Positions 1 to 64,000 of a stretch of DNA of 64,000 bases are shown here, piece after piece. This DNA is from Alcaligenaceae bacterium (GTDB lineage Bacteria > Pseudomonadota > Gammaproteobacteria > Burkholderiales > Burkholderiaceae_B). A program made the position numbers and the translations under genes. Positions within the stretch are counted from its first letter, which is position 1, and each line of letters begins with the position of its first letter. The notes beneath the pieces are model-generated. The model saw nothing but the letters and a program-made list of their open reading frames with translations, was not told the origin of the DNA and ran no database searches. The stretch covers positions 62,001 to 126,000 of the forward strand of contig JACCEN010000003.1 in NCBI GenBank assembly GCA_013416435.1. The letters run 5' to 3'.

Positions 1-2
1 AC

Positions 3-767
3 GTCATCTGCTTGCAAGAAGTGGCACGACGATTTCCCGATGTGACGGGCGGTATTGATGTAGACCAGGCTGCCATGCTTGGCGGGCTGCTGCCGGGCTA
101 CCGGCCTGTTTTCCGGCCCGCCGTCGATCTCGCCTTTCCCGACGATCCCGAGCCGGCGCGGCGGCAATTCGGATGCATGATCCTGAGCCGGTATCCGGTC
201 ATTCAGGTATTCAATCATTTATTGACCCAGAGAGGCGTCAGCGCAAAAGGAATGCAGCGGCAAGCCCTGGAAGCCGTGGTGGCCGCGCCCGGCGGCACGC
301 TGCGCGTCATGACCACGCATCTGGAATTCAATTCCCAACAGTGTCGGGTTCATCAGGTTGGACAGCTCAGGGCTTTACAGGAAGAAGCGGCCGCCAGGAC
401 GATGACACCCCGCGGCGATGCCGGGCGGGCCAGTCCGTATACCGTGATGGAGCGCCCGCCGGAGCTGGTGCTCTGTGGCGACTTCAACTTCCTGCCGGAC
501 TCCGCGGAATATGACGCGCTTCTGCAACCCTTGGCGTTGGGCGCGGGCTTCATGGATGCATGGAAGTGCCTGCGGCCGGACGAGGCCCATGCTTCCACCT
601 GTGGCTGGGACGATCCCGAGCAATGGCCGCAAGGCCCTCATTGCCGGGACTTCTTCTTTGTTGCCGGCGACTTGGCGAAGCGCTTGTCCTGGACAGAGGC
701 GGATACCGATGCGCGAGCTTCGGATCACCAGCCAATACTGCTGGCGATCGAGACGCAATGCCGATGA
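3..767 (+). CDS. Endonuclease/exonuclease/phosphatase family protein (5' end outside window)
   Basis: The open frame runs in from the left edge; the first visible codons read VICLQEV, the usual first metal-binding motif of the EEP (DNase I-like) fold, so the true start lies upstream. Further family motifs follow in order: a THLEF segment near the middle, GDFNFLP and a terminal SDHQP. These are the expected Mg-binding and catalytic positions of phosphodiesterases such as exonuclease III, sphingomyelinase or nocturnin-type enzymes. The substrate cannot be told from sequence; no signal peptide can be assessed because the N-terminus is missing. The Bug protein gene begins 34 bp downstream on the same strand and could be co-transcribed. 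Confidence 0.8.
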   Translation, partial: VICLQEVARRFPDVTGGIDVDQAAMLGGLLPGYRPVFRPAVDLAFPDDPEPARRQFGCMILSRYPVIQVFNHLLTQRGVSAKGMQRQALEAVVAAPGGTLRVMTTHLEFNSQQCRVHQVGQLRALQEEAAARTMTPRGDAGRASPYTVMERPPELVLCGDFNFLPDSAEYDALLQPLALGAGFMDAWKCLRPDEAHASTCGWDDPEQWPQGPHCRDFFFVAGDLAKRLSWTEADTDARASDHQPILLAIETQCR

Positions 768-801
768 TCGATTTTTACTGACTTACAACGAGGAGACATT
801 C

Positions 802-1758
802 ATGAAGAAAATTCTAATCAGCCTGACACTTGCCGCGGTTGCGGCTTCGCCATCCTGGGCGCAGGAGTATCCATCCCAGCCCATCAAGTTCATCGTGCCT
901 TTCCCGGCGGGGCAGGCCTCGGACACGATTTCCCGTCTTGTGGGCGAGCAGCTGTCGCAGCGCATGAAACAGCCCGTGATCGTCGAGAACAGAGCCGGTG
1001 CAGGGGGCAACATCGGCTCGGAAATCGGCGCGCGCGCCAAGCCCGATGGCTATACGATCACCGTGGCGACCGCCGCGCTTCCGATCAGCCGCCATGTACG
1101 CAAACTGTCCTTCGACCCGGGCAGCGACTTCAAGACCGTCGCGCTGATGACGGTGACCCCACTGGTCCTGGTGACGCGTCCGGACATGCCGGCGGCCAGC
1201 GTCAAGGAACTGATCGATCTGGCCAAGAAGGATCCCGGCAAGTACACCTTCGCCTCGTCCGGTGTTGGCACCTCGCATCACTTGAGCGGAGAACTGTTCA
1301 AGTCGCTCGGCGACCTCGACATCCTGCACGTGCCCTACCAGGGAAGTTCCGCCGCGCACATCGACATGATTGCCGGGCGTGTCGACATGATGTTCGACAA
1401 TATCGTTCCCGTGACGCCTCACCTGGCCGAAAAGAAGCTGAAGGCGCTGGCGGTGACGACCAAGGAGCGCGCCCCGGCTCAACCCGGCATCCCGACCATG
1501 TCCGAATCCGGATACCCGGAATTCGAAGCCGTCGCCTGGTTCGGCCTGCTGGCCCCCAAGGATACGCCGGACGATATCGTCGAAAAGCTGAACCGGGAAG
1601 TCAACGCGGTACTGCAGCAGCCCGCAGTGAAAGAGCGGCTCGAAGGCATGGGCGCCTTCGTGCAGAACCGCTCCGCGCAGGACTTCGGCGCATTCATGCA
1701 GGCGGAAATCGCCAAATGGGAGCCGGTCGTACGAAAGGCTAAAATACAGGTCGACTGA
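802..1758 (+). CDS. Bug/TctC-family tripartite tricarboxylate transporter receptor
   Basis: A 318-residue periplasmic solute-binding protein. The ATG at 802 is chosen because an AGGAG ribosome site lies at 791-795 and the product then begins with a clean signal peptide (MKKILISLTLAAVAAS, cleavage after WAQ). The mature part has the Bug hallmarks: YPSQPIKFIVPFPAGQASD near the N-terminus, ENRAGAGGNIGSE, and a FGLLAPKDTP segment near the C-terminus. Bug proteins bind carboxylates or amino-acid-like ligands, often serving a TctAB transporter encoded elsewhere; no TctAB genes are next to it. The frame is open far upstream (from 475), but that extension overlaps the EEP gene and has no ribosome site. 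Confidence 0.93.
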   Translation: MKKILISLTLAAVAASPSWAQEYPSQPIKFIVPFPAGQASDTISRLVGEQLSQRMKQPVIVENRAGAGGNIGSEIGARAKPDGYTITVATAALPISRHVRKLSFDPGSDFKTVALMTVTPLVLVTRPDMPAASVKELIDLAKKDPGKYTFASSGVGTSHHLSGELFKSLGDLDILHVPYQGSSAAHIDMIAGRVDMMFDNIVPVTPHLAEKKLKALAVTTKERAPAQPGIPTMSESGYPEFEAVAWFGLLAPKDTPDDIVEKLNREVNAVLQQPAVKERLEGMGAFVQNRSAQDFGAFMQAEIAKWEPVVRKAKIQVD

Positions 1759-1787
1759 ATCACGCGGTCAGGCCCCAAAAGATCTGG

Positions 1788-1923
1788 GGGGTCAGACCCC
1801 GTACGGGGTCTGACCCCTTGAATTCGGGGGCGGACGCAAAAAAGCTAAGGGTCAGACCCCGCATGGGGTCTGACCCTCCCTTCGACCTGGATGCATGACC
1901 CCTTGAATTCGGGGTCTGACCCT
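1788..1923. repeat. Palindromic repeat array 1 (two full copies and one decayed copy)
   Basis: Full copies lie at 1788-1817 (loop GTAC) and 1848-1877 (loop GCAT). Each is a 13-base left arm GGGGTCAGACCCC, a four-base loop and the reverse-complement right arm. The second copy has A and T in place of the outermost G and C, so pairing is kept. A decayed copy at 1897-1923 has only the inner hexamers GACCCC and GGGGTC around an eight-base loop TTGAATTC. The spacers are also repeated: CCCCTTGAATTCGGGG occurs twice (from 1814 and from 1899), and TGACCCTCCCTTCGACCT occurs at 1871 and 1917. The array fills most of the 176-bp gap before ackA, on the same strand as both neighbours. Confidence 0.95.
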
Positions 1924-1934
1924 CCCTTCGACCT

Positions 1935-3107
1935 ATGGATACATTACTCGTCATCAATGCGGGCAGTTCCAGCCTGAAATTCCAGCTCTATGCGCTGGCG
2001 GGCAGCGAGGGGCTGGAACTGATGTATCGGGGCCAGGTCTCGGGCATAGGCGGTGGTCAGCCAGAACTCGCCATTCGGGACGGCAACGGCGTCAAGGTCG
2101 TGCAGAACATGTTGCCGTTGGAACAGGCCCGCGACCTGGCATCGGCGCAGGCATCGCTGGGGGAATGGCTGGCGGGCAAACTGGAGAAAGCGCCCCGGGC
2201 CGTGGGCCACCGTATCGTGCACGGCGGACCGCGGCTTTCCGACAGCGTCAAGGTCGACGACGGCATTCTTGCGTATCTGGATTCCCTTGCTCCGCTCGCG
2301 CCCCTGCATCAGCACAACAACCTGGCGCCGGTGCACGTCATTCATCAGCGATGGCCCGATATCGTCCAAGTCGCATGTTTCGACACCGCTTTCCATCGCA
2401 GCAATGACGCCGTTGTCGAACGGTTCGCGATACCCCAGTATTTCTACGACCGTGGGGTGCGCCGCTATGGCTTCCACGGCCTGTCCTACGACTATATTTC
2501 CAGGTATCTGTCCCGCAACATGCCGGAAGTATGGCAGGGCCGGGTGATTGCCGCGCACATGGGGTCGGGGGTTTCCGCCTGCGCCATGCTGCGCGGCGTG
2601 AGCGTCGAGACCACCATGGGTTTCACGGCGCTCGATGGGCTGCCCATGAGCACCCGGCCCGGAAGGCTGGATTCCGGCGTCGTGTTATGGATGCTGGAAC
2701 AGGGCATGACGCACGACGAGATCCAGGATGTCTTGTATAACCGATCGGGCCTGAAGGGGTTGTCGGGCGTCAGCGGCGATGTACGGGACTTGCTGAGCAG
2801 CGATCAGCCGTCCGCGCGTCTGGCCCTGGACCATTTCACTTACCGGGCTGCGGAAAGCATGGCCGGCCTGTGCGTCGCGAGCGGCGGTGTGGATGCCCTG
2901 GTGTTCACGGCCGGCGTCGGAGAAAACCAGCCCTGGGTGCGCGAGCAGGTCTGCCGGCGCCTGACTTGGCTGGGTGTCGAGCTGGACGACGCGTTGAACC
3001 AGCGCGGCGCACTCCGGATTTCATCCGGCACGAGCTCCGTGGCGGTGTTCGTCATTCCAACGAATGAAGAGTACGTTATCGCCAGGGAGACCCTTAGACA
3101 TCTTTAG
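1935..3107 (+). CDS. ackA: Acetate kinase
   Basis: A 390-residue acetokinase (ASKHA fold) converting acetyl phosphate plus ADP to acetate plus ATP, or the reverse. Visible family motifs are the N-terminal VINAGSSSLKFQLY phosphate loop, GHRIVHGGP near residue 92, FDTAFH near residue 149 containing the catalytic Asp, RYGFHGLSY near 175, and GVGENQPWVRE near 327. Length matches the family (about 400). It is followed 39 bp later by a phosphoketolase-family gene, whose expected product acetyl phosphate is the substrate of this enzyme. That pairing supports acetyl-phosphate dissimilation as the role of the unit. Confidence 0.95.
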   Translation: MDTLLVINAGSSSLKFQLYALAGSEGLELMYRGQVSGIGGGQPELAIRDGNGVKVVQNMLPLEQARDLASAQASLGEWLAGKLEKAPRAVGHRIVHGGPRLSDSVKVDDGILAYLDSLAPLAPLHQHNNLAPVHVIHQRWPDIVQVACFDTAFHRSNDAVVERFAIPQYFYDRGVRRYGFHGLSYDYISRYLSRNMPEVWQGRVIAAHMGSGVSACAMLRGVSVETTMGFTALDGLPMSTRPGRLDSGVVLWMLEQGMTHDEIQDVLYNRSGLKGLSGVSGDVRDLLSSDQPSARLALDHFTYRAAESMAGLCVASGGVDALVFTAGVGENQPWVREQVCRRLTWLGVELDDALNQRGALRISSGTSSVAVFVIPTNEEYVIARETLRHL

Positions 3108-3131
3108 GGCCTTTTAGCGTTTAACAGGCCC
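3107..3131 (+). other. Short inverted repeat between ackA and the phosphoketolase gene
   Basis: GGGCCT at 3107-3112 pairs with AGGCCC at 3126-3131 across a 13-base loop, starting at the last base of the ackA stop codon. There is no T-run after it, so it is not a typical Rho-independent terminator. It could adjust expression between two cotranscribed genes or stabilise the upstream message. It is unrelated to the GGGGTC palindromes. Confidence 0.3.
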
Positions 3132-3146
3132 CTGCAAGGAGCCGTT

Positions 3147-5552
3147 ATGTCCATCAGCAAAGGCGCATGGATCGATACGCTGGAGCATCTTCCCTCTTAC
3201 TCATCATGGAGCGCAGGGTATGGGGTGATCCGCCATACCGAACAAACCCGGAGGCGTGTCCTTGAACTCGTGGCGGGGCGTACCGGGCAGTCCAAGGCGA
3301 AAGCCGAAGAAATGTTTGCGGTTCTCGCCGCTGCGGACCGCCTGGCCGGCGCGGGTATGTGGCTGGTCGTGCACATGACCTATGCCAATCGCATCGATTT
3401 GTCGGGCGCGCCGCTTCAGGCGGATGATTTCAAGCCGGATCCGCAAGGACACACCGGCGGCGCCCTGAACATCGTGCCGGCTTACGCCGGCTACCTGGCC
3501 GCGAACATCCTGACCGGAACCACGCGTTCATGGCTGATGGGGCAGGGGCACTGCGTGGCGGCCATCGAAGCGCTCAACGCCCTGGTCGATAATCTGTCGG
3601 CCGAGCAACGCCTGCGCTACGCATTCGGTGAAGCAGGGCTCAGCCGGCTCGCGCAGGACTTCTATTCTTACGCCATTCATCCCGACGGCACGCCGGGCGT
3701 GCCCTTGGGCAGTCACGTGAACGTGCATACGGCGGGCGGGATATCCGAGGGCGGGTATCTGGGCTTTGCGGAAGTGCAGTATGCCCACATGCCCTTGCGC
3801 GGGGAAAGCTTGGCCGTATTCCTGAGCGACGGCGCCTTCGAAGAGCAACGGGGCAGCGACTGGTCGCCCAGATGGTGGCGAGCATCCGACAGCGGCGCCA
3901 TCATGCCCATCATGGTCCTCAATGGCCGGCGCATCGATCAGCGCACCAGCATCGCCCAGAAGGGCGGCACGCAGTGGCTGCTCAGGCATCTGGAGCTGAA
4001 CGGATTCGATCCCTTCGAGATCGATGGGCATGATCCCGCCGCATACGCGTGGGCCATCATCGACATGGAAGAACGCCTGACCGCCTTGCAGGCTAAGGCC
4101 GACGATGAGCTCGATTATCCCGTCCGGATTCCCCATGCCATTGCCAAGTGCATCAAGGGTTTCGGCTTTCCGGGGGCGGGAACCAACCGCGCCCACAACC
4201 TGCCTTTGCAAGCCAACCCCCGGAACGACGACGCTGCGCGCGATGAGTTCAACCAAGGCGCCGCCCGGCTGTTCGTGCCGCCAGGAGAGCTCGACGAGGC
4301 GCGGAGGCGATTTTCATGCCACCAGGAGCAGGGCAGGGTCCGCGAAGCCCACCACCCTCTTGCCGAGCGCAATATCGACACACCGGTTCTTCCCACGCCC
4401 TCGTGGAATGTGGATGAAAAGGCGATGGTATCGCCCATGCAGGCGATCGATGCGTATTTCGTCGATATGATCGATGCCAATCCCAGCTTGCGGGTCAGAG
4501 TGGGCAATCCTGACGAGCTGAGCAGCAATCGGATGGACGCGACGCTTGCGCGGCTGAAACACCGGGCAAGCAATCCGGAGCCTGGTGGAAGCGAGGCCGT
4601 GGACGGCGCGGTGATCACGGCTTTGAACGAAGAGGCCGTCATCGGAGCGGCACTGGGAAACAAGGCCGGCCTGAACCTGGCGGTCAGTTACGAGGCCTTC
4701 GCGGTCAAGATGCTGGGCGCCTTGCGCCAGGACATTCTTTTTGCCAGGCACCAGCGTCAGGCGGGCCGGGATCCGCGCTGGCTGGGCGTGCCGCTGCTGC
4801 TTACCTCCCATACCTGGGAAAACGGGAAGAACGAACAATCCCACCAGGATCCCACGCTGTGCGAAGCGCTGCTGGGCGAAATGTCGGACACGTCCCGGGT
4901 GCTGTTTCCCGTGGATGCCAACAGCGCCGTCGCCGCCCTCCAGGAGGTCTATCGATCGCACGGCGTGATCGCTGCGCTGGTCGTCCCCAAGCAGCCTGTC
5001 CCTCATTGCTTCGGTCCGGACCAGGCCGTTGCCGCATGCCGGACCGGAGCCGCGCACCTGCGGGTGCCGTCGGCACGGCCGCCGGTGCAACTCGTGGCCG
5101 TCGGCGCCTACCAGCTTCGCGAGAGCATGCGCGCGGCACGGCGCCTTGCCGACCGAGGCTGCGAAGCCATGGTGACCTGCATCATCGAGCCGGGCCGGCT
5201 GCGCATCCCGCGCGATGAACTGGAAGCTCGATTCGTGATTCCGGATGCGGCCCTGGCCGATCTCTTTCCGGCCGATCTTCCAAGAGTGCTGGTCTCGCAT
5301 TCGAGGCCGGAGCCTTTGCTGGGCGTCTTGCGCCGGCTCGACGAAGGACCGCGCCGACTGCGCGCGCTGGGGTATATCAACCGGGGCGGTACACTGGACG
5401 TCGACGGCATGCTGTTCGCCAACCGCTGCACCTGGGCGCATATTGCGCTTGCGGCGGCGGAAATCAGCGGCGGCGGTGCCCAGGACTTCCTGACGGAGAA
5501 CGAACTGAACGCGGTCCGTAGCCGCGGACGTCCGGAGGATTTGTACTGTTGA
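3147..5552 (+). CDS. Divergent phosphoketolase-family (XFP-like) protein
   Basis: An 801-residue, probably thiamine-diphosphate-dependent protein of the XFP family; members of this divergent branch are sometimes labelled xylulose-5-phosphate epimerase. Classical phosphoketolases split xylulose-5-P or fructose-6-P into acetyl phosphate plus an aldose phosphate. The cofactor region here reads SDGAFEEQRGSDW followed by PIMVLNGRR, where textbook enzymes have GDGE-ETGP followed by PILHVNG. The metal-binding Asp and Asn are kept but the first Gly is Ser and the ETGP segment is lost. The N-terminal GPGHGGP-type loop is replaced by GHTGGALN and MGQGHCV. Start at 3147 follows AAGGAG. Position after ackA supports acetyl-phosphate production, but the substrate is open. 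Confidence 0.75.
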   Translation: MSISKGAWIDTLEHLPSYSSWSAGYGVIRHTEQTRRRVLELVAGRTGQSKAKAEEMFAVLAAADRLAGAGMWLVVHMTYANRIDLSGAPLQADDFKPDPQGHTGGALNIVPAYAGYLAANILTGTTRSWLMGQGHCVAAIEALNALVDNLSAEQRLRYAFGEAGLSRLAQDFYSYAIHPDGTPGVPLGSHVNVHTAGGISEGGYLGFAEVQYAHMPLRGESLAVFLSDGAFEEQRGSDWSPRWWRASDSGAIMPIMVLNGRRIDQRTSIAQKGGTQWLLRHLELNGFDPFEIDGHDPAAYAWAIIDMEERLTALQAKADDELDYPVRIPHAIAKCIKGFGFPGAGTNRAHNLPLQANPRNDDAARDEFNQGAARLFVPPGELDEARRRFSCHQEQGRVREAHHPLAERNIDTPVLPTPSWNVDEKAMVSPMQAIDAYFVDMIDANPSLRVRVGNPDELSSNRMDATLARLKHRASNPEPGGSEAVDGAVITALNEEAVIGAALGNKAGLNLAVSYEAFAVKMLGALRQDILFARHQRQAGRDPRWLGVPLLLTSHTWENGKNEQSHQDPTLCEALLGEMSDTSRVLFPVDANSAVAALQEVYRSHGVIAALVVPKQPVPHCFGPDQAVAACRTGAAHLRVPSARPPVQLVAVGAYQLRESMRAARRLADRGCEAMVTCIIEPGRLRIPRDELEARFVIPDAALADLFPADLPRVLVSHSRPEPLLGVLRRLDEGPRRLRALGYINRGGTLDVDGMLFANRCTWAHIALAAAEISGGGAQDFLTENELNAVRSRGRPEDLYC

Positions 5553-5570
5553 AGGGCCCAGGCGCGATAC

Positions 5571-6935
5571 ATGGATCTCGAACTAACGTTTTTAGGCGCA
5601 GCCGGTACGGTGACCGGCTCCCGCCATTTGCTCAGCGATGGTGAAGCGTCCGTCATGCTCGACTGCGGCATGTTCCAGGGCCTCAAGACCCTGCGGCAGC
5701 GCAACTGGGCGCCGTTTCCCGTCGATCCCGCGGAAATCGACGCCATCGTACTCAGCCATGCCCACCTGGACCATTCAGGATATTTGCCCAGGCTGGTGCG
5801 CGACGGCTTCAAGGGCAATGTCTATGCCTCGGGAGCAACCATCGACCTGTGCGATATCTTGCTGGCCGACAGCGCTCACCTTCAGGAGTCGGATGCCGAT
5901 TTCGCGAACCGCCATGGCTTGAGCAAGCACCGGCCGGCCCTGCCGCTCTATACGGCGGCGGATGCCAGGCGAGCCATGATGCGCTTCAAGAGCATGGATT
6001 TCGCCGTGCCATATGAAGTGGCGCCCGGCGTGCATGCGCGGATTTCCCGGGCGGGACATATTCTTGGCGCGTCCGTCGTGGAGATCGATTGGCGCGGCAC
6101 GCGCATCGTGTTCTCGGGCGATCTGGGCCGCTACGGCGACCCTTTGCTGCCGGATCCGGAGCCGATACGGCAGGCCGACTACCTGCTGCTCGAATCCACG
6201 TACGGAGACCGGCGCCACGAGCCGCTGGACGCAATGGAACAATTGGCGGACATCATTGGCCGCACCGCGCAGCGCGGCGGCAGTGTGATCATTCCGGCCT
6301 TCGCCGTTGGACGGGCGCAGTTGCTGCTTTGGTACTTGCACATGCTCAAGAAGCACAATCGCCTGCCCGCGGGGTTGCCCATTTATCTCGACAGTCCCAT
6401 GTCGGTGAACGCGGTCGAGGTATACCGGCGCCATCGCGATCTCATGCGTCCCGACATCCGCGAGTGCGACGAAGCGTATGGCGTGGCCCATTACGTTCGC
6501 GACGCGGAAGAATCGAAGAAGCTGGACACCACGCCCATGCCCAAGGTGATCATCTCCGCCAGCGGCATGGCGACGGGCGGCCGTGTACTGCATCATCTGA
6601 AGCGTTATGCCCCGGACCCTCGATCGACTATCCTGTTTTCGGGCTATCAGGCCGCGGGGACGCGGGGCGCGAAAATGCTGCACGGCGCCGATACGATCAA
6701 GATCCACGGCGAATATGTACCAGTGCGTGCCGAACTGAGCAACCTGTCCATGCTGTCGGCGCATGCGGATTCCGATGAAATCCTGCGCTGGCTGCGGGGT
6801 TTCAAGAAAGCGCCGCGTGCAACCTTTCTGGTGCACGGGGAACCCGAGGCGGCCGACACATTGCGCCTGCGCATAAAGGACGAGCTGGGCTGGTCCTGCC
6901 GTGTGGTCGAGCACCTGGAGAGCGTCAGGCTCTAA
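5571..6935 (+). CDS. MBL-fold beta-CASP metallo-hydrolase (CPSF/RNase-like)
   Basis: A 454-residue metallo-beta-lactamase-fold protein with the beta-CASP insert typical of RNA-processing nucleases. Zinc motifs are visible: SHAHLDHSGYLP near residue 63, SGDLGRYGDP near 183, then ESTYGDRRH near 208, the beta-CASP SASGMATGGR near 330 and the C-terminal LSAHAD near 398 followed by FLVHGEPEAAD. Family members such as bacterial CPSF-like proteins act on RNA 3' ends, but many remain untested. It starts 18 bp after the phosphoketolase-like gene and may share its transcript, an association I recall for ackA/xfp clusters in other proteobacteria. No signal peptide, so it should be cytoplasmic. Confidence 0.88.
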   Translation: MDLELTFLGAAGTVTGSRHLLSDGEASVMLDCGMFQGLKTLRQRNWAPFPVDPAEIDAIVLSHAHLDHSGYLPRLVRDGFKGNVYASGATIDLCDILLADSAHLQESDADFANRHGLSKHRPALPLYTAADARRAMMRFKSMDFAVPYEVAPGVHARISRAGHILGASVVEIDWRGTRIVFSGDLGRYGDPLLPDPEPIRQADYLLLESTYGDRRHEPLDAMEQLADIIGRTAQRGGSVIIPAFAVGRAQLLLWYLHMLKKHNRLPAGLPIYLDSPMSVNAVEVYRRHRDLMRPDIRECDEAYGVAHYVRDAEESKKLDTTPMPKVIISASGMATGGRVLHHLKRYAPDPRSTILFSGYQAAGTRGAKMLHGADTIKIHGEYVPVRAELSNLSMLSAHADSDEILRWLRGFKKAPRATFLVHGEPEAADTLRLRIKDELGWSCRVVEHLESVRL

Positions 6936-6941
6936 GAGGTT

Positions 6942-6971
6942 GGGGTCTGACCCCGTACGGGGTCTGACCCC
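6942..6971. repeat. Palindromic repeat (single, direct-repeat variant)
   Basis: One copy between the convergent beta-CASP and SDR genes. Both halves read GGGGTCTGACCCC around loop GTAC, so the left half carries T instead of A at its centre. The copy is therefore a direct repeat of the right arm, each half a 6-1-6 palindrome, with a single T:T mismatch if the full 30-mer pairs. Confidence 0.92.
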
Positions 6972-6979
6972 ACGCCCAG

Positions 6980-7735
6980 CTAGCCTCGTCCTATGTAAGG
7001 CATCTTGGTCGCCATCACGGTCATGAACTGCACGTTGGCGTCCAGCGGCAGGCTTGCCATGTAGAGCACGGCGCGGGCGACGTGGTCGATGTCCATCAAG
7101 GGCTCGGGTTTGGTCGAACCATCGGCCTGCAGGACCCCGCGGCCCATGATGGTGGTCATCTCGCTGGCGGCGTTGCCGATGTCTATCTGCCCGCAAGCGA
7201 TGTTGTACGCCCGGCCGTCCAGCGATGTCGCCTTGGTCAGGCCGGTGATGGCGTGCTTGGTGGCGGTGTAGGACACGGCATGAGGGCGCGGCGCATGAGC
7301 GGAAATCGACCCGTTGTTGATGATGCGGCCGCCCTGCGGAGACTGTGCTTTCATGATGCGGAAAGCGCCTTGCGTGCACAGGAAAGCGCCGGTCAGGTTG
7401 ATGTCGACCGCGGTCTTCCATTCCTGATAGTCCAGGTTCTCCAGCGATGTCGAGCGTGCGAACACGCCTGCGTTGTTGAACAGCAGGTCGAGGCGGCCGA
7501 AGCGGAGGCGGATCTCTTCGAACAGATGCTCGACCGCGTGGGGATCGCTGACGTCCGCTGGAATGACGAGGGAACGGTCGCCATGCCGGCTCCCTTCCTG
7601 TGCGGTGGCTTCCAGGACATCGCGGCGCCTTCCTGTCAGGGCGACGGTGTAGCCATCTTGTATCAAAGCGAGCGCAATGCGCTTGCCTATGCCTGAGCCG
7701 GCGCCGGTCACCAGCGCGAATTTATCTCCGTTCAT
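6980..7735 (-). CDS. SDR-family NAD(P)-dependent oxidoreductase
   Basis: A 251-residue short-chain dehydrogenase. The Rossmann motif TGAGSGIG is at residues 11-18, the NNAG motif near 88 and the catalytic YTATK near 156, preceded by [10 protein letters not shown] holding the catalytic Ser. TGRRRD after the second strand suggests NADP preference. Classical SDRs oxidise or reduce alcohols and carbonyls; the substrate cannot be named. It stands alone on the minus strand, convergent with the beta-CASP gene. Confidence 0.9.
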
Positions 7736-7778
7736 GTCGCCTACCTTTTAGCTTGGACTGGGTTTGCTCTGGCGCGAA

Positions 7779-8498
7779 TTATACGTTGCGTCGCTTCTGC
7801 GTATGCGCCCATTCCCAGGCAGCGTCGCGCTTCATCCCGCGATTGAGCGCGGCAATGAGAAGAATGGCGATCAGGGCGCCCAGGCCTGCGAGCGCCATAT
7901 CCTTGTGAGCATCCCAGATATCGCCCTGCGTTCCCAGGTAGTGCATGCCCAGGTCGCCGCCGAAGGTTTCCGCGGCACCCCATTCGATCAGCTCATAAAG
8001 CGCGGAGGTGCTGAGCGTGAAGTCCAGTGGAAGGAAATATGCCCAGAAGCCGCGCACTTCGACAATGCGCAAGAAGAATTCGCGGACCGGGTAGGCGAGC
8101 AGAAGGCCGTAACAGAAATGGACGAGACGGTCGAAATGATTGCGTTCCCATCCGAATACGCTGTTCAGGGTGTGGCCGGTGAGCGAACTCCACCATTCGT
8201 CGTAGGGCACTTCGGAGTAGGTGTAGTGGGAACCGAGCGTGTGCAGGGCAAGGAAGGACAGGATCAGCAGCAAAGACAGATCAGAAAACCGGAAGAGCCT
8301 GCGCACGCCCCACAGCACGATGAACAGCGCCGCCACCAGCGCGTTCTCGAGCAGCCACGCTTCACGATCGGAAGGATGCCTGGCAAGCGCCGCCCATAGG
8401 ATCAGGTAGGCGGGGATGGCAATGCGCAATGCGTAGTGGCTCGCGGCGTATTTCATAGTCGGCGTAAGGCGTTTCGGGGCAGTTGTAGTAAGCGCCAT
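7779..8498 (-). CDS. DUF2238 (YjdF-like) integral membrane protein
   Basis: A 239-residue inner-membrane protein with about six hydrophobic segments. The family-typical features are HTLGSHYTYSEVPYD near residue 88, the NHFDRLVHFCYGLLLAYP segment and the ALYELIEWGAAE segment, followed by LGTQGDIWDAHKDM. This pattern is that of the YjdF/DUF2238 family, whose biochemical function is unknown. It is divergent from the small lipoprotein gene at 8590 and lies upstream of the SDR gene on the same strand, 43 bp apart. Confidence 0.85.
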   Translation of the reverse strand: MALTTTAPKRLTPTMKYAASHYALRIAIPAYLILWAALARHPSDREAWLLENALVAALFIVLWGVRRLFRFSDLSLLLILSFLALHTLGSHYTYSEVPYDEWWSSLTGHTLNSVFGWERNHFDRLVHFCYGLLLAYPVREFFLRIVEVRGFWAYFLPLDFTLSTSALYELIEWGAAETFGGDLGMHYLGTQGDIWDAHKDMALAGLGALIAILLIAALNRGMKRDAAWEWAHTQKRRNV

Positions 8499-8589
8499 TT
8501 TGACACCCGCGCTTACATCGGCGCGCGGGACCGGGTGTTATAAAAAATCAAGAGCAGGCAACGATGTCTGGAACTTTGAAGGATTTTTC

Positions 8590-9009
8590 ATGAACCGTAA
8601 ACTGACTGTAGCGGCGGGTATTGCGTTGTGCGCGGGCTTGGCCGCGTGTTCCTCGACGAAAGACGCCCAGCACCTGTCTCAAAAGACCGTCGAGTACGCT
8701 TGCGGCCCCGAATCCGTCCCCCTTTCCGCTCAATACACGTTCCAGGGCGAACAGGCGCTTGCGGCGCGCGTCGTGTACATGAACCAGGTAATAGAGCTGA
8801 ATCGCGCGACCGCCAATAACGCGGACATGGTCGGGAATACCTTCCGCGGAGGCGGGTACACCTGGACCACCGACAAGTTCGTCGAGGGCGATGTCGAAGA
8901 CGCCAAAGGCCTGATGCTGACGCGTGAGTCGGCCCAGCCCGGCGCCGCGCAGGCGTCGAACGTGGGCAGCATGCTGGCGCGCGACTGCAAAGTGGAATCG
9001 GTGTCCTAG
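8590..9009 (+). CDS. Small outer-membrane-type lipoprotein, MliC-like
   Basis: A 139-residue protein with a lipoprotein signal peptide: MNRKLT, a hydrophobic stretch, and the lipobox LAAC with the acylated Cys at residue 20. The start at 8590 gives the signal directly; an in-frame upstream start at 8500 would bury it. The mature part has YACGPESVPLSAQYTF, a conserved-looking NQVIELNRA segment, GGGYTWTTDKF and a late Cys (ARDCKVES) that could pair with the Cys in YACG. This resembles membrane-bound C-type lysozyme inhibitors (MliC/PliC), which protect peptidoglycan, but the match is loose. It stands alone, convergent with ppc. Confidence 0.6.
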   Translation: MNRKLTVAAGIALCAGLAACSSTKDAQHLSQKTVEYACGPESVPLSAQYTFQGEQALAARVVYMNQVIELNRATANNADMVGNTFRGGGYTWTTDKFVEGDVEDAKGLMLTRESAQPGAAQASNVGSMLARDCKVESVS

Positions 9010-9024
9010 GGCCTGAAGCCGTTT

Positions 9025-11880
9025 TCACCCCGAGTTCCTGAGCCCCGCCGCGATTCCGTTGATGGTCATGTGAATCGCCCTTTGCGTGGGGCTTTCTTCA
9101 TCCCTGGCAGCGCGCGAGGACTTCGCGCGCTGTCGCTTCAGCAGTTCGACCTGCAGATGATTGAGCGGGTCGATGTAGGCGAAGCGCTCGGTCAGCGCGG
9201 CGCGCAATTGCGGGTCATTGGCCAGCAAGTCGTGACCGGTGACCTGCCTGAACATGTCGACCGCCAATTCATATTCTGCTGAAATCCTCTGGAAGATGGC
9301 TTTGCGCAGCTTGGCATCCTGTACCAGGCCGGCGTAGCGCTTCCCGATTTGCAGGTCCGTTTTGGCCAGTACCTGCTCCATGTTGGAGAGCAGGGTCCGG
9401 AAGAACGGCCAAGTCTCCGCCATTTCCCGCAGCAGCTTGAGCCGGGCCTTGGCGGTTGCGGGCGCGCCCGCGCATCCTTCTTCGATATAGGTTCGCAATG
9501 CGGTGCCCATGCCGTACCAGCCGGTGATCATCAGCCGGCATTGGGCCCAGGAGAACCCCCAGGGGATGGCGCGCAGGTCTTCGATGCGCTGAGTGGACTT
9601 GCGCGATGCGGGACGGGAGCCGATGTTCAGCCCGGCGATTTCGAGGATGGGCGTCGACGCGAAGAAGTAATCGTTGAAACCGGGTGTTTCATAGACGAGA
9701 TCCCGATAGGTCTGCCGGGCCAGCCCCGACATGGTGTCCAGCGCTGCGCCGAAACGCGCCATGTTGTCGTCCTCGGTGCGCGGCGTCGCGGATGCGGTAG
9801 ACAGGCTGGCTTCCAGGGTGGCGGCAACGAAGTTCTCCAGGTGCCAGCGTCCCACCTCGGCGTCCTTGTATTTGCCCTGTATGACTTCTCCTTGTTCGGT
9901 CAGGCGTATCTGGCCGTTGACCGTGCCGGGCGGCTGGGCAAGGATGGCGTCGAAGCTGGATCCGCCGCCTCGGGCCACCGATCCGCCGCGCCCGTGGAAG
10001 AGGCGCAGGCGCAGCTTGCGCTTCTGGAATACGCGCACCAGTTCCCGTTCGGCGCAATACAGCGCCCAATTCGACGTAAGGTATCCGCCGTCCTTGTTGC
10101 TGTCGGAATAGCCCAGCATGACTTCCTGCATGCCTTCCTGATTGTGGCGCACCCGCGCGGCGACCTCGGGGAGGTCGAACCAGGCGGCCATGATCTCGGG
10201 GCCGCGCATGAGATCGGGAATCGTCTCGAACAAGGGAACGACCATGAGCCCGTCTTTCGAGTCGGAAGACGGATGCCCATCGGACGGAGCGATGAGGCCG
10301 GTTTCCTGCTGAAGGACGAGAACCTCCAGCAGGTCGCTGAGGGTCTCGGTGTGCGATACGATGGTCTGCTTGACGGCGTCGCTGCCGTATCGGCGCCTGC
10401 AATGCGCGGCCATGCGCAGGATGGCCAACTCCTTTTGGGTTTCCGCCGAGTATTCGATCCAAGGGGAAACGAGGGGACGCACTTGATGCAGTTCGAGCCG
10501 CAGCAGTTCGATTCGTTCCTCTTCGGCCAGTGAACTGTAGTCCACGGGGCGTCCCCGGAATTCCGTCTTCGCCGCCTTGAAGAGTTCGGTCAGGACGCGT
10601 TCATGCACGTCCGAGCTCTGCCTCAGGTCGACGGTGGCCAGATGGAATCCGAAAATGCTGACCGCCTGCAGCAGGCCGGACAGCCGCAGGCGCGCAATCA
10701 GGTTGCCGTGATGCTGATCCAGCGAGTCGGCAATGATCTGGAGATCGTGCTGGAACCCCTGGGCCGTGTCATAAGGAGGCGCGTCGTAGGTGGGGCGCAG
10801 GGCCAGACGGCGGCCGGTCAGTGCCAGGCCGGTCGCGGCGATGCGCGCATACAAGTGTATGAACGCCCGTCGGTAGGGCTCGTCCTGCCGGTGCGGGGAT
10901 TTATCCTGGCTGGATCCGGACAGCGCCAGCAGCGCGGGGCTGGCCGACCCCAGATGGGCGGAAATGGAGATTTCCGTTCCAAGCGCCTTGATCTCTTGCA
11001 GATAATGCCGCATCAGCTGCGTGGATTGACGCAGCAAGGCCTGTTCGAGCGTGGCGGCGTCGACATTGGGATTGCCGTCGCGGTCGCCGCCTATCCAGCT
11101 GCCCATGCGCAGGAAGGGGGGAAGCGGCCGTGTCCCGGCGCTGAAGGGCTGGCCGGCAGGAGGCTGAAGGCGTCCGGAAAGATCCTGGTACAGGCGCGGA
11201 ATGGCCTTCAGGAAAGTGCTGTCGTAGTAACTGAGCGCATTGTCGATTTCATCGAGCACGGTGAGTTTGCTAAGACGCAGCATGCGTGTCTGCCACATCG
11301 TGGCGACCAGGCCCATCAAGGTCAGCTGCAGTGTTTCATCTTCGGACGGCGTCAGCAGGGCATCCGCCTGTGCGAGGTGCCGGGCGATTTCGCGGTGCAG
11401 GTCCAGGGTGCTTTTGCGCTGGACTTCGGTAGGGTGCGCGGTCAGCACAGGCACGATGCTGGCCGCTTCGAGGTAGCGGAGCACTTTGCCGGCGCCCACG
11501 CCCTGTTCCTTCAAAAGATCCAGCGCATGCTGCAGGCTGCCGCGCATGGGCGTTCCGACGCTGAGCATGTGCTGCCGCTGCCTGCGGTTCTGGTCGCGGT
11601 CTTCGGCGATATTGGACAAATGCAGGAAATAGCTGAAGGCGCGCGCGACCAGCGTGGCCGGGTCCTCGTCCAGCCGGCTGATCTGGCGCTCCAGTATGCG
11701 GCTGGCGCCGGGGTCGCCCTCGCGGCGGAATTTGACGGCGGCCCTGCGCAGCTTTTCGATCACGTCATAGATGGCCTTGCCTTCGCATTCCTTGATGACG
11801 TCTCCCAGTGTCTTGCCCAGCTTTCGGATGTCGGCTCTGAGGTGGGCGGGCTCTTGGCGGGGCGCTGCTGCTGGGATCAC
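9025..11880 (-). CDS. ppc: Phosphoenolpyruvate carboxylase
   Basis: A 951-residue PEP carboxylase, which adds bicarbonate to PEP to make oxaloacetate and replenish the TCA cycle. Visible family motifs are [13 protein letters not shown] near residue 148 with the catalytic His, [15 protein letters not shown] near 260, [10 protein letters not shown] near 594 and [13 protein letters not shown] near 630 with the catalytic loop, and the C-terminal RNSG, which is the conserved end of the enzyme. The start is a GTG at 11880, supported by AGGAGA five bases upstream. It is divergent from ilvD across 92 bp. Confidence 0.97.
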
Positions 11881-11929
11881 GATGTCTCCTGGAGGTAGGG
11901 TTTTTGCCGGAAGTATGCAACACGATGGA

Positions 11930-11959
11930 TTATCATTAGGCCTTTTTACCGTCTATTAT
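11930..11959 (+). promoter_or_regulatory. Possible sigma-70 promoter of the long-type ilvD
   Basis: TTATCA at 11930-11935 and TATTAT at 11954-11959, separated by 18 bases, form a plausible -35/-10 pair. The -10 ends 13 bases before the ATG at 11973, which would give a very short leader. This is pattern matching only. Confidence 0.3.
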
Positions 11960-11972
11960 TCCAGAGATTGAG

Positions 11973-13853
11973 ATGCCGCAATATCGTTCACGCACTTCCA
12001 CCCATGGCCGCAACATGGCCGGCGCGCGCGCCCTCTGGCGCGCCACCGGCATGCAGGATGGCGATTTCGAAAAGCCCATCATTGCCGTCGTCAATTCCTT
12101 CACGCAGTTCGTGCCGGGGCACGTGCACCTGAAGGACCTGGGGCAGCTGGTGGCGCGCCAGATCGAGAAGGCGGGCGGCGTGGCAAAGGAATTCAATACG
12201 ATTGCGGTGGACGACGGCATCGCCATGGGGCACGGCGGCATGCTCTATTCCCTGCCATCGCGCGAGCTCATTGCCGACTCCGTCGAATACATGGTCAATG
12301 CCCATTGCGCGGACGCCATGGTGTGCATTTCGAACTGCGACAAGATCACCCCGGGAATGCTGATGGCCGCCATGCGGCTGAACATTCCCGTGGTGTTCGT
12401 GTCGGGCGGCCCCATGGAGGCCGGCAAGGTATTCGAGCCCGGCACCGACAAGGTACTCATGAAGCTGGACCTGATCGACGCCATGATCAAGGCGGCAGAC
12501 CCCAGCGTGACCGACGCCGAGGCGGCCGAGGCCGAGCGCAGCGCCTGCCCCACTTGCGGCTCCTGTTCGGGCATGTTCACCGCCAACTCCATGAACTGCC
12601 TGACCGAAGCGCTGGGCCTGGCCTTGCCTGGCAACGGCACGGTGCTGGCCACCCACGCACGGCGCAAGGCCTTGTTCGAAGAGGCGGGCCGGCTGGTCGT
12701 CGATTTGTGCAAACGCTATTACGAGCAGGACGATGCGTCGGTGCTTCCGCGCAACATCGCCACGATCCAGGCTTTTGAAAACGCCATGGCGCTGGACGTC
12801 TCGATGGGCGGATCCACCAATACCGTGCTGCACCTTCTGGCCGCGGCCCAGGAAGCGGGCGTGGATTTCACCATGTCGGACATCGATCGCATTTCCCGAC
12901 GCGTGCCCTGCCTGTGCAAGGTGGCACCCGCCACCAACAAGTACCACATCGAAGACGTTCACCGCGCGGGCGGCATCATGGGCATCCTGGGCGAACTCGC
13001 ACGCGCCGGGCTGCTCAATCTGGAAGTCGGCAATATCCGCAGCGGCACCCTGGGGCAGGCCATCGCCGACTGGGACGTCAACAGCGGCACCGCCCTGGCG
13101 GAAGTACAGGATTTCTACAAGGCGGCGCCCGGCGGCGTGCGCACCCAGGTGGCCTTCAGCCAGGACCGCCATTACCGCGAACTCGACCTGGATCGCGAAA
13201 ACGGCTGTATCCGCTCGCGCGAGCACGCCTATTCGCAGGATGGCGGCCTGGCCGTCCTGTACGGAAACCTTGCGCCCAAGGGCTGCATCGTCAAGACTGC
13301 CGGCGTGGACGAAAGCATACTGAAGTTCACCGGCGTGGCTCGCGTCTACGAAAGCCAGGAAGACGCCGTCGACGGCATCCTGAACGACCAGGTCAAGGAA
13401 GGCGATGTCGTCGTCATCCGCTACGAAGGCCCCAAGGGCGGCCCCGGCATGCAGGAAATGCTCTACCCCACCTCGTACCTCAAATCCAAAGGCCTGGGCA
13501 AGTGCTCGGCACTGCTCACCGACGGCCGGTTTTCCGGCGGTTCCTCGGGCCTGGTCATCGGCCATGCCTCGCCGGAAGCGGCGGAAGGCGGCAATATCGG
13601 ATTGGTCAACGACGGCGACACCATCGAAATCGACATCCCCAACCGGACCATCCACCTTGCCATCAACGACGACGAACTGTCCCGCCGCCGCGTCGAGATG
13701 GAAGCACGCGGCGCCCAGGCCTGGAAACCCGTCGGCCGCGAGCGCGTGGTATCCCAAGCGCTCCAGGCTTATGCCGCGCTGGCCACCTCGGCCGACCGCG
13801 GCGCCGTGCGCGACGTCTCCCAGTTGAGGGGTCAGACCCCGAACGGGGTCTGA
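11973..13853 (+). CDS. ilvD: Dihydroxy-acid dehydratase, long (E. coli-like) type
   Basis: A 626-residue IlvD/Edd-family dehydratase converting 2,3-dihydroxy-3-methyl acids to the 2-oxo acids of valine and isoleucine synthesis. Cluster-ligand motifs are [12 protein letters not shown] near residue 118 and [15 protein letters not shown] near 191; the first region reads SFTQFVPGH with no Cys, the pattern of E. coli-type enzymes. [16 protein letters not shown] near 523 is the C-terminal signature. The natural C-terminus should lie near AVRDVSQL; the final residues RGQTPNGV and the TGA stop come from a palindromic repeat at 13828-13857. A second, short-type ilvD lies at 20468. Confidence 0.95.
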
Positions 13854-13957
13854 CCCCGTAGGGCGAACGAGTCTAATGCGAAGGGGTCAGACCCCGCATG
13901 GGGTCTGACCCCGGCACCCACACTCTAAGGGTCAGACCCTGTTCAGGGGCTGACCCT
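13828..13957. repeat. Palindromic repeat array 3 (three copies between convergent genes)
   Basis: Copies at 13828-13857 (loop GAAC), 13883-13912 (loop GCAT) and 13928-13957 (loop GTTC). The first lies inside the end of ilvD and supplies its stop codon, continuing four bases beyond it. The third overlaps the end of the minus-strand Rieske gene and supplies its last codons, so the array encodes the C-termini of both flanking proteins. The third copy has AGGGTCAGACCCT as left arm and one unpaired change in the right arm (GGGGC for GGGTC). Confidence 0.95.
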
Positions 13958-14309
13958 GCGGCCACCACAGGACGACCGACTCCCCGTTTCGCTCTTCCTC
14001 AGAAACCGCAAGCGAAGTGAGCCGGCTCGAACGACAGGGACCGCCGGTGCATTCGCCCGTGTCGGGCAGAAAGGTGGCGCCGTGCCGGGCGCACATGAGC
14101 AGGTCGCCGGCGCGGGTGAACACGCTGCTTTCCCAGTCCAGTTCCGCGCCCATGTGAGGGCAGGAGTTCACGTAGCCGTAGACCCGGCCCTGGTAGCGGA
14201 TGAAAAAAGCGTTCGTGCGTTTGCCGCTGTGGACGGCGTCCACTTTCTGGGCAAGCCCTCCATCGACGAGATCGGTGGAGTGACAGATGATATGTGGTTC
14301 AGTGGACAT
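13932..14309 (-). CDS. Rieske [2Fe-2S] protein
   Basis: A 125-residue soluble Rieske-fold protein. The two cluster motifs are NSCPHMGAELDW near residue 50 (Cys-x-His) and LMCARHGATF near residue 72 (Cys-x2-His), with the usual spacing. No signal peptide or transmembrane segment, so it resembles stand-alone ferredoxin components or NirD-like proteins that pass electrons to an oxygenase or reductase; no such partner is adjacent. The end reads WWPQGQPLNRV, of which GQPLNRV and the stop codon are encoded by the palindromic repeat at 13928-13957. Convergent with ilvD. Confidence 0.9.
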   Translation of the reverse strand: MSTEPHIICHSTDLVDGGLAQKVDAVHSGKRTNAFFIRYQGRVYGYVNSCPHMGAELDWESSVFTRAGDLLMCARHGATFLPDTGECTGGPCRSSRLTSLAVSEEERNGESVVLWWPQGQPLNRV

Positions 14310-14343
14310 GTTTGTTGTGCTAGGGCCTGTTAACGCCGGAGGC

Positions 14344-14373
14344 GGGGTCAGACCCCATACGGGGTCTGACCCC
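14344..14373. repeat. Palindromic repeat (single copy)
   Basis: Perfect 13-base arms with loop ATAC, between the SDR gene end (14407) and the Rieske gene start (14309), both on the minus strand. It is the only element in this 97-bp gap apart from the Rieske gene's leader. Confidence 0.95.
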
Positions 14374-14406
14374 TGATTGTGGGGCGCGGACCCGGCGAGC
14401 CGCCTG

Positions 14407-15156
14407 CTACAGGCCCCCGGAGCATTGCACGACGGTGCCTGTCATGTAGGACGCCGCCGGCGAAAGCAGCCAGACGATGGTCTCGGCGATTTCCTCGGGG
14501 TTCGCCAACCTGCCCATGGGGATCTTTGGCGCGATGCGGGCAGGCCGTTCGGGCTCGCCGGCGGTGGCGTGGATTTCGGTCAAGGTGGAGCCGGGCGCGA
14601 CCGCGCAAATGCGGACGCCGGTTCCGGCCACCTCACGCGCTATGCCCAGGGTGAACGCTTCAAGCGCGGCCTTGCTCGCGGCGTAGTGTACATACTCGCC
14701 GGGACTTCCCGTGCGGGCCGCCACCGACGACACGTTCACGATCACGCCTTTCACATCGTTGCGGGAGAACGACTCGAGCGCCGCCCGCGTGCATTGCATG
14801 GCGCCGAAGACGTTCACCCGGAAGACATTTTCTATGGTTTCGTCCGTGGTATTGGAGAACGGCCCGATGGGGCCCGTGACACCGGTGTTGTTGACCAGGG
14901 CTGTAATGGGGCCCAGCGATTCTTCGGCGTGGACGAACATTCTTTGTATGTCGCCGGGCCGGCCCACGTCGCCCTGTATGGCGACAGCCTGCCGCCCGCG
15001 GCGCCTTACCGCTTCGACCACCTGCAGGGCTGCGGCCTCGTTGTTGACGTAATTGACTGCAACGTCGAATCCTTCACGTGCGGCCGCCAGGGCGGTGGCG
15101 GCGCCAATGCCGCGGCTGGCGCCGGTAATCAGAACGGTTGGGTTGCGCGTCGTCAT
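14407..15156 (-). CDS. SDR-family oxidoreductase
   Basis: A 249-residue short-chain dehydrogenase with TGASRGIG at residues 10-17, NNTGVTG near 88 (Asn of the NNAG motif kept), the catalytic Ser in NVSSVAARTG near 140, and YAASK near 156. The C-terminal YMTGTVVQCSGGL is the usual SDR end. The ATG at 15156 is preferred over an upstream in-frame ATG at 15210 because GGGAGA lies just before it and the Rossmann motif then falls at the normal position. The substrate is unknown. It shares a strand and possibly a transcript with the Rieske gene. Confidence 0.9.
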   Translation of the reverse strand: MTTRNPTVLITGASRGIGAATALAAAREGFDVAVNYVNNEAAALQVVEAVRRRGRQAVAIQGDVGRPGDIQRMFVHAEESLGPITALVNNTGVTGPIGPFSNTTDETIENVFRVNVFGAMQCTRAALESFSRNDVKGVIVNVSSVAARTGSPGEYVHYAASKAALEAFTLGIAREVAGTGVRICAVAPGSTLTEIHATAGEPERPARIAPKIPMGRLANPEEIAETIVWLLSPAASYMTGTVVQCSGGL

Positions 15157-15210
15157 GATGTCTCCCGGGTCTGGTTCGATTGTCGAGACTATTCTAGCCC
15201 AGGCGTCCAT

Positions 15211-15240
15211 GGGGTCAGACCCCGTACGGGGTCTGACCCC
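15211..15240. repeat. Palindromic repeat (single copy)
   Basis: Perfect 30-bp copy with loop GTAC, the fully symmetrical form. It lies between the end of the TonB-dependent receptor gene (15249), eight bases away, and the start of the SDR gene (15156); both genes are on the minus strand. Confidence 0.95.
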
Positions 15241-15248
15241 TCAGGTCG

Positions 15249-17315
15249 TCAAAACTTATAACTCAGCCCCGCGCTGAAACTGCGCCCGTTGCCCGATAGG
15301 AACGTGGGCATTGCATCCGTCGCTCGATCGCGGATCACATAGCTGCTGGCATAAGTCTTGTCGGTGATGTTGTCGGCGGCCAGATAGGCGCTCCAGTGCT
15401 TGTCGTGCTGATAGGCCACCCGGAAGCCCAGCAAGGCATAGGAATCCTGTTCCGTACCGCTGACATTGGCATGGTTGGTCGGCGTGGAGGATGGTATCCA
15501 GCGCAGGTTCGGGCCGACGCGCCAACCGCCCACGCGGTACAGGACCTCCGCGGCGATCAAGTGCTTGGGCACGCCGGCGATGTGATTGCCATCGAATTCG
15601 CCGCCGCGGAAGCGGAAGTCGCTGTAGGTATAGGCCAGGCGGTAGTCGAATGCTCCGGCGCCGAAGCCGGGCAGCGTCCCCCTAAGCCCTGCTTCTATGC
15701 CCTGATGTCGCGTGCGTCCGCGATAGTTGTACGTGCCGGCCGATGTGCCATTGGCGTTGCTCACATGCATCAGTTCGTCGCGAACGTTGCTGCGATACAG
15801 TGTCAGGGACCAATTGGCGGCATAGTCGCCGCTGCCCAGTGTGCCGTCGCCGCCGATTTCATAGGTGGTCGCGCGCTGCAGGTCCAGGCGCTGCGGCGCG
15901 GCGGGCGACGAAGCGGAAATGATTTCCCAGTAGGTCGGGGCCTCGTTGCTGCGGCTGATGTTGGCAAACAACCGCAGCGCATCGCTGGGTTTCCAAAGCA
16001 CGCCGGCCTTGGGGCTCGCGTATGACCAGTCCTGATTCAGGGAGATGCCGTTGTTGCGGTTCCGGGCATCGCGGACGGCCTGGGTGTACTTCAGGTCGCC
16101 CACAAGGCTGAATTGATCGGTCAAGTGCCATTGCAGGCCGAGCACGGCACTGCGATTTTCCGCCTGAAGGTCGTAGTCCGCCAACTCGCGCAAGCGGCCG
16201 CCTTCCGGGCTGACGGCATGGAGCTCGCGATCCATGTTGCTGCGGGCCCAGTCCAGCGCCAGACGATAGTCCAGCGAACTCAGCTTGCCCGCCAGTTGCC
16301 ATTGCGCGCCATAGGTATGGCCGGTGGTCGGGTAGGAGACCTCGGGGCTGGTAAAGGTGTCGTCTATGTTCTGCCAGTACACCCCGAAAGTCTGATTCAG
16401 GTCTTCAGTGCCCCAGTAGCTCCGATTGGCGAGCCGCAACTGGCGTGATTTCCGGTTCGGGTCTCGCTTGTATACGTTGATGGGATCATTGGGATAGTCG
16501 CCCATGACGCTGCGCGGATCGCTTTCCAGCCGGCTGCGCGGGATGACATTGGGGATATCGAATTCCAGATCGGTGTACGAGAAATAGGTCCGGTTCTCGA
16601 AGCGGTCGCCCCGCACGCCGAAATTGCCCTGGACGCTGCTGCGTTTCGAGCTGGAATGATGGCGATAGCCGTCGCTTTTGTCGTGGCTGACGCTCAGGCG
16701 GCCGTCCAGCCGCTCGCTTTCGAAGCCTTTGGCGGCATACAGGCCCAGACGGCCGAAGCTTCCTCCGTCCACGCTGATGCCGTCGCCCTGGGTGCCGGTA
16801 AGCGATTGCAGATCCATTTCGCCGCCCAGGGTGGTCGCGCCCGGCGACAGCGCGTTGGCGCCTCTCCTGACGCTGATCAGCCGGCTGTTGCGCGGCTCCA
16901 GAAAGCCGATGACGAAGGATCCGTCCGCTTCGTTCAGCGGCAGGCCGTCCTGCATCAGCAGCACGCCCCGGTTCACCGGATTGCTCTGGATGCCGGAGCC
17001 GCGGATGTTCAGGCGAGGCTGGTCGATGCCGCCGAAGAACTCCTGCACGACGATGCCGGGCTGGAAGTCCAGCGCATCGCGCAGTGTGGCCAGTCGCGGT
17101 TCTTTCTGGGGCTCGATGAGATTGGTGCCGCCGGGCACGCGTTGCAGCTTGGCGGCTTCCGTCCGCGCGCTGGGCTGCAGCGGCGTGGCGCCGCCTTCGC
17201 CTGTAACGAGGACGGGCGCCAAGGTGGAAACCTCATTGGCCTGGGCGCCGGGCAGCCAAAGGGCACCCAGCGCGATGGCCAGGGCGATGCGTGGGAAGGC
17301 GGGCGTAGTGGGCAT
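15249..17315 (-). CDS. TonB-dependent outer-membrane receptor (FecA-like group)
   Basis: A 688-residue beta-barrel receptor. It has a signal peptide ending in ALWLPGAQA, a TonB-box-like APVLVTGEGG, a plug domain with NIRGSGIQSNPVNRG and LMQDGLPLNEADGS, and ends in SYKF, the aromatic C-terminus of outer-membrane barrels. Such proteins import iron chelates, haem, cobalamin and some other nutrients using TonB energy. It is the last gene of an operon whose first gene has a Fur-box-like palindrome, so an iron-related substrate is likely. An in-frame GTG at 17333 is an alternative start, but ATG 17315 gives a more normal signal peptide. Confidence 0.92.
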   Translation of the reverse strand: MPTTPAFPRIALAIALGALWLPGAQANEVSTLAPVLVTGEGGATPLQPSARTEAAKLQRVPGGTNLIEPQKEPRLATLRDALDFQPGIVVQEFFGGIDQPRLNIRGSGIQSNPVNRGVLLMQDGLPLNEADGSFVIGFLEPRNSRLISVRRGANALSPGATTLGGEMDLQSLTGTQGDGISVDGGSFGRLGLYAAKGFESERLDGRLSVSHDKSDGYRHHSSSKRSSVQGNFGVRGDRFENRTYFSYTDLEFDIPNVIPRSRLESDPRSVMGDYPNDPINVYKRDPNRKSRQLRLANRSYWGTEDLNQTFGVYWQNIDDTFTSPEVSYPTTGHTYGAQWQLAGKLSSLDYRLALDWARSNMDRELHAVSPEGGRLRELADYDLQAENRSAVLGLQWHLTDQFSLVGDLKYTQAVRDARNRNNGISLNQDWSYASPKAGVLWKPSDALRLFANISRSNEAPTYWEIISASSPAAPQRLDLQRATTYEIGGDGTLGSGDYAANWSLTLYRSNVRDELMHVSNANGTSAGTYNYRGRTRHQGIEAGLRGTLPGFGAGAFDYRLAYTYSDFRFRGGEFDGNHIAGVPKHLIAAEVLYRVGGWRVGPNLRWIPSSTPTNHANVSGTEQDSYALLGFRVAYQHDKHWSAYLAADNITDKTYASSYVIRDRATDAMPTFLSGNGRSFSAGLSYKF

Positions 17316-17348
17316 TTTTTTCTTTCTCGTCACGAGTTCAGGGACTTG

Positions 17349-17789
17349 TTACCAGTGCAGATAAAACATGGCTTTGGCCAGCAGTACGATGCCGACCATG
17401 TGACAGAAGACGCTCAGGTGGATGCGTTGAAAATGAACGGAATGCAGCTTGCCCTTCTTGCGCAGCGTCATGGCGGTGAAGAAATGGGCCAGCACGCTCA
17501 GCGCCAGGACGATCTTTATCGTCAGCATCAGTCCCATGCTGCTTTCCAAGGGGTGCGCCAGCACGGCGCGGTGGTGCCAGGCCATGCCTAGTCCCGCGCT
17601 GTAGAGCATCAGGAGCACCCAGGGCATGAGTCCGCGCGCGCGGGTGCCGATGGCGATCTCCATGGTTCTCATGACGTCTCGGGGAACATGCTTGCGCACG
17701 TTTTCCAGGATCAGCACCTCGAAAAAGACCGTACCGATGAAAATCAGCGCCGCGAAGAGATGAAGGTTAAGAAGCAAGGCGTAGTTCAT
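17349..17789 (-). CDS. Small four-helix membrane protein, CopD-like
   Basis: A 146-residue inner-membrane protein with four hydrophobic helices (about residues 5-25, 48-68, 82-103, 122-142). Histidines lie in or near the helices: NLHLFAA, MAWHHRAVLAH, LAHFFTAM, QRIHLSVFCHMVG. This resembles small CopD/YcnJ-like or cytochrome b-like proteins, where such His could bind copper or haem, but I cannot assign a family firmly. Start ATG 17789 lies 5 bp after the ATPase gene stop. Its place between an ABC importer and a TonB receptor suggests an inner-membrane role in the same uptake route, for example reduction of a metal complex. Confidence 0.7.
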   Translation of the reverse strand: MNYALLLNLHLFAALIFIGTVFFEVLILENVRKHVPRDVMRTMEIAIGTRARGLMPWVLLMLYSAGLGMAWHHRAVLAHPLESSMGLMLTIKIVLALSVLAHFFTAMTLRKKGKLHSVHFQRIHLSVFCHMVGIVLLAKAMFYLHW

Positions 17790-17794
17790 TCGGA

Positions 17795-18481
17795 TCAAAT
17801 GTCCTGTTTGAGCAAAATGTCGTGAAGATCGCGCGCGACGGAAGCGCGCATGCCGTCCGTGTCGTCGATATCGAACTGGATCAGCTTGCCGCGGGAGATC
17901 AGGATGCAGCGGTCCACCATGTTGACCAGCTCGTGCGGGTGGTGGCTGATGCAAAGCATGGCGGCGCCGGTGTCGCGCAGGCACTGGATGCACAGGGCTC
18001 CGAGGTCGGCGCGCAAGGCGGGGTCCAGCGCGCTGAAGGGTTCGTCCAGCAGCAACAGGTCGGGCTGCAGCGCGAACGCGCGCGCAAGCGCCGCGCGCTG
18101 CGCCATGCCGCCGGATAGCTCCCGCGGCCAGGCGTCGTGGTAGCCGCTCAGCCCCACTTTGCCGAGCCAGTGGTCGGCCCTGTCGCGGGCTTGTTCCTTC
18201 GGGCAGCCTGCCGCCAGCAAAGGGATCTCCACGTTCTCACGCAGGCGCCGCCAGGGCAGCAGCCGGGGCTCCTGGAACACCAGCAGGGGATGGCGGTAGC
18301 TGTTGACCACGGCACCGCTGGTCGCCGGCAGCAGTCCCGCCGCCATCTTGAGCAAGGAACTCTTGCCCGCTCCGCTGGCGCCCAGCACGCCCACGCGCTC
18401 GCCGGCCGCGAGCCTGAAGTCCACGCCGTCCAGAACGCTCCGGGACCCGAATTTCAGTGAAACCTGTCGTAGTTCAAGCAT
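17795..18481 (-). CDS. ABC transporter ATP-binding protein (NitT/TauT type)
   Basis: A 228-residue importer ATPase. Walker A GASGAGKSS is near residue 35, the Q-loop in VFQEPRLLPW, the signature LSGGMAQRAALARA near 128, Walker B LLLLDEPFSALD near 148 and the switch His in CISHHPHE. The PRLLPW sequence after the Q-loop is typical of the nitrate/sulfonate/HMP (SsuB/TauB) group. The frame is open further upstream, across the permease gene, but ATG 18481, two bases after the permease stop, is the sensible start. Second enzyme of the TonB-receptor operon. Confidence 0.92.
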   Translation of the reverse strand: MLELRQVSLKFGSRSVLDGVDFRLAAGERVGVLGASGAGKSSLLKMAAGLLPATSGAVVNSYRHPLLVFQEPRLLPWRRLRENVEIPLLAAGCPKEQARDRADHWLGKVGLSGYHDAWPRELSGGMAQRAALARAFALQPDLLLLDEPFSALDPALRADLGALCIQCLRDTGAAMLCISHHPHELVNMVDRCILISRGKLIQFDIDDTDGMRASVARDLHDILLKQDI

Positions 18482-18483
18482 GT

Positions 18484-19281
18484 TCAAGGCCTTCCGGCTT
18501 TGGCGGGCGTTGAATCCTGCCATTGGGTGAGCCGGCGTTGGATGGGCTGGAGGAGGGTGAATTCCAGCATGGCCACCAGCAGCAGAATCAGGATGACCCA
18601 GGCATAGAGTTCGCCGCTGTCGAAGGTGCTGCGGGCATTGGCGATCGCATAGCCCGCGCCGCTCTCGGCCCCCAGGACCTCGGCCATGACCACCAGCCTG
18701 ACGCCGCCGGCGGTGGCGATCAGCAGGGCGGCGGTCAAGGGTGCGGCCAGGGCGGGCAGGTACAGATGGCGCAGCCGCAGCCATGGACCGTAGCGATAGA
18801 CGTGGGCCATTTCGATCAGTTGGCGATCCACCAGCAGCATGCCCTTGACGGTATTGACATACATGCCGGGCGCCATCATCAGGACGGTGATGAAGATGAC
18901 CATGGGCGAGCCCAGTCCGAACCAGAGCATGGCGAGCACGACCACCACCACCGGCGGAATGGCCATGAGCAGCCAGCGCAGCGGCTCCAGCAGGCCACGC
19001 AGCCGGGCGTAATGCCCGGCGAGCACGCCGAGCACGAACCCTATGCTGCACCCCAGGCCCACACCTATGGCGATGCGCCCCAGCGATTGCCCGGCGTGGT
19101 ACCAGAAACCGTCGTTCTTCAGCATGCCGCCAAGGGCACGCAACGCCTGCAGCGGCGTGGCCATCAGCAGGGGACCCAGGTACATGGCGGCAATCTGCCA
19201 GCCTGCCAGCAGGATCAGCACGCCCGCCAGGGACCAGGTGCGCGATGTGCGTTGGGGCGCGCGCAGCATGGGAGCGCTCAT
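18484..19281 (-). CDS. ABC transporter permease (NitT/TauT type)
   Basis: A 265-residue membrane protein with about six helices and the BPD_transp_1 EAA-like loop around MAHVYRYGPWLRLRHLYLPALAAPL. IPPVVVVVLAMLWFGLGSP is the typical motif of SsuC/TauC permeases. Its ATG overlaps the binding-protein stop codon by four bases (19278-19281), which implies translational coupling within the operon. Confidence 0.92.
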   Translation of the reverse strand: MSAPMLRAPQRTSRTWSLAGVLILLAGWQIAAMYLGPLLMATPLQALRALGGMLKNDGFWYHAGQSLGRIAIGVGLGCSIGFVLGVLAGHYARLRGLLEPLRWLLMAIPPVVVVVLAMLWFGLGSPMVIFITVLMMAPGMYVNTVKGMLLVDRQLIEMAHVYRYGPWLRLRHLYLPALAAPLTAALLIATAGGVRLVVMAEVLGAESGAGYAIANARSTFDSGELYAWVILILLLVAMLEFTLLQPIQRRLTQWQDSTPAKAGRP

Positions 19282-20264
19282 GGTCCGTAGAATCCTGCGT
19301 CAGGCAGACGGCCGCCCACCGCCTGCGGGTTGGTCTTGGCCAGCAGGGCGTACAAGGCTTCGAGCTGAGGACGGACCTCGCGGGCCGGGCGGCTGTCCAG
19401 CCGCGTGGCCTGGATGGCGCTTTCGACGGCTGGAACGGGAAGGTGCGGAATATGTCGCTGGACGAGTTCCGCGCAAGCCCTGGCATTCTGCTTGCACCAG
19501 GCGGCGGACTGGGCGTATGCCCGCTCGACCGCCTCGCTCAGGGCGATGTCGCCTGCGACATTCGAATTGGCCATGATGCCGGCTTGCGGCAACTCTGCCT
19601 GACCGGGGAAGCTGGCACGCCAGGTGTCCTCCAGGCTTTCGACGCGATATAGCGGCTGTCCGCCTTGTTGCTGGTTGCGGAACATCAGCAGGGAGGCCGT
19701 GGGCTCCACCAGCAGCACGCTTTTTCCCTCACCGGTGAGCATCAGCGCGATGGCGTCCTCGGCGCTGCGGGTGCGCCGCAGCTGCGGGGCGCGGTCGCCG
19801 GCAAATTCATCGCGCCCCAGCAAGGTATCGAGCAGTACGGACGGCAGGTCCCGGTGGAATGGCACCAGCAGCTCCTGTCCGGCAAGATCCTGAAAGCGCT
19901 TGATGTCCGGATCCCGGCTCACCAGCCACAGAATGCCCCAGACCGAGATATTGAGCAGCCGGACCGGTTCGCCGCGATTCGCCATGAGAGCGGGCAGGTT
20001 GCTGGGGCTGGCGCTGAAGTCGATTTCCTTCTTGGCGAGCAGCACGCGCAATTGATCCGGATTCTGCCAGAGTCGGAATTCGAGCTTGTCGGTGAACTCC
20101 TTCAGCGCTCCGGACTCGACCATGTGCAGCAAAGGGAAGGTCACCAGGGCCGTGGGACCGGCCAGCGTTATTTTCTGATACTTGGTCGCTGCATGCGCGG
20201 AAGCAAGCATGCAGGCGAATGCCGTGAACAGCGTCGCGGCGAACATTTTCTTCATGGCGGTCAT
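19278..20264 (-). CDS. ABC transporter periplasmic substrate-binding protein (NMT1/THI5-like)
   Basis: A 328-residue binding protein with a signal peptide (MKKMFAATLFTAFACMLASAHA). The mature chain begins KYQKITLAGPTALVTFPLLHMVESG and contains QDLAGQELLVPFHRDLPSVLLDTLL, the layout of the NitT/TauT SBP superfamily (nitrate, sulfonate, thiamine-precursor binders). It is the first gene of a five-gene minus-strand operon ending in a TonB receptor; a Fur-box-like sequence lies 22-34 bp before the start. Start may be 20264 or the internal ATG at 20255. The ligand is unknown. Confidence 0.85.
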   Translation of the reverse strand: MTAMKKMFAATLFTAFACMLASAHAATKYQKITLAGPTALVTFPLLHMVESGALKEFTDKLEFRLWQNPDQLRVLLAKKEIDFSASPSNLPALMANRGEPVRLLNISVWGILWLVSRDPDIKRFQDLAGQELLVPFHRDLPSVLLDTLLGRDEFAGDRAPQLRRTRSAEDAIALMLTGEGKSVLLVEPTASLLMFRNQQQGGQPLYRVESLEDTWRASFPGQAELPQAGIMANSNVAGDIALSEAVERAYAQSAAWCKQNARACAELVQRHIPHLPVPAVESAIQATRLDSRPAREVRPQLEALYALLAKTNPQAVGGRLPDAGFYGP

Positions 20265-20285
20265 TGCCTATTTTGGCCTTTGAAT

Positions 20286-20298
20286 GATAATGATTATC
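20286..20298 (-). promoter_or_regulatory. Fur-box-like operator
   Basis: GATAATGATTATC is a perfect 6-1-6 palindrome identical to two adjacent GATAAT hexamers in the inverted arrangement recognised by Fur. It lies 22-34 bp upstream of the binding-protein start, a position where Fur would cover the promoter or early transcript. No other copy is seen in the window. Confidence 0.8.
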
Positions 20299-20467
20299 AA
20301 TCGCGAATCATTCCATCATTGCCGCCGACAATCCATGATGTAAATCAAGAAATCTCGTTGAGGCGTGTTTTTTGTGCGGTCGCGCGTAAGGCGTCCAAAG
20401 GCGCTAAACTGTTTTCCCGATGCAGGCGCCAGGAATGCTGCGCCCATACTCGAACCAAGGAGGCAAA

Positions 20468-22153
<1,686 letters not shown>

Positions 22154-22156
22154 GAT

Positions 22157-22900
22157 ATGCCGCTTAGCCTGTTGTCCTTGATCGCCGTATCGGTGCTGGG
22201 CACCTCGTTCCTGTCGGGGGTGTTCGGCATGGCCGGCGGCATGGTCCTCATGGGCGTGCTGGTGGCCTTTCTGCCGGTGGCTCCCGCCATGATCGTTCAC
22301 GGCATGGCGCAGATGACCTCCAACGGATGGCGGGCGTTTTTATGGCGCCGCCATATCGATTTCAGGATATTCCGCGGCTATTGCCTGGGCCTGGTCCTGG
22401 CATCGATCGCATTCCTGTTCCTGGGGTTCGTGCCCGACCGCGCGCTGGTCCTGATCGTCCTGGGCGCGCTGCCATTCGTGGCCCTGATCATCCCGGCCCG
22501 TTACGTGCCCCAGGTGACGTCGCGCTTCGGCGCGGAAGTATGCGGTATGCTCAATACCACGCTGCAATTCATTGCCGGCGTCTCGGGACCCTTGCTGGAC
22601 GCGTTCTTCATCCGGACCCAGATGGACAGGCGCGCCGTCGTGGCCACGAAGGCCGCCTGCCAGACTGTGTCGCACATGGCCAAGCTGGTGTATTTCAGCC
22701 GCGCCATCGGCGGCGAGGACACCTTCGACATCATCATGCTGGCCATGGTGATCGTCATGGCCGTGCTGGGCACCAGCCTGAGCAAGTTCGTCCTTGAAAA
22801 AATGACCGACCATCAGTTCCGCCGCTGGACCCAGGCGCTGCTGCTGACCATAGGCGTTGCCTATCTGGTACAGGGTTTCTATGTCTTGTGGAGCCGCTAG
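22157..22900 (+). CDS. TauE/SafE (TSUP) family membrane exporter
   Basis: A 247-residue inner-membrane protein with about seven to eight helices. The N-terminal repeat contains SFLSGVFGMAGGMVLMG, the glycine-rich TSUP motif, and the second half begins GFVPDRALVLIVLGALPF. TSUP proteins move sulfite, sulfoacetate or other small organosulfur and carboxylate anions outward, or act as permeases. It is almost fused to ilvD (3 bp gap) and so likely cotranscribed; whether it exports a 2-oxo or hydroxy acid is a guess. Confidence 0.88.
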   Translation: MPLSLLSLIAVSVLGTSFLSGVFGMAGGMVLMGVLVAFLPVAPAMIVHGMAQMTSNGWRAFLWRRHIDFRIFRGYCLGLVLASIAFLFLGFVPDRALVLIVLGALPFVALIIPARYVPQVTSRFGAEVCGMLNTTLQFIAGVSGPLLDAFFIRTQMDRRAVVATKAACQTVSHMAKLVYFSRAIGGEDTFDIIMLAMVIVMAVLGTSLSKFVLEKMTDHQFRRWTQALLLTIGVAYLVQGFYVLWSR

Positions 22901-22902
22901 GA

Positions 22903-22930
22903 GCCTGCCGGACTTGCGGCGCAGGCAGGC
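22903..22930. terminator. Inverted repeat between convergent genes, possible terminator
   Basis: GCCTGCC at 22903-22909 pairs with GGCAGGC at 22924-22930 over a 14-base loop, just after the TauE-like gene and before the end of the MFS gene (22948) on the other strand. No T-tract follows on either side, so only a weak terminator or message-end stabiliser is suggested. Confidence 0.3.
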
Positions 22931-22947
22931 CCTGGCCGAACAGCACG

Positions 22948-24135
22948 CTAGCTGAAGATCTTCCGGTTGGACCACAGAAGAAACAGGCAGATGCCGGCGG
23001 GGAGCAGCAGGGTGGCATAGGCCAGGCCGTAGCTTCCGACGGACTGCGCGACAATGCCGAAGATGGGCGGCCCGACCACCACGCCCAGGAAAGTCATGGC
23101 CAGCGCGCCGCCAGTGGCGATACTGGCTTGGCCCGCGGGCGCCTGGCGCGCGACTTCCGCAAGATACACGCCGTTCCAGCCGATTGCGCTGCTGCCGAAC
23201 AGCGACAGCACGACGATCACCAACAAGGGCGAATCCACTTTACCCAGAAACGGCGTGATGATGGCGCAGAGCGCGATCAAGAGCGCCAGCACCGCCAGCA
23301 TGCGCACCGGTCCCAGCATCCGGTCCGACAAATAGCCCCATAGCAGGCGGCCGCCGACACCCGCGGCCTGTGCGACGGCCAGTGTGAAGCCCGCAATCAC
23401 CAGGCCCATGCCCAAGTCTTCGTGCAGGTAGGTGACCAGGTAAGTGGTCAGGGACGTTTGCGAAATCGAGAACATGAACGACACGGCCGCCAGGATGGCC
23501 AGGCTGCGCTGGCTGAAGACCAGGCGCAATGGGCCGGCAAGGCCGTTGCCGAAAGAAAGGAGCTGCGTCCGGTCCCGGTCGGTATCCAGGCTGGCGCACA
23601 GCGGCTGGATGGCCAGGGCGCACAGCAACGACGCCAGGGCCACCGCCAGGAACGCCCATTGCCACCCCACCATGTCCGCCAGGCCGGGCACGATGATGCC
23701 GGCCAGCGCTCCGCCAAGCGGCACGCCGGTCTGTTTGATGGAGAATACGAAGGACATCCGGTGGGCGGGCGTCGTGCGTGCCAGCAGATGCGAACTTGCG
23801 GGTGTTATCGGACCATATCCCAGGCCGATGAGCAGTGCGCCGAAACCGATGGCGAAAAGCGATTCCATCATACAGAGCGCGACACCCGCCGCACACAGCA
23901 CAAGCCCGAACTGGCTGGCCCTGATGGCGCCGAACCGGCGCACCGCCGCCCCCGCAAGCAGGCTTGCCGTCATGGCGCCCGCATAGGCGATCGCCACATA
24001 GATGCCGACATAGGCCGCCGACACGCCCAGGGTTTCCGCCACGGCGGGCGCCACGACCGGAAGCGTCAACAGGCATACGGCAACCAGGGCCTGTACGGTT
24101 AGGGTCGCGGCAAGAACGAGAGTCGTAGAAGGCAT
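22948..24135 (-). CDS. Major facilitator superfamily transporter
   Basis: A 395-residue twelve-helix MFS protein. The helix 2-3 loop AGAAVRRFGAIRASQFG holds the R-x-G motif, and GLGYGPITPASSHLLAR and FSIKQTGVPLGGALAG are conserved helix 4-5 stretches seen in CynX/NimT-like and organic-anion MFS members. Start ATG 24135 is preferred because the upstream extension to 24195 is polar and overlaps the promoter region shared with nadE. Substrate unknown; divergent from nadE. Confidence 0.85.
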   Translation of the reverse strand: MPSTTLVLAATLTVQALVAVCLLTLPVVAPAVAETLGVSAAYVGIYVAIAYAGAMTASLLAGAAVRRFGAIRASQFGLVLCAAGVALCMMESLFAIGFGALLIGLGYGPITPASSHLLARTTPAHRMSFVFSIKQTGVPLGGALAGIIVPGLADMVGWQWAFLAVALASLLCALAIQPLCASLDTDRDRTQLLSFGNGLAGPLRLVFSQRSLAILAAVSFMFSISQTSLTTYLVTYLHEDLGMGLVIAGFTLAVAQAAGVGGRLLWGYLSDRMLGPVRMLAVLALLIALCAIITPFLGKVDSPLLVIVVLSLFGSSAIGWNGVYLAEVARQAPAGQASIATGGALAMTFLGVVVGPPIFGIVAQSVGSYGLAYATLLLPAGICLFLLWSNRKIFS

Positions 24136-24272
24136 CGGTTTACGCGGAAGTATCCGGTTGTTGCAGGAAGGTTCAGGGGCGGTGGGCGCGCCCAACCTGT
24201 CGTATCATAATCCTTCGTGCGCCGCGGCCATGTCTCCCGGCGGCAAAGACACACAACCACGAAGGAACCATC

Positions 24273-25103
24273 GTGTTAACAGCCGAACAACGTGCCATCC
24301 AGCGCGACATCATCGACCATCTTTGCGTTGCCGACACCTTCGACGCCGGCCGCGAAATAGAACGCCGTGTGACGTTCATGGCGGATTACCTGATGCAGGC
24401 CGGGGCGAAAGCCCTGGTGCTGGGCATCAGTGGCGGTGTGGATTCGCTCGTGGGCGGTTGTCTGGCGCAGCGCGCCGCCGATCAAGCCCGCCGGCGCGGC
24501 CATGAGGCGCAATTCATCGCCATGCGGCTACCTTACGGCGAGCAGCGCGACGAACCCGATGCACAGGCCTGCCTGGAAGTCATACGTCCGGACCGCCTCG
24601 TCACGGTCGACATCAAGCCGGCAAGCGATGCCATGCTACAGGCGATCACGGCAGGCCAAGTCGCGTTCCGCGACGCGTCGCACCAGGACTTCCAGCTTGG
24701 CAACATCAAGGCGCGCGAGCGCATGATCGCCCAGTACGCCATTGCCGGTGCCTATGGCGGGCTGGTGGTGGGCACCGACCATGCGGCCGAAGCCCTGATG
24801 GGCTTCTTCACCAAGTTCGGGGACGGCGCCGCCGACCTCATGCCGCTGACCGGGCTCAACAAGCGCAGGGTGCGCGGGCTGGCGAAGGCGCTGGGCGCGC
24901 CGGACGCGCTGGTCATGAAGGTGCCGACTGCCGACCTGGAATCGCTGGTGCCCCTGAAGCCGGACGAAGACGCCTTCGGCGTCAGCTACGAGCAGATCGA
25001 CGACTTCCTGGAAGGCAAGAACGTGCCCCAGGACGTATACGAGACCATCCTGCGCACATATCGCCAGTCCGCTCATAAACGCGCCTTGCCGGCCGCGCCT
25101 TGA
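24273..25103 (+). CDS. nadE: NH3-dependent NAD+ synthetase
   Basis: A 276-residue enzyme that amidates nicotinic acid adenine dinucleotide to NAD+ using ATP and ammonia. The P-loop LGISGGVDSLVGG is near residue 50, with PYGEQRDEPDAQ near 89, FQLGNIKARERM near 145, VVGTDHAAEALMGFFTKFGDGAADL near 167 and the C-terminal HKR. There is no glutaminase domain, so it is the E. coli-type enzyme. GTG at 24273 is the start, supported by AAGGA at 24262-24266. Confidence 0.95.
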   Translation: MLTAEQRAIQRDIIDHLCVADTFDAGREIERRVTFMADYLMQAGAKALVLGISGGVDSLVGGCLAQRAADQARRRGHEAQFIAMRLPYGEQRDEPDAQACLEVIRPDRLVTVDIKPASDAMLQAITAGQVAFRDASHQDFQLGNIKARERMIAQYAIAGAYGGLVVGTDHAAEALMGFFTKFGDGAADLMPLTGLNKRRVRGLAKALGAPDALVMKVPTADLESLVPLKPDEDAFGVSYEQIDDFLEGKNVPQDVYETILRTYRQSAHKRALPAAP

Positions 25104-25109
25104 AATTGA

Positions 25110-25225
25110 AGGGTCAGACCCCGCATGGGGTCTGACCCTTCTTTCCGCTTGTGGGGTCAGACCCTATGGGTCTGACCCCCTTTCTTCCTTAGCGCGGGGT
25201 CAGACCCCGTACGGGGTCTGACCCC
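25110..25225. repeat. Palindromic repeat array 6 (three copies between convergent genes)
   Basis: Copies at 25110-25139 (loop GCAT, A/T at the outer ends), 25153-25179 and 25196-25225 (loop GTAC), at a regular 43-bp period. The middle copy is a 27-bp form: each arm has lost one base next to the loop, symmetrically, and the loop is TAT, so the shortened palindrome is still perfect. The array starts six bases after nadE and ends six bases before the peroxidase gene end. Confidence 0.95.
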
Positions 25226-25231
25226 AACTGC

Positions 25232-26281
25232 TTATTGCGCCGGCCGGGGCGTTGCCGCGGTGCTGCGCGGCAAAATGGGATACTCCACGCGCGGCTGGTC
25301 GCCGGTCAAGGTGTGAAGGAAGGCGGTAATGGCCTTGACCTCTTCGCCGTTCAGTTCATGCCCCAGTTGGCTCGAACCCATGATGGCCACGGCCTGTTCC
25401 AGGTCCCACACTTCGCCGCTATGGAAGTAGGGGGCGGTCAGTGCAATGTTGCGCAGCGGGCCGGCACGGAATACGTACTCGTCCGAGGCGGTGTTGGTGA
25501 CGGCGAAGCGTCCCTTGTCGCCGACCGGCAGAACTTCCGCGCCGGGCCGCTTGATCACGCCGAAGGGAAAATAGCCCTGACCGCCGACGTTGATGCCGGA
25601 GTGGCAAGCCACGCAGCCTTTGTTGATGAACAGGTTCAGGCCATTGAGCTCATGGGCGCTCATGGTTTCCTTGCCGGCCAGCCATTGGTCGAAACGCGAA
25701 TTGGGCGTGACCAGCGTGGATTCGAAGGCCTCGATGGCCTTGGCCATGTTGTCGAACGTGACGGGATCTTTTTCGCCGGGGAAGGCCTTGGCGAAGAACT
25801 CCACGTATTCGGGAATGCTGCGCAGGGTGTCTTCCACGTGCGTGGGCGTGGCGTTCATCTCGACGCTGGCCTGCACGGGGCCCTTGGCCTGTTCCTTCAA
25901 GTCGGCGGCGCGGCCATCCCAGAACTGGGCAATATTGAACACTGCGTTCAATACGGTGGGCGAATTGCGGGGGCCGGCCTGCCAGCCGTGGCCGATCGAC
26001 GTGGGAATATTGTCGGCGCCGCCGGTGCCGACGCTATGACAGGTATTGCAGCTGATGATGTTGCTCTTGGACAGACGTGGTTCGAAGAACAGCCACTTGC
26101 CCAGTTCGATCTGGTCCGTGGACAGGTTCCTGTCCTTGATGACGACTTGCGCTTCGGGAATGGGCTGGAACAGGGCGCCGGCCGTTTTGCGGAGCTGGTC
26201 GGACGAGGGAGTCGAAGGGGCCGCCGCCTGGACACTGAATGCCATGGCTAAGCCGAGAGCTAGGGTAACGCGCTTGAACAT
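25232..26281 (-). CDS. Di-heme cytochrome c peroxidase
   Basis: A periplasmic 349-residue protein with signal peptide (FKRVTLALGLAMAFSVQAAA) and two haem c sites, SCNTCHSVG near residue 76 and GCVACHSG near 223. These are the electron-transferring and peroxidatic haems of bacterial CcpA/MauG-type enzymes that reduce H2O2 with electrons from cytochrome c or azurin. ATG 26281 is preferred to the ATG at 26293 because GGGAAAA lies just before it. An FNR-like site lies about 73 bp upstream, in keeping with low-oxygen control known for this family. Confidence 0.92.
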   Translation of the reverse strand: MFKRVTLALGLAMAFSVQAAAPSTPSSDQLRKTAGALFQPIPEAQVVIKDRNLSTDQIELGKWLFFEPRLSKSNIISCNTCHSVGTGGADNIPTSIGHGWQAGPRNSPTVLNAVFNIAQFWDGRAADLKEQAKGPVQASVEMNATPTHVEDTLRSIPEYVEFFAKAFPGEKDPVTFDNMAKAIEAFESTLVTPNSRFDQWLAGKETMSAHELNGLNLFINKGCVACHSGINVGGQGYFPFGVIKRPGAEVLPVGDKGRFAVTNTASDEYVFRAGPLRNIALTAPYFHSGEVWDLEQAVAIMGSSQLGHELNGEEVKAITAFLHTLTGDQPRVEYPILPRSTAATPRPAQ

Positions 26282-26347
26282 GATTTTTCCCATGTTGTGT
26301 GAGTAATTGCATTACCCCAATATCATCATGGTTATTTGCCCGCGTGT

Positions 26348-26361
26348 TTGACGAGAATCAA
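26348..26361 (-). promoter_or_regulatory. FNR/ANR-like site upstream of the cytochrome c peroxidase
   Basis: TTGAC, four bases (GAGA), ATCAA: nine of ten positions of the FNR consensus TTGAT-N4-ATCAA. The centre is about 73 bp before the ATG at 26281, which allows a -41.5 placement with a leader of about 30 bases. Cytochrome c peroxidases are commonly under FNR/ANR control. Confidence 0.6.
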
Positions 26362-26472
26362 ACCTTACATGCAAATGAACGGATATCGCACTAAGTTACT
26401 AGGGATTTAGACGATATACGAAACCGATCAAGTAATATGTATTGTTCGGCTTCACATGGTTTTTCGGCAGGC

Positions 26473-26973
26473 TTACAGCTTTGCGAAATAATGCGGAATG
26501 CGTCCCAGCGCGTAATGGGCGCTGGCCTCGCGGATCTGGGTTCTATCGCCTTGGAAAACACATTTCTCTGAAAACACCTTCAGTGCGCCGCCTTCCCCCT
26601 TGCCAGTCCCAGGCAGGCGGAACACCCAGGCAAAGCACTGGGTCCCGGCGGGAATGCTGCTGTCGGTGTCGTCCACCACGCCGGTATTGGATATGGCAAG
26701 ATTGGCCCGGGTATTGCGCAACGCGCCTTGAGCCATCTCGCGCGCCACCTCTTCGCTCGTCAGGTTGTATTGCTGCAATGTGCTGTCCTGCACGGCAAGA
26801 TTGCGCTGCTTGGCGTCGACCGAATAGGTTACGAAGGCGCAATCCAGCAGCTTGCCGGCACCGGGAATATCCCCCAGGGTCGCCGCGATCAAGCCCGCCG
26901 TGCACGATTCCGCCGTGACCAGCAGCAGGCCGTTGGATCTCATGAATTCGGCGACTTGTTCGATAGTGTCCAT
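26473..26973 (-). CDS. pncC: Nicotinamide-nucleotide amidase (CinA C-terminal family)
   Basis: A 166-residue stand-alone CinA C-terminal domain that deamidates NMN to nicotinic acid mononucleotide in pyridine-nucleotide recycling. Family motifs are LLVTAESCTAGLIAATLGDIPGAG near residue 17 (catalytic Ser in the ESCTAG motif), the conserved FVTYSVDAKQ, and ISNTGVVDD in place of the usual TGIAGP. Its start overlaps the 3' end of the XRE-cupin regulator gene by 34 bp in another frame, so the two are probably translated from one message. The link to the regulator is unexplained. Confidence 0.85.
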   Translation of the reverse strand: MDTIEQVAEFMRSNGLLLVTAESCTAGLIAATLGDIPGAGKLLDCAFVTYSVDAKQRNLAVQDSTLQQYNLTSEEVAREMAQGALRNTRANLAISNTGVVDDTDSSIPAGTQCFAWVFRLPGTGKGEGGALKVFSEKCVFQGDRTQIREASAHYALGRIPHYFAKL

Positions 26974-27617
26974 GGGCGCGTTTCAGCAAGCGTCGTGCCG
27001 GTGTCACCCGAATCATTGACGCACACGACCAGGATCTCGACCGCCTCTTCAGAAGCGCACAGGTAGTGATGGCCCAGGCCGCTGTCGAAGTAAATGCTGT
27101 CATGCGCATGCAGTGTGCGCGACTCGCCGTTCTCGAATTGCATGGTCAGGGTGCCGCTGATCACGAAGATGAACTCCTCGCCGGCATGCTTGCTGAAATC
27201 GGCGGCATTCGCGGGTTTGCCGGGTTCGACCTTTCCATACATCGGCGTCATTTTCTTCTGAGGCCATTCCGTTGCCAGCATGCCATACAGATAGCGGTTG
27301 GCTTTATAGATGACGGCTTCGTTCACCCGGTCGACGACCATCCGGCCCTGAAGGCCCGAGCTGCTGGGCTTATGGAAGAGATCTGTAAGATCCAGTTGAA
27401 GCGCCTGGCTGACGGCCAGGAATTTCTCGTAGCTCAGCGCGATGAGCCCCCGTTCTGCCTTGGACAGCGATGCGAGGGACACGCCGGACCGCTCCGCGAG
27501 CTGCAACAGAGTCACGCCGCTGGCTTTTCTGGCCGCACGTATCTTTTCGCCCAGTTCCACCTTGGTCAGCGTGGGCACAGGGCCAGGTCCGCGATGTTGT
27601 TCCGCCGCACTGCTCAT
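26940..27617 (-). CDS. XRE-family transcriptional regulator with C-terminal cupin
   Basis: A 225-residue regulator. The helix-turn-helix spans about residues 20-75 (EKIRAARKASGVTLLQLAERSG, SLASLSKAERG) and a cupin domain follows (about 135-210, HAGEEFIFVISGTLTMQF, HDSIYFDSGLGHHY). Such HTH-cupin proteins sense a small metabolite. The ATG at 27617 is used; an upstream TTG lacks support. It is divergent from the deacylase-dehydratase-OCD operon, with a matching 18-bp inverted repeat between them. It is clearly related to the regulator at 49353: SGVSLASLSKAERG against SGVALSTLSKAELG in the recognition region. Confidence 0.9.
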   Translation of the reverse strand: MSSAAEQHRGPGPVPTLTKVELGEKIRAARKASGVTLLQLAERSGVSLASLSKAERGLIALSYEKFLAVSQALQLDLTDLFHKPSSSGLQGRMVVDRVNEAVIYKANRYLYGMLATEWPQKKMTPMYGKVEPGKPANAADFSKHAGEEFIFVISGTLTMQFENGESRTLHAHDSIYFDSGLGHHYLCASEEAVEILVVCVNDSGDTGTTLAETRPWTLSNKSPNS

Positions 27618-27662
27618 AATAAACAACAATAATTTAATTCTAGTTTCTTATACATTTAAATT

Positions 27663-27680
27663 ATTTTCATATAGGAAAAT
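27663..27680 (+). promoter_or_regulatory. Putative operator of the XRE-cupin regulator
   Basis: ATTTTC, six bases (ATATAG), GAAAAT: a perfect inverted repeat in the divergent spacer, 48-65 bp before the deacylase ATG and 46-63 bp before the regulator ATG. The same 6-6-6 design with nearly the same half-sites (ATTCTC, GAGAAT) is found 46-63 bp before the operon at 38359, which carries the paralogous regulator. Confidence 0.6.
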
Positions 27681-27727
27681 TTTAGCCTATCGTTACGGCT
27701 TCATGTGTTTTTGCAGAGCTGCCCATT

Positions 27728-28930
27728 ATGCCGCAACCTTCCTCTGCCGATCAGGCTTATCCGGCGAGTTCCGTAGATTGGATCAGCAAGCTGATTTCCT
27801 TCGATACCACCAGCAGGCTGTCCAATCTCGACCTCATTGACTTCATCAGAGCGTATCTCGAGCAGCAGGGGCTGCAATGTGTATTGACGCATGATCGTTC
27901 CGGCAAGAAGGCAAATCTTTTTACGACCATACCCAGTGCCACCGGCGCAACGACCGGAGGCATCGTGCTGTCCGGCCATACCGACGTGGTCCCGGTGGAC
28001 GGCCAGGCGTGGACCACCGATCCCTTCGTGGCGTCGATACGCGACGAACGGCTGTACGGGCGCGGCGCCTGCGACATGAAAGGTTTCGTTGGCGTGACGC
28101 TGCAATTGGTCCCCATGATGATAGGGGCGCGGCTGGCCCACCCCGTGCATCTCGCGTATTCCTACGACGAAGAGGTGGGCTGCGTGGGCGCGCCGGGCAT
28201 GATCGAGGATCTCGTCAAACGCGGCGTGAATCCCTCCGCCTGCGTCGTGGGCGAGCCGACCAGCATGCGCACCATCGTTGCGCACAAGGGCATCAATGCC
28301 TACCGCTGCCGGGTCCACGGCCATGCGGCGCATTCATCCCTGACAAACCGTGGGCTGAACGCCATAGAGTATGCGGCGCGCATCATCTGCATGATCCGGG
28401 ACATCGCCGACAGCCACAAGGCCGACGGTCCGTTCGACGAGGCCTTCGACGTTCCCTACACGACGGTGCAGGCCAGCATGATACGGGGCGGCATCGCCCT
28501 AAATACCGTGCCGGACCTGTGCGAATTCGAATTCGAATACCGCAACCTGCCCGACACGTCCTCCGAAGAAATCCTGCGGCGAATCCAGGCATACATCGAC
28601 CAGGACATCGTGCCGCGCATGAAAAGCGAGAATGCCGCCGGGCGCGTGGAGATCGAGCAATTGGCCAAGTCTCCAGGACTGGACGTTGCCGAGAAGGAAG
28701 CGATCACGCAGCTGGTGCGGGCGCTGACGAACGACTACGAGGTCCGCAAGGTCGCGTATGGCACCGAAGCGGGGCTTTTCCAGAAAGCGGGCGTGCCTGC
28801 CGTCATATGTGGTCCTGGAAACATCGAGCAGGCGCATCGTCCGGACGAATACGTCGCCTTGGACCAGATCGCGCAATGTGAGAAGTTCCTCACGGCTTTG
28901 ATCCGGGGTCAGACCCCGAATGGGGTCTGA
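27728..28930 (+). CDS. M20-family deacylase (acetylornithine deacetylase/ArgE-like)
   Basis: A 400-residue zinc peptidase/deacylase. Metal motifs: LSGHTDVVPVDG near residue 80, GRGACDMKGF near 114, SYDEEVGCVGAPG near 144, GEPTSM near 176 and the dimerisation HGHAAHSS near 198. The overall pattern matches ArgE, which removes acetyl from N2-acetylornithine, but the operon (dehydratase, OCD-family reductase, Bug protein) suggests another N-acylated amino acid. The last residues GQTPNGV and the stop come from the palindromic repeat at 28905-28934. Start ATG 27728. Confidence 0.88.
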   Translation: MPQPSSADQAYPASSVDWISKLISFDTTSRLSNLDLIDFIRAYLEQQGLQCVLTHDRSGKKANLFTTIPSATGATTGGIVLSGHTDVVPVDGQAWTTDPFVASIRDERLYGRGACDMKGFVGVTLQLVPMMIGARLAHPVHLAYSYDEEVGCVGAPGMIEDLVKRGVNPSACVVGEPTSMRTIVAHKGINAYRCRVHGHAAHSSLTNRGLNAIEYAARIICMIRDIADSHKADGPFDEAFDVPYTTVQASMIRGGIALNTVPDLCEFEFEYRNLPDTSSEEILRRIQAYIDQDIVPRMKSENAAGRVEIEQLAKSPGLDVAEKEAITQLVRALTNDYEVRKVAYGTEAGLFQKAGVPAVICGPGNIEQAHRPDEYVALDQIAQCEKFLTALIRGQTPNGV

Positions 28931-28934
28931 CCCC
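28905..28934. repeat. Palindromic repeat inside an operon, ending a gene
   Basis: Single copy, loop GAAT, arms perfect. It forms the last codons and the TGA stop of the M20 deacylase gene and ends 42 bp before the next gene of the same operon. It is the clearest case of the repeat sitting inside what looks like one transcription unit. Confidence 0.95.
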
Positions 28935-28976
28935 AGTGCCGACCAAACCATCCAGAGACACAGCAGGAGCCAATCC

Positions 28977-29969
28977 ATGAACGCAGAGCAGGCACAGCCA
29001 TTTACCCTGGAAACCGTTGCACAGGCGCATGCCCGCCTGGCCGAGTACGTCAGGACGACTCCCGTACTCGACTACTCGGGTCCGGCGTTTCCCGGTGGAA
29101 CGGTCGCGAATTTCAAATTTGAATTGCTGCAGCAATCCGGCACGTTCAAGGCGCGCGGCGCCTTCACCAATCTGCTCGGTCTGTCCGATGAAGCCAAGGC
29201 GCGGGGCGTGACCTGCGTATCGGCCGGCAATCATGCCGTGGCGGTTGCCTACGCGGCGCACCGGCTGGGCGTCAAGGCAAAAACGGTGATGATCAAGTCG
29301 GCCAGTCCGGCGCGAGTCGCGCTGTGCAAGCAGTACGGCGCCGAGATCATCTTCGCCGACGATGGACAGCAAGCCTTCGACATCGTGCGTGGTATCGAGC
29401 AGAACGAAGGGATGACCTTCATCCATCCCTTCAGCACCTATCCGACCGTCCTGGGCACCGCCACGCTCGGCTACGAATGGCTGCGACAGGCGGGCGACCT
29501 GGACGCCGTGATCCTCCCCGTCGGCGGGGGCGGCCTGGCGGCCGGCGTTTCCGCGGCGGTGAAGCTGCACAACCCGGCATGCCGCGTCTACGGCATCGAG
29601 CCTGAAGGGGCCAATGTCATGGCGCAAAGCTTTGCCGCCGATGGCCCGCAGAAAATGGGCGCCATGAGCAGCATTGCCGATAGCCTGATGGCGCCTCATA
29701 CCGACGCCTACAGTTACCAGATCTGCCGCGACAATATAGACAGCTTGGCCACGGTGACGGAAGACCAGATCCGCCAAGGCATGCTGACGCTGTTCTCCGA
29801 ACTCAAGCTGGCGGTCGAACCGGCTTGCGCGGTGGCCACCGCCGCGCTGATGCATTCCTTGCGTGAAGAGCTGGCAGGCAAGCGGGTTGGAGTCTTGTTG
29901 TGTGGCACGAATACCGATCCCGCCACTTACATGAAGCATTTGAGCGCGGCCGTCGGAGCGGCCGGATGA
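28977..29969 (+). CDS. PLP-dependent threonine-dehydratase-like enzyme (EutB/BhcB-like)
   Basis: A 330-residue fold-type II PLP enzyme. The Schiff-base Lys is in SGTFKARGAF near residue 57, the substrate/phosphate loops in VSAGNHAVAVAYAA near 82, and the glycine loop LPVGGGGLAAGVSAA near 180. The family includes threonine/serine dehydratases, hydroxyectoine dehydratase EutB and beta-hydroxyaspartate dehydratase BhcB, which form an imine from a 3-hydroxy amino acid. The next gene, overlapping by four bases, is an OCD-family enzyme, and such dehydratase-OCD pairs are known in the Eut and Bhc pathways. ATG 28977 follows CAGGAGCC. Confidence 0.88.
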   Translation: MNAEQAQPFTLETVAQAHARLAEYVRTTPVLDYSGPAFPGGTVANFKFELLQQSGTFKARGAFTNLLGLSDEAKARGVTCVSAGNHAVAVAYAAHRLGVKAKTVMIKSASPARVALCKQYGAEIIFADDGQQAFDIVRGIEQNEGMTFIHPFSTYPTVLGTATLGYEWLRQAGDLDAVILPVGGGGLAAGVSAAVKLHNPACRVYGIEPEGANVMAQSFAADGPQKMGAMSSIADSLMAPHTDAYSYQICRDNIDSLATVTEDQIRQGMLTLFSELKLAVEPACAVATAALMHSLREELAGKRVGVLLCGTNTDPATYMKHLSAAVGAAG

Positions 29970-30970
29970 GTCTCCAGGTATATACCGCGACCGCCGAGCA
30001 GGTATACGGCGGCCTGTCCATGCACGAAAGCATCCAGCTGATGAGGCAGGCTTTCCTGGCCCTTGCCAATGGAAGGATAGACCAGCCGTTGCGCACCATC
30101 GTCAAATCGCCGCTGAGCATCGGCTATCTTGGCCTGATGCCGGCCTGCGTGAACGACCCCGACATCTATCCCGTTCCGGTCTATGGCGCCAAGGTGGGCA
30201 CGCTGTTTCCGGGCAATCCCGCGCTGGGCAAGGATCCGCATCAGGGCTGCGTGGTGCTCATGAGCGGCGAGACCGGAGAAACGCTCGCCATCGTCGATGC
30301 GAGCAGCATCACGGCCTTGAGGACGGCGGCGGTGTCCGGCCTGGCCGCCGACCTGCTGGCCCGTCCCGATGCACGGGTCCTGACTTTGTTCGGAGCGGGT
30401 CATCAAGCCGAATGGCAGCTCAGGGCGATTGCGGCCGTGCGTCCACTGGAGGAAGTCCAGATCGTCAGCAGGCATCCGGACAGCGCCCGTCGATTCGTCG
30501 AGCGGATGCAGTCCGAATTTTCATTTCCCTTGAAGGTCGCGCCGGATGCCAGGGACGCCGTCGAGAAATCCGACATCGTCCTGACGGCAACCAATTCGGC
30601 CCAGCCGGTTCTCGAGCGCTCGTGGATACAGGCGGGAACGCACGTCATCGCCATGGGGTCCAGCACGCCGTCCCATTGCGAGATCGATGCGGACACCATG
30701 GCCGATGCCACGCTGTTCGTGGACCTGGCCAATTCGACCCGGAACGAGTCGGGCGAGTATCTCAATGCCTTGCGTCTGGGACGGATCGATGCCGACAAGC
30801 CGTTGACGGAATTGGGATCGGTGGTGAAAGGAAGTGCGCCCGGCAGGCGGTATGCGCAGGAGGTCACGCTGTTCAAGTCCCTGGGCCTCGCGCTCGAGGA
30901 CGTGGTGATGGCGGCCGCCATGCGCCGGCGCTACGACAGCGGCGGGAACGGCGTCTGCGTTGAGTTGTAG
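29966..30970 (+). CDS. Ornithine cyclodeaminase/mu-crystallin family reductase
   Basis: A 334-residue OCD/CRYM-family protein. The Rossmann region TLFGAGHQAEWQLRAI is near residue 134 and the substrate segments GAKVGTLFPGN near 68 and SSITALRTAA near 107 are conserved. Members are either cyclodeaminases or NAD(P)H imine reductases, such as iminosuccinate reductase BhcD, EutC and alanine dehydrogenase types. ATG 29966 overlaps the TGA of the dehydratase gene (ATGA), implying coupled translation. The pairing argues for reduction of the imine formed by the dehydratase. Confidence 0.87.
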   Translation: MSLQVYTATAEQVYGGLSMHESIQLMRQAFLALANGRIDQPLRTIVKSPLSIGYLGLMPACVNDPDIYPVPVYGAKVGTLFPGNPALGKDPHQGCVVLMSGETGETLAIVDASSITALRTAAVSGLAADLLARPDARVLTLFGAGHQAEWQLRAIAAVRPLEEVQIVSRHPDSARRFVERMQSEFSFPLKVAPDARDAVEKSDIVLTATNSAQPVLERSWIQAGTHVIAMGSSTPSHCEIDADTMADATLFVDLANSTRNESGEYLNALRLGRIDADKPLTELGSVVKGSAPGRRYAQEVTLFKSLGLALEDVVMAAAMRRRYDSGGNGVCVEL

Positions 30971-31017
30971 TTCATTGATCAAAAAGCGAATTTCAATAAG
31001 CAAGAGGGGATATCAGC

Positions 31018-32010
31018 ATGAAGCTGGCAAACAGATGGTCAAAGACATTCATGGGCTTGGCATTGTCCGGCCTGGCGTTATCGTTGGGGACGGGCGCGGC
31101 TCAAGCTCAGAATCTTCCCGATCCGATCAAGCTCGTCGTGGGCTATCCGCCGGGGGGTACGGCGGATGCGGTGGCGCGCGTCTATGCGGAAAAGCTGCGG
31201 GTCGAACTGGGTGTCGGCGTGGTGGTGGACAATCGCGCCGGTGCGGGTGGCCAGGTAGCCGCTCAGGGCTTCGTGCGAGGCCCCAAAGATGGATCGACCC
31301 TGCTGGTCGCCAATAATCACATGCTGTCCACGCTGCCGCTGACCGTGAAGACGGTGACTTACGATCCGATCAAGGATTTCGCGCCGGTCGCACCCATCGC
31401 CAAGTTCGAGCACATCCTGGCCGTCGGCAAGAACACACCGGCAAAGTCGCTGGACGAGTACATCTCTCTGGTACGCCGGCAGCCCGACGTTTACGGGCTT
31501 TACGGCATTCCCGCGCCGGGAAGCGCGCCGCAATTCATCGGCTACAGCATCGCCAAGAAGAACGACCTGAAGATGACGGCCGTGCCCTACCGCGGCGGCG
31601 CGCCTTTGCTGAGCGACCTGCTGGGCGGCCACGTGCCCGCGGCGGTGGATGCCATCGGCACCATTACCGAATACGTCGCCAAAGGCGAGGTCAAGGTCCT
31701 GGGCGTTACCGGCCCGGAACGCCTGGACATCCTGAAGGACGTTCCGACCTTCGTCGAGCTGGGTTATGGGAATCTGAATGCGTCGGGATGGATGGGGATT
31801 TTTGCTCCCGTCGGAACCGACCCTGCCATCATCGAACGCCTGAACCAGGCCTTCAACAAGGTCTCGGCCATGCCCGACATCGCGAAAGCCATCGTGCCGA
31901 TCGGGTTTGCGCCGCATTCCGGTTCGCCCAATGACCTGAGCGACATCGTCAAGAATGACCTCGACACTTGGGGCCCGATCATCCGCGAATCAGGCTACGT
32001 GGCGGAGTAA
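31018..32010 (+). CDS. Bug/TctC-family periplasmic solute-binding protein
   Basis: A 330-residue Bug protein with a signal peptide ending in GAAQAQ. Family motifs are LPDPIKLVVGYPPGGTADA, DNRAGAGGQVAAQ, VPYRGGAPLLSDLLGGHV and GWMGIFAPVGTDP. It is the last gene of the deacylase-dehydratase-OCD operon (47 bp after the OCD gene; GAGGGG before the ATG) and probably delivers or senses the operon's substrate. No TctAB membrane genes are adjacent. Confidence 0.92.
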   Translation: MKLANRWSKTFMGLALSGLALSLGTGAAQAQNLPDPIKLVVGYPPGGTADAVARVYAEKLRVELGVGVVVDNRAGAGGQVAAQGFVRGPKDGSTLLVANNHMLSTLPLTVKTVTYDPIKDFAPVAPIAKFEHILAVGKNTPAKSLDEYISLVRRQPDVYGLYGIPAPGSAPQFIGYSIAKKNDLKMTAVPYRGGAPLLSDLLGGHVPAAVDAIGTITEYVAKGEVKVLGVTGPERLDILKDVPTFVELGYGNLNASGWMGIFAPVGTDPAIIERLNQAFNKVSAMPDIAKAIVPIGFAPHSGSPNDLSDIVKNDLDTWGPIIRESGYVAE

Positions 32011-32019
32011 TTCGGGGGT

Positions 32020-32093
32020 GGGGTCAGACCCCGTACGGGGTCTGACCCCCTTGAACCCGCCTTGGGGACAGACCCCGCATGGGATCTGTCCCC
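32020..32093. repeat. Palindromic repeat array 8 (two copies between convergent genes)
   Basis: Copies at 32020-32049 (loop GTAC) and 32064-32093 (loop GCAT), a 44-bp period, filling the gap between the Bug gene and the end of the LysE gene. In the second copy the arm reads GGGGACAGACCCC and its partner carries the matching change (TGTCCCC), a compensated pair; one further change, GGGATC, is unpaired. Confidence 0.95.
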
Positions 32094-32094
32094 A

Positions 32095-32724
32095 TCAGCT
32101 CCACATGGCAAGCCGCAGCGCCAAGAAGGACATGACCAATGCGATCATGCCGTCGAGGATGCGCCAGGCTTTGGCGTTGGAGAACAGCGGGGCGAAGAGG
32201 CGTGATCCGGCGCCCAGGACGATCAGCCAAAGCGTGCTGGCCGTCAACGTGCCGGCAGCGAACCCCAGCTTTGCTTCCTGGAAGTTCTGGGCGATGGATC
32301 CCACCACCATCATGTCCAGCCAGAAATGCGGATTGAGCAGGCTGAAACCGACGGCGCCCAGCAGCGCGGCGCGCCGCGAGGACATCGCCTGCTGCGCCAT
32401 GGCCGGGCCGGCTTGAGGCCGTAGCGCGCGCCGTGCGGACTGGTATGCATACCAGAGCAAAAAGACAACGCCGAACCATAGAATCACGCTCGACAGCCAG
32501 GGCAGCCATTCCGTCATGGCCTGCAGCCCCAGCACGCTGGCGAAGATGAAGACGGCATCGATTGCCGCGCATACCATCAGGATGGCCAGCAGATGGGACC
32601 GCATGATGCCTTGCCGGAGAATGAAGGCGCTTTGAGCGCCCACGACTGCGAACAGCCCCAGGCCGGTGGCAGCGCCACTGGCCCAGGCGGACAACAATGC
32701 GGGTGGCATGGCGATGGGTAGCAT
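32095..32724 (-). CDS. LysE/ArgO-family amino-acid exporter
   Basis: A 209-residue inner-membrane protein with about six helices. GLGLFAVVGAQSAFILRQGI near residue 20 and FSLLNPHFWLDMMVVGS near 126 are conserved LysE/ArgO motifs. The family exports basic amino acids such as arginine and lysine, preventing toxic accumulation. It is divergent from an ArgP/LysG-like LysR gene, the usual arrangement in which the regulator activates the exporter on excess of the amino acid. Confidence 0.9.
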   Translation of the reverse strand: MLPIAMPPALLSAWASGAATGLGLFAVVGAQSAFILRQGIMRSHLLAILMVCAAIDAVFIFASVLGLQAMTEWLPWLSSVILWFGVVFLLWYAYQSARRALRPQAGPAMAQQAMSSRRAALLGAVGFSLLNPHFWLDMMVVGSIAQNFQEAKLGFAAGTLTASTLWLIVLGAGSRLFAPLFSNAKAWRILDGMIALVMSFLALRLAMWS

Positions 32725-32795
32725 TCTGGACTTCCAATGGGGATTCGTCGAGCGCGCGAGCCGCGCGATGTGACTATATTCTCGATGATCGAAGG

Positions 32796-32803
32796 TATAA
32801 AAT
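32796..32803 (+). promoter_or_regulatory. Possible -10 element of the argP-like gene in the divergent spacer
   Basis: TATAAAAT lies 40 bp before the ATG at 32843, in an AT-rich 118-bp spacer between the divergent lysE-like and argP-like genes. No clear -35 or LysR box could be fixed by eye. Confidence 0.3.
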
Positions 32804-32842
32804 GAAGCTAATTTAATTTAATCAGATTAAGAAATTCTTAAT

Positions 32843-33736
32843 ATGAGAATAGATCATGGGAACCTCAGGGCGCTCGCCGCGGTCGTGCGGGAAGGCAGTT
32901 TCGAACGCGCCGCCGCGGTCCTCAATGTGACACCGTCGGCGGTATCGCAAAGAGTCAAGGCTTTGGAAGGACGCATGGGCCGGCTTCTGGTCCAGCGCAG
33001 CGTGCCCGCCGTTGCCACGGCCGACGGCCACATCCTGGTTCATTTGGCCGAGCAGGCCGCGCTGCTTGAACACGATGCATTGACCCGCCTGGGCCTGGAA
33101 GACGAGGCCGAAAGCGCCAGCATCGCCGTCGCGGTCAATCACGACAGCCTGGAAACATGGTTCATCAAAGCGGCACGCATCTTTTCCGATCGGGCCCGCG
33201 CCACGCTCGATTTGCAATCCGAAGACCAGGATCACACCGCGGCGCTCTTGCGCAATGGCGCCGTGCTGGGTGCCGTCACCACGCTCGCCGATCCGGTCCA
33301 GGGCTGCCGCATTCATGGACTGGGCCGCATGCGCTATGTGGCCAGCTGCTCCCCGGAATTCCATGAGCGCTATTTTTCCTCCGGAGTCAGCGCGCGTACC
33401 CTGGCAGAGGCTCCCGTTCTGGTCTTCAATCGCAAGGATGCCATGCAGGCCCGATTTGCCGCCAAGGTTCTACGGGGCGAGCCCTGGCATCCGCCGGTAT
33501 GGTGGGTGCCCTCCTCGCGCGCGTTCGTCCAGGCCACTTTGGCAGGCCTGGGGTGGACCATGAATCCGCTTCCCCTGATCCAGCGCGAACTCGACGACGG
33601 GGCGCTGGTGCCACTGCGCGTCCGGGCCTGGGAAGATGTGCCCTTGTATTGGCAGCACTGGCGCATCAACTCCGAAACCATGGACACGCTCACGGCGGCA
33701 GTCCTCGAAGCCTCGTCCGAACTGATCCGGCGCTGA
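32843..33736 (+). CDS. LysR-family regulator of ArgP/LysG type
   Basis: A 297-residue LysR regulator. The winged HTH is residues 1-62 (LRALAAVVREGSFERAAAVLNVTPSAVSQRVKALE split by conserved residues), followed by a periplasmic-binding-like effector domain. RMGRLLVQRSVPA after the HTH and the divergent LysE exporter gene identify it as ArgP/LysG-like, sensing arginine or lysine. The last codons lie one base before the repeat at 33737. Convergence with nothing: the next gene is on the same strand behind three repeats. Confidence 0.92.
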   Translation: MRIDHGNLRALAAVVREGSFERAAAVLNVTPSAVSQRVKALEGRMGRLLVQRSVPAVATADGHILVHLAEQAALLEHDALTRLGLEDEAESASIAVAVNHDSLETWFIKAARIFSDRARATLDLQSEDQDHTAALLRNGAVLGAVTTLADPVQGCRIHGLGRMRYVASCSPEFHERYFSSGVSARTLAEAPVLVFNRKDAMQARFAAKVLRGEPWHPPVWWVPSSRAFVQATLAGLGWTMNPLPLIQRELDDGALVPLRVRAWEDVPLYWQHWRINSETMDTLTAAVLEASSELIRR

Positions 33737-33857
33737 AGGGACAGACCCCGGAAGGGGTCTGTCCCTTGAACCTTACCGCCCCGGGGTCAGACCCCATTCG
33801 GGGTCTGACCCCTGAACCGTCCTGCTCGGGGTCAGACCCCGTACGGGGTCTGACCCC
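33737..33857. repeat. Palindromic repeat array 9 (three copies, upstream of the coiled-coil gene)
   Basis: Copies at 33737-33766 (loop GGAA), 33783-33812 (loop ATTC) and 33828-33857 (loop GTAC), spaced 45-46 bp. The first copy has compensated changes at two positions: A/T at the outer ends and A/T five bases in (AGGGACAG with CTGTCCCT). The spacers TTGAACCTTACCGCCCC and TGAACCGTCCTGCTC match those of the array on the other side of the 33939 gene, although in swapped order. Confidence 0.95.
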
Positions 33858-33938
33858 ATCCGAAACCCTCCCGGACGCTAAAGAGTCCATTTCCCGCGCC
33901 GTTATCGAAGCTGAGCTTCTATATAAAGAGGACGGCCC

Positions 33939-34430
33939 ATGATCAATCTCGATAAGAACCCCGCAATATCGCCGGGCCTGGAATCCGGCGCGATCCCATC
34001 GCCCGCCGGCAAGGCCGGTACGATTTCTTCCTCCGGGAACGGCAATGAAGTGGCCGGCGGACTGCCGTCTTCAGGCATCCATGTCGACCTGTCGCCCGCG
34101 GGAAGGACGCTCTCGGCGGCGGGAAGCAAAGGGAACGCCAACGGCGACATCGACGACAGCGATCTGCCGGACCAGATCAAGCAGGCATTAAAGCGCATCC
34201 GGGAGATCCGGGCCGAACTTCAAAAGAAGCAAAGAGAGCTGCAGGAAGTCATGGCTGATACGCGCATGAAGCCGGACCAGCGCAAGATGCGCGTGGCCAT
34301 GCTGCAGTCCGAGGTGATGTCGCTGACGGCTGCTCTGCATCTGGCCAGCAACGCATTGGCCAAGCTGATGAATGAGCTCGACCTGAGCGCCGAGCAAGCC
34401 ATGACGGCGGGACAGCTCATGATGGCATGA
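33939..34430 (+). CDS. Hypothetical coiled-coil protein
   Basis: A 163-residue hydrophilic protein. The first about 75 residues are rich in Gly, Ser, Pro and Ala and look disordered (SPAGKAGTISSSGNGNEVAGG). Residues 80-160 are helical with heptad-like pattern (IKQALKRIREIRAELQKKQRELQEV, then MLQSEVMSLTAALHLASNALAKLM), suggesting a coiled coil; a loose resemblance to FlxA-like proteins is possible. No signal peptide. GAGG lies about six bases before the ATG. The gene is bracketed on each side by three palindromic repeats, so it appears to be an isolated unit. Function unknown. Confidence 0.7.
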   Translation: MINLDKNPAISPGLESGAIPSPAGKAGTISSSGNGNEVAGGLPSSGIHVDLSPAGRTLSAAGSKGNANGDIDDSDLPDQIKQALKRIREIRAELQKKQRELQEVMADTRMKPDQRKMRVAMLQSEVMSLTAALHLASNALAKLMNELDLSAEQAMTAGQLMMA

Positions 34431-34434
34431 ACGA

Positions 34435-34556
34435 AGGGTCAGACCCCGAATGGGGTCTGACCCTTGAACCGTCCTGCCTGGAGGTCAGACCCCATCCGGG
34501 GTCTGACCCTTCAACTTCGCCGCCCCGGGGTCAGACCCCGTACGGGGTCTGACCCC
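34435..34556. repeat. Palindromic repeat array 10 (three copies, downstream of the coiled-coil gene)
   Basis: Copies at 34435-34464 (loop GAAT, compensated A/T ends), 34481-34510 (loop ATCC, two unpaired positions at the ends) and 34527-34556 (loop GTAC), exactly 46 bp apart. The spacers TTGAACCGTCCTGCCTG and TCAACTTCGCCGCCCC are near copies of those in the 33737 array. The remaining 85 bp to the MFS start hold no feature I can name. Confidence 0.95.
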
Positions 34557-34641
34557 ATGCCGCTTGCGGCGCCCGCCAAGAAGGTGTAACGTCATTGGCC
34601 CATGAAGGCCGTACAGGCAGTACTCCGAGACTCTAGCAAGC

Positions 34642-35880
34642 ATGCGTCAGAATCACCCGCAGGAATCGCACATCGACGGCAACACAGGCCTTGGAGGGAA
34701 CCAGGCCGCTACGCAACAGCAGGAAAGGCGGGCGCTGTTCGCCCTGGGCTTCGCGGGGTTCGGAAGCAGCGCCATGATGCGTGTCTGCGATCCCATGCTG
34801 CCGGCGCTGGCGCAAGACTTCAATGTCACGGCCGGGCAGGCATCGCACACCATTTCGGCCTACGCCATCGCCTATGGCATCCTGCAACTGGTATTCGGCC
34901 CCTTGGGTGATCGCTACGGCAAGCGCCGCGTCATCGGGATCGCGGCATTGCTGTGCATCGTCGGGAATGCGATCGCCGTATTCGCCGCCACGCTGGACCT
35001 GCTCATCATCGCCAGGGTGCTGGCGGGGGTCGCCGCCGCCGGCATCATTCCGCTGTCCCTCGCCTGGATTGGCGACACCGTTCCCTATGCCGAGCGCCAG
35101 GCGGCGATGGCCCGCTACCTGACCGCCATACTCATGGGGCTGATCGCCGGCCAATGGGTATCGGGCGTCATCACGGATGTCTGGGGCTGGCGCTGGATCT
35201 TCGCCCTGCTGTTCGTGTTCTTCCTGGTGGTGGGCCTGGCATTGTCGCTGGACCGATCGATCCGCCGGGAAGCGCGGCGGCCGATGTCCGGCAATGGCTA
35301 CATTCGCGACATGATCGGCGTGCTGACCAATTTGTGGGCGGTCTGGCTGCTCGTGGTCGTGACGCTGGAAGGCGCGTTCGTATTTTCGGCGATGGCGTTC
35401 CTGCCGACTTTCATGCACGATGAGTACGGCTTCGGCATCTCCGTTTCGTCCGGCATCGTCGCGCTCTATGGCGTCGGCGGCATGATGTATTCCTTCAGCG
35501 CCCGCAAGCTGCTGTCGCGGTTCAGCGAAGGCGGCATGGCGATGCTGGGCGGCTTGCTGCTGACTGTTTCCTGGCTGGTCGTGGCCGTGCTGGATCATTG
35601 GGAATGGGTGCTGCCGGCGACCATGGCGGCGGGTATCGGCTACTACACGCTGCACAGCACCCTGACAACCCGGGCCACTCAGATGGCGCCTGCCGCCCGA
35701 GGCACGGCAATGTCCTTGTTTGCGGGCTGCCTGTTCCTGGGCATCTCGATCGGTGTCAGCTTGTCCGGCCTGGTCATCGATCACATCAGCTACCGGTGGG
35801 TATTCGCCATCTGCGCGCTTGGGCTGGGCCTGCTGGCGAGCGCATTTGCTTATAGTCTGCGGATGCGCGACAAGCGCTGA
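34642..35880 (+). CDS. Major facilitator superfamily transporter
   Basis: A 412-residue MFS protein with twelve predicted helices after a polar N-terminal 30 residues. The helix 2-3 motif is GPLGDRYGKRRVIG near residue 85, and helix 4 has RVLAGVAAAGIIPLSLAWIGD. The pattern resembles YnfM/Bcr-like drug or metabolite exporters. The CoA-transferase gene begins 18 bp after its stop and the two may be cotranscribed. No strong ribosome site is seen before ATG 34642. Confidence 0.85.
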   Translation: MRQNHPQESHIDGNTGLGGNQAATQQQERRALFALGFAGFGSSAMMRVCDPMLPALAQDFNVTAGQASHTISAYAIAYGILQLVFGPLGDRYGKRRVIGIAALLCIVGNAIAVFAATLDLLIIARVLAGVAAAGIIPLSLAWIGDTVPYAERQAAMARYLTAILMGLIAGQWVSGVITDVWGWRWIFALLFVFFLVVGLALSLDRSIRREARRPMSGNGYIRDMIGVLTNLWAVWLLVVVTLEGAFVFSAMAFLPTFMHDEYGFGISVSSGIVALYGVGGMMYSFSARKLLSRFSEGGMAMLGGLLLTVSWLVVAVLDHWEWVLPATMAAGIGYYTLHSTLTTRATQMAPAARGTAMSLFAGCLFLGISIGVSLSGLVIDHISYRWVFAICALGLGLLASAFAYSLRMRDKR

Positions 35881-35898
35881 CGCTATATGGGGGTTCCG

Positions 35899-37107
35899 AT
35901 GTCTCAGCAAAAAAATGCGGATCTGCCGCTGAAGGATATCAAGGTCATCGAGCTTGGCGCACTGATCGCCGGGCCTTACGCAAGCACGATACTGGGGCAG
36001 TTCGGCGCGGACGTGATCAAGATCGAACCGCCCGGCGAAGGCGACCCGCTGCGCAAGTGGCGCAAGCTGCACGACGGCACTTCGCTATGGTGGTATACGC
36101 AAAGCCGCAACAAGAAATCGGTGACGCTCGATCTGAAAGCGCCGGAGGCCCAGGACATCGTGCGCAAGCTGGCTGCCGAGGCGGACATCGTGATCGAGAA
36201 TTTCCGCCCGGGCACGCTCGAGAAATGGGGCCTGGGATGGGAACAGCTATCCGCCGTCAATCCGGATCTCATCATGGTGCGCATCTCGGGGTACGGGCAG
36301 ACCGGCCCGGCAAGCCAGCGTCCGGGATTCGCGGCGATTGCGGAATGCATGGGCGGCCTGCGCTACGTAACCGGCTACCAGGATCGCGCGCCGGTGCGCA
36401 CCGGCGTCAGCCTGGGCGATACGCTGGCATCCCTGTACGGCATCATCGGCGCCCTGATCGCCATGCATCATCTGAAGGTGAATGGCGGCAAGGGCCAGTA
36501 CATCGATGTGGCCTTGTACGAGGCCGTCTTCGCCGTCATGGAAAGCCTGGTCCCGGAATATTCCGCGCAGGGCTATGTGCGCGAACGCAGCGGCTCATCG
36601 CTGCCGGGCATCGCGCCCTCCAACACCTATGTGTGCGCCGATGGACACTACGTGGCCATTGCCGGCAATGGCGATGGGATATTCAAGCGCCTGATGACGG
36701 CCATAGGGCGCGAAGATCTCGCACTCGATCCCGAGCTGGCGCATAACGACGGCCGTGTCCGCCATGTCGACCTCATCGACGGCGCGATTCTCGAATGGAC
36801 CGGGCGCCACGACCTGGGTACGGTGCTGAAGGTGCTGGAACAGGCCGCTGTGCCCAGTGGGCGCATCTATACCGCCGAAGACATCGTCAAGGACGAACAC
36901 TACCTCGCCCGCGAAATGATCCAGCGATTCACCTTGCCGGACGGCCTGCCCATCGACTTACCGGGTGTCGTTCCCAAGCTGAGCGCCACGCCCGGCGGCA
37001 CGCGATGGCTGGGCCCTGAATTAGGGCAGCATACCGCCGAAGTCCTGAAGGAAATCGGCGTCACGCCCGAGCAGTACCAGCGCATGCGCGACGCGGGCAT
37101 CGCCTAG
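35899..37107 (+). CDS. CaiB/BaiF (class III) CoA-transferase
   Basis: A 402-residue formyl-CoA-transferase-like enzyme moving CoA between carboxylic acids. Motifs: VIELGALIAGPYASTILGQFGADVIKIE at the N-terminus, SRNKKSVTLDLK near 72, ENFRPGTLEKWGLG near 98 and GVSLGDTLASLYG near 173 with the catalytic Asp. ATG 35899 is preferred over 35887 because GGGGGTT lies between them at ribosome-site distance. It lies behind an MFS gene, so uptake and activation of an organic acid is plausible; the acid is unknown. Confidence 0.92.
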   Translation: MSQQKNADLPLKDIKVIELGALIAGPYASTILGQFGADVIKIEPPGEGDPLRKWRKLHDGTSLWWYTQSRNKKSVTLDLKAPEAQDIVRKLAAEADIVIENFRPGTLEKWGLGWEQLSAVNPDLIMVRISGYGQTGPASQRPGFAAIAECMGGLRYVTGYQDRAPVRTGVSLGDTLASLYGIIGALIAMHHLKVNGGKGQYIDVALYEAVFAVMESLVPEYSAQGYVRERSGSSLPGIAPSNTYVCADGHYVAIAGNGDGIFKRLMTAIGREDLALDPELAHNDGRVRHVDLIDGAILEWTGRHDLGTVLKVLEQAAVPSGRIYTAEDIVKDEHYLAREMIQRFTLPDGLPIDLPGVVPKLSATPGGTRWLGPELGQHTAEVLKEIGVTPEQYQRMRDAGIA

Positions 37108-37117
37108 GGCCAAGGAT

Positions 37118-38044
37118 TCAAGGGTAGCGCACCGGCTTTCCGGGAATATCGGGCATGGGAATGAATTCGGTTTCTCCGGGGACGCCGGCAAAGCGCTGCT
37201 TGCGCCAATCTTCCTTGGCCTGCTCGATGCGGTCGGCCGAACTCGAGACGAAATTCCAGGACAGGTAGCGCGGCCCGTCCATGGGTTCCCCGCCCAGCAT
37301 GACGAAGCGGGCCGGGTCCGGGCCGGCCGCCTTCACCGTGACCTGTTTGCCGGGCTTGAGCACCAGCAACTGTCCCGCGCCATATTGGCCATCCGCGGCC
37401 AGGTCCAGCGTGCCCTGCACGATGTAGATGGCTTGTTCGGGATACTCGGGCGGTATGGACAACTGATGCCCAGGCAGCAGTTGCACGTCGACCTGAAACA
37501 GCTCCGACAAGGCGGGTACGGTCGAACGCTTGCCGAAGAAACGGCCGGCCACGATGCGCGCCGCAACGCCGGTGTCGGACTCGGTGGGCAGATCATCCTT
37601 GCCCACGTGGACGAAGCTGGGCGCGCATTCTTCATGGGCCTTGGGAAGCGCCACCCAGCATTGCAAGCCGTATAGCGCTGATGTCAGCTCGCGCGCCTGT
37701 GTCCCCGTCCGCTCGGAATGAACGATACCGCTGCCCGCCGTCATCCAGTTGACGTCGCCCGGCTGGATGGCCTGGACGCTGCCGACGCTGTCGCGATGCA
37801 TGATCTCGCCTTCGAACAGATACGTCACGGTGGCCAGGCCGATGTGAGGATGGGGGCGGACGTCCAGCCCCCGGCCCGGCGCGAAGACATGCGGGCCCAT
37901 CTGATCGAGGAATACGAAGGGCCCCACCATGCGGCGCTGCCGCGAGGGCAAGGCGCGCCGGACTTCAAAGTTGTCGCCCAGATCGTGGCTGCGGGGCACG
38001 ACGACGGTCTCGAGCGCACTGTCTTCAGGAAGTTGGTCGGTCAT
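37118..38044 (-). CDS. Pirin-family bicupin protein
   Basis: A 308-residue pirin. The N-terminal cupin holds the metal motif VRPHPHIGLATVTYLFEGEIMHRDS near residue 63 (two His, a later His and Glu), followed by WMTAGSGIVHSERTG near 99. Bacterial pirins bind iron and some act as quercetinases or redox sensors; the role here is unknown. It is convergent with the CoA-transferase gene. Confidence 0.93.
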   Translation of the reverse strand: MTDQLPEDSALETVVVPRSHDLGDNFEVRRALPSRQRRMVGPFVFLDQMGPHVFAPGRGLDVRPHPHIGLATVTYLFEGEIMHRDSVGSVQAIQPGDVNWMTAGSGIVHSERTGTQARELTSALYGLQCWVALPKAHEECAPSFVHVGKDDLPTESDTGVAARIVAGRFFGKRSTVPALSELFQVDVQLLPGHQLSIPPEYPEQAIYIVQGTLDLAADGQYGAGQLLVLKPGKQVTVKAAGPDPARFVMLGGEPMDGPRYLSWNFVSSSADRIEQAKEDWRKQRFAGVPGETEFIPMPDIPGKPVRYP

Positions 38045-38082
38045 GGCGGTGTCTCCGAGGATGGCATTCGCACAGTGTAGCC

Positions 38083-38227
38083 GGGGTCAGACCCCATACG
38101 GGGTCTGACCCCTCCTTATAACCCAGCCGGCAAGTCAACGGGGTCAGACCCCGCATGGGGTCTGACACCCACCTCATGACCCCGCCGGCAAGTTCAAGGG
38201 GTCGGACCCCGCACGGGGTCCGACCCC
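38083..38227. repeat. Palindromic repeat array 11 (three copies in a divergent spacer)
   Basis: Copies at 38083-38112 (loop ATAC), 38140-38169 (loop GCAT, one mismatch, GACACC) and 38198-38227 (loop GCAC). The third has compensated centres, GGGGTCGGACCCC with GGGGTCCGACCCC. Both spacers contain a near-identical CCGGCAAGTCAA / CCGGCAAGTTCAA segment. This is the only gap over 300 bp in the window (38045-38358); besides the array it holds about 70 bp of plain sequence, the operator at 38296 and the promoter of the DauA operon. Confidence 0.95.
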
Positions 38228-38295
38228 TCAAAATACCCCAGCTAAGGGTAAACCCCTGCGAAGTCCGCTTGACCGCCTTTCCTTGAACGTGGAAG

Positions 38296-38313
38296 ATTCT
38301 CGTTTTAGAGAAT
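38296..38313 (+). promoter_or_regulatory. Putative operator and promoter of the D-amino-acid operon
   Basis: ATTCTC, six bases (GTTTTA), GAGAAT is a perfect inverted repeat 46-63 bp before the DauA-like ATG. GATAAT at 38324-38329 is a good -10 element, so the operator would overlap the -35 region. The half-sites match those at 27663-27680 (ATTTTC, GAAAAT) at nearly the same distance from the first gene, in front of the operon with the paralogous XRE-cupin regulator. Confidence 0.6.
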
Positions 38314-38358
38314 TCTCATATTTGATAATTCAAATTGCAGTAATAAAGGACGGGTTTC

Positions 38359-39513
38359 ATGGCGGGCGCGAAGGTGTATGACTATCTGATTATCGGTGCG
38401 GGCATGGCGGGAGCTTCGTTGGCCTACCGGCTCAGGGAGCGCGGCGCAATCAAGGTGGTCGAAGCCGAGAGCCAGGCGGGGTATCATTCCTCCGGCCGCT
38501 CCGCGGCCATGTTCATGGAAACCTATGGCACGGCCACCATACGCGCGCTCACTCGCGCCAGCCGCTCCTTCTTCGAGGCGCCGCCGGAAGGGTTCAGCGA
38601 ACATAGCCTGCTGACCGACCGCGGCGTGCTCTACATCGCGCGGGAAGGCCAGGAGGCGCTGCTGGCCGATACGCTTGAACAGCTGCGCGCGACGGGCGCC
38701 GAAGTGCGCACGGTGACCGCCGATGAGGTCGTCGCGCGGGTTCCCTGCGTGCGCGGCGAAGGCCTTATCGGTGCAATCGAGGAGGCCGATGCCAAGGACG
38801 TCGACGTGCACGCATTGCTTCAAGGATTCCTGAAAGGGGCGAAGCAGGCCGGCGTGGAATTCTCCTACGGCGCCGCCGTTCGCAGCGCGCACCGGGATGG
38901 CGACGGCTGGAAGGTCGAGCTTGCCTCGGGCGATACGATCACGGCACGCGTCGTCATCAACGCCGCCGGCGCCTGGGGCCAGCAAGTGGCCGACCTGTTC
39001 GGCGCTTCGCGCATTGGCCTGCAGCCCAAGCGCCGCAGCGCGTTCACCTTCAAGGCGGCGGGCGACGCCGATGGCGCATGGCCGGGCATCGAGCACTGGC
39101 CGGCGGTCGTGGGCATAGACGAATCCTTCTATTTCAAGCCCGACGCGGGCCAGTTGCTGGGCTCTCCCGCGAATGCGGATCCGGTCGAACCGCACGATGT
39201 CGTGGCCGAGGAACTGGACATCGCGGTCGGCATAGACCGCATCACGGCGGCCACCACGCTGCAGATCCGGCGTCCCAACCATACCTGGGCCGGCTTGCGG
39301 TCCTTCGTGCCCGACGGTGATTTCGTCATCGGCTGGGACGGCAAGGCCAGCAGCTTTTTTTGGCTGGTCGGGCAGGGGGGATATGGCATCCAGACCTCGC
39401 CGGGCGCTTCGCTGCTGGCGTCCAACCTGGTCCTGGGAGAGGGTCTCGACCCTTCGCTGAGCGCGGAGAACCTGGATGCCGCCCTGGTTTCGCCTTCACG
39501 CTTTGCCGCCTGA
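38359..39513 (+). CDS. FAD-dependent D-amino-acid dehydrogenase (DauA-like)
   Basis: A 384-residue flavoprotein of the DAO family. The FAD motif YLIIGAGMAGASLAYRLRERG opens the chain, interrupted only by normal substitutions. GYHSSGRSAAMF near residue 47, LQPKRRSAF near 221, FYFKPDAGQLLGSPANADPVE near 255, HTWAGLRSF near 307 and GQGGYGIQTSP near 340 follow closely the P. aeruginosa D-arginine dehydrogenase DauA as I remember it. DauA oxidises D-arginine, D-lysine and other D-amino acids to imino acids, passing electrons to the respiratory chain. AAAGGA precedes the ATG. First gene of an eleven-gene operon. Confidence 0.88.
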   Translation: MAGAKVYDYLIIGAGMAGASLAYRLRERGAIKVVEAESQAGYHSSGRSAAMFMETYGTATIRALTRASRSFFEAPPEGFSEHSLLTDRGVLYIAREGQEALLADTLEQLRATGAEVRTVTADEVVARVPCVRGEGLIGAIEEADAKDVDVHALLQGFLKGAKQAGVEFSYGAAVRSAHRDGDGWKVELASGDTITARVVINAAGAWGQQVADLFGASRIGLQPKRRSAFTFKAAGDADGAWPGIEHWPAVVGIDESFYFKPDAGQLLGSPANADPVEPHDVVAEELDIAVGIDRITAATTLQIRRPNHTWAGLRSFVPDGDFVIGWDGKASSFFWLVGQGGYGIQTSPGASLLASNLVLGEGLDPSLSAENLDAALVSPSRFAA

Positions 39514-39566
39514 ACAAGGCCGAATCACGAACAACACGAACTTCACGAACAGATAGGTAATGGATC

Positions 39567-39932
39567 ATGTCAATTCAACGCTATGAGTCTCCTTTGGGCC
39601 TGCCTTTTTCGCGCATCGTGCGCGCGGGCGGCTTCGTCTTCTTTTCGGGGCAGATTCCCATGGACGCCAATGGGCAAGTGGTCAAGGGCGACATCAAGGC
39701 GCAGACCAAGGCCGTCATGGAGCGCCTGGGCGATAGCCTGGCCGAGGTCGGGCTGGGTTTCGAGGACGTGGTGAAAGCCACGGTCTGGTTGTCGGACCTT
39801 GCCCTGTTCTCGGACTTCAATGAAGAATACCGCCGCTACTTCACCGCCGGCCTGCCCACGCGATCGACGGTGGAGGCCAAGCTGGCCATGGGCGTGGACC
39901 TGGAAATCGAAATCCAGGCGCTGGAACGCTGA
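39567..39932 (+). CDS. RidA-family enamine/imine deaminase
   Basis: A 121-residue YjgF/RidA protein. The conserved substrate-binding Arg is in LPTRSTVEAKLAMGVDLEIEI near residue 97, cut here for length, and FFSGQIPMD lies near residue 27. RidA proteins hydrolyse reactive 2-imino acids to 2-oxo acids. Following a flavin D-amino-acid dehydrogenase that releases imino acids, the role is clear: it finishes the deamination. Confidence 0.93.
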   Translation: MSIQRYESPLGLPFSRIVRAGGFVFFSGQIPMDANGQVVKGDIKAQTKAVMERLGDSLAEVGLGFEDVVKATVWLSDLALFSDFNEEYRRYFTAGLPTRSTVEAKLAMGVDLEIEIQALER

Positions 39933-39953
39933 TTCAAATAGGAGACGAAAAAC

Positions 39954-41426
39954 ATGCGGATTTTCACCGCCTCGCTGTCCACGGAAACCAACACGTTTTC
40001 GCCGATACCGACCGGCATCGATTCTTTCAAGGCCCGCGGCTATTATCCGGCGGGCCAGCATCCGGACAATATGCTGCAGTTCTCGGGGCCTCTGTGGGCG
40101 GCGCGCCAGCGCGCGAAGGAGCACGGCTGGACGGTAATCGAGGGTGCGGTGGCAGGCGCCGTGCCGGCCGGCCTGACGACGCGCTATGCGTTCGAGACGC
40201 TGCGGGACGAGATCCTGCAAGACCTCCGGAATGCGGGGAAAGTCGACATCGTGGTGCTGGGGCTGCACGGCGCCATGGTGGCCGACGGCTACGACGATTG
40301 CGAAGGCGAGCTGATTTCCCGCGTCCGTGAAATCGTCGGACCCGAGGTGGTCGTCGGCGCGGAGCTTGATCCGCATTGCCACATGACGCCGCTGATGTAT
40401 GAAAACGCCGATTTCCTGGTGTGCTTCAAGGAATATCCGCACACCGATATCCTCGAGCGCGCCTACGATCTGGTGGACCTTTGCGTGGCGAAGCACCAGG
40501 GCAAGACCAGGCCCGCCTTGGGTGTTTTCGACTGCGAGATGATTTCCATCATGCATACCAGCCGCGAGCCCATGCGCAGCTTCGTCGACCGACTGCTGCA
40601 GATGGAGCAGGAGCCCGGCATCCTGTCGATTTCGATTGCTCACGGCTTTCCCTGGGGAGACGTGCCGGGCATGGGCAGCAAGGTGCTGGTCTATACCGAC
40701 GGCGATGCAGAACGCGCGCGGCAGCTGGCCGAAAGCCTGGGCCGGGAGATCATCGACTTCCGCGATGCCTTGCAGACCCCCAATCCGACGACGGTCGAAG
40801 CGCTGCGCATCGTCGAGGAAAACAAACGCTATCCCGCGGTGCTGGCCGATTCGGCCGACAACGCGGGCGGCGGCGCGGGCAGCGATTCCACTTTCGTCTT
40901 CGCGGATCTTCTCGAGCACAAAGTGCGGGACGCGGTCATCGGTCCGGTCTGGGATCCCGGCGCGGTGGGCCTGTGCATGAATGCCGGCGAAGGCGCCGTC
41001 CTGACCCTGCGCATAGGCGGCAAGGTTTCCGCGGCGTCGGGCCAGCCCGTGGATGCCGTCTGCACCGTAAAGGCGCTGCGCCGCGATGCCTACATGACGG
41101 GCTTGTCCAATACGCCGTCCCTGCTGGGCGACGTGGCGGTGGTTGAGACCGAAGGCATCACGCTGGTGCTGACCAGCGTGCGCAACCAGGCCGTGGGCCG
41201 TGACCTGTTCACGCAATTCGGCATCGACCTGGGCGCGCAGAAGTTCATCGTGGTGAAGTCCTCGCAGCACTTTTACGCTGATTTTTCCAAAGTGGCCGCG
41301 CAGGTGATCTACCTGGGCACACCCGGATCGGTCACGTCCGACATCAGCACGCTGCCCTACAAGAAGCTGGTTTATCCGAAATGGCCGCTGGCCACGCCGG
41401 CTGTTCAATCTGCTGCATCCAATTAA
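39954..41426 (+). CDS. M81-family metallopeptidase (MlrC-like)
   Basis: A 490-residue MlrC-type zinc peptidase. Family motifs: STETNTFSPIPTG at the N-terminus, LGLHGAMVADGYDD near 101, AELDPHCHMTPLM near 136 and DSADNAGGGAGSDSTFV near 301. MlrC of sphingomonads cleaves linearised microcystin, a peptide with D-residues, but relatives are widespread and mostly uncharacterised. The gene begins 21 bp after ridA, inside a D-amino-acid operon with a peptide importer. That suggests a peptidase for D-residue-containing or otherwise odd peptides. Confidence 0.9.
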   Translation: MRIFTASLSTETNTFSPIPTGIDSFKARGYYPAGQHPDNMLQFSGPLWAARQRAKEHGWTVIEGAVAGAVPAGLTTRYAFETLRDEILQDLRNAGKVDIVVLGLHGAMVADGYDDCEGELISRVREIVGPEVVVGAELDPHCHMTPLMYENADFLVCFKEYPHTDILERAYDLVDLCVAKHQGKTRPALGVFDCEMISIMHTSREPMRSFVDRLLQMEQEPGILSISIAHGFPWGDVPGMGSKVLVYTDGDAERARQLAESLGREIIDFRDALQTPNPTTVEALRIVEENKRYPAVLADSADNAGGGAGSDSTFVFADLLEHKVRDAVIGPVWDPGAVGLCMNAGEGAVLTLRIGGKVSAASGQPVDAVCTVKALRRDAYMTGLSNTPSLLGDVAVVETEGITLVLTSVRNQAVGRDLFTQFGIDLGAQKFIVVKSSQHFYADFSKVAAQVIYLGTPGSVTSDISTLPYKKLVYPKWPLATPAVQSAASN

Positions 41427-41448
41427 ATCAATACTGGGAGAACAAGAA

Positions 41449-43032
41449 ATGAAAATCAAATCCATGAGCATGAAGGCGCTCGCCGCCGGCATGCTGGCCG
41501 GCGGCCTGCTGCTGGCCAGCGGCGCGGCACTGTCCGCAACCACCGTGCGCCTCGCGCCGACCGCCGACCTGAAGACGCTGGATCCGCTCTTCAATACCGC
41601 CTACATCACGCGCAACCATGGCTACATGGTGTTCGACACACTGTTTTCGCAGGACAGCAAGGGCGAAGTCCATCCGCAAATGGTGGACAGCTGGAAGAAG
41701 TCCGAAGACGGCATGCAGTGGTCCTTCACATTGCGCGACAAACTGCAGTTCAACGACGGCACGCCCGTGACCGCGGCCGATTGCGTGGCGTCGATCGAGC
41801 GCTGGGCCAAGAAGGACACCTTGGGCAGGTTGTTGATGAAGGCGGGCGCGCAATTCAAGATCGTTGACGACAAGACGTTCGAGCTTACGCTCCAGCAGCC
41901 CTTTGGTCTGGTGCTTGCCGCCTTGTCCAAGCCGTCCGGCATGCCGCTCTTCATCATGCCCAAGCGCCTGGCGGACACGGACCCCAGCGTGCCTGTGACG
42001 GAAATGGTCGGCTCCGGCCCCTTCCTGTTCAAGAAGGAAGAATGGGTGCCGGGCAACAAGGTCGTGTACGTGAAGAATCCGAATTACGTGCCGCGCTCCG
42101 AGCCGGCTGATGGTCTGTCGGGCGGCAAGGTGGCCAAGGTCGACCGGGTCGAGTGGATATACATCCCCGACGCCAACACGGCCGCCGCCGCGCTGCAAAA
42201 CGGCGAGGTCGACATGATCGAGAGCGTGACGCCGGACTTCCTGCCGGTGCTGGAAGCCAATTCCGAGATCACGCTGACGCCTTCCGTGGCATCGCAGGGC
42301 ATGATCGTTCCCAACCACATGTTCCCTCCGTTCAACAACGCGAAGGCACGGCAGGCCCTGTATCACCTGGTGAATCAGGTCGAATTCGTGTCGGCGGTCG
42401 GCTATGGGGAAAAATACCGCACGGACTACTGCCCGTCCATGTACACCTGCAGTTCGCCCTACGCCAGCGATGCCGGTGCTGCACCCTACAAGAAGCCTGA
42501 CGTCGAGAAAGCCAAGGCGCTGTTCAAGGAGGCCGGCTACAAGGGAGAGAAGGTCGTCATCCTCTATCCGACCGACAACGTGAACTCCCCGGCCAACCTG
42601 GTGCTTGCCCAGGCGCTCGAGAAGGCCGGCATCAACGTCGACCTTCAAGCCATGGACTGGGCCTCGGTGGCGGCGCGGCGCCTCAAGAAGGATCCGCCCG
42701 CGGAAGGCGGCTGGAACATCTTCCTGACCCATGGCGGCTATTTCGATGCCGGCACACCGGTGACCAACCCCTGGCTGTCGGCCCCTTGCGGCAACGGCCT
42801 GCCGGGCTGGCCCTGCGACGAAAAGCTGGATGAGCTGCGCGCGAAATGGATTGCCGAAGGCGATGCTGAGAAGAGCAAGGAACTGGCCAAAGAGATCCAG
42901 GCACATGCTTACGAGGCTGTTCCCTACGTCATGTGGGGGGAGTTCAAGCCTGTCATCGCAACACGCGGCCTGAGCAATGTCGATCTGATGAAGACAGGCA
43001 TCCCGGTCATGTGGAATGTCGAGAAGAAGTGA
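41449..43032 (+). CDS. ABC transporter substrate-binding protein (DppA/OppA family)
   Basis: A 527-residue periplasmic binding protein of SBP family 5. It has a signal peptide ending in SGAALSA, then TTVRLAPTADLKTLDPLFNT and FTLRDKLQFNDGTPVTAADCV, the classic family 5 signature. Family members bind di- and oligopeptides, and some bind D-amino-acid peptides, glutathione or nickel. It is first of a complete Dpp-type set (41449-46901). Confidence 0.93.
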   Translation: MKIKSMSMKALAAGMLAGGLLLASGAALSATTVRLAPTADLKTLDPLFNTAYITRNHGYMVFDTLFSQDSKGEVHPQMVDSWKKSEDGMQWSFTLRDKLQFNDGTPVTAADCVASIERWAKKDTLGRLLMKAGAQFKIVDDKTFELTLQQPFGLVLAALSKPSGMPLFIMPKRLADTDPSVPVTEMVGSGPFLFKKEEWVPGNKVVYVKNPNYVPRSEPADGLSGGKVAKVDRVEWIYIPDANTAAAALQNGEVDMIESVTPDFLPVLEANSEITLTPSVASQGMIVPNHMFPPFNNAKARQALYHLVNQVEFVSAVGYGEKYRTDYCPSMYTCSSPYASDAGAAPYKKPDVEKAKALFKEAGYKGEKVVILYPTDNVNSPANLVLAQALEKAGINVDLQAMDWASVAARRLKKDPPAEGGWNIFLTHGGYFDAGTPVTNPWLSAPCGNGLPGWPCDEKLDELRAKWIAEGDAEKSKELAKEIQAHAYEAVPYVMWGEFKPVIATRGLSNVDLMKTGIPVMWNVEKK

Positions 43033-43083
43033 TCCGCGCTTTCCGGCGCGGGCCGGCAGGAAAACAGAACAAGGAGTCTTGAG

Positions 43084-44019
43084 TTGTTATATGTATTGCG
43101 AAGACTGATCGCGACAATTCCGGTAATGGTTGTCGTTGCGGTATTTGTTTTCCTGCTGACCCACCTGTCGCCGGGCGATCCGGCGGCGGTGCTGGCCGGG
43201 GAAAACGCCACGGTCGAGGACGTGGAGAAGATCCGTGCCGCCATGGGGCTGGACAAGCCGCTCATCGAGCAGTTCCTTACCTGGAGCGGCAACGTCCTGA
43301 CCGGCAACCTGGGCATCTCGACTTCGACCAATGTTCCGGTTTCCACACTGATTCACCAGCGCATGGGTCCAACGTTATCCATCGCGCTGTTCACCATACT
43401 TTTTGCCGTGCTGTTCGCCGTGCCATTGGGCGTGGCGGCCGCCTGGAAAGCCGGTTCGTTCACCGACCGGCTCATCATGCTGGCGTCGGTCATGGCGTTT
43501 TCCATACCCGTCTTCCTCATCGGCTACGGACTGGTCTATGTCCTGTCGATCAAGATGGGCCTGCTGCCGGTGCAGGGCTACAAGTCCCTGTCGGCCGGCG
43601 CGGCGGCGTATTTCAAGCATCTGCTGCTTCCCTGTCTTTCCCTGGGGCTGGTGTATATGGCGCTGCTGACGCGCATGACCCGCGCCACCATGCTGGAGGC
43701 GCTGGGCGAGGACTACATCCGGACGGCCAAGGCCAAGGGCCTGGGCGCGCGCCTCGTGATCTGGCATGCGCTCAAGAACGCCGCCAATCCCATCGTGACG
43801 ACGGTGGGCGTGGGCATCGCCATGCTGATCGGCGGCGTGGTGGTCACGGAAACCGTATTCGCCATACCCGGCCTGGGGCGACTGACCGTGGATGCCGTGC
43901 TGCGCCATGACTACCCGGTCATACAGGGCGTGCTGCTGATCGCCTCGGCGGTTTATGTACTGATCAATCTGGTCGTCGACCTGAGCTACAGGCTGTTCGA
44001 CCCCCGTATGGACCGCTGA
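43084..44019 (+). CDS. ABC transporter permease (DppB family)
   Basis: A 311-residue membrane protein with six helices. YVLRRLIATIPVMVVVAVFVF starts the chain, HLSPGDPAAVLAGENAT is the family's first loop, and RMTRATMLEALGEDYIRTAKAKGLG near 190 holds the EAA-type coupling loop. The start is TTG at 43084, supported by AAGGAG at 43071-43076 seven bases upstream; no in-frame ATG fits. Confidence 0.93.
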   Translation: MLYVLRRLIATIPVMVVVAVFVFLLTHLSPGDPAAVLAGENATVEDVEKIRAAMGLDKPLIEQFLTWSGNVLTGNLGISTSTNVPVSTLIHQRMGPTLSIALFTILFAVLFAVPLGVAAAWKAGSFTDRLIMLASVMAFSIPVFLIGYGLVYVLSIKMGLLPVQGYKSLSAGAAAYFKHLLLPCLSLGLVYMALLTRMTRATMLEALGEDYIRTAKAKGLGARLVIWHALKNAANPIVTTVGVGIAMLIGGVVVTETVFAIPGLGRLTVDAVLRHDYPVIQGVLLIASAVYVLINLVVDLSYRLFDPRMDR

Positions 44020-44024
44020 CCGCC

Positions 44025-44891
44025 ATGCAAACACAAGCCATAGGTTTTATGAGTACAAGAAGAAAGCTCTGGGCCATGTTCCGCATGCAGCCCACCATGT
44101 ACTTCGGGATCGCGGTGCTGGCGTTGCTGACCGTGGTCGCGATCTTCGCGCCCCTGCTGTCCAGCATGAACCCGCTGGACATCAATCCGCTGGCGCGGAT
44201 GAAGCCGCCGTCCGCGCAGCATATCTTCGGCACGGATGCACTGGGACGAGACGTCTATGCGCGTGTCGTCTGGGGCGCCCGCGTATCGCTCGTAGTGGGC
44301 GTCGCCGTCGCCATCGTCAGCGTGGCGCTGGGTGTGCTGATCGGGATGCTGGCGGGATATTTTTCCAGGCTCGACATGTTCATCATGCGCATCATGGACG
44401 GCCTGATGGCCATCCCCAACATCCTGCTGGCCATTGCGCTCATGGCGGTATTCAAGGGCGGCCTCGTCACGGTCATCATCGCCATCATCATCCCCGAAGT
44501 GCCCCGCGTGGTGCGGCTGGTGCGCGCGCTCGTGATCTCCATACGCAACCAGCCCTATGTCGAAGCCGCCAAGGCAGTGGGCACGCGCACGCACAAGATC
44601 CTGGCCATGCACATCCTGCCGAATCTCTTCGCGCCCTTGATGGTGCAGGCCACCTTCATCGCGGCCTCGGCAATCATCACGGAGGCGGTGCTGAGCTTCC
44701 TGGGCGTGGGCATTCCGCCCCAGACCCCGAGCTGGGGGAACATCATGGCGGACGGCCGCAACTTTCTTTCCATCGCGTTTCATATCATCTTGTTCCCCGG
44801 CATTTTCCTTGCCGTGACGGTGCTGGCGGTGAACATGCTGGGAGACGGGCTGCGCGACATGCTGGATCCCAAACTGGCAAAGAAAATCTAG
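44025..44891 (+). CDS. ABC transporter permease (DppC family)
   Basis: A 288-residue membrane permease. FGTDALGRDVYARVVWGARVSL near residue 65 is the DppC/OppC signature, and PYVEAAKAVGTRTHKILAMHILPN near 175 is the coupling loop. The ATG at 44025 lies five bases after the DppB stop; an internal ATG at 44049 (MSTRRK) is an alternative. Confidence 0.93.
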   Translation: MQTQAIGFMSTRRKLWAMFRMQPTMYFGIAVLALLTVVAIFAPLLSSMNPLDINPLARMKPPSAQHIFGTDALGRDVYARVVWGARVSLVVGVAVAIVSVALGVLIGMLAGYFSRLDMFIMRIMDGLMAIPNILLAIALMAVFKGGLVTVIIAIIIPEVPRVVRLVRALVISIRNQPYVEAAKAVGTRTHKILAMHILPNLFAPLMVQATFIAASAIITEAVLSFLGVGIPPQTPSWGNIMADGRNFLSIAFHIILFPGIFLAVTVLAVNMLGDGLRDMLDPKLAKKI

Positions 44892-44900
44892 GGCGTGGCA

Positions 44901-45878
44901 ATGAGCGACAAGAACATACTGAGCGTCGAGAACCTGAGCGTGCATTTCGAGGGCTTCGATCGCACAGTCGTGGCGGTGAACGACCTTTCCTTCCATGTGC
45001 GCAGCGGCGAGACGCTGGGCATCGTGGGGGAATCGGGCTGCGGGAAAAGCGTGACCTCGCTGGCCATCATGCGCTTGCTGGCCAAGTCCGCGCGCGTGGT
45101 CTCCGGGACCATCGATTTCGAAGGCAGGAACCTGCTGAGCCTCAGCGAGAAGGAGATGCGCGGGATTCGCGGCAACAAGCTGTCGATGATCTTCCAGGAA
45201 CCCATGACCTCGCTGAACCCGGTATTCACGGTGGGCCGGCAGATCGCCGAATCCATCGTGCTGCACCAGGGCAAGACCTACAAGCAGGCGCTGGTGGACG
45301 CCCAGGGCCTGCTGGAGCTGGTCCAGGTGTCGGATCCGCAGAAAAGGCTGGCGAACTATCCCTACGAGCTATCGGGAGGCATGCGCCAGCGCGTCATGAT
45401 CGCGATCGCGCTCGCCTGCAAGCCGCGCCTGCTGATTGCCGACGAGCCCACCACCGCGCTGGACGTCACGATCCAGGCCCAGATCCTGCAGATCCTGAAG
45501 GACATCCAGCAGCAACTGGGCACCGCCATCGTCCTGATCACGCACGACCTGGGCGTGGTGGCCGAATCCTGTGACCGCGTCATGGTGATGTACGCCGGGT
45601 CCAAGGTCGAGGAAGGGCGTGTTTCGGACGTACTGTATCGCGCCCAGCATCCCTATACGCAGGCGCTCATCCGTTCGCTGCCCGCCTTCATGGATTCGGA
45701 CGCGGAGCAGCAGCGCTTGGCCGAACTGCCCGGCATCGTGCCCACGATCACGCCCGCGGCCTCCGGCTGCGCCTTCTATTCGCGTTGCGCGCGCTCGATT
45801 GCCGCCTGCGAATCCAGGGCTCCGACTGCGCTTCAAGCCGGCGATGCGCACCAGTACTGGTGCCGGGCCGCGTCATAG
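44901..45878 (+). CDS. ABC transporter ATP-binding protein (DppD family)
   Basis: A 325-residue peptide-importer ATPase. Walker [16 protein letters not shown], signature [17 protein letters not shown], Walker [21 protein letters not shown], then the C-terminal oligopeptide-transporter extension with [16 protein letters not shown], whose Cys motif can bind an Fe-S cluster in relatives. ATG 44901 is preferred over GTG 44895, because AGGG lies seven bases before it. Confidence 0.93.
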
Positions 45879-45905
45879 CGGACCCTAATGTAGAAACAGC
45901 GAGTA

Positions 45906-46901
45906 ATGGATATGTCTCAGGAAAACACCGGCGTTGTGCGAGGCGGCGAAGTCCAGATGGAAGTCATCGGGCTCAGCAAGCGCTTCATCATAAAAAGCAA
46001 GGGAAAAAGCGCGGTGCTGAACGCGGTGAGCGACGTCTCTTTCACCGTGCAAAAAGGCGAGACCTTCAGCATCGTGGGGGAGTCGGGCTGCGGAAAGTCC
46101 ACATTGGGGCGCTGCCTGGCAAGACTGCTGGAGCCCTCCGACGGCCAGGTGGTGTTCGAAGGCAGGGATGTGGGGCAGCTCAAGAGCGGCGCGCTGCGCG
46201 AGCTGCGCAAGAAGATCCAGTTCATTTTCCAGGATCCTTATTCTTCAATGAATCCGCGCATGCGCGTGCGTTCCATCCTGGCCGAGCCGCTGCGCAACTT
46301 CTCGGTGCCGTCGGCACAGGTGGAGGCGCGGTTGGAAGAATTGCTGCGCCTGGTCAGCCTCAAACCCGATTCCCTGGACAAGTATCCGCACCAGTTTTCA
46401 GGCGGGCAGCGGCAACGCTTGGTGATTGCGCGGGCTTTGGCCCTGGAGCCGGATTTCATCGTGTGCGATGAGCCGGTCTCGGCGCTCGACGTCTCGGTAC
46501 AGGCGCAAGTCATCAATCTGCTCGTGGACCTGCAAAAGACGCTGCGGCTCACGTATCTCTTCATCTCCCATGACTTGAGCGTGGTGCGGCACCTGAGCCA
46601 CAAAGTAGCGGTGATGTACCTGGGACGCATGGTGGAGGTCGGTACACGCGACGAGATCTTCAATACGCCGCGCCATCCTTACACCAAGGCGCTCATGGCG
46701 GCGGTGCCGCGCTTTTCAGAAGAGAGCCGCGGCCAGCCCAAGGCGCTGCGGCTCTCGGGCGAGATTCCCAGCCCCTTGTCGCCACCGTCCGGCTGCGCCT
46801 TCCGGACCCGTTGCCCGAACGCTCAGGCGGTGTGCGCCCAGGCCCAGCCCGAGGTCCGCCGCTTCAGCGCGGACCATGTGGTGGCGTGTCATTTTGCATA
46901 G
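45906..46901 (+). CDS. ABC transporter ATP-binding protein (DppF family)
   Basis: A 331-residue ATPase, partner of DppD. Walker [18 protein letters not shown], signature QFSGGQRQRLVIARALA and Walker B FIVCDEPVSALDVSVQAQVI are intact, and the C-terminal CAFRTRCPNAQAVC motif is present. It completes the DppABCDF set, so the operon encodes a full importer rather than a scavenged binding protein. Confidence 0.93.
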   Translation: MDMSQENTGVVRGGEVQMEVIGLSKRFIIKSKGKSAVLNAVSDVSFTVQKGETFSIVGESGCGKSTLGRCLARLLEPSDGQVVFEGRDVGQLKSGALRELRKKIQFIFQDPYSSMNPRMRVRSILAEPLRNFSVPSAQVEARLEELLRLVSLKPDSLDKYPHQFSGGQRQRLVIARALALEPDFIVCDEPVSALDVSVQAQVINLLVDLQKTLRLTYLFISHDLSVVRHLSHKVAVMYLGRMVEVGTRDEIFNTPRHPYTKALMAAVPRFSEESRGQPKALRLSGEIPSPLSPPSGCAFRTRCPNAQAVCAQAQPEVRRFSADHVVACHFA

Positions 46902-46940
46902 CGGTCGGGGCGGCCGGCCCCATCATTCAGGAGTGGAAGC

Positions 46941-48392
46941 ATGAGCAGTGAACAGAGAGAGTCCTTCGATTTCATTTTGTCCGGCGGTCTGGTGATCGAC
47001 GGCACGAACACACCGCCGTATGCGGCCGATATCGGCGTGCGGGGCGATCGCATCGCCGCCATTGGCGATCTGTCCGGAGCGACTGCGGCCCGCCGCGAGG
47101 ACGTATCCGGCCTGGCCGTGTCGCCGGGCTTCATCGATTCGCATACGCACGACGACAACCTGCTGCTGCGCAAGCCCGAGATGGAGCCCAAGATCTCCCA
47201 AGGGGTTACCACGGTCATCACGGGAAACTGCGGCATCAGCCTGGCGCCTTTGCTCCATGAAAGCCCTCCGTCTCCCCTCGACTTGCTGGATGTGGGCGGC
47301 AGCTATGCATTTTCGACTTTCGCCGACTACCTGAATGCGCTGAGGGAGTCTCCTCCCGCGCTCAACTGCGCCTGCATGCTGGGGCATTCCACTTTGCGGG
47401 CCGCGGTCATGAGCGACCTGGAACGCAACGCGACGCCTGAGGAAATCGAACGCATGCGCGAACTGGCGCGTGAAGGCATGGAGGCCGGCGCAATCGGCAT
47501 CTCCACCGGCACCTTCTATCCGCCCGCCGCGCACGCCACGACCGAGGAAATCATCCAGGTATGCCGGCCCCTGACCGAACACAATGGGGTCTATGCAACG
47601 CACATGCGGGATGAAGGCGATGAGATCGTCGCCGCCCTGAACGAAACCTTCCGGATCGGAAAGGAGCTCGATGTGCCGGTGGTCATCTCGCACCACAAAC
47701 TGATGGGCAAGCAGAACTTCGGCCGCTCCGGCGAGACGCTGGCCATTATTGCCGAAGCGATGAAGACCCAGGAAATATCGCTGGATGCCTATCCCTACGT
47801 GGCCGGATCCACCATGCTCAAGAAAGACCGTGCGCTGCTGTCCGCCAAGACCATCATCACCTGGTGCAAGCCGCATCCGGAATACACCGGTCGCGACCTG
47901 GACGACATCGCCCGGGAACTGGGCAAGGACCGCTGGGACGCGGTCGACGAACTCATGCCCGCCGGTGCGATCTACTTCATGATGGACGAGGACGACGTCC
48001 AGCGCATCATGGCATTTCCGGACACCATGATCGGTTCCGATGGGCTGCCTCACGACACACACCCGCACCCCCGGCTCTGGGGCACATTCCCGCGCGTATT
48101 GGGGCATTACAGCCGCGACCTGGGTCTGTTCCCCATCGAGACGGCAGTCTGGAAAATGACGGGCCTGACCGCGAACCGGTTCGGCCTGGCTGACCGTGGC
48201 GTGATCCAGCAGAACGCCTACGCCGACCTGGTCGTTTTCGACCCGGCCACCGTCTCGGATGCCGCGACCTTCGAGACACCCATGGAGCGTTCGCGCGGCA
48301 TACACCACGTATACGTGAACGGCGCAAAAGTCTGGGATGCCAAGACGCATTTCACCGGTCAGTACGCCGGCCGGGTGCTGCAGCGTTCCTGA
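46941..48392 (+). CDS. N-acyl-D-amino-acid deacylase (amidohydrolase superfamily)
   Basis: A 483-residue D-aminoacylase-type enzyme. The zinc motif SPGFIDSHTHDDNLLL is near residue 62, TTVITGNCGISLAP near 92 with the metal-bridging Cys, VISHHKLMGKQN near 248 and SDGLPHDTHPHPR near 365 with the catalytic Asp. D-aminoacylases release D-amino acids from N-acyl forms. Its neighbours, a D-amino-acid dehydrogenase and a carbamoyl-D-amino-acid hydrolase, fit this. AGGAG precedes the ATG. Confidence 0.9.
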   Translation: MSSEQRESFDFILSGGLVIDGTNTPPYAADIGVRGDRIAAIGDLSGATAARREDVSGLAVSPGFIDSHTHDDNLLLRKPEMEPKISQGVTTVITGNCGISLAPLLHESPPSPLDLLDVGGSYAFSTFADYLNALRESPPALNCACMLGHSTLRAAVMSDLERNATPEEIERMRELAREGMEAGAIGISTGTFYPPAAHATTEEIIQVCRPLTEHNGVYATHMRDEGDEIVAALNETFRIGKELDVPVVISHHKLMGKQNFGRSGETLAIIAEAMKTQEISLDAYPYVAGSTMLKKDRALLSAKTIITWCKPHPEYTGRDLDDIARELGKDRWDAVDELMPAGAIYFMMDEDDVQRIMAFPDTMIGSDGLPHDTHPHPRLWGTFPRVLGHYSRDLGLFPIETAVWKMTGLTANRFGLADRGVIQQNAYADLVVFDPATVSDAATFETPMERSRGIHHVYVNGAKVWDAKTHFTGQYAGRVLQRS

Positions 48393-48416
48393 ACACAATA
48401 CTCATAGGAGGAAGAT

Positions 48417-49337
48417 TTGAAATTGCATATTGCCGTGGCCCAGGTAGGGCCCATCGCGCGCAGCGATACCCGCAGCCGGACGGTTGCGCGCCTGTGCGAG
48501 CTGTTGAAGGATGCCGCGAGCCGCGGCGCGAAGTGGGTGACCTTCCCGGAGCTTACGCTCACAACGTTCTTCCCCCGCTGGAGCCTGGACGATCCGCAAG
48601 AGGTAGCGAGCTTCTTCGAGAAAGAGATGCCGGGCAAAGAGACGCAGCCGCTATTCGACCTGGCGCGTGAACTGGGCGTCGGGTTCTACCTGGGCTATGC
48701 CGAACTGGATGGCGAGCGGCAATTCAATACATCCATTCTGGTCGACGGCGGCGGCAACATCATCGGGAAATACCGCAAGATCCACATACCGGGGGATGCG
48801 CAGTCGCAGGACGGCTATCCCATACAGCATCTCGAGAAAAAATACTTCGAAGTGGGCGACCTGGGCTTTCCGGTTTTCGATGCGGGCGACACCCGCATCG
48901 GCATGTGCATCTGCAACGACAGGCGCTGGCCGGAAACCTATCGGGTAATGAGCTTGCAGGCCGTCGACATCGTCATGGTCGGCTACAACACCCCGACCGG
49001 CTACGGGCGGCTCGGAGAGCCCAAGCACTTGCCGCTGCACCACAACCATCTGTCCTTGCAGGCGGCGGCCTACCAGAATACATGCTGGGTGGCCGCCGCG
49101 GCCAAGGCGGGCGTGGAGGAAGGCGTACACATGATAGGCGGGTCCTGCATCGTGGCGCCCACCGGCGAGATCGCCGTCCAGGCGTTGTCGGAGGACGACG
49201 AGGTGATCAACTACGTATGCGACATGAGTATGGCGGATGGCTACCGCGGTAATATCTTCCATTACGAGCGGCACAGAAGACCCGAGCACTATCGGGCTAT
49301 CGTGGATCGCGTGGGTTCCAGCCGCTCGCCTTTATAA
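48417..49337 (+). CDS. Carbon-nitrogen hydrolase, N-carbamoyl-D-amino-acid hydrolase-like
   Basis: A 306-residue nitrilase-superfamily enzyme. The catalytic triad is visible: Glu45 in FPELTLTTFFPRW, Lys in KYRKIHIPG near residue 120, and Cys166 in CICNDRRWPETYRVM. NDRRWPE after the Cys and the HLPLHHNHLSLQ segment match D-carbamoylases, which turn N-carbamoyl-D-amino acids into D-amino acids, CO2 and ammonia. The start is TTG at 48417, backed by a strong AGGAGG at 48406-48411. No hydantoinase gene accompanies it. Confidence 0.88.
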   Translation: MKLHIAVAQVGPIARSDTRSRTVARLCELLKDAASRGAKWVTFPELTLTTFFPRWSLDDPQEVASFFEKEMPGKETQPLFDLARELGVGFYLGYAELDGERQFNTSILVDGGGNIIGKYRKIHIPGDAQSQDGYPIQHLEKKYFEVGDLGFPVFDAGDTRIGMCICNDRRWPETYRVMSLQAVDIVMVGYNTPTGYGRLGEPKHLPLHHNHLSLQAAAYQNTCWVAAAAKAGVEEGVHMIGGSCIVAPTGEIAVQALSEDDEVINYVCDMSMADGYRGNIFHYERHRRPEHYRAIVDRVGSSRSPL

Positions 49338-49352
49338 GAACGGGGGAGGGCC

Positions 49353-49991
49353 ATGGGGTCGAATACGGATGCGCTGAATCATAAAGTCGTTTCGAAAGAG
49401 GCGATGGGCACGCGTCTTCGAGCCATACGCAAGCAGAAGGGTTTCACGCTCAAGCAGCTCTCGGCGGCGTCGGGCGTGGCCTTGTCCACCTTGTCGAAGG
49501 CGGAATTAGGACAGACCGCCTTGAGCTACGAGAAATTCGTGGCGATTTCGCTGGCGCTCGACGTGGATATGTCCGTGATGCTGCAAACAGGCGCCGACCA
49601 TGCGCCGAACCGGCTGAATGGGCAGGTGCTGAAGGCCAGCAGCCTCGAGCAGGACGAATATCTTACCGATACCTATCGGCACCAGTTCCTGTTCAGCGAA
49701 ACATCGGGCAAGGTCATGACGCCCATCATGGCCACCATCTTTTCCCGGGATCTCGAAGAATTCACCGAATACATCAAGCATCCGGGGCAGGAATTCACTT
49801 ATGTGCTGTCGGGTTCGATCCGCATCGTTTTCGAAACGGGCGAAGCCATCAGCCTCAAGCGAAACGAGGCCGCGTACTTCGATAGCTCGGTCGGCCATGT
49901 GTATTTGTCGACCAGCAAGGCGCCGGCGCGCGTACTGGCAGTGTGCACCGACACGCCGAACTGGCCGGTCAGAAACCGCACATCGACATGA
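49353..49991 (+). CDS. XRE-family regulator with C-terminal cupin
   Basis: A 212-residue HTH-cupin regulator closing the D-amino-acid operon. The HTH is at about 22-77 (GTRLRAIRKQKGFTLKQLSAASG, LSTLSKAELG) and the cupin at about 125-200 (HPGQEFTYVLSGSIRIVFETG, NEAAYFDSSVGHVYLS). It is a paralogue of the 26940 regulator in both domains. Being inside the operon, it probably controls it through the inverted repeat at 38296. Its last 23 bases overlap the small membrane-protein gene on the other strand. Confidence 0.9.
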   Translation: MGSNTDALNHKVVSKEAMGTRLRAIRKQKGFTLKQLSAASGVALSTLSKAELGQTALSYEKFVAISLALDVDMSVMLQTGADHAPNRLNGQVLKASSLEQDEYLTDTYRHQFLFSETSGKVMTPIMATIFSRDLEEFTEYIKHPGQEFTYVLSGSIRIVFETGEAISLKRNEAAYFDSSVGHVYLSTSKAPARVLAVCTDTPNWPVRNRTST

Positions 49992-50142
49992 AGTTTTCCC
50001 ACTGGATGCGCATGTCGGGCGTCAGGTAGCCCAGAAAAGAGAGCCCCAGCACTACCGCCAGCACCAGCACGCCCACGACGCGCCGGTGCCGCGAGGCTGC
50101 GGACGGCGACTGGGTGTCGGAAGTGCTTGATTCGGTATTCAT
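49969..50142 (-). CDS. Small single-helix membrane protein (57 residues)
   Basis: A short open frame, 57 codons, beginning MNTESSTSDTQSPSAASRHRR. A hydrophobic helix VVGVLVLAVVLGLSFLGYL spans about residues 22-40, then a polar tail ending MSMCGF. The topology is N-in with a positive patch (RHRR) before the helix, the normal inside-positive pattern. TTGAAG lies just before the ATG. Its stop overlaps the end of the convergent XRE-cupin regulator by 23 bp, and the three-copy repeat array begins 22 bp upstream of its start. It resembles small membrane proteins found beside MFS genes, but I do not recognise a family. Confidence 0.6.
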   Translation of the reverse strand: MNTESSTSDTQSPSAASRHRRVVGVLVLAVVLGLSFLGYLTPDMRIQWENFMSMCGF

Positions 50143-50163
50143 GGCTTCAAGGTGTCTGTTAAT

Positions 50164-50297
50164 GGGGTCAGACCCCGTACGGGGTCTGACCCCATCAGCC
50201 CTAGTATAAGCCTTCGGGGTCAGACCCTGTACAGGGTCTGACCCCCCAGGTCGGCTACCGGTATTTCGAGGTCAGACCCCGCATGGGGTCTGACCCC
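50164..50297. repeat. Palindromic repeat array 12 (three copies)
   Basis: Copies at 50164-50193 (loop GTAC), 50216-50245 (loop GTAC) and 50268-50297 (loop GCAT), exactly 52 bp apart. In the second the bases next to the loop changed from C to T and G to A together, so the palindrome is still perfect. The third has one unpaired change (GAGGTC). The array fills the space between the small membrane-protein gene and the MFS gene end. Confidence 0.95.
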
Positions 50298-50304
50298 AAT
50301 GCCG

Positions 50305-51516
50305 TCATGCCCCTTGCGGAGCCTGCCCCCCAACAGCCAGCGGCTGCTCTCTGATGGGCAGGCACAAGGCCGCCGCCACCACCGCCAGCACGATGCCGGC
50401 CCACCAGACGCTGGCATAGCTGCCGGTGGCGCCGTAGGCGTAGCCGCCCAGCCATACGCCGATGAAGCTGCCGATCTGGTGTCCAAGGAATGCGATGCCC
50501 GACAGGGTGGCGGCATATCGGAAGCCATAGATCTGACCGATCAAGCCCTGCGTCAGCGGCACGGTACCCAGCCAGAACAGCCCCATCCATGCCGCGAATA
50601 CATAGGCGACCCACGGCGACATCGGCATGGCGAGCAGGAACATAATGCCGAAAGCACGCAGGAAATATACCGCGGCCAGCAGATTCTTCTTGCTGTAGCG
50701 CCCGCCCAGCTTGCCCGCGTAAAAGGATCCCGCCACATTGAACAAGCCGATCAGGGCAATCGCGACCGCGCCATGTCCGGCGCTCAGTCCGCCGTCGACG
50801 AGGTAGGCCGGCAGATGCAGGGTAATGAAGGCGGTATGGAAGCCGCAGACGAAATAGCTCCAGAACAGGAAGTGGAACGATGGGTGTCGGAAGGCTTGCC
50901 TGACGGCGGTGCCCAGGGATTGATGTCCGCCTGTCGCGGAGGCGTCCGGCTTGCCGCGCAACAGCAAGGCCAAGGGCATGGCCGCGGCGGCGAACAAGGA
51001 CATCAGCCAAAGCGCGCCGGTCCAGTCAAAGGTGGAAATGGCGATCTGCCCGATCGGCACGACGGTGAATTGCCCCATCGATCCGCCCGCGCTGGCGATG
51101 CCCATGGCCGTGCTTCGGTATGCCGGCGGAACCGCGCGGGCGATCACCGGCAGGATCACGGGAAACGTGGTGCCCGCCTGGCCCAGTCCCACCAGCACGC
51201 CGGCGGTCAGGTACAAGGAAAGCTCATCGGTGGATAGCCGCGTGCCGACCATCCCGAACACGAAAAGCAAGGCGCCCAGCGCGATCGTCCGTCCCGCTCC
51301 ATAGCGGTCGGCCAATATGCCCATGAAGATGGAGCCGACGCCCCACACCAGGTTCTGGATGGCGAACGCCATCGAAAAAACGTCGCGCCCCCATCCCAGT
51401 TCCGTGCCCATGGGCTGCATGAACAGCCCAAAGGTGGCCCGCACGCCCATGACGAGCAGCACGACGAACGCGCCGGCGTACAGCGTGCGCATATAAGATG
51501 GAGTGGTTGTGGACAT
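50305..51516 (-). CDS. Major facilitator superfamily transporter
   Basis: A 403-residue MFS protein with twelve helices. [33 protein letters not shown], cut by normal variation, opens helix 1, a pattern of oxalate/formate-type or monocarboxylate MFS proteins; [15 protein letters not shown] is the helix 2-3 motif. ATG 51516 is chosen; the upstream in-frame extension to 51654 is polar and runs into the dodecin gene's leader. Substrate unknown. Confidence 0.87.
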
Positions 51517-51652
51517 GATCGATTCTTGGAAGGGAAAGGCCGGCGAGACGCAGGGGGTGATATTAGCATTGCGCCTCTCATGGCGGATTGCATCCTGCGC
51601 TAAATGGAATAACATGGAGACGAGTCCCTCACCCAACTTCAGGAGCCACACC

Positions 51653-51859
51653 ATGAGTCATCATGTCTACAAGCAGTTGGATCTGACCGGTTCTTCCCCC
51701 GACAGCATCGAAGACGCTGTCAGCACGGCCATTGCCAAGGCGCACGAGACCGTGCGCAACATCCAGTGGTTTACCGTTACCGATACGCGGGGGCATGTCG
51801 TCGACGGCAAGGTAGCGCACTGGCAGGTTTCCATCAAGGTGGGATTCACGCTGGACTGA
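51653..51859 (+). CDS. Dodecin family flavin-binding protein
   Basis: A 68-residue dodecin. [19 protein letters not shown] and [22 protein letters not shown] match the family, and the length is typical. Dodecins form 12-mers that bind FMN or riboflavin, acting as a flavin store. ATG 51653 follows AGGAG at 51641-51645; a longer in-frame start at 51503 is not supported. It is a lone gene, convergent with the parvulin gene. Confidence 0.93.
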
Positions 51860-51874
51860 CCCCGGGTGCGGGAT

Positions 51875-51892
51875 GGCCCGCAAGCGCGGGCC
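51875..51892. terminator. Perfect GC-rich hairpin between convergent genes
   Basis: GGCCCGC, loop AAGC, GCGGGCC: a perfect 7-bp stem with a four-base loop, 16 bp after the dodecin stop and 16 bp before the parvulin gene end. This symmetrical place suggests a shared bidirectional terminator, but the T-tract is weak. Confidence 0.45.
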
Positions 51893-51907
51893 GCTCCGTC
51901 GCGTAGC

Positions 51908-52189
51908 TTAGTCTTCGCGGTTGGTGACTTCCACCAGGTGGTAGCCGAATTGCGTCTTTACCGGGCCCTGCACCACGCCGACCGGCGCGCTGAATACGAC
52001 CTCATCGAACTCCTTGACCATCTGGCCGCGGCCGAAGGTGCCCAGGTTGCCGCCGTCGCGGCTGGACGGGCAGCTGGAATTTTCCTTGGCTACTTGCGCG
52101 AAATCCGCGCCATTCTCGATCGCGGTCTTGAGTTCCTGGCACTTGGCTTCCGTGTCGACGAGAATATGGCGGGCTGAGGCTTGGGTCAT
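51908..52189 (-). CDS. Parvulin-type peptidyl-prolyl isomerase
   Basis: A 93-residue single-domain parvulin (PpiC-like). SARHILVDTEAKCQELK near the N-terminus, FAQVAKENSSCPSS, GNLGTFGRGQMVKEFDEVVFS and TQFGYHLVEV near the end are the expected conserved blocks. It has no signal peptide, so it is cytoplasmic, assisting protein folding by proline isomerisation. Divergent from the motA-like gene. Confidence 0.95.
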   Translation of the reverse strand: MTQASARHILVDTEAKCQELKTAIENGADFAQVAKENSSCPSSRDGGNLGTFGRGQMVKEFDEVVFSAPVGVVQGPVKTQFGYHLVEVTNRED

Positions 52190-52284
52190 GAAAGTACTCC
52201 TTCAAAGAATTGAACATAGAAGAGTAACGCAAACATGGCCGGAAGGTGCGCCGGTCGGGATGGCCCCACGTATAATATTGGCGC

Positions 52285-53160
52285 ATGAATCCCTCGACCC
52301 TTATCGGCATTGTCGCAAGCGTGGTCCTGCTGGGCGCCGTGCTGTTCTTTTCCGCAGAGGACGCCGCCTCGTTCATCGACTTGCCCAGCCTGGGCATTGT
52401 CGTCATCGGCACGCTGGCGGCCACTTTCATCAGCTACCCCTTGCGCGAAGTGCTGCGCATCTTCCGGTTGCTCGGTCCTGTGCTGCGCAACGAGCGCCTG
52501 CACACCGAGCAGGATATCGACGATCTCATCTCTATTTCACGGCTATGGATGAAGGACGACATCCGCAAGGTCGAGGCGGCTCTTGAAAATGTCTCCAATC
52601 CTTTTCTCAAGACCGGCGTCCAGCTCGTCATAGACCATACGCCAGAGCAGGACATCATCGATCTCATGCAATGGCGGGTGTCCCGGTTGCGTGCCCGCGA
52701 GCGCGCGGAGGCGCAGCTGTTCAGGACGATGGCCGGCTTTGCGCCGGCGTTCGGCATGCTGGGCACGCTGGTGGGGCTGGTCAATCTGCTCTTCCTGCTG
52801 GGAGACGGCGACATGGCGGCTATTGGCCAGCAGATGGCGCTGGCCTTGATGACCACGTTCTACGGCATCTTGTTCGCCAATCTGCTGCTCAAGCCCGTGG
52901 CGGTCAAGCTCGAGCGGCGCACCGAACAGCGCGTGATCGTCATGAGCATGATCATGCAGGGCGTTTCCATGATGTGCCAGAAGCGCAGCCCGTCGTTGAT
53001 GCGCGAGACGCTCAATTCCTTCATGGAAGAACATGAAGACGAAATCAACGATCACCAGGGCAGGCGCGCCAAAGAGCAGTTGACCGAGCCGGCCAAGACG
53101 TCCCGCATCCGGTTTCGCCGGCCGAAGCCCAAGGCCAAGCCGCAGACCAGGCCGTCATGA
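52285..53160 (+). CDS. MotA/PomA-like stator protein (proton/sodium channel subunit)
   Basis: A 291-residue membrane protein with four helices (about residues 5-22, 34-52, 150-172, 182-203). FAPAFGMLGTLVGLVNLLFLL and MALALMTTFYGILFANLLLKPVAVKLERR match MotA/PomA, including the conserved Pro and the Thr-rich helix 3. The cytoplasmic loop DDIRKVEAALENVSNPFLKTG lies between helices 2 and 3. A basic C-terminal tail (RIRFRRPKPKAKP) is unusual. The MotB-like gene overlaps by four bases (ATGA). No flagellar genes are nearby, so this is an orphan stator pair. Confidence 0.88.
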   Translation: MNPSTLIGIVASVVLLGAVLFFSAEDAASFIDLPSLGIVVIGTLAATFISYPLREVLRIFRLLGPVLRNERLHTEQDIDDLISISRLWMKDDIRKVEAALENVSNPFLKTGVQLVIDHTPEQDIIDLMQWRVSRLRARERAEAQLFRTMAGFAPAFGMLGTLVGLVNLLFLLGDGDMAAIGQQMALALMTTFYGILFANLLLKPVAVKLERRTEQRVIVMSMIMQGVSMMCQKRSPSLMRETLNSFMEEHEDEINDHQGRRAKEQLTEPAKTSRIRFRRPKPKAKPQTRPS

Positions 53161-54140
53161 GCGTGGTGCATCAGAACAAATGGTATGTCGAACCCGTGCC
53201 CGAAGAGGAAACCGAGGGCTGGCTCTTGACCTATCTGGACCTGATCACCTTGTTGCTCGTGCTGCTGGTGGTCATGCTGGCCTTGTCCGGGCAGGCGGCC
53301 AAACTGGTGCCTGAACCGCCGTCGACCTCCGGACTATTGCCGGCCCATAGCGGCCTGCTGCCCGGGGTGGCGGCGCCCGACACCATCCAGGCCGTTCCAG
53401 CGCCCACGCCGCCCATTCCCGCTCTGGTGCCAGCACCAGCAGCGCCGCCCAAGCCGGCGGTACCCGTCGATGCGGATCCCTTGCCGGCCATCATTGCTCA
53501 AACGGAGTGGGACTCGCCCACGTACGCGCCCCTCCTGGCAGATGATCGCTCCCTCGAAGCGGCACTCGTGGTTGATGTGCCATCGCACTTCCAGGCGGAA
53601 ACGGATCCAGATTCCGTATTGCGGCATGTAATGGGGAATGGCCATGGCGTGTCTACCGCAGCGGCGCCGGCCGTCCCAGAACGGGCGGCGGGAGGCATGG
53701 GTGTGCTGGCATTGCCGGAGCTGGGCGATGACATCGAAATCATCCGCAAGCAGGAGTCCATCAGCTTCCGGATCAATAGCGAAATCCTGTACGGCTCCGC
53801 CAAGGCCGACCTGAGCCTCGAAGGATTGGCGGTCCTGCGCAAGCTGCTTCCGGTCCTCAAGGACAGCGATTACGCCGTCACCGTAGAGGGTCACACGGAT
53901 GCCTTGCCCATACGCGGAGGCCAATACCCTTCCAACTGGGAGCTATCGAGCGCCCGGGCCGGCAGGGTGGTTCGATACCTTGCCTCCAACGGCATCGGGC
54001 GCGCCAGGCTGCGAGCCATCGGCTATGCCGACACACGGCCGCTGGCCCGCAACGACACGGAACAAGGCCGCGCCAGCAACCGGCGGGTGGAAATCATCCT
54101 CGAACAGACTCCAGCGCCCGCGCGCGAGAACAACCCTTAA
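53157..54140 (+). CDS. MotB-like OmpA-domain stator protein
   Basis: A 327-residue protein with a single helix near residues 24-44 (LLTYLDLITLLLVLLVVML) carrying Asp28, the ion-binding residue of MotB. An unusually long Pro/Ala-rich linker follows (about residues 50-200, including PAPTPPIPALVPAPAAPPK). The OmpA/peptidoglycan-binding domain is at about 205-320: VEGHTDALPIRGGQYPSNWELS, then NDTEQGRASNRRVEII. The start overlaps motA by four bases. Together they should form an ion-driven complex anchored to peptidoglycan, for flagellar, gliding or other work. Confidence 0.88.
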   Translation: MSVVHQNKWYVEPVPEEETEGWLLTYLDLITLLLVLLVVMLALSGQAAKLVPEPPSTSGLLPAHSGLLPGVAAPDTIQAVPAPTPPIPALVPAPAAPPKPAVPVDADPLPAIIAQTEWDSPTYAPLLADDRSLEAALVVDVPSHFQAETDPDSVLRHVMGNGHGVSTAAAPAVPERAAGGMGVLALPELGDDIEIIRKQESISFRINSEILYGSAKADLSLEGLAVLRKLLPVLKDSDYAVTVEGHTDALPIRGGQYPSNWELSSARAGRVVRYLASNGIGRARLRAIGYADTRPLARNDTEQGRASNRRVEIILEQTPAPARENNP

Positions 54141-54147
54141 GCTGCAC

Positions 54148-55338
54148 ATGAGTTTTCGAACCCTGACCTTCATGCTCGCCGGGCTGGCGATGCTCGGCCC
54201 ATTCGCCACAGACGCCTACCTGCCTTCCTTCCACAGCATCGGCAGCGAATTCGAAGTGAGCCAGGCCATGGTCCAGCAGACGCTCAGTCTGTACTTGACA
54301 TGCTTTGCCTTGATGAGCCTTTTCTACGGCACGCTGTCCGACAGTTTCGGCCGGCGTCCGGTCATCATCGGCTCGCTGGTCTTGTTCGGCATAGGCTCCG
54401 TGGGCGCCATGCTGGCGCCCACGTTCGGGTGGCTGCTCTTCTTTCGAGGGCTGCAAGGCTGTTCGGCAGGAGCGGGACGGGTCGTCGGGCAAGCCATCGT
54501 CCGCGATCGCTACCACGGAGCGGAAGCGCAGCGTCTGTTCGCCAATATCACGATGGTGTTCAGCCTGGCACCCGCCATCGCGCCGGTGCTTGGCGGGTAC
54601 TTGAACAACCTCAGCGGCTGGCGTTCGGTTTTCGGCTTGCTCACCATCGTGAGCATTCTCTTGATCGTGGCGAGCCTGCGCAAGCTGCCTGAAACCTTGC
54701 CGGAGAACCGGCGGCAGCCGTTCCGCCTGCGCGTCATCGTGGCCAACTACCTGCATGCAATGCGCCAGCCCTCTTTCGTCCTGGCTATCCTGGCGGTGGG
54801 ATTCGCGTTTTCAGGCTTTGCCCTGTATATCTCGTCGGCGGCAAGTTTCATCATGAACATTCTGGGCATGTCGGAAACCGCTTTCGGCTGGCTGTTCATT
54901 CCTTTCATCCTGGGCATGGTGTCCGGATCCATGATCAATTCGCGCTTTGCCGAAAAGCTGGCGCCCGCCACAATGATCCATTGCGGGCAGGCCGCGATTG
55001 CCCTGGGGGCGCTCAGCAACGTGCTATACAACGCTTTCTTCGTGCCTTCGGTGCCGTGGGCCGTTCTGCCGATTTTCATCTACGCCTTTGGGCTGTCGCT
55101 GGCCTTGCCGGGCATGACGGTGGTCACGCTGGGTACTTTTCCCAGCATGCGGGGCATGGCGTCTTCGCTGCAGAGCTTCGTGCAGATGACCATCTTTGCG
55201 CTGATTTCAGGCACGATCGCGCCGCTGCTTTTCCATGACGCGATGCTGCTGGCCCTGGGCATGGCCGGCGGCGCCACGCTCAGCATCGTGCTGTGGTGGG
55301 CAAGCCGGACTTTGGGTCAGGCCCCGCACGGGGCCTGA
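54148..55338 (+). CDS. Bcr/CflA-family multidrug MFS exporter
   Basis: A 396-residue MFS protein of the Bcr/CflA drug:H+ antiporter group. AMLGPFATDAYLPSFHSIG in helix 1, GTLSDSFGRRPVIIGSL between helices 2 and 3 and FFRGLQGCSAGAGRVVGQAIVRD in helix 4 are diagnostic. ATG 54148 is chosen, seven bases after the motB-like stop; an in-frame frame extends upstream inside that gene but is not credible. The final codons and stop (LGQAPHGA) come from a variant repeat at 55314-55341. Confidence 0.9.
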   Translation: MSFRTLTFMLAGLAMLGPFATDAYLPSFHSIGSEFEVSQAMVQQTLSLYLTCFALMSLFYGTLSDSFGRRPVIIGSLVLFGIGSVGAMLAPTFGWLLFFRGLQGCSAGAGRVVGQAIVRDRYHGAEAQRLFANITMVFSLAPAIAPVLGGYLNNLSGWRSVFGLLTIVSILLIVASLRKLPETLPENRRQPFRLRVIVANYLHAMRQPSFVLAILAVGFAFSGFALYISSAASFIMNILGMSETAFGWLFIPFILGMVSGSMINSRFAEKLAPATMIHCGQAAIALGALSNVLYNAFFVPSVPWAVLPIFIYAFGLSLALPGMTVVTLGTFPSMRGMASSLQSFVQMTIFALISGTIAPLLFHDAMLLALGMAGGATLSIVLWWASRTLGQAPHGA

Positions 55339-55495
55339 CCCGTCTTGCCCTTTGCCTGGGGTCAGACCCCATGCGGGGTCTGACCCATTTTCCCATCATC
55401 GCCCGTAGCCCGGGGTCAGACCCCATGCGGGGTCTGACCCCTTCCCCTATCATCGCCCATAGCGCGGGGTCAGACCCCGTACGGGGTCTGACCCC
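55314..55495. repeat. Palindromic repeat array 13 (four copies, clear tandem unit)
   Basis: Copies at 55314-55341 (loop GCAC), 55358-55387 and 55412-55441 (loop ATGC) and 55466-55495 (loop GTAC). The first has compensated changes, GGGTCAGGCCCC with GGGGCCTGACCC, and ends the MFS gene. The last three repeat every 54 bp and share the spacer ATCATCGCCC-rTAGC-sC, so a unit of repeat plus spacer was duplicated. They lie between convergent genes. Confidence 0.95.
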
Positions 55496-55522
55496 TCGTC
55501 TTTGATTCGACGGGGTCCGGCC

Positions 55523-56431
55523 TTATTCCGAGGAATCGCGCGCGGCGGCATCCAGAATCCATGAACGGAAGGCTGCCAGGGCCGGGTGGTCCTTGCGCTG
55601 CAGCGGGCTGCACAGCACATAGCCGCGATCCAGGGAAACCGGTACGTCGAACGGAGCCGCGACCCGGCTTGCTTCGATCTCGTCGCGGACCAGGCAGCGC
55701 TGCAGCACGGCAATGCCCATGTCGGCCATGACCGCGCGGACGATGATGGAAACCTGGTCGAGCGTGGTGCCGCTCTTGGGCTTGTCGGCTACGTTCATCG
55801 CGGCAAACCAGTGCTGCCAGTTGCCGGGGGCATTGGCGTGGTAGAGCAGCGGCTCGTCCAGAAGCTCGGCCGGATCGGTCCAGCGCCCCTGGTTCCGGCG
55901 CTCGCGCAAGCGGTCGGGATGGCAGATTACGACGATTTCGCGCCCCAGCAGGTAATCGCACTGCCAATGCGGCCATTGCACCGGCACGCCGCTCAGGATG
56001 GCGGCATGCGGCGTGGACCGCGAGAAGTCTTCGTCGCGGCGGTACGCGGCGAAGGACAAGGAGATTTCCGGGTGGCGCTGGTGAAATTCGGGCAGCCGCG
56101 GCACGAGCCAGACGCTGGCCAATGTCGGGACTACCGCCAGGCTGAGATTCAGGTGGCCGGCGGCGAGCCGAAGCTCGGTCGACACGGATTCGATGGCGCG
56201 CACAGGCGCTTCCGTGCCCTCCATCAGTTGCCGGCCGGCGGCGGTCAATACCAGGCCCTGCGCATTCCGCGTCATCAGCGGCTGCCCAAAATGCGCTTCG
56301 AGCCGGGCGATGGCGCGGCTGACCGCGCCTTGCGTGACGCACAGATGCTCCGCTGCCCTTGTGAAACTGCCCAGCCGGGCAGTGGTCAGGAAAGCATGCA
56401 GTTCGGACATGGAAGGGGAGTGCAGCCTCAT
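55523..56431 (-). CDS. LysR-family transcriptional regulator
   Basis: A 302-residue LysR protein. The HTH region is residues 8-66 (SELHAFLTTARLGSFTRAAEHL, CVTQGAVSRAIARLEAHFGQPL), with GcvA-like continuation. ATG 56431 is preferred to the in-frame TTG at 56437. It is divergent from the Bug/N-formylglutamate-amidohydrolase genes starting at 56558 and is a likely regulator of them. A GcvA-like effector domain fills the rest. Confidence 0.92.
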   Translation of the reverse strand: MRLHSPSMSELHAFLTTARLGSFTRAAEHLCVTQGAVSRAIARLEAHFGQPLMTRNAQGLVLTAAGRQLMEGTEAPVRAIESVSTELRLAAGHLNLSLAVVPTLASVWLVPRLPEFHQRHPEISLSFAAYRRDEDFSRSTPHAAILSGVPVQWPHWQCDYLLGREIVVICHPDRLRERRNQGRWTDPAELLDEPLLYHANAPGNWQHWFAAMNVADKPKSGTTLDQVSIIVRAVMADMGIAVLQRCLVRDEIEASRVAAPFDVPVSLDRGYVLCSPLQRKDHPALAAFRSWILDAAARDSSE

Positions 56432-56557
56432 GCGCAACGCCTTGATGAAACAGGAGCATTACCAAAAGTAATGGAAAGCTGAAATATAGTCGTTTGTCCC
56501 TGCTTCGTAAATTGCAGATACTCCGCGATGCAACCTTTTCCCATTAATGGAGTCGCC

Positions 56558-57553
56558 ATGTCCGTTTCATTCACCACCAAGTTTGTGCGCCGTGCGATGG
56601 CCGGCGTTGCCGGTCTCCTGATAGGCTGTTCAGCCACCGCGGCGGCCGCCGCCGATTACCCTGATCGCGCCATACGCCTGATCGTGCCTTTTGCCACGGG
56701 CGGTTCGACCGACCTGGTCGGGCGCTTGATCGCCGAGTATGTCGGCCGCGAACTGGGCCAGTCCATCGTGGTCGAGAACAAGGGCGGCGCAGGCGGCGCA
56801 TTGGGCGCCGAACAGATCGCCCGCGCCAAGGCCGACGGCTATACCATCGGCATGGCGACGGTCAGCACCCATGGATCCAATCCCGCCATCTATACGGATC
56901 TCAAGTACGATCCCATCAAGGACTTCGAGCCCATTTCCAATGTGCTGGGCGTCCCCAGCGTATTCGCCGTCCATCCCAAGATCCCGGCCAAGGACATGAA
57001 GGAATTCATCGCCCTGGCCAAGGCCGATCCAATGAAATATTCGTTCGCGTCTCCCGGCGTGGCGTCTTTGGGGCATGCCAATATCGAAAACTTCATGATG
57101 CTTTCGGGCATCAAGCTGCTGCATGTGCCGTATCGCGGCGCCGGCCCCGCGCTGAATGATGCGCTCGCCGGGCAGGTCGACGCCATAACCGACAACCTGT
57201 CCTCGACCTTGCCGCACCTGGTGGAGGGGCGTCTGCGTCCGCTGGCCATTCTTGGCGCCGAGCGCAGCGCCGTCTTGCCGGATGTTCCCACGTACGGCGA
57301 ACTGGGCTTCCCAGAAATGGGCACGGGCGGCTGGTTCGGCCTCGTGGCGCCGGCCGGGACACCCAAGGAAGTCATCGCTCGGTTGAATCAGGCCGTGGCA
57401 AAGGCTGCGACGAATCCCGAGTTCCTGGAGCGTGCCAAGAACGCGGGCGCGACTGTCATGATCAATACGCCTGACGAGTTCGCCAAGCAGATCGTGGCTG
57501 CGATCGCTCGCTACACGAAGGTCGCGAAGGCCGCCGACATCAAGCCGCAATAA
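56558..57553 (+). CDS. Bug/TctC-family periplasmic solute-binding protein
   Basis: A 331-residue Bug protein with a signal peptide ending near SATAAAAA. DYPDRAIRLIVPFATGGSTDLVGR, VENKGGAGGALGAEQIAR, VPYRGAGPALNDALAGQVD and GWFGLVAPAGTPKE are the family blocks. ATG 56558 follows GGAG at 56549-56552. Its stop overlaps the start of the amidohydrolase gene, and the LysR gene is divergent, so the ligand is probably an amino-acid derivative such as an N-formyl compound. Confidence 0.93.
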   Translation: MSVSFTTKFVRRAMAGVAGLLIGCSATAAAAADYPDRAIRLIVPFATGGSTDLVGRLIAEYVGRELGQSIVVENKGGAGGALGAEQIARAKADGYTIGMATVSTHGSNPAIYTDLKYDPIKDFEPISNVLGVPSVFAVHPKIPAKDMKEFIALAKADPMKYSFASPGVASLGHANIENFMMLSGIKLLHVPYRGAGPALNDALAGQVDAITDNLSSTLPHLVEGRLRPLAILGAERSAVLPDVPTYGELGFPEMGTGGWFGLVAPAGTPKEVIARLNQAVAKAATNPEFLERAKNAGATVMINTPDEFAKQIVAAIARYTKVAKAADIKPQ

Positions 57554-58413
57554 TGGCAGCAGCCCAAGCAGGCAAGCCGGTCGTTCGCCTCGATCCGACC
57601 GGCGCCGCCATACCACTGGTTTGCGATTCGCCGCACAGCGGGACGGCATATCCGGAAGATTTCGGGCATGCCGTTCCACTGGGCCAATTGCGTCAGGGCG
57701 AGGACACCCACGTCGATGCGCTGTGGGAAGCCGCGCCCCGGCATGGCGCGACACTCATCGCGGCGACCTTTCCCCGCACTTATATCGATCCCAATCGCAC
57801 TTTGGCGGATCTGGATCCCGACACCCTGGACGGGCCTTGGCCCGAACCGTTGTCGCCCGGTGAAAAGACCCGCCTGGGCAAGGGACTGGTCTGGACCAGG
57901 ATGGACCCGAAAACGGCCGTCTACGACCGCAAGCTGGGCGTCGCGGAAGTCCAGCGGCGCATCGACGGCTACTATCTTCCGTATCATGAATCCTTGTCGC
58001 GGGCGGTGCAAGAGCGCTACGAGCAGTTCGGGGCCTTGTGGCACCTGAACCTGCATTCCATGCCGAACGACGCTTACGAGCGCCTGGGGCTGCGCAGCGA
58101 CCGCCCGCTGGCGGACTTCGTGCTGGGCGACCGCGACGGTACGACTTGCGAGCCGGAATTCGTCGATCTCATCGACAATGAACTGCGCGCCAGGGGCTAT
58201 ACCGTCGCCCGCAATGACCCTTACAAGGGCGTCCAGCTGATCGCGCAAATTGGCCGGCCCGCACAGCGCCGCCATAGCCTGCAGGTTGAAATCCGGCGTC
58301 CGGTCTACATGGACGAAGCCACCCGCGAGCGCAACGCCGGCTTTGACGTGCTGCAGCACGACCTGGACGACATATTGGCGGTGGTGGCCGGCTACGTCCG
58401 TTCGAAGATTTAG
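57553..58413 (+). CDS. N-formylglutamate amidohydrolase family protein
   Basis: A 286-residue FGase-fold zinc hydrolase. VCDSPHSGTAYPEDF near residue 22, EDTHVDALWEAAP near 48 and LWHLNLHSMPND near 162 hold the metal and catalytic His/Asp/Glu. The family removes formyl from N-formylglutamate in histidine breakdown; without hut genes here, another N-acyl amino acid is possible. The ATG overlaps the Bug gene stop by one base, so they are translationally linked. Confidence 0.88.
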   Translation: MAAAQAGKPVVRLDPTGAAIPLVCDSPHSGTAYPEDFGHAVPLGQLRQGEDTHVDALWEAAPRHGATLIAATFPRTYIDPNRTLADLDPDTLDGPWPEPLSPGEKTRLGKGLVWTRMDPKTAVYDRKLGVAEVQRRIDGYYLPYHESLSRAVQERYEQFGALWHLNLHSMPNDAYERLGLRSDRPLADFVLGDRDGTTCEPEFVDLIDNELRARGYTVARNDPYKGVQLIAQIGRPAQRRHSLQVEIRRPVYMDEATRERNAGFDVLQHDLDDILAVVAGYVRSKI

Positions 58414-58451
58414 GCGGCCCGAATACTAGGGTTAACCCTGAAAAGAAAAAT

Positions 58452-58510
58452 GGTTGTACCAGGTTGCACCCAAGGTGCAACCTGTAGTGTAATTTCCAGA
58501 CGCGCAACCT
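58452..58510 (+). promoter_or_regulatory. PutA operator sites
   Basis: GGTTGTACC at 58452-58460, then a perfect inverted repeat GGTTGCACC (58462-58470), three bases, GGTGCAACC (58474-58482), and another GCAACC core ending at 58509. GTTGCA is the core recognised by the RHH domain of E. coli PutA. The sites lie 25-82 bp before the PutA ATG, which supports autorepression in the absence of proline. Confidence 0.75.
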
Positions 58511-58533
58511 TATCTTTACGGCACTCTATTATC

Positions 58534-61500
58534 ATGGCCACGACTTCGGCAAGCACCACCCTGGGCGTCAAGCTCGATGAAGCCACCCGCAACCGCCTCA
58601 AGGAGGCGGCGCGCAAGCTCGACCGCAGCCCTCACTGGGTCATCAAGCAGTCCATATTTTCTTATCTCGAATCGCTCGACAGCGGGGTCTCGGTGACAGA
58701 GCTGCACAGCGTTGCGGCGCGCGTTGCGCGGGGCGAGGTCGAGGCGATGGAATCCCTGCCCGAGGCCACCCATCAGCCATTCCTGGAATTCGCCGAAAGC
58801 ATACTTCCGCAATCGGTCTTGCGGGCCGCCATCACGGGCGCATACCGGCGTCCCGAAGAAGAGGTCGTGCCCATGCTGCTCGATCAGGCGCGCTTGCCCG
58901 GAGACGTCGCTGAATCGGCCGGTGCGCTGGCATACCGGCTCGCGGAAAAGCTGCGAAGCCAGAAGAATGCGGGCGGGCGTGCCGGCCTGGTCCAAGGACT
59001 CCTGCAGGAATTTTCGCTGTCCTCCCAGGAAGGTGTCGCGCTCATGTGCCTGGCCGAGGCGCTGTTGCGCATTCCGGACAAAGGCACCCGGGACGCGCTC
59101 ATCCGCGACAAGATCAGCAACGGAAACTGGCAACAGCACGTCGGCCAAAGCCCGTCCATGTTCGTCAACGCGGCATCATGGGGGCTGGTCATTACCGGCA
59201 AGCTCGTGTCCACCCATAACGAAGCCGGCCTCTCCAGCGCATTGAACCGCATCATCGGAAAGCGCGGCGAGCCCTTGATACGCAAGGGCGTCGACATGGC
59301 GATGCGCCTGATGGGCGAGCAATTCGTCACGGGCGAAACCATCGGGCAGGCGCTGGCGAATGCCAGTGCATTCGAGGCCCGCGGATTCCGCTATTCCTAC
59401 GACATGCTGGGCGAGGCGGCCATGACCGACGACGACGCGCGCAGCTACCTGGCGGCATACGAGCAGGCCATCCATGCAATCGGCAAGGCGTCCAATGGCC
59501 GCGGCATCTACGAAGGCCCCGGCATATCCATCAAGCTTTCGGCCTTGCACCCACGCTACAGCCGCAGCCAGTACGCGCGCATCATGGATGAGCTCTATCC
59601 CCGTTTGCTGGGCCTGGTGCAGCAGGCACGGGGCTACGATGTCGGCATCAACATCGATGCCGAGGAAGCGGACCGGCTGGAGATCTCGCTGGATCTGCTC
59701 GAACGCCTTTGCTTCGAGCCGACGCTGAAGGGCTGGAACGGCATCGGCTTCGTGATCCAGGCATATCAAAAGCGCTGTCCCTACGTCATCGACTACCTCA
59801 TAGACTTGGCTCGTCGCAGCCACCACCGCTTGATGATCCGCCTGGTAAAAGGAGCATACTGGGACAGCGAGATCAAGCGGGCGCAGATCGATGGCCTGGA
59901 AGGCTATCCGGTCTACACCCGCAAGGTGTACACGGACCTTTCCTACCTGGCCTGCGCGCGCAAGCTGCTGCTCGTTCCGGACGCCATCTATCCGCAGTTC
60001 GCGACCCACAATGCCCACACCCTGGCGGCCGTGTATTACCTGGCGGGGCAGAACTACTATCCGGGCCAGTACGAGTTCCAGTGCCTGCACGGGATGGGCG
60101 AGCCGCTGTACGAGCAAGTGGTCGGCAAACGGGCCACCGGCGGCCTCGATCGGCCCTGCCGCATATACGCGCCCGTGGGAACGCATGAGACCCTGCTCGC
60201 CTATCTGGTTCGTCGCCTGCTTGAAAACGGCGCCAATACGTCTTTCGTCAATCGCATCGCCGACCCCGACATTCCCCTGGCGTCGCTGGTCGAAGACCCG
60301 GCGGTATCGATCGCCGGCATGGCAGAGGAAGAGGGCGCCGCGGGGCTCCCCCATCCACGCATCCCGCTGCCTCGCGCGTTGTATGGCGAGGACCGGCTCA
60401 ATTCCAGCGGTATCGATCTTTCCAATGAGCATCGGCTGGGCTCCTTGTCGAGCGCATTGCTCGCCTCCGCCCACGCAGGCTGGGCGGCGCGGCCCATGCT
60501 GGCTTGCGCGGCAACGGAATCCGGGCCGGAGCCGGTTCTGAATCCGGCAGACCACCGCGATATCGTCGGCCAAGTGACGAACACCGCATTGGCCGACATT
60601 CCCCGCATCATCGATGCATCCCTGGCCGCCGGACCCATCTGGCAGGCCACGCCCAGCACCGAACGCGCCGCCATCCTCGAACGCGCCGCCGATCTGATGG
60701 AGGGGCAGATACAGCCGCTTATCGGCCTGGTCGTGCGGGAAGCGGGAAAGACATTTTCAAACGCCATAGCCGAGGTTCGGGAGGCCGTGGATTTCCTGCG
60801 GTTCTATGCGCTGCAGACACACCGGGATTTTTCCAACGACAGCCATCGGCCTCTCGGTCCGGTCGTCTGCATCAGTCCTTGGAACTTCCCGCTGGCCATT
60901 TTCACCGGCCAGGTGGCGGCGGCGCTGGCGGCCGGCAATACCGTGCTCGCCAAGCCTGCTGAACAGACGCCCCTCATTGCCGCGCAGGCCATCGGCATTC
61001 TGCTGCAGGCCGGCGTGCCGGAAGGCGTGGTACAGCTGGTGCCCGGCGACGGCGCGATAGGCGGCGCGCTCGTCAATGACGAGCGTATCCGCGGCGTCAT
61101 GTTCACCGGTTCCACTGAAGTTGCCGGCATATTGCAGCGCAGCCTGGCCGGGCGGCTGGATGCCCAGGGCCGGCCCGTGCCGCTCATTGCGGAGACAGGC
61201 GGTCAGAACGCCATGATCGTCGATTCATCCGCGCTCGCCGAGCAAGTCGTCCAGGACGTGGTGACTTCCGCGTTCGACAGCGCCGGCCAGCGTTGCTCCG
61301 CCCTGCGCGTGCTGTGCGTGCAGGAAGACGTGGCCGACCGCATCATCGCCATGATCAAGGGTGCCATGGCCGAATACCGCATGGGCAATCCCGATCATAT
61401 CGCCGTGGACATCGGACCCGTCATCGACGCCGAGGCCCAGGCCAACATCGAGCGGCATATAGCCGCCATGCAGGCGAGCGGACATTCCGTCGATCGATTG

Positions 61501-62517
61501 GCGCGCGCCGAGCCCGACGCCGTGGCCCATGGCACCTTCGTCACGCCGACGCTCATCGGCCTGAACAGCCTGGAGGAGCTCGAGCGCGAGGTCTTCGGTC
61601 CCGTCCTGCATGTGCTTCGGTATCGCCGTGAAGACCTCGATGTCCTGATCGACCAGATCAATGCCACCGGCTATGGCTTGACCCTGGGCGTGCATACACG
61701 CATCAACGAGACCATAGACCGGGTGGTCGAGCGCGCCCACGCAGGAAACATCTATGTGAACCGCAACGTCGTCGGCGCGGTGGTCGGGGTCCAGCCGTTC
61801 GGCGGCGAAGGGCTTTCGGGCACGGGTCCGAAAGCCGGCGGGCCGCTATACCTGTATCGTCTGCTGGCAAGCCGTCCGCAGGACGCCGTGAGCCGTACGC
61901 TGGCCAGGCTGGACGGAGGATGCGCGCCCGATGCCCGCCTGCGCGACATGCTGGCAAAGAAGGACGGCGGCGCGTTCGAGAGCTTGAAGGCCTGGGCCAT
62001 GCAGCAAGGACGTAGCGATCTGGCCCGGCTTTGCGACCATTATGCGGGCTCGTCCCAAAGCGGCCTCACGCGCAGCTTGCCGGGCCCGACCGGCGAAAGC
62101 AATACATATCGCCTGTTGCCCAGGTCGCGCGTGCTTTGCCTGGCCGCCGGCGAAACGGATCTGTTGGCCCAGCTTGCGGCTGCGATCGCGATAGGCTCGG
62201 CGGTGGTGTGGGAAGACAATCCGCTGAACCGCAGCATGTACGAAAGCCTGCCGGCCTCTGTGCGTGCTCGTATTGTCTTGGCCGCCGACTGTTCCGCGGA
62301 CGACGTATCATTCGATGTCGTGCTGCATCATGGCGACGGCGATCAATTGCGCGCGGCCTGCCAGTGGATCGCGCAGCGCCGGGGGCCGATAGCGAGTGTC
62401 ATCGGCTTGGCGCAGGGCGAGACCGACATACCGCCGGAGCGCCTGCTCGTCGAGCGCGCCGTCAGTGTGAACACGGCGGCGGCGGGCGGCAACGCAAGCC
62501 TGATGACCATAGGATGA
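58534..62517 (+). CDS. putA: Trifunctional PutA: proline dehydrogenase, P5C dehydrogenase and repressor
   Basis: A 1327-residue PutA that oxidises L-proline to glutamate. Domains: an RHH DNA-binding domain at about 8-50 (TTLGVKLDEATRNRLKEAARKL), proline dehydrogenase at about 200-510 (GPGISIKLSALHPRY near 328, MIRLVKGAYWDSEIKRA near 434, THNAHTLA near 491), then P5C dehydrogenase at about 590-1045 (ETGGQNAMIVD near 888, GQRCSALR with the catalytic Cys near 919). A C-terminal lid/CTSUF-type region follows. ATG 58534 is chosen because the RHH then begins at the N-terminus; the upstream extension lies in the operator region. Confidence 0.95.
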   Translation: MATTSASTTLGVKLDEATRNRLKEAARKLDRSPHWVIKQSIFSYLESLDSGVSVTELHSVAARVARGEVEAMESLPEATHQPFLEFAESILPQSVLRAAITGAYRRPEEEVVPMLLDQARLPGDVAESAGALAYRLAEKLRSQKNAGGRAGLVQGLLQEFSLSSQEGVALMCLAEALLRIPDKGTRDALIRDKISNGNWQQHVGQSPSMFVNAASWGLVITGKLVSTHNEAGLSSALNRIIGKRGEPLIRKGVDMAMRLMGEQFVTGETIGQALANASAFEARGFRYSYDMLGEAAMTDDDARSYLAAYEQAIHAIGKASNGRGIYEGPGISIKLSALHPRYSRSQYARIMDELYPRLLGLVQQARGYDVGINIDAEEADRLEISLDLLERLCFEPTLKGWNGIGFVIQAYQKRCPYVIDYLIDLARRSHHRLMIRLVKGAYWDSEIKRAQIDGLEGYPVYTRKVYTDLSYLACARKLLLVPDAIYPQFATHNAHTLAAVYYLAGQNYYPGQYEFQCLHGMGEPLYEQVVGKRATGGLDRPCRIYAPVGTHETLLAYLVRRLLENGANTSFVNRIADPDIPLASLVEDPAVSIAGMAEEEGAAGLPHPRIPLPRALYGEDRLNSSGIDLSNEHRLGSLSSALLASAHAGWAARPMLACAATESGPEPVLNPADHRDIVGQVTNTALADIPRIIDASLAAGPIWQATPSTERAAILERAADLMEGQIQPLIGLVVREAGKTFSNAIAEVREAVDFLRFYALQTHRDFSNDSHRPLGPVVCISPWNFPLAIFTGQVAAALAAGNTVLAKPAEQTPLIAAQAIGILLQAGVPEGVVQLVPGDGAIGGALVNDERIRGVMFTGSTEVAGILQRSLAGRLDAQGRPVPLIAETGGQNAMIVDSSALAEQVVQDVVTSAFDSAGQRCSALRVLCVQEDVADRIIAMIKGAMAEYRMGNPDHIAVDIGPVIDAEAQANIERHIAAMQASGHSVDRLARAEPDAVAHGTFVTPTLIGLNSLEELEREVFGPVLHVLRYRREDLDVLIDQINATGYGLTLGVHTRINETIDRVVERAHAGNIYVNRNVVGAVVGVQPFGGEGLSGTGPKAGGPLYLYRLLASRPQDAVSRTLARLDGGCAPDARLRDMLAKKDGGAFESLKAWAMQQGRSDLARLCDHYAGSSQSGLTRSLPGPTGESNTYRLLPRSRVLCLAAGETDLLAQLAAAIAIGSAVVWEDNPLNRSMYESLPASVRARIVLAADCSADDVSFDVVLHHGDGDQLRAACQWIAQRRGPIASVIGLAQGETDIPPERLLVERAVSVNTAAAGGNASLMTIG

Positions 62518-62522
62518 CCATC

Positions 62523-63581
62523 ATGCAAGACAATCCCAACACGGTTCGTATTCCCTTGGCCGAACTGTCAGCATTGCTGGCACGCATCTTCGAACGCCAC
62601 GGAACGTCGGCCCAGGTGGCCTCCATCTTGGCGGACAACGTTGCCTGCGCGCAGCGCGACGGCTCCCACAGCCATGGTGTTTTCCGCATACCGGGTTATC
62701 TTTCCACCCTGGCAAGCGGCTGGGTGGACGGCAAGGCGGTTCCCGTCGTCAGCGACTCGGCACCGGGCTACATCAACGTCGATGCGCGCAATGGCTTCGC
62801 GCAGCCGGCGCTCGCGGCCGCGCGCGAAGCGCTCGTCGCCAAGGCCAGGAACAACGGCATTGCGCTGCTGGCCATCCATGATTCCCATCACTTCGCGGCA
62901 CTGTGGCCGGACGTGGAGCCATTCGCGCGAGAAGGCCTGGTGGCGCTCACCTTCGTCAACAGCATGGCTTGCGTCGTCCCCCACGGTGGCCGGCAGGCGC
63001 TGTTCGGCACCAACCCCATCGCCTTTGCCGCTCCGCGCGATAACGCCGATCCCCTGGTGTTCGATCTGGCCACCAGCGCGATCGCGCATGGCGACGTGCA
63101 GATTGCCGCCCGGGAAGGGCGGCGGTTGCCGCCGGGTTTTGGTGTCGACCGCTCGGGCGCGCCCACCCAGGATCCGGCTGCAATACTGGACGGCGGCGCA
63201 CTGCTGCCTTTCGGGGGCCACAAGGGTTCCGCCTTGTCGATGATGGTCGAGCTGCTTGCCGCGGCATTGACCGGCGGAAACTTTTCCTTCGACTTCACTT
63301 GGGCGGATCATCCCGGCGCGCAAACGCCTCGCACCGGGCAGCTGTTCATCGTCATCGATCCCTCCAGGGCGGCGGCAGGGAACTTTGCGCAGCGTGCTGA
63401 AAGACTGGTCCGGGCCATGCACGATGCCGGCCAGCCGCGGATGCCGGGAGACCGCCGTTACCAGGAGCGCAGGGAAGCCGAATCGCTGGGCGTGGCGGTC
63501 GACCATGAACAGCTCGCACGCCTGCGCGAACTGACAGGAAGTCACTTGGGGTCGGACCCCGTACGGGGTCCGACCCCCTAA
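62523..63581 (+). CDS. Ldh2/malate dehydrogenase-family reductase, probably pyrroline-2-carboxylate reductase
   Basis: A 352-residue enzyme of the MDH/LDH2 (DpkA) family. RDGSHSHGVFRIPGYL near residue 45, AIHDSHHFAALWPDVEPFA near 118, FVNSMACVVPHGGRQALFGTNPIAFAAPR near 142, cut for length, and GALLPFGGHKGSALSMMVELLA near 230 are the family blocks. DpkA-type members reduce 1-pyrroline-2-carboxylate or 1-piperideine-2-carboxylate to proline or pipecolate. Position next to PutA points to proline formation followed by oxidation. ATG 62523 has AGGA eight bases upstream; ATG 62514 overlapping the putA stop is possible. The end SHLGSDPVRGPTP is partly repeat-encoded. Confidence 0.85.
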   Translation: MQDNPNTVRIPLAELSALLARIFERHGTSAQVASILADNVACAQRDGSHSHGVFRIPGYLSTLASGWVDGKAVPVVSDSAPGYINVDARNGFAQPALAAAREALVAKARNNGIALLAIHDSHHFAALWPDVEPFAREGLVALTFVNSMACVVPHGGRQALFGTNPIAFAAPRDNADPLVFDLATSAIAHGDVQIAAREGRRLPPGFGVDRSGAPTQDPAAILDGGALLPFGGHKGSALSMMVELLAAALTGGNFSFDFTWADHPGAQTPRTGQLFIVIDPSRAAAGNFAQRAERLVRAMHDAGQPRMPGDRRYQERREAESLGVAVDHEQLARLRELTGSHLGSDPVRGPTP

Positions 63582-63622
63582 CCGCGGCCTCGGGGTCAGA
63601 CCCCCGCATGGGGTCTGACCCC
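63548..63622. repeat. Palindromic repeat array 14 (two copies between convergent genes)
   Basis: Copies at 63548-63577 (loop GTAC) and 63592-63622 (31 bp, one extra C by loop GCAT), 44 bp apart. The first has the compensated centre seen also at 38198, GGGGTCGGACCCC with GGGGTCCGACCCC. It encodes the last residues of the Ldh2-family gene in a frame without an internal stop, unlike the other gene-ending copies. Confidence 0.95.
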
Positions 63623-63627
63623 ATCCC

Positions 63628-64000
63628 TCAGAAGCTCCCGAACATCGTTCCCAGCGCGATCACGACGACCAAGGCGAGCATGGGTGCGCCCATCGTCACG
63701 GCTGCGATATTCAAATAGGATTGGCGATGAGTCAGCTTGCAGATCGCCAGCAAGGTGATGATGGCCCCGCAGTGCGGCAGGGTGTCGAATCCACCTGCGG
63801 CCAGCACGGCCACGCGGTGCATCAGTTCCGGGCTGATGCCGGCCTCCTGCGCCATGCGCAGATAGTCGGCGCCCAGCGTCTGCAACGCAATGCTCAGGCC
63901 GCCAGAAGACGAGCCCGTGATGCCGGCCAGCACGTTCATGGCGATGGCCTCGGAAATCAAAGGATTGCCGGGCGTGACGTTCAGCACGGCGTCGCGGATG
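63628..64000 (-). CDS. GntP-family permease, C-terminal part (runs off the window)
   Basis: The last about 124 codons of a membrane permease; the frame continues open past base 64000. TPGNPLISEAIAMNVLAGITGSSSGGLSIALQTLG and AAGGFDTLPHCGAIITLLAICKLTHRQSY, with natural breaks, are typical of the GntP/DctM-like gluconate:H+ or organic-acid symporters' C-terminal half. The end is LGTMFGSF. The substrate cannot be judged from this part. Confidence 0.85.
   Translation of the reverse strand, partial: IRDAVLNVTPGNPLISEAIAMNVLAGITGSSSGGLSIALQTLGADYLRMAQEAGISPELMHRVAVLAAGGFDTLPHCGAIITLLAICKLTHRQSYLNIAAVTMGAPMLALVVVIALGTMFGSF

Follow-up and report, generated by a model that had tools for sequence, protein, structure and literature searches.

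A TonB receptor and type I ABC importer operon with Fur-like and FNR/DNR-like promoter sites: a candidate uptake route for an iron-linked small molecule

The FecBCD, FhuBCD and HmuTUV systems combine a TonB receptor, a periplasmic substrate-binding protein (SBP), a permease and an ATPase with a Fur-like site. NnrS is a haem/copper membrane protein of the nitric oxide (NO) response. NnrS is placed in the DNR, NnrR, NsrR and NorR regulons (PMC1274295) and called a cuproprotein (PMC6769254), and its role is given as hypothetical or as protection against NO. The cargo of the TonB receptor YncD/PqqU is PQQ and not iron (PMC12124388, PMC7193533), and YncD is reported not to be Fur-regulated (PMC7193533). 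The operon described here has the same kinds of parts as FecBCD, FhuBCD and HmuTUV, including the Fur-like site. However, those are type II importers with a FecCD-type permease whereas its permease matches PF00528 only, and in Cereibacter and Bartonella sp. the NnrS-type operon has iron-type ABC genes next to it as distinct sets. As the permease is a BPD_transp_1 protein, the importer is of type I. Permease and ATPase are nearest to the models of SsuABC, TauABC and NrtABC, with which the SBP also shares its fold, but they score far under the cut-offs and are partnered by a TonB receptor and by NnrS or a four-helix protein (TM4). Among solved structures, the receptor is nearest by sequence to PqqU/YncD, and PqqT is among the nearest folds of the SBP model; the Fur-like site sets the operon apart from YncD. 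The SBP has its best sequence and structure match in PDB entry 3hn0, at only ~20-22% identity. Among open-licence papers, no account was found of a unit that joins SBP, permease, ATPase and NnrS/TM4 to a TonB receptor.

The operon was analysed within a window of 64,000 nucleotides (64 kb), the whole stretch of DNA under study. Its genes, in the order SBP, permease, ATPase, TM4 and TonB receptor, are tightly packed on the minus strand (Table 1), and the gaps downstream of the SBP/permease overlap are of ~2, 5 and 15 bases in gene order. The sequence-only reading had described five packed genes behind a perfect GATAATGATTATC box; all five open reading frames were recovered, and the exact box occurs at a single place in the window. 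When up to 3 mismatches were allowed, GATAATGATTATC gave 6 matches compared to a chance mean of 5.9, therefore only the exact match counts.

Table 1. Features of the operon and its flanks in the 64-kb window
Feature	Coordinates	Strand	Remarks
SBP (periplasmic substrate-binding protein)	19278..20264	-	328 aa; signal peptide judged by eye to be of Sec type; forms its own family, close to PDB 3hn0
ABC permease (BPD_transp_1)	18484..19281	-	265 aa; start overlaps SBP stop
ABC ATPase	17795..18481	-	228 aa
TM4, four-helix (presumably membrane) protein	17349..17789	-	146 aa; occupies the slot of NnrS in distant relatives
TonB-dependent receptor	15249..17333	-	694 aa; YncD/PqqU are the nearest solved structures
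Fur-like site, overlapping 19-mers	20280..20304	.	exact GATAATGATTATC at 20286-20298
FNR/DNR-like site TTGATTTACATCAT	20335..20348	-	9/10 fixed bases
Perfect 30-base palindrome	15211..15240	.	dispersed repeat just past the receptor stop

The permease and the ATPase score above the Pfam cut-offs for BPD_transp_1 (79.9 bits) and ABC_tran (96.8 bits), respectively. In NCBIfam, the nearest models are SaoP, SsuC and TauC for the permease (SsuC 68.8 against a cut-off of 347, TauC 63.6 against 342) and SsuB and TauB for the ATPase (SsuB 143.1 against 395, TauB 140.5 against 357). The earlier label of a NitT/TauT-type importer thus points to the nearest models but, with scores this far under the cut-offs, is approximate. 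The sole Pfam match of the SBP is sub-threshold (VitK2_biosynth/MqnA, 19.5 against 26) and among PDB sequences it is clearly matched by 3hn0 alone (profile E 1.1e-20), which is also the best structural match of the SBP model (Z 30.9, rmsd 2.4, 276 aligned; for SsuA, Z 25.0, rmsd 3.1, 277 aligned). Entry 3hn0 is BDI_1369 of Parabacteroides distasonis, annotated as a nitrate transport protein; we know of no functional test of it. In Foldseek, the best match after 3hn0 was PqqT (9b1v, E 2.1e-16), with a Z of ~24, level with SsuA. The fold is common to SsuA, NrtA and Thi5, and sharing it says nothing of function.

To score promoter sites, both strands of the 64 kb were scanned with a 19-base Fur consensus, and FNR/DNR-like sites were defined by the pattern TTGAT-N4-ATCAA (10 fixed bases). 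The best Fur-like score, 16/19, is reached at a single place in the window, and the only positions scoring at least 14/19 on either strand are the four overlapping registers of the site in Table 1. Four FNR/DNR-like sites of the same score occur in the window, so the one upstream of the operon is weak alone; this block is conspicuous in the aligned promoters of the window lineage (n=7). Of the 75 regions upstream of the operons, 35 have a Fur-like site of at least 13/19 (controls, 21 of 511), 32 an FNR/DNR-like site of at least 9/10 (controls, 18 of 511) and 19 both (controls, 6 of 511). These controls leave out regions overlapping the operon's own promoter; when such regions were kept, the looser controls gave 37/537 and 29/537 for Fur-like and FNR/DNR-like sites. 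Upstream regions below these scores number 40 of 75 for Fur and 43 of 75 for FNR. Combined, both types of site are enriched at the promoters of the family and the window carries both; they are predicted to be bound by the corresponding regulators.

A single genome scan yielded 268 encoding stretches, and the best 80 (30 close and 50 more distant loci) were analysed. Among these best 80 of 268, a window-type receptor is encoded downstream in 26 of the 30 close loci (contig ends truncate two) and TM4 in 23, in 22 of them between the ATPase and the receptor; TM4 is absent from close loci L076, L077, L081, L082 and L103. Eleven genomes, among them that of the window, carry a close receptor homologue; in 9 of these 11 the receptor gene adjoins those of the ABC importer, and TM4 lies between them in 7 of the 9. 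Receptor and ABC genes are therefore found together in most relatives; a separation in most of them would have spoken against the sequence-only reading. In the distant loci of the same set (best 80 of 268), the ATPase gene is followed by that of NnrS in 47 of 50, and a receptor of a TonB family different from that of the window, homologous to that of locus L113, is encoded upstream in 34 of 50. None of the 80 loci (best 80 of 268) has both TM4 and NnrS downstream. TM4 and NnrS alternate at the slot after the ATPase, which TM4 holds in the window lineage.

TM4 is about one third of the length of NnrS and has no Pfam match at E <=0.1, including PF05940 (NnrS). Four histidines (H10, H102, H124 and H130) are invariant in 29 TM4 rows, a pattern compatible with binding of haem or copper. 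With the TM4 model, Foldseek gave no match at E <=0.001; the top structure matches were generic four-helix bundles (de novo designs, cytochrome b6), so kinship is not shown. TM4 is not clearly a HemJ: hhalign against 12 HemJ rows gave a probability of 0.6% (with shallow profiles), and the window genome has, outside the operon, two matches to the HemJ family (UPF0093) that pass the cut-off. An Arcobacter homologue reached a sub-threshold 28.6 bits with UPF0093 (cut-off 34.2). In a draw of 61 genomes, 9 of the 18 with TM4 lack the SBP, so TM4 also occurs outside the system; NnrS, found in 38/61 genomes compared to 15/61 for the SBP, is likewise common without it.

A DNR-like regulator homologue, of one kind, lies beside 21 of the 30 close loci (best 80 of 268); that of L039 has DNR (3dkw) as its top PDB match (E 2.6e-21). 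The window genome carries no close homologue of this regulator, the best being at 27%. The nap genes adjoin some relatives, and NosZ is present in 30 of 44 SBP-bearing genomes compared to 19 of the remaining 156 in the family (kinship ignored, and both 200-genome draws assumed identical). The window genome gave no match for NosZ or NirS and sub-threshold matches only for NarG, which makes full denitrification an improbable role in this genome. Iron genes are also found as neighbours, in a few selected loci: FeoB at 3 epsilonproteobacterial loci and ferritin at 2, FTR1, imelysin and ferritin in Nitratiruptor, ChaN, which is linked to haem, and PepSY in Arcobacter cloacae, and HutW/HutX/FeoA in Cereibacter.

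Because of the Fur-like and FNR/DNR-like sites, the presence of NnrS in distant relatives and the iron genes beside some loci, these results suggest an undescribed iron-linked uptake route. We propose, with a probability of about 0.6, that the operon encodes an importer of an iron-linked small molecule, repressed by Fur and activated by an FNR/DNR-type regulator, with TM4 in the place of NnrS. The iron-linked uptake put forward by the sequence-only reading agrees with the recurrence of the Fur-like site in relatives and with the iron genes flanking some of them; it captured the iron half only, since the FNR/DNR-like site, the equivalence with NnrS and the DNR-like regulator neighbours point equally to low oxygen or NO. 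The cargo, imported across two membranes, would most likely be an anionic iron chelate or else the ligand of such a chelate. At low iron Fur would leave its site, and an FNR- or DNR-type activator responding to low oxygen and/or NO would bind the second site and switch the operon on. The TonB receptor would move the molecule into the periplasm, where the SBP would capture it for import by the permease and ATPase. TM4, like NnrS in the distant relatives, may sit in the inner membrane as a haem (or haem/copper) protein and there reduce the iron or shield the route from NO. A bolder and rather doubtful extension is that NnrS, or TM4 in its place, serves in the inner membrane as redox partner of a widespread TonB–ABC iron importer, either instead of or besides acting as a stand-alone NO-stress protein. 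At low oxygen and in the presence of NO, this importer would bring in an undescribed iron chelate, and NnrS/TM4 would reduce its iron or prevent nitrosyl trapping. If the proposal is true, an importer present in Alpha-, Beta-, Gamma- and Epsilonproteobacteria links the supply of iron to the sensing of oxygen and NO, a route common to many denitrifiers; NnrS gains a concrete, testable partner, and a type I (sulfonate-like) ABC importer is added to the entry routes of iron-linked compounds into Gram-negative cells.

Haem or another tetrapyrrole, taken up under anoxia by a type I importer in place of HmuTUV, is an unlikely cargo. The distant L113 receptor scores 277.5 bits with the TonB-hemin model TIGR01785 (cut-off 316.85) and has PhuR and ShuA as best PDB matches; a CobN-like chelatase is encoded at 6 of the 119 loci searched (L102, L104, L114, L144, L146 and L167), and HutW/HutX and ChaN accompany the Cereibacter and Arcobacter cloacae copies. 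The window receptor, however, reaches just 71.1 bits with the same model, the Cereibacter island also includes a separate haem/iron ABC set, and in Bartonella sp. a separate iron ABC set lies next door to the NnrS-type operon. Canonical haem uptake is weakened by this low score and by these separate sets. Furthermore, no conserved histidine was seen in 33 distant receptors between the FRAP-like and NPNL-like boxes.

It is improbable that the operon imports a copper complex, destined for the copper enzymes of denitrification or for NnrS itself. The cuproprotein description of NnrS cited above and the co-occurrence of NosZ with the SBP would fit such a cargo, as would a second TM4-type protein of locus L092, located outside the slot, with a sub-threshold CopD score (20.4 against 32.1 bits). 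These points are countered by the enrichment of Fur-like sites, by the metal genes beside the loci examined, which are mostly iron genes (although the Cereibacter island also has a heavy-metal P-type ATPase), and by the lack of a NosZ match in the window genome.

Import of PQQ or a similar polycarboxylate cofactor by a PqqU/PqqT-like system is very improbable. The receptor, with TonB barrel (141.9 bits) and Plug (32.3 bits) Pfam matches both above cut-off, has YncD and PqqU as its only PDB matches at E <=0.001 (E 3.8e-23 and 7.8e-23), and the Foldseek rank of PqqT hints in the same direction. The signature residues of PqqU are the aromatic Y99, R304 and R365 (PMC12124388). In the phmmer alignment, with columns read by eye, Y99 is replaced by Pro and R304 by Glu (with gaps nearby), and Q84 and Q121 by D and V; only R365 is retained. 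The Pro and the Arg are kept in at least 90% of 23 window-type receptors. Two of the three signature residues are thus missing, which makes PQQ an unlikely cargo. In addition, the receptor scores 88.9 bits with the PqqU model NF041535 (cut-off 1200), PqqT gave no sequence match to the SBP at E <=1, and the reported lack of Fur regulation of YncD departs from the promoter described here. It is highly improbable that this is a common importer of sulfonates, nitrate or thiamine precursors lying by chance near a Fur-like site and a receptor, for despite the nearest models and shared fold given above, the permease and ATPase scores are far under the cut-offs, and the partnership with a receptor and NnrS/TM4 is found repeatedly in Alpha-, Beta-, Gamma- and Epsilonproteobacteria.

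Export of the SBP by the Tat pathway was considered and rejected: a strict twin-arginine motif was present in 0 of the 27 close SBP rows and in 4 of the 31 distant ones. Of 78 clustered SBPs, this count covers the 58 whose mature part could be anchored at its start. At the other end of the operon, the 30-base palindrome may act as a terminator.

The five tightly packed genes claimed by the sequence-only reading were all found as ORFs, running leftward with almost no gaps. The operon is most economically interpreted as encoding uptake machinery dedicated to a small iron-linked molecule; the system is predicted to operate under iron scarcity combined with low oxygen and/or NO, and to include a putative haem-type inner-membrane partner. 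One copy of a GGGGTCAGACCCC..GGGGTCTGACCCC palindrome lies immediately 3' of the receptor gene; this palindrome is a dispersed repeat (18 and 19 exact half-sites in the 64 kb of the window) with possibly a terminator-like role. Two mutually related dehydratase-like genes, presumably of the dihydroxy-acid dehydratase type, are present on either side of the operon, and 7 of 81 loci, the window counted, have genes of the same cluster in the operon's vicinity.

Coordinates of the operon, of elements around it and of genes at related loci
Sequence	Feature	Position	Content
Window	Five-gene operon	20264 to 15249, leftward	From 20264: binding protein (SBP), type I ABC permease, ABC ATPase, four-helix protein TM4 (146 aa), TonB-dependent receptor
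Window	Fur-like stretch	20280-20304 (exact sequence 20286-20298)	GATAATGATTATC
Window	FNR/DNR-like site	20335-20348	30 bases past the Fur-like stretch
Window	Palindrome, example copies	15211-15240, 13828-13857, 33828-33857	GGGGTCAGACCCC..GGGGTCTGACCCC
Window	Dehydratase-like genes	11973-13853, 20420-22153	
L085	Globin-like gene	3200-3886	
L063 (genome G009)	TM4-type gene and NnrS gene	4929-6651	TM4-type gene directly 3' of NnrS
L168 (Sulfurimonas)	'Transporter' gene	6729-7676	Adjoins SBP
L172 (Nitratiruptor)	'Transporter' gene	6985-7938	Adjoins SBP
L173 (N. gonorrhoeae)	Gene row	5964-10960	Two overlapping ORFs, then SBP, permease, ATPase

To follow the gene set in relatives, genome contigs were scanned; the best 80 of 268 encoding stretches were kept as loci, and Parapusillimonas granuli was the nearest named relative (94%). 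Thirty of these loci (L072-L100 and L103), termed close, share an SBP identity of 55% or more with the window. The survey of neighbourhood conservation showed permease and ATPase in 29/30 close loci, a window-type receptor downstream in 26/30 and TM4 downstream in 23/30, lying between ATPase and receptor in 22. TM4 is placed after the receptor in L094 and is missing from L081, L082 and L103; L076 and L077 carry neither receptor nor TM4 though the contig continues, and contig ends interrupt L085 and L096. Of 61 genomes drawn, 11, including the window genome, have a close homologue of the receptor (E at most 2.6e-246); it adjoins the SBP gene in 9, with TM4 in between in 7. The receptor and ABC genes are thus not apart in most relatives; they are separate in G011 and G031. 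In G031, a divergent gene (L069) precedes the separate receptor and shares 39% identity over 182 residues with a regulator of Crp/FNR type that lies close to this genome's SBP operon (L049). Within the same draw, 15 genomes had the SBP, 18 had TM4, 18 had a receptor at E up to 1e-30 and 38 had NnrS, a haem/copper membrane protein linked to NO. Because the SBP is missing from 9 of the 18 genomes with TM4, and because NnrS is so widespread, neither membrane protein is specific to the system. In wider draws, the SBP profile matched 44/200 genomes of the family (E up to 1e-15) and 10/398 of the phylum (E up to 1e-20).

In the 50 distant loci, the remainder of the best 80, NnrS follows the ATPase in 47, the exceptions being the incomplete loci L109 and L144 and also L151, which is not incomplete. 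Upstream, 34/50 carry a homologue of the L113 receptor, which resembles haem receptors. None of the best 80 of 268 loci has both TM4 and NnrS downstream. In a quick midpoint-rooted tree of 91 SBPs, the window SBP falls within a 31-row group (SH-aLRT 100) that takes in each of the 24 rows with TM4 and none with NnrS. Arcobacter cloacae, a row with both NnrS and a TM4-type protein, falls outside this group. In genome G009, a TM4-type gene adjoins a stand-alone NnrS gene distant from the SBP operon.

The TM4 model has a pLDDT of 87.3, and H10, H102, H124 and H130 are invariant in 29 rows. The 135-aa A. cloacae homologue is 25% identical to window TM4, does not conserve H102 and H130, and gave a sub-threshold match to the HemJ family (28.6 vs 34.2 bits). 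A TM4 paralogue lies near a gene resembling gltX in the window genome (L052), and the same setting was seen in five Alcaligenaceae-family genomes without SBP (L053, L056, L057, L060, L062). TM4 may thus derive from a general-purpose membrane protein that was later co-opted.

Annotated plasmid records, 12 of the listed matches picked for organism spread rather than sampled, extend the core to Alphaproteobacteria and further Epsilonproteobacteria. An SBP-permease-ATPase-NnrS row was found in Nitratiruptor, Agrobacterium (followed by nap genes), Cereibacter, Bartonella sp., Paracoccus ferrooxidans (with a separate DUF1971 gene ahead of SBP) and Chelatococcus; the A. cloacae row includes the 135-aa gene and that of Azospirillum a receptor gene, and in Sulfurimonas the SBP lies on the strand opposite to permease, ATPase and NnrS. 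Some records depart from this pattern. NnrS was not found at the Pseudomonas nitroreducens or N. gonorrhoeae loci. In Diaphorobacter the SBP is accompanied by receptors and a CobN gene, with no adjacent permease or ATPase in a gene table that declares itself incomplete; the receptor upstream of this SBP shares 54% identity with that of the window, so the window type of receptor is not restricted to the TM4 group. The N. gonorrhoeae locus, from a record filed among plasmids, encodes an SBP homologue 34% identical to that of Agrobacterium, and since the second of its overlapping ORFs weakly matches the TonB barrel (26.6 vs 27 bits) it possibly retains a broken receptor gene. The proteins annotated 'transporter' in Nitratiruptor and Sulfurimonas occupy the position of the TonB receptor in other loci; the former matches Phenol_MetA_deg and the latter is 68% alike.

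Concerning the cargo, an iron chelate is favoured and haem comes second; copper complexes and PQQ are less likely. The SBP model (pLDDT 90.8) is nearest to BDI_1369 of Parabacteroides distasonis (3hn0; Z 30.9, rmsd 2.4, 276 aligned), and SsuA and the PQQ-binding PqqT come next at Z ~24-25; W66, W109, W215 and W256 are invariant in 44 SBPs, and C257 and C264 nearly so. PQQ would fit the PDB matches of the window receptor, which at E up to 0.001 were YncD and PqqU only. However, PMC12124388 gives three positions by which PqqU is recognised, an aromatic residue, R and R, and by eye these read P, E and R in the window receptor.

The GATAATGATTATC noted earlier is present ahead of the operon, and no other window stretch on either strand scores at least 14/19 against a 19-base Fur consensus. 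The FNR/DNR-like site is by itself unremarkable, as the window holds four such matches. Upstream regions were obtained for 75/81 loci (the 80 plus the window; L096, L099 and L125 lacked a clustered SBP ORF, and L113, L132 and L139 too little sequence) and compared with 511 upstream regions of other mechanically called ORFs in the same loci. Fur-like sites (at least 13/19) occur in 35/75 vs 21/511 controls, FNR/DNR-like sites (at least 9/10) in 32/75 vs 18/511 and both jointly in 19/75 vs 6/511 (Fisher p ~3e-21, ~1e-19 and ~1e-13, all inflated by related sequences); over half of the 75 regions fall below these site scores. Among 25 loci with FNR-like at least 9/10 and Fur-like at least 12/19, the two sites start 43-45 bases apart in five (window, L072, L073, L075, L079), 9-11 in nine (L108, L109, L115 and six Stutzerimonas/Pseudomonas loci) and different in the other 11. 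Given this enrichment, and given that both blocks are prominent in an alignment of seven window-lineage promoters, joint control by iron and by low oxygen or NO through these candidate sites is likely.

A Crp/FNR-type gene adjoins 21/30 close loci, and DNR (3dkw) is the top PDB match of its member L039. A gene near 20/30 is labelled globin-like from a sub-threshold Bac_globin match (15.0 vs 21 bits) of the single member tested, in L085, whose protein also carries a DUF1971 domain (PF09313, 58.9 bits; L085 alone tested). Both genes are absent from the window and its nearest kin (L072-L075, L078, L079). The window genome has no close homologue of the DNR-like regulator (best 27%). Published work supports only parts of this context: PMC1274295 places NnrS in the DNR, NnrR, NsrR and NorR regulons, and PMC10256816 and PMC11526790 describe it as relieving iron-NO stress. 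No description of the unit itself was found in the open-licence literature searched.

NosZ was found in 30/44 SBP-bearing vs 19/156 other genomes of the family draw, a comparison that ignores kinship and assumes two 200-genome draws to be identical. A search of the window genome detected no NosZ or NirS, and NarG matches were sub-threshold only, so this lineage seems to have retained the operon without full denitrification; the NnrS gene of the window genome is sited away from the operon. Iron-related neighbours were also observed. Three epsilonproteobacterial loci (L124, L127, L134) carry FeoB on the downstream side, and in two of them ferritin intervenes. At picked plasmid loci, the Nitratiruptor operon neighbours FTR1, imelysin, ferritin and a gene annotated as a transcriptional repressor, and the Cereibacter island carries HutW, HutX, FeoA, a separate haem/iron ABC set and a heavy-metal P-type ATPase. 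CobN-like genes were present in 6/119 loci searched.
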